From NCBI GenBank assembly GCA_006247105.1, contig VDLU01000006.1:1-29133 (forward strand): 29,133 bases of DNA, read 5' to 3'. The position numbers and the translations under genes were made by a program. Positions 1 to 29,133 of the stretch are shown here, piece after piece. How positions within the stretch are numbered: position 1 is the stretch's first letter; the number at the start of each line of letters is the position of its first letter. The notes under the pieces are model-generated. The model was not told the origin of the DNA, did no database searches, and saw only the letters and a list, made by a program, of their open reading frames with translations. Origin of the DNA: Giardia muris (Eukaryota; Fornicata; Diplomonadida; Hexamitidae).

Positions 1-970
1 CGATCACGAAGGTCCTCTCAACCGTCGATCCTCCGTACGTCTGGGCCTGGTAAGGTGTTCGCGTTGAGTCAAATTGAGCCGCAGACTCCACGTCTGGTGG
101 TACCCCTCCGTCAATGCCTTCAAGTTCCAGCCTTGCGGCCATACTCCCCCAGAGCCCGTACCCTGATCGGTTTCCCTTCGATCCTGACGACCTGGCCAGT
201 CTCTCGGTGGCATCGTTTACGCCCGGGAATACGGTGGTGTCTAATCGCCTTCTCGCCCCCGGGCTTCGTCCTGGTTCGACTGATATGGTCTTGGCAAGTG
301 CCTACGCCTTTGTCTGTCTTGGTCGGATCATCCTATTTCACCCGTCCCCCACCAATACACATGCCCTTACCCATTCACCTTCATGTCCGTCCCGGGCTTT
401 CTCGTACTCACTCCCGCCTTAAGCGCTCCTCTTTCCTCCCGGCTGGACGTCTCGACTCCGGACGTTTTAACTGCAACAGCGCCGTACGACGCCTGCCGAG
501 CTGGAATTACCGCGGCTGCTGGCACCAGACCTTTCCCTCGACTTGTGCTGGGGTCATCTACCCCCCAGTCTTCCCATTTCATGGGATCCCCCGTTGCTGC
601 CTCACGCCTTCACGCATTGGGCAAGTTCCGCGCCTGCTGCCGTCCTTGGATGTACGGGCCGTCTCTCAGGCCCGTTCTCCGGAGTCAAACCCTGATCCTC
701 CGCCAGGCATCATCCCCTCCGTAGACCACTACTCTACCGACTAGGTAATACCTCGGAACCTCATCCGGGCATTCGCTCCATCGCGTGCTTTCCTTCCCCG
801 CTCTTGAGCACTCGTCTTGGCGCTGGGTTGCCAGCGGTATCCGTCTAGCCTTCACCCCCGGTCAGACTCGTACCGTTGTACCGAGCCGTCCGCCACTTCA
901 TACCTCGTGTCCGCTTGCATGGCTTTTGTCCTTGGGGGTAGCGTAGTACTCCGGCAGGATCAACCGGATG
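1..970 (-). rRNA. Small-subunit (SSU) rRNA, 5' portion, partial
   Basis: This is the 5' 970 nt of a minus-strand SSU rRNA gene whose 3' part lies beyond the left edge. The 5' end is set at 970, where the reverse complement reads CATCCGGTTGATCCTGCCGG, the Giardia version of the universal SSU start. The 530-loop (complement of attaccgcggctgctgg) lies near 508-525, and a Giardia-like form of the 926R site near 110-126. It is a near-perfect copy of the matching part of the SSU at 7104-8533. One difference stands out: five C at 145-149, where the second copy has six. Confidence 0.95.
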
Positions 971-1085
971 GTCTGTCGATCGGTCGATCCGTCCGTTGTG
1001 GGCCGGCCCTTCCGTCCTCTCGTCGTACGATCCACACTCGTCGTCGGGTGGGTCTTCTCGTCCCGGTCCGGCCTCGTCGTGCCTT

Positions 1086-1133
1086 CCCTATAGTAGCCGA
1101 AAATCGGCCTCCATCTTTGGGCCACTTATTGAA
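1086..1133. repeat. Spacer hairpin element, copy 1 (SSU-proximal)
   Basis: The element starts ccctatagtagccga and runs through cggcctccatcttt to cacttattg. It contains a short inverted repeat (gccga, 3-nt loop, tcggc) at 1096-1108. It lies about 120 bp upstream of the SSU 5' end and is present at the same place in the second rDNA unit (8649-8696). Confidence 0.7.
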
Positions 1134-1249
1134 GGTCTCTAGGTGGGGGTTGTGGTCCTTCTTCCCCAGCTCACTCCCCTCCCTGCGACGGCACTTCGTT
1201 CAGGACCGGGCGAGGGGGGGAGGGAGGAAGACCGAGGGGGGAGGGGGCC

Positions 1250-1550
1250 GTTCGGAGGGGGCCTCCTCCCCGTCCGATTTGGGGGCCTCTCGCCCCTCGC
1301 CCCGTTCGATTTGAGGGGGGCGGGCCCTGGAGCCCTCCTCCCCGTCCGATTTGGGGGCCTCTCGCCCCTCCCCCCGTTCGATTTGAGGGGGGGCGGGCCC
1401 TGGAGCCCTCCTCCCCGTCCGATTTGGGGGCCTCTCGCCCCTCCCCCCGTTCGATTTGAGGGGGGGCGGGCCCTGGAGCCCTCCTCCCCGTCCGATTTGG
1501 GGGCCTCTCGCCCCCCCCCGTCCGATTTGAGGGGGGGCGGGCCCTCGGCC
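1250..1550. repeat. Direct repeats of 72-73 bp, four copies
   Basis: The motif gtccgatttggggg recurs at 1272, 1344, 1417 and 1490, giving a period of 72-73 bp. Each unit contains cctctcgcccctc, then ttcgatttgagggg, then cgggccctgg. The truncated spacer of the other rDNA unit has only one degenerate copy (about 8820-8890), so copy number varies between units. Confidence 0.85.
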
Positions 1551-1589
1551 GGCCTCGCCCCTTCGGGCCCCCGGGCCCCGGCCTCCTGG

Positions 1590-1636
1590 CCCCTACAGTA
1601 GCGGAAAGTCGGCCTCCACCTTTCGTCCACTTATTG
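1590..1636. repeat. Spacer hairpin element, copy 2
   Basis: This is a second copy of the element at 1086-1133: cctacagtagcgg, then agtcggcctccacctttcg, then cacttattg. The left arm of the hairpin carries a mismatch (gcgga for gccga). Confidence 0.65.
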
Positions 1637-1728
1637 AGGGTCCCCAGGTGACCCCTCCGATCCTTCTCCTCCCCGCCCCGCGGCAGCACTTCGTCCCCCG
1701 TCCCCCGGGGCCCGGCCTTCCTCCTTCC

Positions 1729-1772
1729 CCTATAGTAGCCGAAAGTCGGCCTCCATCTTTCGTGCACTTTCT
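1729..1772. repeat. Spacer hairpin element, copy 3
   Basis: This third copy reads cctatagtagccg, then agtcggcctccatctttcg, then cacttt. The hairpin arms gccga and tcggc are intact (1738-1750) with a loop different from copy 1. The spacer sequence beyond it is unique. Confidence 0.65.
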
Positions 1773-2102
1773 GCTCGATTTTAGGTGTAAGTTGGTGTCC
1801 GAAGTCGAGTTTCAAAAAATGGCCCACCAGGCCTCGACCCGTCCCCGGCCCAGGAGCGTCCCGGGAGCCCCCCGACCCCCCAAAGATCCTCATAGGCCCC
1901 CACAAGGCCCTTAGGTGGCCCCTCCATCCCTCTCGACCCGTCCCCAAGGATGACCCCATGCAAGTCTCCTGCCATCCCCACGACCCCCACGGCCCTCCCA
2001 CTGCGTGCACAGTCACGTAACACCGTCGAAAGGGTGCAGGGGGGACGGGAGTCCCATGGGACGAGATGATGGATCGAACCCTCTATTGTCCGGGATTCCC
2101 CT

Positions 2103-2127
2103 GGATTTTCATTAGTAAATATTAATC
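2103..2127. promoter_or_regulatory. AT-rich island in GC-rich spacer, possible promoter element
   Basis: The stretch tggattttcattagtaaata with the following ttaatcc is the only strongly AT-rich patch in the left half of the spacer. Giardia initiators are short AT-rich tracts, so this is a candidate upstream promoter or initiation element for leftward rRNA transcription, about 1.1 kb before the SSU. It also contains AGTAAAT on the plus strand, which matches the Giardia poly(A) consensus AGTRAAY. The role is inference. Confidence 0.3.
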
Positions 2128-2384
2128 CAGGAGGATCTGGAGACCTGGGGGTTGGGGGGACGAGTCAGACGGATGTGGGAGAGGGCTCCCCGACGTGGTA
2201 GAGGGATGGGGGGGAGTGTGTGCAGGCGTGGGGAGGGCTGAGGGAGGAAGGGGGGAGGCCTGAGAGGGGGGGCCACGAGGTGATTCAAGAGGAGTCAGGG
2301 GGGCATGAGGGGGCATGAGGATCATGAGGATCCATGAGGATCCATGAGAGGGGCCAGGGGGATCCACGAGAGGAGTGGGGGGGC

Positions 2385-2535
2385 TGGGGACGCGATGAGA
2401 GCGATGAGAGATGACGGGGGACGATAAGAGATGATAAGAGACGATAAGGGACACGAGACACGATAAGGGACGATAATAAGTGATGAGAGGTGATGAGAGA
2501 CGCGGGAGATGCGAGAGATGCGAGGGACACGGAGA
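2385..2535. repeat. Purine-rich degenerate short repeats
   Basis: Degenerate repeats of roughly 8-12 bp based on gataagaga, gatgagaga and gagacacgata fill this stretch. The plus strand is almost all purine apart from regular t and c, so the transcribed strand is pyrimidine-rich. Confidence 0.7.
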
Positions 2536-2569
2536 CGCGGGCCGCCCGGGGACGCGGGACGCAGACACG

Positions 2570-4189
2570 CCCAGTCAGTGACCGGTGCCCACAGTGGCCT
2601 CGCCCTTCGGGCCGCCCCTTCGGTCCCCCTCTGAGGGGGCCCGTCGCTTCGGCGCCCCTCCGGTCCTAAACTTGAATGAAGGAGAAAGCGGGAAGGGTTC
2701 CCTCCCGTCTGGAATGATGAGCGTCGTCCCGGGCCCCATGGACCCACTACCTCTACTCGTGCCCTCGGGGGCCCGTTCGATCGTCCGTCCGATGACCCGT
2801 GGGGGCCTGAAAGTCCCATGCCGTGTCCGATCTTCACCCTCTGAAGGATCCGTGAGGGACCCGATCGATGAAGGGGGCCCGCCCCGTGGGGGAGTCCCCG
2901 TCCATGGATATGAGGCCCGGGCCCCATATGATGACCCGGATCCCCCTGATGACCCGGTCCATGTGGCCCGTATGAGGGGACGTGAAGGCCCCCTGGATCC
3001 TGTCCCGTGAGGACCGGACGGACCCCCGACCGAAGGAACCCCCATCCGTATGATGGACCACACCCCCACCCATGAAGGTCCATGGACCTATGGGGGGAGG
3101 CCCCGTTCGTCTTGAAGGACCCCGTGAGGGCCCCGGGAGCCCCCGTCCCTCGTATGATGGAGCCATGACCCCCGTACCCGTACGATGATCCCGTGAGGGC
3201 TTGGGCCCCCCATTATAATCCCGTGAGGGTCCGGCCCGAGACCCCAGAGATTCAAGGGGACCCCACGGGGATCCCCTGGCCCCCGTGGACCTCCGTCCCG
3301 TTCATGGAGGACTCGAGGGGGACCTGTGAGGGTCGAGGGGGACCCCGGACCCCAATGGGGAAGATGGTCCCCCATCCCATTCGATGACCCACCCCCGAGG
3401 GGACCGTGGCCCCCCGAAGGCCCATCCATATGACCACATGGTCCGATGACCCGGATCCCTCGAAGGAGGGCGGGGGGGTCGGACCCCAGTCCCCGTCCCC
3501 CGATGGAGCCATGAGCCCCCCCGTGTGAGGGCCCACCCCGTGAGGGACCGGGCCCCCCGTCCCCGTTCATCTTGAAGGACTTCAAGGGCCCCATGGACCC
3601 AGGGGACCCCCGGGGACACCTCGAATGACCCCTGGAGGGAAGGCCCCCGTGAGGACCCATGTGGACTCCCGGGCCAGGGCATGGACCCCCGATCCGTTCC
3701 GTGCCCAGGGGGACGGCCGTGGGCCCACGGGGGACCCCTGTACGACCCCCCGTTCGAGGGACCCGCGGACCCGCCCTCGCCCCTCCGGTCTTTTGATCTC
3801 GAGTCCGGATCCAAAATCCACTGTAACCGTTCCAAATCTGGTATCCTTCTGTAGGCCCCCGTACCCGGGCCTTCGACCCACGGGGGTCTGATCTCGCTTC
3901 AGGTCGATCCGGGCGGGGGACGCCCCCCCTTGGGGCCCTCACCCCCCCTGGTATGACCCTCGGCGCCTCAAGTCTCACCCCTCGGGGATGCCCCCTTACG
4001 ACCGGGGGCCCTCACCCCCCTGGTCCCACGACCGGAGGGGAGCCCTTCCCACCCCCCTGGTATGACGGGGGATGCCCTCACCCCCCTTCAGGTCTTCCTC
4101 GGGGCGGGGGGCCTCGCTTCCGGCCCCCCCTTCGGGTCTCACGACCCTCGGGGGGGTTGTTCCGGCCCTTCCCTCACCCCCTCAGGTCT
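2570..4189. repeat. Degenerate GC-rich spacer repeats beside the LSU 3' end
   Basis: Short phrases recur imperfectly throughout: ccgtgaggg, ccatatgatgacccgg, tcttgaaggac, gatggagccatgac. From about 3930 onward, ccctcacccccctgg, ggtatgac and caggtcttc with cctcgggg recur every 40-60 bp. On the minus strand the right part lies immediately after the LSU, so the rRNA terminator or processing sites probably lie here. I cannot point to one. Apparent proteins here are Gly/Pro/Arg-rich low-complexity frames. Confidence 0.6.
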
Positions 4190-4484
4190 TCGACCCTCGG
4201 GGGCTCGGGGGGAATGCCAACCCGAACCAAACCTCAGGCGGTCGCAAGAAGCTCCACGCCGTACAGTAGGTCGGAGAAAAGGGTCGTCAACCCGGGCGAA
4301 TCGAGGGGAAGCCCCTCAACCCATGCGAGTAGGTGGGATGGACACTTAGAGGCGTTCAGTGCTAGTCCCCCGAGCGCGACAGACCGGCACTGTCAAGTCA
4401 AACAACCGGGAGATCGGAGGCTCGCGACGGGTGTTCCTCTCGTACTGACCCGACGTACTGGACGCATGGAGATGGTCGGTAGGA

Positions 4485-4528
<44 letters not shown>

Positions 4529-4578
4529 CCTTAGACGGGTGAACAATCCGACGCTTCCGCACCGATGCATGCGGACGG

Positions 4579-4622
<44 letters not shown>

Positions 4623-4624
4623 GG

Positions 4625-4668
<44 letters not shown>

Positions 4669-5113
4669 TCACCTCCACGCTCGGATTACCGGAGCGGTTG
4701 AAGGATCGTTAGGCCACGCTTTCACGGCAAGTACCGGGACAGGGGGTACTAGTCAAGTAAGCTTATGCCCTTATGCTCCACGTGAGGTTTCCGACCTCAC
4801 TGAGCTTACCATAGGACGCCTGCGGTGTGATCTAGCAGGCGCGCCGCCCCAGCCAAACTCCCCATCCGACCGTGTGCCGATGTAAGTCGGTGAGTGGGAT
4901 GGTGAACAACGTCAGGGTATCTCATGGAAGCGGCCTCCCCTGTATGCTGCACCGATGATCCCATCCCCCAGGATCGGATTGGAGTCAAGCTCAAAAGGGT
5001 CTTCTTGCCCCGCCGACCAACACCCGCCCGTTCCCGGGTCTGTAGGTTCACGGAGGCATGACTTGGGACAGTGGGATCCTCGTTGATCCATTCATGCACG
5101 TCGGAAATTACCC

Positions 5114-5165
<52 letters not shown>

Positions 5166-6887
5166 AGGGCTTGGATGAACCTCTTCATGGTGACGGTCAT
5201 GGCACTGGGCAGAAATCACGTCGTGTACGCATCCATGACGACTGGCACGACGCTATGTTGTTAGTAGACAGTCGGGATCCCTCGGTCCGTGCCGGTTCTG
5301 ATCGATCAGAGCCACTCCTTCTCCCGAGGTTACGGAGCTAGTTTGCCGACTTCCCTGAGTCATGGTCTCTCCCGCCTAGAGGCTGATCACCTTGGAGTCC
5401 TGTTGCGGTTGTGGTACGATCAGGATGGGGGGGACACAACGGGTTTCATGGATGACCGAAGGGACATGTGATCCATCATGGCCATGCACGACCTGAAGTA
5501 CTACTGGCCATGGGGGGACTGGGGTAGGACGGGATGACTCCCACCATGTGCTTCGTTCATGTACCGTTGTGAAAGGATGTCACCAAGACCCCATCATACC
5601 ACCGGGATGTTAACCGGTCAGCCCTATCGTCCTGTGAGGATGACCCCATGGTACGGCGTACACCATCGGACTTAGGATCGTGTCACCCGTATCTGATCGA
5701 CAGGGATACGGAACCCATCTCCACGTCAGGCCTCCAGATGGAGTAATGGCTACTACTACCGAGATCAGCAATCATGACTCGATCCACCACGTGTCACCCC
5801 ATGGCTTCGACTCGATCATGACGACCTCCTACCCGAGACACATCTCGGTCGGGTTCCGATCGTATGCTTCGGCGTGTTCCATTTTCCGGGCCCCTCGATT
5901 CGGCTGGTGGGTTGTTACACACTCCTTAGAGGCTTCCTACTGTTAAGGCCACCTTCCAGCTGTCACGATCGACGGACACCGTTTGATCGAGCATACACTT
6001 CCACACCTTCCCCCGACTGTCGGTTCATCCCGTCTTGCCCGTCCTGCTTACCAGGAGAGGCCCACTCGACATCAACACTGTTGAGGGGGCCCACACAAGT
6101 TGGCCCCGCTCCACCCTTGTTCATGGTTCGAGGGGTGGATAAGGAGTGACCTCCCTACTCCCACCGATCGTGGCCTTACCTAGGGCAGCTGTTCATGATG
6201 TCGGCTATCCTGGGAGACATTTCGGAGGTAACCAGCTACCAGGTGGTTCGATGAGTCTTTCGCCCCTACACTCAACTCGACCGAGCGATTTGCACGTCAG
6301 CACCGGGATGGGCCTCCACCAGGCTTTCGTCTGGCTTCACCCTGGTCAAGTGTAGATCACCACCTTTCGGGTCTAGGACCGATCGCTCTGCCCTTGTAAG
6401 GGGCCCCTTGAAGTCTTGACTTCCCTTTGCCACATGACTCGCGATCGGTCCTAACTCCTCGGTCCGTGTTTCGAGACGGGCCCGACCAATCGATCATCGA
6501 CAGGTCGGGAGTCGCCTCCCGGGTTCAGGGTCTTTTGACGTGCCTGGGTCGGCATCCTTCTCACCTTTCGTTCGCACTACTTGGTCCTCTATCGGTCTCG
6601 GGGCGGTATTTAGCCTTAGAAGGGTACCACCTCCTCTTCCCTCTACACTCTCAAGCAGAGGTACTCGTCGTTGGGGTTGTGTCCATCCCTACGGGACTGG
6701 CACCCTCCTTGGTGTGGGTTTCAACCCATCTTCGGGTTTAGGACATCCCCCCAGTCCTCACAACGCTCATCGCTTCGAGGTCGGACTACTCCTGGATCGC
6801 TCGCCGCTAATCAAGGAATCCCGGTTGGTGTCTTCTCCTGGGCGTACTGATATGCTTAAGTTCCACCCGTCATCTTCATCGGAGTGG
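4190..6887 (-). rRNA. Large-subunit (LSU) rRNA
   Basis: This is the minus-strand LSU gene. The complement of the conserved 5' motif AACTTAAGCATATCAG is at 6846-6861, about 30 nt inside the 5' end. The peptidyl-transferase segment (complement of gttatccctgtggtaacttt) is at 4645-4664. The sarcin-ricin loop, AGTACGAGAGGAAC on the minus strand, is at 4433-4446. The 5' end is placed from the start of conserved sequence. The 3' end is placed from an expected size of about 2.7 kb and is uncertain by tens of bases. Confidence 0.9.
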
Positions 6888-6944
6888 GGGGGGATCCTCA
6901 TCTCATTCCCCATCGTTCAACCCCTCGAACAACCCAGTTCGTAG
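6888..6944 (-). other. Internal transcribed spacer 2 (ITS2), approximate
   Basis: A stretch of only about 55 bp separates the 5.8S and LSU genes. Such short spacers are typical of Giardia. Boundaries are approximate because neither mature rRNA end is directly visible. Confidence 0.6.
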
Positions 6945-7068
6945 ATCACCCCACCACCCCGATGATCCATTCGAAGATCGATGTCACGTGCTTGGACCAC
7001 ATCGAGTATCGTCGTCAGCCACGTCCTTCATCGTCCCCCGAGCCAAGGCATCCACCGGGTCGCGTCAT
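6945..7068 (-). rRNA. 5.8S rRNA
   Basis: On the minus strand the sequence contains GGTGGATGCCTTGGCTC followed by CGATGAAGGACGTGGC, the hallmark 5.8S motifs. It lies between SSU and LSU in the usual order. Ends are estimated to within about 10-20 nt. Confidence 0.85.
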
Positions 7069-7103
7069 CTCATTGCCTTCATCCTCGTACCTTCCCTCTC
7101 GAT
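7069..7103 (-). other. Internal transcribed spacer 1 (ITS1), approximate
   Basis: About 35 bp lie between the SSU 3' end (GGATCC at 7104-7109 in complement) and the estimated 5.8S 5' end. Confidence 0.6.
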
Positions 7104-8533
7104 GGATCCATCCGCAGGTTCACCTACGGATACCTTGTTACGACTTCTCCTTCCTCCAAGCCTCGCGGTTCGTCCCTGTTCGGTTCATCCCTCCCAGGAG
7201 CTCGCCAGAAGACCCAGTCGGTAGGAGCGACGGGCGGTGTGTACAAGGGGCAGGGACGTATCCGGCGTAGATTGATGACCTACGCCTACTAGACATTCCA
7301 GGTTCACGAGGACGTTCCAGTCCACGATCCCAACCACGTGGGGGTTTGATCTCATCAAGCTTCACAACTCGACGTGGTTTCATCCCCACAGTGTAGTACG
7401 CGTGCAGCCCAGGGCGTCTAAGGGCATCACAGACCTGTTATCGCCCCACCTTCCTCCAATTCACCATTGGCGGTCCCATCCAGGTTAGGGTCTCGCTCGT
7501 TGTCGCAGTCAAGCAGACGGCTCAAGCCACGGGCTGTGAACGGCCATGCACCACCACTCGTACGATCACGAAGGTCCTCTCAACCGTCGATCCTCCGTAC
7601 GTCTGGGCCTGGTAAGGTGTTCGCGTTGAGTCAAATTGAGCCGCAGACTCCACGTCTGGTGGTACCCCTCCGTCAATGCCTTCAAGTTCCAGCCTTGCGG
7701 CCATACTCCCCCCAGAGCCCGTACCCTGATCGGTTTCCCTTCGATCCTGACGACCTGGCCAGTCTCTCGGTGGCATCGTTTACGCCCGGGAATACGGTGG
7801 TGTCTAATCGCCTTCTCGCCCCCGGGCTTCGTCCTGGTTCGACTGATATGGTCTTGGCAAGTGCCTACGCCTTTGTCTGTCTTGGTCGGATCATCCTATT
7901 TCACCCGTCCCCCACCAATACACATGCCCTTACCCATTCACCTTCATGTCCGTCCCGGGCTTTCTCGTACTCACTCCCGCCTTAAGCGCTCCTCTTTCCT
8001 CCCGGCTGGACGTCTCGACTCCGGACGTTTTAACTGCAACAGCGCCGTACGACGCCTGCCGAGCTGGAATTACCGCGGCTGCTGGCACCAGACCTTTCCC
8101 TCGACTTGTGCTGGGGTCATCTACCCCCCAGTCTTCCCATTTCATGGGATCCCCCGTTGCTGCCTCACGCCTTCACGCATTGGGCAAGTTCCGCGCCTGC
8201 TGCCGTCCTTGGATGTACGGGCCGTCTCTCAGGCCCGTTCTCCGGAGTCAAACCCTGATCCTCCGCCAGGCATCATCCCCTCCGTAGACCACTACTCTAC
8301 CGACTAGGTAATACCTCGGAACCTCATCCGGGCATTCGCTCCATCGCGTGCTTTCCTTCCCCGCTCTTGAGCACTCGTCTTGGCGCTGGGTTGCCAGCGG
8401 TATCCGTCTAGCCTTCACCCCCGGTCAGACTCGTACCGTTGTACCGAGCCGTCCGCCACTTCATACCTCGTGTCCGCTTGCATGGCTTTTGTCCTTGGGG
8501 GTAGCGTAGTACTCCGGCAGGATCAACCGGATG
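7104..8533 (-). rRNA. Small-subunit (SSU) rRNA, complete
   Basis: This complete SSU gene on the minus strand is 1430 bp long, unusually short for a eukaryote and typical of Giardia. The 5' end is CATCCGGTTGATCCTGCC, in complement, at 8533. The 3' end contains the complement of caggttcacctacgg and cttgttacgactt just inside 7104. The universal decoding-region site (gacgggcggtgtgtac) is near 7229-7244 and the 530-loop near 8070-8087. It matches 1-970 with an offset of 7562 before, and 7563 after, a single-base difference at about 7707-7712 (six C here, five in the other copy). Confidence 0.97.
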
Positions 8534-9030
8534 GTCTGTCGATCGGTCGATCCGTCCGTTGTGGGCCGGCCCTTCCGTCCTCTCGTCGTACGATCCACAC
8601 TCGTCGTCGGGTGGGTCTTCTCGTCCCGGTCCGGCCTCGTCGTGCCTTCCCTATAGTAGCCGAAAATCGGCCTTCATCTTTGGAGCACTTATTGAAGGTC
8701 TCTAGGTGGGGGTTGTGGTCCTTCTTCCCCAGCTCACTCCCCTCCCTGCGACGGCACTTCGTTCAGGACCGGGCGAGGGGGGAGGGAGGAAGACCGAGGG
8801 GGCCCGAGGGGGCCGTTCGGAGGGGGCCTCCCCCCGTTCGATTTGGGGCCTCTCGCCCCTCTCCCCGTTCGATTTGAGGGGGGACGGCCCCTCGGCCGGC
8901 CTCGCCCCTTCGGGCCCCGGGCCCCGGCCTCCTGGCCCCTACAGTAGCGGAAAGTCGGCCTCCATCTTTGGGACACTTCTTGGGGGTCCGTGGGTGGGGG
9001 TTGTGGTCCTGCACGGCACTTCGTTCCTCT
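8534..9030. other. Terminal rDNA spacer, truncated
   Basis: Sequence upstream of the complete SSU matches the left part of the full spacer. It includes hairpin elements at about 8649-8696 and 8937-8985 and one 72-bp repeat unit at about 8820-8890. The match fades after about 8995-9030 and no LSU follows. This is therefore the inner boundary of the rDNA array. It lacks the AT-rich island present 1.1 kb upstream of the SSU in the other unit. Confidence 0.8.
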
Positions 9031-10670
9031 CCGTCTCCCTTCCCCATCCCCTGTGTCCTTCCTTTCTCTCCTGGAAGCCCTCATCGTCCGGAAGTGAGGA
9101 GACTCGGATCTAAGTGATGCCAGATGCAGTCCGTGAATGTGCTTGAGGGGACCGTAGCAGCTGGGTTCATACGTCGGGATGCCTGGACAGGATAGACCTG
9201 CCCATTGTGGGTGCTATCAGGCCTCAGGTTGGACCGGACGTCTCGAGGTCGTAGTATGAGACCCCGGAAGCACTCGTGATGGGGCTGCTGTTCTGGGTCG
9301 AGACGGGAAGATCGGAAGGGAGGTGAGCCCGTTCCCTGTGTGCGGCCTCCAGGCACGTGTTTCGGTCATCCCCATGTCCCCGGGCCTCCTGGTCGTATCT
9401 CAAGGAGGTCCTCGATGACGTCCGGTCGTCACGGCACGTCAGAGGCCTGGTTGGGAGACGCCTCCCCGAACCCCCTCGTGGGACGGTCCGGTCGGTCCTG
9501 TACGTGCAGGCGTCTAGGAGGTGGGAAGGGTAGGATGCCACTCTATACGCGTACCTACCAGTCTGAAGGCGTCCGTCTTGCCCCAGCCCTCCCACCACTT
9601 GACCTGCCCCCAATTCCCTGCACGTTGCTGACAGGATGACCTCGGATGAAGAGCCGTCCGAGGTGGAGATAACGGAGACCTCCTTGGCGTCCGTGTTGGG
9701 AAGGGGTCAGTCGGACGACCGGGAGCACGTCCCTGCAGGAGGAGCTCCCCAATGGCAAAGGTCTCAGGGCGTTCGTATTCTCCTCATCCTTGGGCGTGTG
9801 ATGACAGCCCCACTCGAACGATATCCGTGCAAGGGTGGACAAGGAGGTCCTCGTGGCTTCAAGAAGGGTTCCAGGAGGAAACAGGGATCCGACGACAAGG
9901 GGACGATCAGAGTCGGAGGCCGAGTTGGGGCGAGGAAGGGGCGAACCAGTGGCTGGTGTATCAGACTCAGGGTTCGAGAGCGAGGGGATCCATAAGGTCG
10001 GACAGGACTCGTGTTCCATCCGATGATCGAACTCAGAGGTTCCATGTCCCCCCGACGTCCTCAGCCGATGGTGGACCTCCCGATGCCACCACAGTCGGGA
10101 AGGAGGTAGAACGTGTCCTTCCACGAACCGACTGACACCCACTCCGTTCGACTCGGACGGTCTTCCCTGTGCATGAGGACCCGTCGTCGTGGATGCTGTC
10201 ATCCCCGAGGATCCTCAGTGCATCGTGGGACGACCAAGGAGGATACTGTCCATGGTGGCGTCGACCCGTGCACCTCACGCTCCTCGAACAGACTCCAGTT
10301 CGTGGCACGGCCCCACAAGCTGGAAGGCGTGAACTCCGGACACCCACTTCCGTCACGAGTCCGGGGCAGTGAGCAGCCGGGATTGGCTCACACAGCCATG
10401 CACGGCCTGGTGTCCTTCCCCTCTATCCATCCATGCCCTCAGACAGATCCGAGGATGCCGGCCCTCCTTCATGGAGACGGGTTGGGATCAACCGGGGCTC
10501 ATGGTCGTCCTCTCGTCCCTCCCGTGATCCCGTTCACTCCTCTTGATCGAAGGACGAAGACCGGGGCACTGGACGATGACTGTTGATCCCGGAGGCCCAT
10601 AGGAGGACCGACGGGGACTCCTTCATCCGGCCGGGCCTTCCGACCTCCTGCCCCTGCCTCCGGATGCAGG
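9031..10670. other. No recognisable gene between rDNA and the ankyrin gene
   Basis: I see no rRNA-like sequence, tRNA or recognisable protein here. Several overlapping open frames of 60-215 codons occur on both strands, the longest on minus at 9555-10202. None has a familiar motif, a clean start context or consistent codon character. Short stretches on the plus strand (for example around 9640-9780, 9880-10020 and 10160-10370) read like protein in changing frames, so a heavily decayed gene is possible. Confidence 0.4.
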
Positions 10671-12206
10671 TCATCCAGTGGGCGTTCCAAGGCCCTGGGG
10701 GTGGTTGGTGAGCCTGCCCCCGACAGCAGCGAGGTTCTGGAGGAGGATCCTCTTCTCCTCCTCCACCTCCTCGAGGCGTCTCCGAAGGTCTTTCATGTCA
10801 TGGCCCTCGGTCCTCAATTGGGTAACCTCCTTCTCGAAGACGAGGTTCTGGGCCTTCTGGTCTGAAAGTGCTCTCTTGAGGTCCTCAGTGGTCTTGATGA
10901 GCTGCTCCTGAAGAGTCCCCTTCTCGGTGGTGAGGGAGTTGATGAGGGCTCGGTTCTGGTCAGAGGCCTTCTGGAGGTCCTCGTTCATCTTCGCATGCCT
11001 CTTGGACTCATCGATGGCATTGTCGAGCTGCTGTTTGAGGGAGGAGACTTCTGCAGTTAGCTGATCGATCTGAGCCTTGTCCTGTCGTTCCCTGTCCTCG
11101 AACTGTTCGTGGAGGGCGTCATTCTCTTCGTTGGTCTTGGAGAGTTGGACTTTGAGGGATGATATCTCTTGATTCATCTGGAAGAGCCTCTCCTCTGCTT
11201 CTTCTTGCGCCTTCTTGGAGGAGGATAGTTGCTCCTGGAGAGAAGTGTTCTCTGTGCGTAGGTGGGAGATCTTGTCGTCCTGCTTGAGTGTTGTGCTTTC
11301 CATCTCGGTGAGCTGATTCTTGAGAGAAGTGATCTCCCCCCTCGCCTCAGTAAGACTCTTCTCGGCCTCCTGTGCTCTCTTGTTCAGGGCCTCGTTCAGC
11401 TCGTGATTCTTCTTGGCCTCTTCGTTGGCCTTCTGGAACTGTTGTTTGAGAGAGAAGTTTTCTTGATTAGATTGGGTTAGCCTCCTCTCTTTCTCATCTA
11501 GGGCATTCTTGGAAGAGGAGAGGTCTTTCTTGAGAGACTCGTTTTCAGTGGTGAGTTCGTTGACACGATCCCGGAGCCCAGGTACTTCACTGAGGTTATG
11601 TGGCGGGGGGATTCGCTCTGTGCCCTCGTTCTCGAGGAGCTGACGGACTCGGGTGAAGTTGCCTCCCTTTGAACTATTCTTTGCATGCCATTTGGCCGTG
11701 TGACCTTTGGAGTCCTTCATTCCCTGTTCGCATGGAAGAAGGAGCTCAACAACCTCGGGGTAGTTGAAGTAGGCTGCGAGCATGAGAGCCGTGGTTCCGG
11801 GGTGGAAGGTAACCCTATTATGAGCTGAAGTGAACTTCCATTCCTCTGTCGTCTGCTTCCCGGCCTCAGACAGGAGGAGCCGGACGGAGTCTGTATTGCC
11901 ATTGGAGGCTGCTAGCATCAATGCGGTCCAGCTGTCGCCTTTCTGTTTTCCTACTTCATTCATAAGGAGAGGAATACAGTTGGCGTGGCCATCTCTTGCT
12001 GCATACATCAGTGCGGTCCACCCGTCATTTTCTTGTATCCCAATCTCCTTCTCGAGGAGGGGGATGCAATTGGCATGGCCTCCTCTTACTGCCCACATCA
12101 GGGCCGTCTTGCCATCTTCATCCTGCTTCCCGATCTGATTGAGGTTCCTTTTCACGCCCTCGAGGTCTCCTCTCCCGGCCGCCCTCATCAAACCCGTGAT
12201 GGACAT
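10671..12206 (-). CDS. Ankyrin-repeat protein with long coiled coil (Giardia Protein 21.1-like)
   Basis: This predicted 511-residue protein has ankyrin repeats at roughly residues 1-30, 33-62 (DGKTALMWAVRGGHANCIPL), 65-95, 97-130 and 143-175 (TALMLAAYFNYPEVVELLL). A continuous charged, Leu/Gln/Glu-rich coiled coil follows from about 215 to 495. No signal peptide or membrane segment is visible, so it is likely a cytoplasmic scaffold. Ankyrin-only and ankyrin/coiled-coil proteins form a large Giardia family often called Protein 21.1. Biochemical roles are mostly unknown. The start ATG at 12206 is preceded by an AT-rich tract, as expected for a Giardia gene. The frame is intact, in contrast to the broken copy at the right edge, which shares its ankyrin and coiled-coil sequence. 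The stop is TGA at 10671-10673. Family assignment is strong and function is unknown. Confidence 0.85.
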   Translation of the reverse strand: MSITGLMRAAGRGDLEGVKRNLNQIGKQDEDGKTALMWAVRGGHANCIPLLEKEIGIQENDGWTALMYAARDGHANCIPLLMNEVGKQKGDSWTALMLAASNGNTDSVRLLLSEAGKQTTEEWKFTSAHNRVTFHPGTTALMLAAYFNYPEVVELLLPCEQGMKDSKGHTAKWHAKNSSKGGNFTRVRQLLENEGTERIPPPHNLSEVPGLRDRVNELTTENESLKKDLSSSKNALDEKERRLTQSNQENFSLKQQFQKANEEAKKNHELNEALNKRAQEAEKSLTEARGEITSLKNQLTEMESTTLKQDDKISHLRTENTSLQEQLSSSKKAQEEAEERLFQMNQEISSLKVQLSKTNEENDALHEQFEDRERQDKAQIDQLTAEVSSLKQQLDNAIDESKRHAKMNEDLQKASDQNRALINSLTTEKGTLQEQLIKTTEDLKRALSDQKAQNLVFEKEVTQLRTEGHDMKDLRRRLEEVEEEKRILLQNLAAVGGRLTNHPQGLGTPTG

Positions 12207-12222
12207 TTTTGAACATCAAACA
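12207..12222 (-). promoter_or_regulatory. AT-rich initiator upstream of the ankyrin/coiled-coil gene
   Basis: On the minus strand, TGTTTGATGTTCAAAA abuts the ATG at 12206. Giardia promoters are typically short AT-rich initiators directly at the start codon with almost no 5' UTR. This is the clearest such tract in the right two-thirds of the window. Confidence 0.5.
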
Positions 12223-12429
12223 TCCCCTTCACCAGCCTTCCACTGAGGCCCCCATCCGACACTCCGGGCATCCAACCACTACCAACGGCCTGTCCTGAGG
12301 ACGGGAGGCCCACAGCTCTCCTCGGGGTGCTCTCGTCCCTGGATGAGCTCCCACTGGTCATCAGTCTCCCCTTATAGCCCCCCAACCCCCTGGTGAGGAT
12401 CGGGCCCGTTCCCCTCTCGAGGACGAATG

Positions 12430-13579
12430 GTCTCTGACGAGAGCCGTGCCAGACAGAGAGAGGAGCCCACTGGCTTCCCGGGGACGGGTGCATCGATCTG
12501 GACGCCCCTCTGCTGTCGAGGGGATGCGAGATGGCGGGTCGGCCTTTTGAACCGGAGGAGAGGGAGCTGGGGCTCGGAAACATCCCCCACTCCTTTGATG
12601 GAGACATCGAGAGGGAAGGACGATCTCGATGAGGTCGGGGAGAGGAAGAAGGTGGCCGGACTGCACGGTGTGGCCGCACAGACTGCTTCCTCCTCTCAGA
12701 GGCGAACGAGGAAGGAGTGGACTCCCTCCCGGACCGCTCCCATGCTCCCAACATGCCACGACCACCCCGAGGTCGTCGAGCCCTCCTCCCCACGAGCGAG
12801 GAGTGGAGGACTCCGGGGGGCACGGGAATGGTGGTCTGGGGACAGGAGGCTCCTCAAGAGGGGACAGACCCATCCCCCTCCAGGGAGCCACCGACGTCCT
12901 TGGAGTCCGTCACAACTGGGGACGTCGGGGGAGTCAGGAACACTACACGTGGGCATCGAGACTCATGGGATGCAGCCCTGATGATGGCCGCCTCTCACGG
13001 ACGCCCCCCATCTGTCCGCCTGCTCCTTCCACTCGAGGGGGGGCTGTTCAACAACCGGAAGGAGACGGCCCTGCTGCTTGCACTCCAGGAGGGCCGGGTC
13101 GAGTGCAAGACTCCTGGCGGACGAGGCGGCAGTCCACGAAGGGGACGGAAGAATGCACATCGAGGGGATCCGAAGGCTTGTTCGGGAGTGGCCTGACTCA
13201 CTCTTCAAGGACGTATCGAGCAGTTGCAGATGCCCTGGAGGAGGCGGTCATGCGGAAGGTACGGGAGAGGCTGGAGATGCTCAACCCGCACCACGTCCTT
13301 GCCCTCCTGTCCCCAATCGAGCAGTCGGAGGCCCGGGAGCTCGGAGAGATGGTCTGGTCGGCACTCTTCTGCGAGCCCGGAGCACTGGACGACGCCTTCT
13401 GTGAGGACGAAATGGTTGACGGGTGCGTCGTCTGCCTCTCACGCCAGAAGGACGCGATCCTCCTTCCCTGCCGGCACCTCGTCGTCTGTGCGGACCGGAT
13501 CGAGCACTGCTGTCCGTACTGCCGGGGGAAGGCCGACGAGGCCCTTGTCGTCGAGTATCCTGAGTGGCCGGATGCGTAG
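12430..13579 (+). pseudogene. Ankyrin-RING protein gene, multiply frameshifted
   Basis: Protein 21.1-like ankyrin fragments appear in order but in changing frames. A repeat-like SIWTPLCCRGDARWRVGLL lies near 12500. HPEVVE near 12765 continues one frame over as PHERGVEDSGGH. DAALMMAASHGRPPSVRLLL at about 12970-13035 is followed by LLADEAAVH near 13110 in another frame. A final frame from about 13210 runs to the TAG at 13577. This last part ends in a C3HC4-type RING: CVVC, then LLPCRHLVVC, then CCPYC. RING domains of this kind are E3 ubiquitin ligases. The residue expected to be the next zinc ligand (C in CADC) is R here, which also argues for decay. At least four frameshifts separate the pieces. 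It runs toward the VSP array and ends 95 bp from the stop of unit A. The RING end is certain; the 5' limit is approximate. Confidence 0.7.
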
Positions 13580-13674
13580 CCATATGACCCCCTCTCCGGT
13601 CCATCCAGATGAGCTGGAGGTCTATAATGAGCTCGATGTCACCTCTCGCTCCAGGTCTCCCCTTCACCATTCAC

Positions 13675-15564
13675 TCACTTCCCCCTGCACCCGAACCACC
13701 AACCGAGGAAGCCCCCGAGGCCTCCCAGGACCAGCAGGACGGCAATGACGATCCCCGCAATGGCGCCCCCAGAGAGCCCCGAGGAGGAGGAGGAGGGGAC
13801 GGCACTGCACTTCCCGTCGGTCGGGGCACTCCCGTCCCAGCACGTGATGCAGGCCGAGGCGGAGCACGTCGTGCAGCCACTGGGGCAGGCCGTGCAGTCA
13901 GAGGAGGAGGTGACGGAGGTCGTGTTGTAGTACCCGAGACCGCAGGACGTGCAGGTGGTGGCAGAGGAGCATGCCCCACACCCGGCCGGACAGAGGGTGA
14001 AGACGCCTGAGGTCGTATTGAGAGGGAAGGGGGAGCCACTGGCAGCCTGAGAGCACTGACCATTGGAGGCCGATGAGCACAGCTTGCTCCCGACGGAGCC
14101 CGTGGTCGTGGGATAGCAGCCCCCCTCGAAGAGGAAGTAGGCCGTCGAGCAGTTCTCGCACCTCGTGGCGGTCCCGTCGACAGGAGTCTTCCCGTCGGCC
14201 TTCTTGCAGACGTCGTTGGTGGTCGTCCTCGAGATGGTCGAACTGACCTCGAGGCACGTCCCGTCGATCGGAACGCTTCCCTTCTTGCACTCCTTGCACA
14301 CCAGGGCCTCCCCGACGAGAAGCTGGTTGCTCCTGGCACAGAGGCCCGTCTTGTCCGCATCGAAGGAGGAGAGGCAGGAGGAGTTGGAGAGCATGCATCC
14401 GTTGAGGCAGGACGTGCAGGAGAAGGACGTGGAGTAGGTGCAGGTGTCGCAGTTCGCCTTCCCGTTCGTCGCGTCCCCGCAGAGGTAGAGCTTGGTGTCC
14501 TTGAGGAAGGCGATGGAGGTCGGGGTCGAGCAGGTCCCGTCTGCCGCCCGAGTCGTCATTGCACTGCACAGCTTGTTCCCGGGCTCCTTTGACTGGTTGT
14601 AGCACCCCCCGTTGAAGAGGAAGTGGGTGTTCGAGGACCCACAGGAGTCGCAGACCCCGACCTGGGTGTCCTCTTGGCTCGTCGTGCATGAGCTGGTCGG
14701 ATCGGCCCCCCCTTCCACCTTTATACACCTCCCGTCGACGGGGGCGAGCCCCTTCCCGCACTTACCGCAGAGGACCTCGGACCAGCCCGGGACGGAGAAG
14801 GACTCGAGGCAGATCCCGAGGCTCTTGAGGCTCTCGGGGCTGAAGCAGCCGTCGTGGAAGAAGAGGCTCCCCTCCTTGCAGGCCGTGCACTTCCCGGCGC
14901 TGGAGGCAGGAGTGCAGGAGGAGGCACTGTCCTTGGGGACGCACTTCCCGTCGACGGGGACGTGAGTGGTACCATTGCACTCGAGACACACGAAGCTGGT
15001 CCCGATCTGCATGCAGCTCTTGCAGTTCTCGTCCGATGAGCAGTTGACACAGGAGGTGATCGTTGGTGCCTCGAGGCTCTCCACGACAGGCCCGAACCCG
15101 GAGGCGCACTCCGTGCAGGTCGGCTTGTCGGCGGCGGGGGAGGTGCAGGTCTTGCAGTTGGGAACCCCGTTCGTCTTATCATCACAGGTGTAGAGGCCTG
15201 ATGGGTTGGAGTCGCTCCCCTTCACGAAGATGCCCGTCGCACCACTGGCCCTCTCTGAGCACTTCCCGTTCGATGCCGCCGAGCAGAGAGCAGCGCCCTC
15301 GCCTCCACTGGCCTGGTTGTAGCACCCCCCGTAGAAGAGGAAGTAGGTCCCTGTACATGCCGTGCAGACACCATTGGAACACGTGTTGCTCTCAATAGCC
15401 GAGCTGCACGTCCCGTCGATCGAGGCCTCGGTCGTGGTCGCGCACTCCTTGCAGACCCTCCCCAGCGTCCCGAGGTCGAGGCAGCTCCCCGTCTTGCTGT
15501 CGCCTGATGTCTCTCCTTCCGTGCACGAGAGGACTCTCGCGTTCTTCCCTCCCCCCTTCACCAT
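13675..15564 (-). CDS. VSP unit A: cysteine-rich surface protein, no signal peptide
   Basis: Predicted protein of 629 residues, rich in CxxC motifs, with GGCY motifs after YFLFY or YFLFE. It has a Ser-rich spacer, a membrane segment at about 600-624 (AIAGIVIAVLLVLGGLGG) and a cytoplasmic tail CRGK. This is the architecture of Giardia variant-specific surface proteins, which coat the trophozoite and are exchanged during antigenic variation. The ATG at 15564 is the junction ATG, 4 nt after the TGA of unit B. A run of six G keeps it in frame (MVKGGGKNAR). No hydrophobic signal peptide follows, so the product as written should not enter the secretory pathway. It is nearly identical to unit C, differing at about a dozen residues, and is the last unit of the array. 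I infer a silent or incomplete cassette despite the clean frame. Confidence 0.8.
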   Translation of the reverse strand: MVKGGGKNARVLSCTEGETSGDSKTGSCLDLGTLGRVCKECATTTEASIDGTCSSAIESNTCSNGVCTACTGTYFLFYGGCYNQASGGEGAALCSAASNGKCSERASGATGIFVKGSDSNPSGLYTCDDKTNGVPNCKTCTSPAADKPTCTECASGFGPVVESLEAPTITSCVNCSSDENCKSCMQIGTSFVCLECNGTTHVPVDGKCVPKDSASSCTPASSAGKCTACKEGSLFFHDGCFSPESLKSLGICLESFSVPGWSEVLCGKCGKGLAPVDGRCIKVEGGADPTSSCTTSQEDTQVGVCDSCGSSNTHFLFNGGCYNQSKEPGNKLCSAMTTRAADGTCSTPTSIAFLKDTKLYLCGDATNGKANCDTCTYSTSFSCTSCLNGCMLSNSSCLSSFDADKTGLCARSNQLLVGEALVCKECKKGSVPIDGTCLEVSSTISRTTTNDVCKKADGKTPVDGTATRCENCSTAYFLFEGGCYPTTTGSVGSKLCSSASNGQCSQAASGSPFPLNTTSGVFTLCPAGCGACSSATTCTSCGLGYYNTTSVTSSSDCTACPSGCTTCSASACITCWDGSAPTDGKCSAVPSSSSSGLSGGAIAGIVIAVLLVLGGLGGFLGWWFGCRGK

Positions 15565-15568
15565 TCAC

Positions 15569-17047
15569 TCACTTCCCCCTGCACCCGAACCACCAACCGA
15601 GGAAGCCCCCGAGGCCTCCCAGGACCAGCAGGACGGCGATGACGATCCCCGCAATGGCACCCCCAGAGAGCCCCGAAGAACTGGAGGAGGGGGGAGAGGG
15701 GCAGGTCCCATTGAAGGATGACCCGTCCCAGCAGGTCGTGCAGGCCGTCGTGTTGCATCCCGTGCAGCCCGAGTGGTAGATCGAGCACGCCTTGCAGTCG
15801 GGGGTGGCAGAAGCATTGGTGTTGGCGTTGTAGTACCCGAAGCCGCAGGACGTGCAGGTGACGGCACCGTTCGAGGAGGAGCAGGCCCCGCACCCCGGGA
15901 CCTTCGAGGAGCAGGAGACGATGTTACCATTGTCGAGGTAGAGGCCCGAGGTGGCATTGACAGCTGTGCAGACCCCATTAGAGGCCTTGGTGCAGGCGCT
16001 CTTCCCGACCTCCGTGGAGGCGTTGTAGCAGCCCCCGTTGAGGAGGAAGAAGCTGGATCCACCTGCGTCCTGGCACTTCCCGCACCTCGTGGAGGACGCG
16101 TCGGGGGCGGTTCCGTCCTCCTTCTGGCAGATCTGGGTCGCCCTCGTCACGTTCGTCGAGGCGACCAGAAGGCATTCTCCGTTGATCGGGACGAAGCCCG
16201 GCTTGCACTCGGAGCAGACCGTCGTGTTCCCGACCAGGAACTGCTTCTCCTTCGCACAGACGCCCAGCTCGGCGGCCTTGAAGGTCGAGTAGCATCCCTC
16301 GAGGTAGGGGACGTATCCATTGAGGCAGGACGTGCAGTGTCCGGAGGAGTCGGTGCAGACCTTCTTGGTGGTCTCGTTTGCAAGAACACACCCCCCGTCG
16401 ATCGGGACCTGACCAGTCGGACACTCGGTGCAGACGAGCCCCGGACCGAGGTTGGTGCAGGAGGTGCAGTTCTTGGGACAGGAGTCGCAGGACGTGATGA
16501 CAAGGGAGGAGTTGTAGGTCGGGCCGAAGGAGGGGAGGCAGACCTTGCAGATCTTCTCGTCCGTGTCGCACGTCTTGCAGTTCTGGATGGTACAGGCCTT
16601 GCAGGTCTTGCCAGTCTCTCCAACAAGGCCAAAGCCGGGAAGGCAGGTCTGACAGGTGAAGGTGGTTGAGGACGACTCGTAGGTGCACGTCCCGCAGTTC
16701 TCTTTTCCTCCCGCATCTGTCGAGTTGTCACTGCAGAGGTAGAGCTTACCTCCATTGACGAAGGTGATGGCATCCGTGGCCGCCGCAGTACAAGCACCAC
16801 TGGTGACGGTTGAGCAGAGCTTCTTCCCGACGTCACCCGTCTTGTTGTAGCACCCACCATAGAAGAGGAAGTAGTCCGTTCCTGTTCCACATCCTGTGCA
16901 GACACCATCGGCACAAGTAGCATCCGAGACAGTAGTAGTCGGATTCGCTGCACAAGCCCCATTGATCGGGGCCTGACTCGTGTCACTGCACTTCTTGCAG
17001 AACGTCCCCTCAACCCCCGGGATGGTGAAGGTCGAACCACCCCCGTC
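15569..17047 (-). pseudogene. VSP unit B: open frame without any ATG
   Basis: A 492-codon VSP frame with CxxC motifs, GGCY motifs (FFLLNGGCYN, YFLFYGGCYN), the common membrane anchor and CRGK runs without a stop from 17047 to the TGA at 15569-15571. I find no in-frame ATG anywhere in it. The only upstream in-frame ATG is the junction ATG at 17068, which hits an in-frame TGA at 17048-17050 after six codons. The N-terminal part begins GGGSTFTIPGVEGTFCKKC, shared with D and G. No signal peptide can be read. The frame is otherwise intact, so it looks like a preserved silent cassette rather than random decay. The C-terminal part is closely matched by D. Confidence 0.75.
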
Positions 17048-17068
17048 TCATCCTTCCCCCTTCACCAT
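17022..17068 (-). repeat. Inverted repeat around the B/C junction ATG
   Basis: On the minus strand ATGGTGAAGG (17059-17068), including the junction ATG, is followed 27 nt later by its exact inverse CCTTCACCAT (17022-17031). The 10-bp stem would sequester the ATG. The second arm is inside unit B and encodes FTI of the STFTIPG motif. Confidence 0.7.
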
Positions 17069-17072
17069 TCAC

Positions 17073-18965
17073 TCACTTCCCCCTGCATCCGAACCACCAA
17101 CCGAGGAAGCCCCCGAGGCCTCCCAGCACCAGCAGGACGGCGATGACGATCCCCGCAATGGCACCCCCCGAGAGCCCCGAGGAGCTGGAGGAGGGGACGG
17201 CACTGCACTTCCCGTCGGTCGGGGCACTCCCGTCCCAGCACGTGATGCAGGCCGAGGCGGAGCACGTCGTGCAGCCACTGGGGCAGGCCTTGCAGTCAGA
17301 GGAGGAGGTGACGGAGGTCGTGTTGTAGTACCCGAGACCGCAGGACGTGCAGGTGGTGGCAGAGGAGCATGCCCCACACCCGGCCGGACAGAGGGTGAAG
17401 ACGCCTGAGGTCGTATTGAGAGGGAAGGGGGAGCCACTGGCAGCAGTAGTGCACTGACCATTGGAGGCCGATGAGCACAGCTTGCTCCCGACGGAGCCCG
17501 TGGTCGTGGGATAGCAGCCCCCCTCGAAGAGGAAGTAGGCCGTCGAGCAGTTCTCGCACCTCGTGGCGGTCCCGTCGACAGGAGTCGTCCCGTCGGCCTT
17601 CTTGCAGACGTCGTTGGTGGTCGTCCTCGAGATGGTCGAACTGACCTCGAGGCACGTCCCGTCGATCGGAACGCTTCCCTTCTTGCACTCCTTGCACACC
17701 AGGGCCTCCCCGACGAGAAGCTGGTTGCTCCTGGCACAGAGGCCCGTCTTGTCCGCATCGAAGGAGGAGAGGCAGGAGGAGTTGGAGAGCATGCATCCGT
17801 TGAGGCAGGACGTGCAGGAGAAGGACGTGGAGTAGGTGCAGGTGTCGCAGTTCGCCTTCCCGTTCGTCGCGTCTCCGCAGAGGTAGAGCTTCCCGTCCTT
17901 GAGGAAGGCGATGGAGGTCGAGGTCGAGCAGGTCCCGTCTGCCGCCCGAGTCGTCATTGCACTGCACAGCTTGTTCCCGGGCTCCTTTGACTGGTTGTAG
18001 CACCCCCCGTTGAAGAGGAAGTGGGTGCTCGAGGACCCACAGGAGTTGCAGACCCCGACCTGAGTTCCATCTTGGCTCGTCGTGCATGAGCTGGTCTGAT
18101 CGGCCTTCCCCCCTTCCACCTTTATACACCTCCCGTCGACGGGGGCGAGCCCCTTCCCGCACTTACCGCAGAGGACCTCGGACCAGCCCGGGACGGAGAA
18201 GGACTCGAGGCAGATCCCGAGGCTCTTGAGGCTCTCGGGGCTGAAGCAGCCGTCGTGGAAGAAGAGGCTCCCCTCCTTGCAGGCCGTGCACTTCCCGGCG
18301 CTGGAGGCAGGAGTGCAGGAGGAGGCACTGTCCTTGGGGACGCACTTCCCGTCGACGGGGACGTGAGTGGTACCATTGCACTCGAGACACACGAAGCTGG
18401 TCCCGATCTGCATGCAGCTCTTGCAGTTCTCGTCCGATGAGCAGTTGACACAGGAGGTGATCGTTGGTGCCTCGAGGCTCTCCACGACAGGCCCGAACCC
18501 GGAGGCGCACTCCGTGCAGGTCGGCTTGTCGGCGGCGGGGGAGGTGCAGGTCTTGCAGTTGGGAACCCCGTTCGTCTTATCATCACAGGTGTAGAGGCCT
18601 GATGGGTTGGAGTCGCTCCCCTTCACGAAGATGCCCGTCGCACCACTGGCCCTCTCTGAGCACTTCCCGTTCGATGCCGCCGAGCAGAGAGCAGCGCCCT
18701 CGCCTCCACTGGCCTGGTTGTAGCACCCCCCGTAGAAGAGGAAGTAGGTCCCTGTACATGCCGTGCAGACACCATTGGAACACGTGTTGCTCTCAATAGC
18801 CGAGCTGCACGTCCCGTCGATCGAGGCCTCGGTCGTGGTCGCGCACTCCTTGCAGACCCTCCCCAGCGTCCCGAGGTCGAGGCAGCTCCCCGTCTTGCAG
18901 TCGCCTGATGTCTCTCCTTCCGTGCACGAGAGGACTCTCGCGTTCTTCCCTCCCCCCTTCACCAT
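17073..18965 (-). CDS. VSP unit C: cysteine-rich surface protein, no signal peptide
   Basis: Predicted 630-residue VSP, nearly the twin of unit A. Differences include GDC for GDS near residue 22, a one-residue insertion near the middle (GGKADQTSSC against GGADPTSSC), CTTAASG against CSQAASG, and CKACPSG against CTACPSG. Many changes match other units (F or G), which suggests exchange between them. The start is the junction ATG at 18965, in frame through a six-G run, 4 nt after the TGA of unit D. The membrane segment and CRGK tail are intact. As with A, the N-terminus is polar (MVKGGGKNARVLSC) and lacks a signal peptide, and no AT-rich initiator precedes it because unit D coding sequence lies immediately upstream. 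Confidence 0.8.
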   Translation of the reverse strand: MVKGGGKNARVLSCTEGETSGDCKTGSCLDLGTLGRVCKECATTTEASIDGTCSSAIESNTCSNGVCTACTGTYFLFYGGCYNQASGGEGAALCSAASNGKCSERASGATGIFVKGSDSNPSGLYTCDDKTNGVPNCKTCTSPAADKPTCTECASGFGPVVESLEAPTITSCVNCSSDENCKSCMQIGTSFVCLECNGTTHVPVDGKCVPKDSASSCTPASSAGKCTACKEGSLFFHDGCFSPESLKSLGICLESFSVPGWSEVLCGKCGKGLAPVDGRCIKVEGGKADQTSSCTTSQDGTQVGVCNSCGSSSTHFLFNGGCYNQSKEPGNKLCSAMTTRAADGTCSTSTSIAFLKDGKLYLCGDATNGKANCDTCTYSTSFSCTSCLNGCMLSNSSCLSSFDADKTGLCARSNQLLVGEALVCKECKKGSVPIDGTCLEVSSTISRTTTNDVCKKADGTTPVDGTATRCENCSTAYFLFEGGCYPTTTGSVGSKLCSSASNGQCTTAASGSPFPLNTTSGVFTLCPAGCGACSSATTCTSCGLGYYNTTSVTSSSDCKACPSGCTTCSASACITCWDGSAPTDGKCSAVPSSSSSGLSGGAIAGIVIAVLLVLGGLGGFLGWWFGCRGK

Positions 18966-18969
18966 TCAC

Positions 18970-20541
18970 TCACTTCCCCCTGCACCCGAACCACCAACCG
19001 AGGAAGCCCCCGAGGCCTCCCAGGACCAGCAGGACGGCGATGACGATCCCCGCAATGGCACCCCCAGAGAGCCCCGAAGAACTGGAGGAGGGGGGAGAGG
19101 GGCAGGTCCCATTGAAGGATGACCCGTCCCAGCAGGTCGTGCAGGCCGTCGTGTTGCATCCCGTGCAGCCCGAGTGGTAGATCGAGCACGCCTTGCAGTC
19201 GGGGGTGGCAGAAGCATTGGTATTGGCGTTGTAGTACCCGAAGCCGCAGGACGTGCAGGTGACGGCACCGCTCGAGGAGGTGCAGGCCCCGCACCCCGGG
19301 ACCTTCGAGGAGCAGGAGACGAGGACGTTGTTGTCGAGGTAGAGGCCCGAGGTGGTATTGACAGCTGTGCAGACCCCATTAGAGGCCGTGGTGCAGGCGC
19401 TCTTCCCGACCTCCGTGGAGGCGTTGTAGCAGCCCCCGTTGAGGAGGAAGAAGTTAGTGTTCGAGGACCCGGTCACGTCCTGGCACTTCCCGCACCTCGT
19501 GGAGGACGCGTCGGGGGCGCTTCCGTCCTCCTTCTGGCAGATCTGGGTCGCCCTCGTCACGTTCGTCGAGGCGACCAGAAGGCATTCTCCGTTGATCGGG
19601 ACGAAGCCCGGCTTGCACTCGGAGCAGACCGTCGTGTTCCCGACCAGGAACTGCTTCTCCTTCGCACAGACGCCCAGCTCGGCGGCCTTGAAGGTCGAGT
19701 AGCATCCCTCGAGGTAGGGGACGTATCCATTGAGGCAGGACGTGCAGGTGCCGGAGGAGTCGGTGCAGACCTTGTCGTTCTTATCCACGCACGTCCCGTC
19801 GATCGGGGCCTGATCAGTCTGACACTCGGTGCAGACGAGCCCCGGACCGAGGTTGGTGCAGGAGGTGCAGTTCTTGGGACAGGAGTCGCAGGACGTGATG
19901 GCAAGGGAGGAGTTGTAGGTCGGGCCGAAGGAGGGGAGGCAGGCCTTGCAGATCTTCTCGTCCTTGTCGCACGTCTTGCAGTTCTGGACGGTACAGGCCT
20001 TGCAGGTCGAGTCAACAAGGCCGAAGCCGGGGCTGCAGGCGGAGCAGGTGTTCTCAGCACTCACCTGGGCACAGTTGGAGCACTTGGTGGTGTCACTACA
20101 GGAGACGCAGCTCCCGTCGGTCTTGGGGAGGTAGTCCTTGGCACAGGAGGTGCACTTGAAGGTGGTCGAGTCATAGGTGCAGGTCTCGCAGTTCGCCTTC
20201 CCGTTCGTGCTGTCACTGCAGAGGTAGAGGATGTCACTCTTGACGAAGGTGACCGCGTCCTTGTCCGGGGCAGCTGTGCACTTCCCCCCGGTGGCCGTCT
20301 TGCAGAGCTTGTTCCCGGGAGAGGTGTCCGTCTTGTAGCACCCCCCGTTGAAGAGGAAGTACGGATCTGGGCAGGCCGTGCAGGCACCACTACCACAAGT
20401 AGCACCAGTTCCAATCGTGGTGGCCGCAGCAGTGTCACAGAGCCCGTTGACAGGGGCGGAGTCAGTGTTAGTCGAGACATCGCACTTCTTGCAGAACGTC
20501 CCCTCAACCCCCGGGATGGTGAAGGTCGAACCACCCCCGTC
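18970..20541 (-). pseudogene. VSP unit D: open frame without any ATG
   Basis: A 523-codon open VSP frame ends with the shared anchor and CRGK at 18970. As in B, I see no methionine codon in the entire frame. The junction ATG at 20562 is in frame but meets TGA at 20542-20544. Order of parts: STFTIPGVEGTFCKKC N-terminus, a GGCY domain (YFLFNGGCYK), CxxC repeats, SFGPTYNSS, a second GGCY domain (FFLLNGGCYN), the CTTCWDGSSF region, a Ser-rich spacer, membrane segment and tail. The C-terminal two-thirds match B closely. The N-terminal third differs in sequence but keeps the same layout, as expected for mosaic exchange. Confidence 0.75.
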
Positions 20542-20562
20542 TCATCCTTCCCCCTTCACCAT
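20516..20562 (-). repeat. Inverted repeat around the D/E junction ATG
   Basis: The arms are ATGGTGAAGG (20553-20562 on minus) and CCTTCACCAT (20516-20525), with a 27-nt loop, the same arrangement as at the B/C junction. Confidence 0.7.
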
Positions 20563-20566
20563 TCAC

Positions 20567-22555
20567 TCACTTCCCCCTGCATCCGAACCACCAACCGAGG
20601 AAGCCCCCGAGACCTCCCAGGACCAGCAGGACGGCGATGACGATCCCCGCAATGGCACCCCCAGAGAGCCCCGAGAAGGACGAAGAAGACCCCGAGACGC
20701 TGTCGGGAGCACAGACCGAGGGAGTGCCGGTCGGGGCCTGTCCGTTCGCACAGAGGGTGCAGGCGGTGGCTCCTGTGCACCCCACGCAGTTATCGATGAC
20801 CGTCGAGCAAGCCTTGCAGGAGTTGGAGTCGGAGTAGTGTCCGAAGACACAGCCTCCGGTGCACGTCTTCCCGTCTGTTCCGCAGTCATTGCATCCATTC
20901 GAGCAGGGGACGAGGCCCTTCGAGCCGTCCTTGTAGAAGCCGGAGTTCGAGGCGGGCGTCGTGCAGCCTCCATTGTTGTCGGCCGTGGTGCAGACCTTCT
21001 GACCGAGTGTGTCATCGGTCGAGTAGCACCCCCCGTTGAGGAGGAAGTACTTCCCGTTGCTGTCATTGCACCCCGAGCAGGCCGTCCTCCCCCCGTTGGG
21101 GACGCAGTTCGACTCTCCCAACCGGGACGACGGGAGGGCCGTGCAGGTCCCGTTGATGGGGACGCTTCCAGTCGGACACTCGGAACAGACGAGGCTCTCC
21201 CCGATAAGGAAGGTCTTCCCGTCCGCACAGAGCCCGAAGGCGTCCGAGTTCCGAGGGCTGTAGCAACCACCGCTGGCCGGCATGAAGCCCCCCTTGCAGC
21301 CCGAGCAGACCCCACTCGAGGCTGTGCAGACCCCGGCGTATCCTGTCGCCTCCTCGCACCTCCCGTTGATCGGAACGTCGTTCGTTCCGCACTTCGTCGC
21401 CACGGCCCGGCCCCCGAGAAGCGCGCAGGTCACAACTCCTTGCAGGCCCCCGTCCTCGAGGCAGGACAGGAGGCTCGTCCCGTTCAGATAGAGGCCATCT
21501 CCGGGCTTGGTGCAGAGGCCCCCGGAGGCGGACGAGCACTGGTCGGAGTATGTAGTGGTCGTGTAGCAGCCCCCCTTGAAGAGAAAGTGGGTGTCGGCAC
21601 ACTTCGTGCAGGCGCCCCCGCTCTTCTCGGTGCATGCAGTAGCGCTCTCTGTGCACGCCTCGTCGACGGGATACTTCCCCGTCTTGCACTGGGAGCAGAC
21701 GACCTTCGTCCCGAAGGCGGCGTACTTCTCGCAGTCCTGAACTCCGTCGTGCTGGAGACATCCGATGATCTCCGTCCCCCTCTTGACCGTCAGGGCGTCG
21801 TTCCCGCAGGCCGTGCACTGAACCCCTCCGTCCTTGGCCGTGCATGTCTGACAATTCTCGACACCTCCTGGGGCCGTCGAGCAACTGAGGCAGGCCGATG
21901 AGGCGATAACGAAGCCATCGAGACAGACTGAACAGGAGGAGGCCGTGCACGTCTTGCAGCCCGAGGAGCAGGCCTTGCATGATTTGTCGGTCGAGTCGAG
22001 GAAGTAGCCAGACTTGCACTCTGAGCAGGCGGAGGAGGAGCACGTCTTGCAATTGGTGTCGGTGCAAGCTGTGCATGTATTGCTATCGAAGTAGTAGCCC
22101 TCGTCACAAGAGTCGCAGTGAGTGGCCGAGGTCGAGCACGTCTTGCAGGTCGAGTCGCAGAGAGAGCAAGCATCAGTCGTCGCAGTCGCAGCAGCATTCG
22201 GGAAGAGCCCGTCTCCGCACGTCGTGCACTTGAAGGTGTCAGTGGCATCCGTTGCCGTGCAGACGGGGCTGCCGGCCTTAGCCTCGTAGCAGCCCCCCTG
22301 GAAGAGGACGTAGCCATTTCCGCAGTTCCCGCACTTCGTTGCACTGTCCTCAAGCTCAGTGCTGGCATCCTTCTTGCATGCTGCTTTAGTAGTGTCGTCC
22401 ACTGCTGCGCAGTTTCCATTGATGGGGACGTTCCCCGCATCGCACTCCGTGCAGACCTGCGTGCTCCCGAACTTCAGGCACTTGTTCGTTCCGCAGTTCG
22501 TTATGGCAGGACTGCAGGCAGCCGGAGCGGGAGCGGCTCGAGCCTTCCCTCCCCT
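20567..22555 (-). pseudogene. VSP unit E: long open frame lacking a usable start
   Basis: A 662-codon open VSP frame from 22555 to the TGA at 20567. The junction ATG at 22562 is out of frame because the G run after it is four, not six, long as in A and C. In the VSP frame, a TGA (22556-22558) lies directly upstream. The first in-frame ATG is deep inside, at about 21283. The N-terminus (GKARAAPAPAACSPAITNC) looks like the start of a mature VSP with its signal peptide missing. Many CxxC motifs follow, with GGCY at YVLFQGGCYE, HFLFKGGCYT and YFLLNGGCYS, then the common anchor and CRGK. Together with H it forms a distinct subtype whose distal Cys region (CVGCTGATACTLC) differs from the other units. 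Confidence 0.75.
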
Positions 22556-22566
22556 TCACCATTCAC

Positions 22567-24468
22567 TCACTTCCCCCTGCATCCGAACCACCAACCGAGG
22601 AAGCCCCCGAGACCTCCCAGGACCAGAAGGACGGCAATGACGATCCCCGCAATGGCACCCCCCGAGAGCCTGGAAGAACTGGAGGAGGGGACGGCACTGC
22701 ACTTCCCGTCGGTCGGAGCACTCCCGTCCCAGCACGTGATGCAGGCCGAGGCGGAGCACGTCGTGCAGCCACTGGGGCAGGCCTTGCAGTCAGAGGAGGA
22801 GGCGACGGAGGTCGTGTTGTAGTACCCGAGACCGCAGGACGTGCAGGCGGTCGCGTTCGTGCAGGCCCCACAACCGGCCGGACAGAGGGTGAAGACGCCA
22901 CTGGAGAGGGGGAAGGGGGAGCCATTGGCAGCCTGAGAGCACTGACCATTGGAGGCCGATGAGCACAGCTTACTCCCGACGGAGTTCGGAGTCACGGGGT
23001 AGCAGCCCCCCTCGAAGAGGAAGTAGGTCGTCGAGCAGTTCTCGCACCTCGTGGCGGTCCCGTCGACAGGAGTCTTCCCGTCGGCCTTCTTGCAGACGTC
23101 GTTGGTGGTCGTCCTCGAGATGGTCGAACTGACCTCGAGGCACGTCCCGTCGATCGGAACACTTCCCTTCTTGCACTCCTTGCACACCAGGGCCTCCCCG
23201 ACGAGAAGCTGGTTGCTCCTGGCACAGAGGCCCGTCTTGTCCGCATCGAAGGAGGAGAGGCAGGAGGAGTTGGAGAGCATGCATCCGTTGAGGCAGGACG
23301 TGCAGGAGAAGGACGTGGAGTAGGTGCAGGTGTTGCAGTTCGCCTTCCCGTTCGTCGCGTCCCCGCAGAGGTAGAGCTTGGTGTCCTTGAGGAAGGCGAT
23401 GGAGGTCGGGGTCGAGCAGGTCCCGTCTGCCGTCCGAGTCGTCATTGCCGTGCACAGCTTGTTCCCGACCCCCTTTGACTGGGCATAGCACCCCCCGTTG
23501 AAGAGGAAGTGGGTGCTCGAGGACCCACAGGAGTTGCAGACCCCGACCTGAGTTCCATCTTGGCTCGTCGTGCATGAGCTGGTCGAATCGGCCCCCCCTT
23601 CCACCTTCAGACACCTCCCATCGACGGGGGCGAGCCCCTTCCCGCACTTACCGCAGAGGACCTCGGACCAGCCCGGGACGGAGAAGGACTCGAGGCAGAT
23701 CCCGAGGCTCTTGAGGCTCTCGGGGCTGAAGCAGCCGTCGTGGAAGAAGAGGCTCCCCTCCTTGCAGGCCGTGCACTTCCCGGAGTTGGCGTCCGGGGTG
23801 CAGGAGGAGGCACTGTCCTTGAGGACGCACTTCCCGTCGACGGGGACGTGAGTGTTAGCATTGCACTCGAGACACACGAAGCTGGTCCCGATCTGCATGC
23901 AGCTCTTGCAGTTCTCGTTCGATGAGCAGCTGACGCAGGAGGTGATCGTTGGTGCATCGAGGCTCTCCACGACAGGCCCGAACCCGGAGGCGCACTCCGT
24001 GCAGGTCGGCTTGTCGGCGGCGGGGGAGGTGCAGGTCTTGCAGTTGGGAACCCCGTTCGTCTTATCATCACAGGTGTAGAGGCCTGAGGGGTTGGAGTCG
24101 CTCCCCTTCACGAAGATGCCCGTCGCAGTATCAGCCCTCTCTGAGCACTTCCCGTTCGATGCCGTCTTGCAGAGAGCAGCGCCCTCGCCTCCACTGGCCT
24201 GGTTGTAGCACCCCCCGTAGAAGAGGAAGTAGTTGTTGGACCCACTGCCTGCATTGCAGTCCGTGCAGGCCCCATTGTTGCCCTTCGTACAATGATCCGT
24301 CGCCTCTGTTGGGGCCTTGCACGTCCCGTCGATCGAGGCCTGGTTCGTGTCACTGCACTCCTTGCATACCTTCCCCAGCGTCCCGAGGTCGAGGCAGCTC
24401 CCCGTCTTGCAGTCGCCTGACGCACCTCCTTCCGTACACGAGAGGGCCCTCGCGTTCTTCCCTCCCCT
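22567..24468 (-). pseudogene. VSP unit F: long open frame lacking a usable start
   Basis: A 633-codon open VSP frame from 24468 to the TGA at 22567. The N-terminus (GGKNARALSCTEGGASGDCK) is homologous to A and C. The junction ATG at 24475 is out of frame because of a four-G run. TGA occupies 24469-24471 in the VSP frame and the first in-frame ATG is near 23899 (SCMQIGTSF). The middle and C-terminal parts match A, C and especially G: both F and G have YAQSKGVGNKL and CYPVTPNSVGSKL where A and C have YNQSKEPGNKL and CYPTTTGSVGSKL. Anchor and CRGK are intact. Confidence 0.75.
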
Positions 24469-24479
24469 TCACCATTCAC

Positions 24480-26444
24480 TCACTTCCCCCTGCATCCGAA
24501 CCACCAACCGAGGAAGCCCCCGAGACCTCCCAGGACCAGCAGGACGGCGATGACGATCCCCGCAATGGCACCCCCCGAGAGCCTGGAAGAACTGGAGGAG
24601 GGGACGGCACTGCACTTCCCGTCGGTCGGGGCACTCCCGTCCCAGCACGTGATGCAGGCCGAGGCGGAGCACGTCGTGCAGCCACTGGGGCAGGCCTTGC
24701 AGTCAGAGGAGGAGGCGACGGAGGTCGTGTTGTAGTACCCGAGACCGCAGGACGTGCAGGCGGTCGCGTTCGTGCAGGCCCCACAACCGGCCGGACAGAG
24801 GGTGAAGACGCCACTGGAGAGGGGGAAGGGGGAGCCATTGGCAGCAGTAGTGCACTGACCATTGGAGGCCGATGAGCACAGCTTGCTCCCGACGGAGTTC
24901 GGAGTCACGGGGTAGCAGCCCCCCTCGAAGAGGAAGTAGGTCGTCGAGCAGTTCTCGCACCTCGTGGCGGTCCCGTCGACAGGAGTCTTCCCGTCGGCCT
25001 TCTTGCAGACGTCGTTGGTGGCCGTCCTCGAGATGGTCGAGCTGACCTCGAGGCACGTCCCGTCGATCGGAACGCTTCCCTTCTTGCACTCCTTGCACAC
25101 CAGGGCCTCCCCGACGAGAAGCTGGTTGCTCCTGGCACAGAGGCCCGTCTTGTCCGCATCGAAGGAGGAGAGGCAGGAGGAGTTGGAGAGCATGCATCCG
25201 TTGAGGCAGGACGTGCAGGAGAAGGACGTGGAGTAGGTGCAGGTGTTGCAGTTCGCCTTCCCGTTCGTCGCGTCCCCGCAGAGGTAGAGCTTGGTGTCCT
25301 TGAGGAAGGCGATGGAGGTCGGGGTCGAGCAGGTCCCGTCTGCCGTCCGAGTCGTCATTGCCGTGCACAGCTTGTTCCCGACCCCCTTTGACTGGGCATA
25401 GCACCCCCCGTTGAAGAGGAAGTAGGTGCTCGAGGACCCACAGGAGTTGCAGACCCCGACCTGGGTGTCCGCCTGGCTCGTCGTGCATGAGCTGGTCGGA
25501 TCGGCCGTCCCCCCTTCCACCTTTATACACCTCCCGTCGACGGGGGCGAGCCCCTTCCCGCACTTACCGCAGAGGACCTCGGACCAGCCCGGGACGGAGA
25601 AGGACTCGAGGCAGATCCCGAGGCTCTTGAGGCTCTCGGGGCTGAAGCAGCCGTCGTGGAAGAAGAGGCTCCCCTCCTTGCAGGCCGTGCACTTCCCGGC
25701 ATTGGAGGCAGGAGTGCAGGAGGAGGCACTGTCCTTGAGGACGCACTTCCCGTTGACGGGGACGTGAGTGGCATCCTTGCACTCGAGACACACGAAGCTG
25801 GTCCCGATCTGCATGCAGCTCTTGCAGTTCTCGTTCGATGAGCAGTTGACGCAGGAGGTGATCGTTGGTGCATCGAGGCTCTCCACGACAGGCCCGAACC
25901 CGGAGGCGCACTCGGAGCAGGCGGAGGAGGAGCACGTCTTGCAGTTCTGGATGGTGCAGGCCGTGCAGTTGACGGGACCGGTGGTGGCGTTGGGGTAGAA
26001 GCCCTCGAGGCACGAGTTGCAGGTGAGGGCTGAGTTGGTCGAGTCGTAGGTGCAGGTGCTGCAGCCCGATGCCCCGTTTGTCGCATCGCTACAGAGGTAG
26101 AGGTTGCTGTCCTTGACGAAGGTGATGGCATCGGTAGTTGGAGCCGTCTTGCAGGTTCCATCCTTTGTATCCTGGAGGGCGGAGCACAGCTTACTCCCAA
26201 CCCCCTGTGTCTGGTCATAACAGCCTCCCTCGAACAGGAAGTAGGTGCTGGAAGTAAGGTCTCCTCCGCTACTGGTCGCTTTGCAGTCCGTGCAGGCCCC
26301 CTTGCTATCCGACGTGCAGTGGTCCGTATTTGCATCTGGAGTCCCACACTTCCCATCGATCGGGGCCTGGTTCGTGTCACTGCACTTCTTGCAGAACTCT
26401 CCATCAACCCCCGGGATGGTGAAGGTCGAACCACCCCGTCTCAT
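24480..26444 (-). CDS. VSP unit G: mosaic cysteine-rich surface protein, no signal peptide
   Basis: Predicted 654-residue VSP with many CxxC and several GGCY motifs, Ser-rich spacer, membrane segment and CRGK. The ATG at 26444 lies 20 nt after the TGA of unit H and 16 nt downstream of the junction ATG. It is in frame because the second G run is four long (five in B and D). The first residues (MRRGGSTFTIPGVDGEFC) contain no hydrophobic stretch. The N-terminal third resembles B and D (STFTIPG, FCKKC), while from about ASGFGPVVESL onward (plus coordinate near 25912) the sequence matches A, C and F. This is a clear recombination mosaic. It is the longest unit with an in-frame start, but it has neither signal peptide nor visible promoter. 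Confidence 0.8.
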   Translation of the reverse strand: MRRGGSTFTIPGVDGEFCKKCSDTNQAPIDGKCGTPDANTDHCTSDSKGACTDCKATSSGGDLTSSTYFLFEGGCYDQTQGVGSKLCSALQDTKDGTCKTAPTTDAITFVKDSNLYLCSDATNGASGCSTCTYDSTNSALTCNSCLEGFYPNATTGPVNCTACTIQNCKTCSSSACSECASGFGPVVESLDAPTITSCVNCSSNENCKSCMQIGTSFVCLECKDATHVPVNGKCVLKDSASSCTPASNAGKCTACKEGSLFFHDGCFSPESLKSLGICLESFSVPGWSEVLCGKCGKGLAPVDGRCIKVEGGTADPTSSCTTSQADTQVGVCNSCGSSSTYFLFNGGCYAQSKGVGNKLCTAMTTRTADGTCSTPTSIAFLKDTKLYLCGDATNGKANCNTCTYSTSFSCTSCLNGCMLSNSSCLSSFDADKTGLCARSNQLLVGEALVCKECKKGSVPIDGTCLEVSSTISRTATNDVCKKADGKTPVDGTATRCENCSTTYFLFEGGCYPVTPNSVGSKLCSSASNGQCTTAANGSPFPLSSGVFTLCPAGCGACTNATACTSCGLGYYNTTSVASSSDCKACPSGCTTCSASACITCWDGSAPTDGKCSAVPSSSSSRLSGGAIAGIVIAVLLVLGGLGGFLGWWFGCRGK

Positions 26445-26460
26445 CCTTCCCCTTCACCAT
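26416..26460 (-). repeat. Inverted repeat around the G/H junction ATG
   Basis: The arms are ATGGTGAAGG (26451-26460 on minus) and CCTTCACCAT (26416-26425), with a 25-nt loop. Here the loop contains the ATG of unit G (26444). Confidence 0.7.
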
Positions 26461-26464
26461 TCAC

Positions 26465-27640
26465 TCACTTCCCCCTGCATCCGAACCACCAACCGAGGAA
26501 GCCCCCGAGGCCTCCCAGGACCAGCAGGACGGCAATGACGATCCCCGCAATGGCACCCCCCGAGAGCCCCGAGGAGGACGAAGAAGACCCCGAGACGCTG
26601 TCGGGAGCACAGACCGAGGGAGTGCCGGTCGGGGCCTGTCCGTTCGCACAGAGGGTGCAGGCGGTGGCTCCTGTGCACCCCACGCAGTTATCGATGACCG
26701 TCGAGCAAGCCTTGCAGGAGTTGGAGTCGGAGTAGTGTCCGAAGACACAGCCTCCGGTGCACGTCTTCCCGTCTGTTCCGCAGTCATTGCATCCATTCGA
26801 GCAGGGGACGAGGCCCTTCGAGCCGTCCTTGTAGAAGCCGGAGTTCGAGGCGGGCGTCGTGCAGCCTCCATTGTTGTCGGCCGTGGTGCAGACCTTCTGA
26901 CCGAGTGTGTCATCGGTCGAGTAGCACCCCCCGTTGAGGAGGAAGTACTTCCCGTTGCTGTCATTGCACCCCGAGCAGGCCGTCCTCCCCCGTTGGGGAC
27001 GCAGTTCGACTCTCCCAACCGGGACGACGGGAGGGCCGTGCAGGTCCCGTTGATGGGGACGCTTCCAGTCGGACACTCGGAACAGACGAGGCTCTCCCCG
27101 ATAAGGAAGGTCTTCCCGTCCGCACAGAGCCCGAAGGCGCCCGAGTTCGAGGACTGTAGCAACCACCGCTGGCCGGCATGAAGCCCCCTTGCAGCCCGAG
27201 CAGACCCACTCGAGGCTGTGCAGACCCCGGCGTATCCTGTCGCCTCCTCGCACCTCCCGTTGATCGGAACGTCGTTCGTTCCGCACTTCGTCGCCACGGC
27301 CCGGCCCCCGAGAAGCGCGCAGGTCACAACTCCTTGCAGGCCCCCGTCCTCGAGGCAGGACAGGAGGCTCGTCCCGTTCAGATAGAGGCCATCGGGAATC
27401 GTCGAGCAACGAGGGCTGGGAAGCACGTCTTGCAGGTCTTGGGACTGCTGTCGAAGTGGTCCCTCACAGGTACACTTGGAGGCGTCAGTCTTATCCATTC
27501 CCTTGCAGACGGGGTCGAGCTGATATGGTAGCAGCCCGAAGAGGACGTCTTCAGCCCTGCACGTCGTTGCAGTGCCATCGGAGGGGAGGAGTAGGGGCGG
27601 TTTAGCCCGCTGTGACAGGCACTTCAGGTCCTGCCTGTTC
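26465..27640 (-). pseudogene. VSP unit H: frameshifted VSP remnant, homologous to E
   Basis: The C-terminal VSP portion is homologous to unit E from YLNGTSLLSCLEDGG to CRGK. Compared with E, at least four single-base losses are visible: ttcgagg for ttccgagg near 27145, a shorter C run near 27186, a shorter C run near 27207, and five C instead of six near 26994. The final frame (TACSGCNDSNGKYFLLNGGC to CRGK) is restored only from about 26990 on. Upstream (about 27400-27640) only eroded VSP-like sequence remains, resembling the E N-terminus (for example DPVCKGMDKTDASKCTC). The remnant joins without a break to coiled-coil sequence of the neighbouring ankyrin gene remnant. It is the 5'-most unit of the array and the most decayed. 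Confidence 0.8.
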
Positions 27641-29133
27641 AAGGAGTCAGGGTCCTGGCCTTTGGGAGTGAGGACCATGCTCCCGACGGCAGCGAGGTTC
27701 TGGAGGAGGATCCTCTTCTCCTCCTCCACTTCCTCGAGGCGTCTCCGAAGGTCTTTCATATCATGGCTCTCGGTCCTCAATTGGGCAACCTCCTTCTCGA
27801 GGACGAGGTTCTGGGCCTTTTGGTCTGCGAGTGCTCTCTTGAGGTCCTCAGTGGTCTTGGAGAGCTGCTCCTGAAGGGTCGCCTTCTCTGTGGTGAGGGC
27901 CTGCTTCTGGTCAGAGGCCTTCTGGAGGTCCTCGTTCATCTTCGCATGCCTCTTGGACTCATCGATAGCATTGTCGAGCTGCTGTTGAGAGAGGAGACTT
28001 CTGCAGTTAGCTGATCGATCTGAGCCTTGTCCTGTCGTTCCTTGTCCTCTAACTGTTGTGGAGGGAGTTCTTCTCCTCGTTGGTCTTGGCGAGCTGGGCT
28101 TTGAGACTGTCGATAAGGGCAGCATTCTTCTTCTGCTCATTCTTCCCTTCCTCGACTTGCTTCTGAAGCCCAGTCACTTCATTAATGAGGCCACGACAAC
28201 ACTCCTCAGACTGGGAGAGCTGGGTCACCACCCTGCTTCGTTCCTCCCCGTCTCTCGCAGTTGTCGTCTGCTATTCTCCAACTCCCTTTTGGTTGCATCC
28301 AAGACGTTTTGTCGTTCAGCATTTTCCCTTTGAAGCTGCTCAACACGTGCACGGGCCTCGCTGGCCTCATTGCGGGCGAGTCTACGATCTTCTTCGGTGT
28401 TGGCGAGCTGCTGTTGTAGCTGCCCAATATGGTCTTCGAGGGCGGTACTGCCTTCCTTGAGTGCTGAAAATTCATCAGTAAGCTCATTGTGCTGCTTCTC
28501 GTTCTCCCTCAGGGTGTCTTCCAATATCCGAATGTGTCCATCTTTTTCATCGATGTCGGCCCGTAAGCTCGTATTGACTGTTTCAGTTCCTCGAGGTCCT
28601 TTTCCATCTGGGACAGCTTCCTTTCCGTCTCATTGTGTGCATTCTTGGAAGAGGAGAGATCACTCTTGAGGGAGTCGTTCTCAGTGGCGAGTTCGCTAAC
28701 ACGATACTGTAGTATAAGTAGTTCAGGATCCGGTGGGGGAAGTCGTTCTGTTCCTTCGTTCTTGAGGAGCTGACGGACTCGAGTGAAGTCACCTATCTTT
28801 GTGCTGTTGTTCGCATGCCATTGAGCATTATGACCATTAGAATCCTTCATTCCCTGTTCGTAGGGGAGAAGGAGTTCAACGACATCGGGATGGTTCTGGT
28901 GGGCTGCGAGCATGAGTGCGGTTGTTCCGGGAGGATAAGTGTTGAGAAGGCCCTTCCATTCCTCTGTCGTCTGCTTTCCTGCCTCAGAGAGGAGGAGTCG
29001 AACACAGTCTGCATTTCCCCCTGTGACAGCATACATCAACGCAGTCCATCCTCTGTTGTCCTGCATCCCGATCTCCCTCTCAAGTAGGGGGATGCAGTTG
29101 GCGTGGCCATTAATTACAGCCCACATCAGGGCC
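27641..29133 (-). pseudogene. Ankyrin/coiled-coil gene, frameshifted copy, 5' end beyond window
   Basis: This homologue of the intact gene at 10671-12206 has ankyrin repeats in the right part (GWTALMYAVTGGNADCVRLL, GTTALMLAAHQNHPDVVELL; 28509-29133, open to the window edge). Coiled-coil pieces follow in successive frames: to about 28575; about 28575-28225; 28231-28049; and from about 27990 leftward (QQQLDNAIDESKRHAKMNED to RILLQNLAAVG near 27680). At least four frameshifts separate them. Two are visible as single-base losses against the intact copy (near 28060 and 27987). The last coiled-coil frame reads on into the VSP H remnant. Whether any part is expressed is unknown. Confidence 0.8.

Follow-up and report, generated by a model that had tools for sequence, protein, structure and literature searches.

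A probable telomere-side linear array of VSP cassettes without signal peptides in Giardia muris

Layout of the array and its flanks

The DNA that we analysed (the window, 29,133 bp) is the whole of one Giardia muris contig, C33. Its minus strand carries eight VSP units head to tail, as the original prediction had stated, and thus a linear array (more than three units), which runs from 13675 to about 27393. Each unit ends at the lower of its two coordinates. The last unit, on the rDNA side (13675..15564, 629 codons), has a NAR-LSC head, an open frame, a Pfam VSP domain (PF03302) and a GCRGK tail; the unit at 17073..18965 (630 codons, NAR-LSC head) is its near duplicate. Two units have GGSTFT heads: the one at 15569..17047 (492 codons) has an in-frame TGA between the junction ATG and the body, and the one at 18970..20541 (523 codons) is its relative. 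Further upstream lie a unit with an ARAAPAPA head (20567..22555, 662 codons), a third NAR-LSC unit that is identical on the overlapping contig C34 (22567..24468, 633 codons), a chimera-like unit (24480..26453, 657 codons) and a 5'-truncated unit, H, which keeps the 3' 0.93 kb of an ARA-class unit (26465..27393). The array has the VSP domain and the GCRGK tail, with Pfam scans on three of the eight units; all three open units scanned (13675, 20567 and 24480) gave VSP, and no Pfam family was found in the frame scanned across unit H (26461-28140).

Seven of the eight units are open VSP bodies without a signal peptide, each open up to 25 nt or less from the preceding stop. The tight spacing originally described is real, but several units lack any in-frame start. 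Directly after each of the eight window stops comes GTGAATGGTGAAGGGG and then, inside the array, a head. Our wider sample held 126 unit ends in fetched DNA, against 218 exact tail-pattern matches genome-wide (9.74-Mb assembly, 52 contigs) and 265 published; GTGAAT follows the stop in 122 of the 126. The AGTGAAT at the unit stops presumably fits the published poly(A) signal consensus. A putative poly(A) signal is described as overlapping the stop in most genes (PMC7641422). Array-internal units were open in 84 of 90 sampled cases (C34 contributes two of the 90, both duplicates of window units). Three head types occur inside the arrays, and the 84 open units divide into 40 NAR-LSC, 28 GGSTFT and 16 ARA; an in-frame Met precedes the first Cys in 21 of them. 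Three units elsewhere (C3:1294106, C4:3353 and C6:5056) have a frame break 222 nt from the stop. One of these is the last and one the second to last in its own array, and with 96-121 substitutions between them none is a recent copy of another.

The unit at 24480 looks like a mosaic of other silent units, judging by its identity profile without a permutation test. Its first 150 alignment columns are 90% like unit 18970, columns 150-600 are close to neither 18970 nor 22567 (53-71%), and after column 600 it is 93-100% like unit 22567. At least one window unit would then be a chimera formed within the silent set.

H had been described as a wreck fused to a dead ankyrin gene. Its 5' truncation and its junction with an ankyrin-type gene stand, but the five further breaks in its frame are specific to this contig: they are single-base deletions absent from C34, where H is open. 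C34 matches C33 at 99.88% across 6,866 bp. Each of the eight gaps in H and the DNA just before it is sequence missing from C33; seven are single bases, and five of the eight lie in one-base runs. Because the assembly was built from PacBio reads with indels corrected by Illumina (PMC7641422), the five breaks are likely to be consensus errors. Upstream of H, on the same strand, lies a piece of an ankyrin-repeat gene with a coiled-coil-like stretch (27449..29133; Pfam Ank at 28509-29126).

This piece would place H within a longer series. The terminal 1,691 bp of contig C3 (C3:1295020-1296710) match 27449-29133 end to end at 99.6%, with no mismatches and six gap letters, and C34 aligns at constant coordinate offsets with C33 as well as with the C3 right array. 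The right end of C3 bears a further array in the same orientation, so the array probably extends beyond H, taken before as its 5'-most unit. The likely order, read from these overlaps, is the C3 array, the ankyrin gene, H and the window array, the RING and ankyrin genes, and the rDNA.

On the tail side, the 3' flank of the last unit (13610..13674, minus strand) was compared with those of two intact VSPs (C2:1192035 and C4:959922) over 59 and 70 nt, and it is identical to both. Beside the array tail come a RING-finger open frame (12629..13579, plus strand) and an ankyrin-repeat open frame of 511 codons (10671..12206, minus strand). Past the tail, window 1-8533 holds an rDNA repeat on the minus strand: 18S (7101..8533), 5.8S (6919..7066) and 28S (4212..6892) genes and a partial 18S gene of a further repeat (1..970). 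A 73-bp tandem repeat (3.9 copies, 1262-1545) lies between the two rRNA units. The distal flank is common to C2 left (99.3%), C2 right (100%) and C5 left (99.8%); C5:1-2600 equals window 11250-13851 at 99.8%. The rDNA past the tail, the C2 and C5 flanks and the C3 overlap together point to a position near a chromosome end, with the tail toward the end. Since these ends share sequence, we can only infer placement at the right end of chromosome 3. Telomere repeats within the window were considered and rejected: the contig has no run of three or more.

Signal peptides, start sites and reading frames

None of the eight units begins with a hydrophobic signal peptide, as predicted. Within their first 60 residues the highest 12-residue hydropathy mean does not exceed 1.02, whereas 13 intact VSPs give 2.69-2.93. 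One signal-peptide DNA pattern is found 15 times in the genome and a second one 5 times, and neither is found in the window with up to three mismatches; four further intact copies lie at C2:2034-2066 kb. We examined 14 of the 26 published intact VSPs (16 distinct at 98%). The ARAAPAPA head of unit 20567 resembles the mature N-terminus of one intact class. As this head resembles the residues just past the signal peptide, what is missing is the signal peptide and everything before it.

The lack of an AT-rich initiator, on which the original prediction also relied, proved a poor criterion, since in 9 of 13 intact VSPs the AT content of the 40 nt ahead of the ATG is only 30-38%. Members of one intact class have similar upstream DNA. 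In the first class (nine genes), mean ungapped identity is 0.98 over the first 25 nt and 0.66 and lower beyond (indels count against it); in the second (four genes), it is 1.00 over 75 nt. AT-rich upstream DNA occurs in the second class only, so live genes cannot be told from silent ones by AT content.

We weighed whether the units might be expressed after all, through stop read-through or a trans-spliced signal-peptide leader. Their open frames and cysteine pattern would fit such expression, and trans-spliced introns exist in Giardia (PMC7641422). The reading frames speak against it. Of 90 sampled junctions, 88 have the common start (the other two differ), and the frame of their ATG is spread 29/30/29 over the three possibilities; unit lengths modulo three, and with them the frames of successive units, are spread 29/30/31, and none of the seven steps between window units is in frame. 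Because successive frames are unrelated, neither the junction ATG nor read-through could serve all units, and we rejected both the ATG as a start and a read-through polyprotein. A trans-spliced leader was rejected as well: the window has no acceptor-like site (judged by an acceptor consensus) and no published cleavage motif. In addition, published RNA-seq of three stages showed essentially all units of this kind to be non-transcribed (PMC7641422). Expression of the units is therefore highly improbable.

We also looked for a NAR-type gene that bears a signal peptide. Four of five further NAR-type loci (L055, L056, L058 and L059) lack one, judged by eye over the first 170 residues; the fifth, L057, has no match to the tail pattern. 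Solitary or first units at nine loci (L035, L040, L042, L043, L044, L047, L055, L056 and L058) have one common upstream context, an open frame ...LGTIDRSSGRAVPEIDVLEGS... with small differences, which is not a signal peptide.

Sequence sharing with intact VSPs and cysteine conservation

The original prediction expected intact VSPs to be patchworks of these eight units. This expectation failed for the 14 distinct intact VSPs that we examined: once the last 300 nt are set aside, no 150-nt segment of any of the eight reaches 85% identity to one of them (H was compared through its last 1,000 nt). A protein search with unit 17073-18965, which scored the 7,983 candidates sharing most words, pointed the same way. 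Among the candidates scored, the three best are named pVSP and are 86-92% identical over 99-100% of the unit, whereas matches named 'VSP protein' cover 40-76% at 45-63% identity. The close relatives are named 'pVSP [Giardia muris]', which together with the GCRGK tail points to G. muris as the host, not G. duodenalis. The body types in the window have no close counterpart with a signal peptide among those examined, so donation from them is possible but not visible.

A minority of other signal-less units behaves differently. In our sample, 14 of 113 share a 150-nt segment of at least 95% with 13 intact VSPs outside the last 300 nt, and 99 do not. Patchworks of the kind expected of a silent donor archive are seen for this minority and not for the window's eight. 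In the 13 intact VSPs, the first three 150-nt windows are 0-85% identical to signal-less units, and many later windows are 95-100% identical, to different units. Over the body, the best single unit averages 52-94% identity and the per-window best, which can only be higher, 70-97%; relative to the best single one, the gain in mean window identity from combining units, which cannot be negative, was 2 to 32 points. In ten intact VSPs, 8 to 17 of the 19 to 23 windows reach 97%; in three MLV-class ones, 0, 1 and 3 of 16 do. Among the long tracts, C2:588846 matches a unit of the C3 right array at 96.6% over 1,000 nt, and C3:599947 matches C2:896343 at 97.7% over 991 nt.

In permutation tests the top-ranked triplet gave 0/20,000 for all 14 VSPs; each had been picked from 2,064 triplets, and full correction would need more than 20,000 permutations. 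The parents were 13 of the 14 exchanging units, one near-identical unit being omitted. We discarded a first triplet ranking, which was dominated by whole-gene similarity and in which several top triplets were non-significant (up to 12,648/20,000). For several VSPs both parents are less than 80% alike, which indicates old shuffling. Window identities and permutation tests together support segmental exchange, in either direction, between some silent units and intact VSPs.

Could the window units themselves be an active silent donor archive that feeds expression-site VSPs by segmental gene conversion? Such a role would gain from the long tracts (92-97.7%) that intact VSPs share with a subset of other units, from the mosaic structure of the intact VSPs in our tests, and from the shared 3' tail, a possible homology arm. 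Homology arms on both sides of the body were not found, however: the 3' tail is common, but the first 150-nt window of the eight units has no match to 13 VSPs in seven units and 73% in one. With no body shared by any of the eight, nothing visible marks the window units as having recently supplied the intact VSPs examined, and we think it rather unlikely that they act as such an archive. As 99 of the 113 sampled units share no body segment at 95% with 13 intact VSPs either, a donor function is unseen for most of the store.

The units could instead be plain dead duplicates: tandem-amplified pseudogenes without a role, open only because their amplification is recent. Several observations fit this. 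A full-length relative of at least 96% exists for 58 of 88 array units; 27 of 42 indels between neighbours, junction runs and five broken-member pairs included, have lengths not divisible by three; among singleton variants there is no cysteine effect (NAR p=0.56, GGS p=0.14); and the units are reported as non-transcribed (PMC7641422). Older variation tells against it. In 30 NAR units, synonymous:nonsynonymous variants are 11:3 in Cys codons versus 105:255 elsewhere (p=2.6e-4), and in 12 GGS units 12:2 versus 65:237 (p=1.3e-6); eight intact VSPs give 34:3 versus 149:503. The tests used the open units more than 85% like the hub (30 of 40 NAR, 12 of 28 GGS); only 4 of 16 ARA units qualified, and the Cys table was made for NAR and GGS. 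Synonymous variation in Cys codons is much like that in other codons and nonsynonymous variation is rare; at equal base and codon position, Cys codons vary far less (T1, 5/128 versus 44/169, p=8e-8). Isolated differences between nearest neighbours (33 open pairs; 486 clustered differences skipped) comprise 103 nonsynonymous and 93 synonymous, against a neutral ratio of ~2.7:1, with one Cys replacement versus ~18 expected. That the units are dead duplicates is possible, though on balance we doubt it.

These counts hint that cysteine codons are conserved in the signal-less units; the older variants could also have taken shape while a signal peptide was still present, or have been imported by exchange. 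Most such units, including these eight, might then form a separately maintained store of bodies with no signal-peptide-bearing counterpart in this genome, keeping the Cys framework while signal-less, a reading that we consider quite unlikely. If true, it would mean that these units are not pseudogenes and that the store is used rarely or in an unsampled state.

Interpretation and comparison with known systems

Taken together, these results make it probable that the locus is a telomere-side linear array of VSP cassettes without signal peptides in G. muris, as described in 2020. Such an array may have grown by tandem duplication and by exchange between chromosome ends. It would not be expressed as it stands, judging by the published transcription data (PMC7641422), and may hold body segments in reserve. 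Only a minority of such units share long body segments with the small set of intact VSPs. The array is settled as a published system, with species and details corrected. If the split holds between a small exchanging set and a large set without an expressible counterpart, two stated views can be put to the test: one has the arrays supplying the expressed VSPs, the other has them evolving under relaxed pressure.

Trypanosome VSG, Anaplasma msp2 and Mycoplasma vlhA genes have silent donor stores for segmental gene conversion. The window array resembles these stores in its clustered, promoterless silent copies; it differs in that none of the intact genes examined is a patchwork of its units and in having almost no shared 5' arm.

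The linear vsp arrays of G. lamblia WB (PMC2996952), as presented in 2010, also run head to tail with short or no intergenic DNA, and their downstream members lack an initiator and were suggested to be recombination cassettes or discarded genes. The first member of a G. lamblia array often has an initiator and upstream non-coding DNA; the window has no such unit, H being truncated against an ankyrin-type gene.

The core finding is an already known system, the psiVSP array of G. muris (Xu et al. 2020, PMC7641422), with the cassette idea in PMC2996952; the signal-less array reading agrees with the published account and was not new. PMC7641422 describes an assembly of 9.8 Mbp in 59 contigs with 265 VSP homologues, 239 of them without signal peptide ('psiVSPs'). 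It assigns 183 psiVSPs to 17 linear arrays and finds such genes close to nine of the ten main-contig ends, the tail of the terminal part always facing the chromosome terminus. The window matches in its GCRGK tail, absent signal peptides, linear arrangement, tail toward the end, rDNA as found near ends, and relatives named pVSP. Added here are the segment null for the window units, the frame spread, the analysis of H, the overlap with the C3 right end, the rDNA beyond the tail, and the Cys counts. Exchange between psiVSPs and the 26 complete VSPs was inferred there from relaxed clustering in a tree, whereas we find close shared segments in a minority and none in the window array. And where PMC7641422 speaks of relaxed evolutionary pressure, the older variation among these units largely spares the cysteines.
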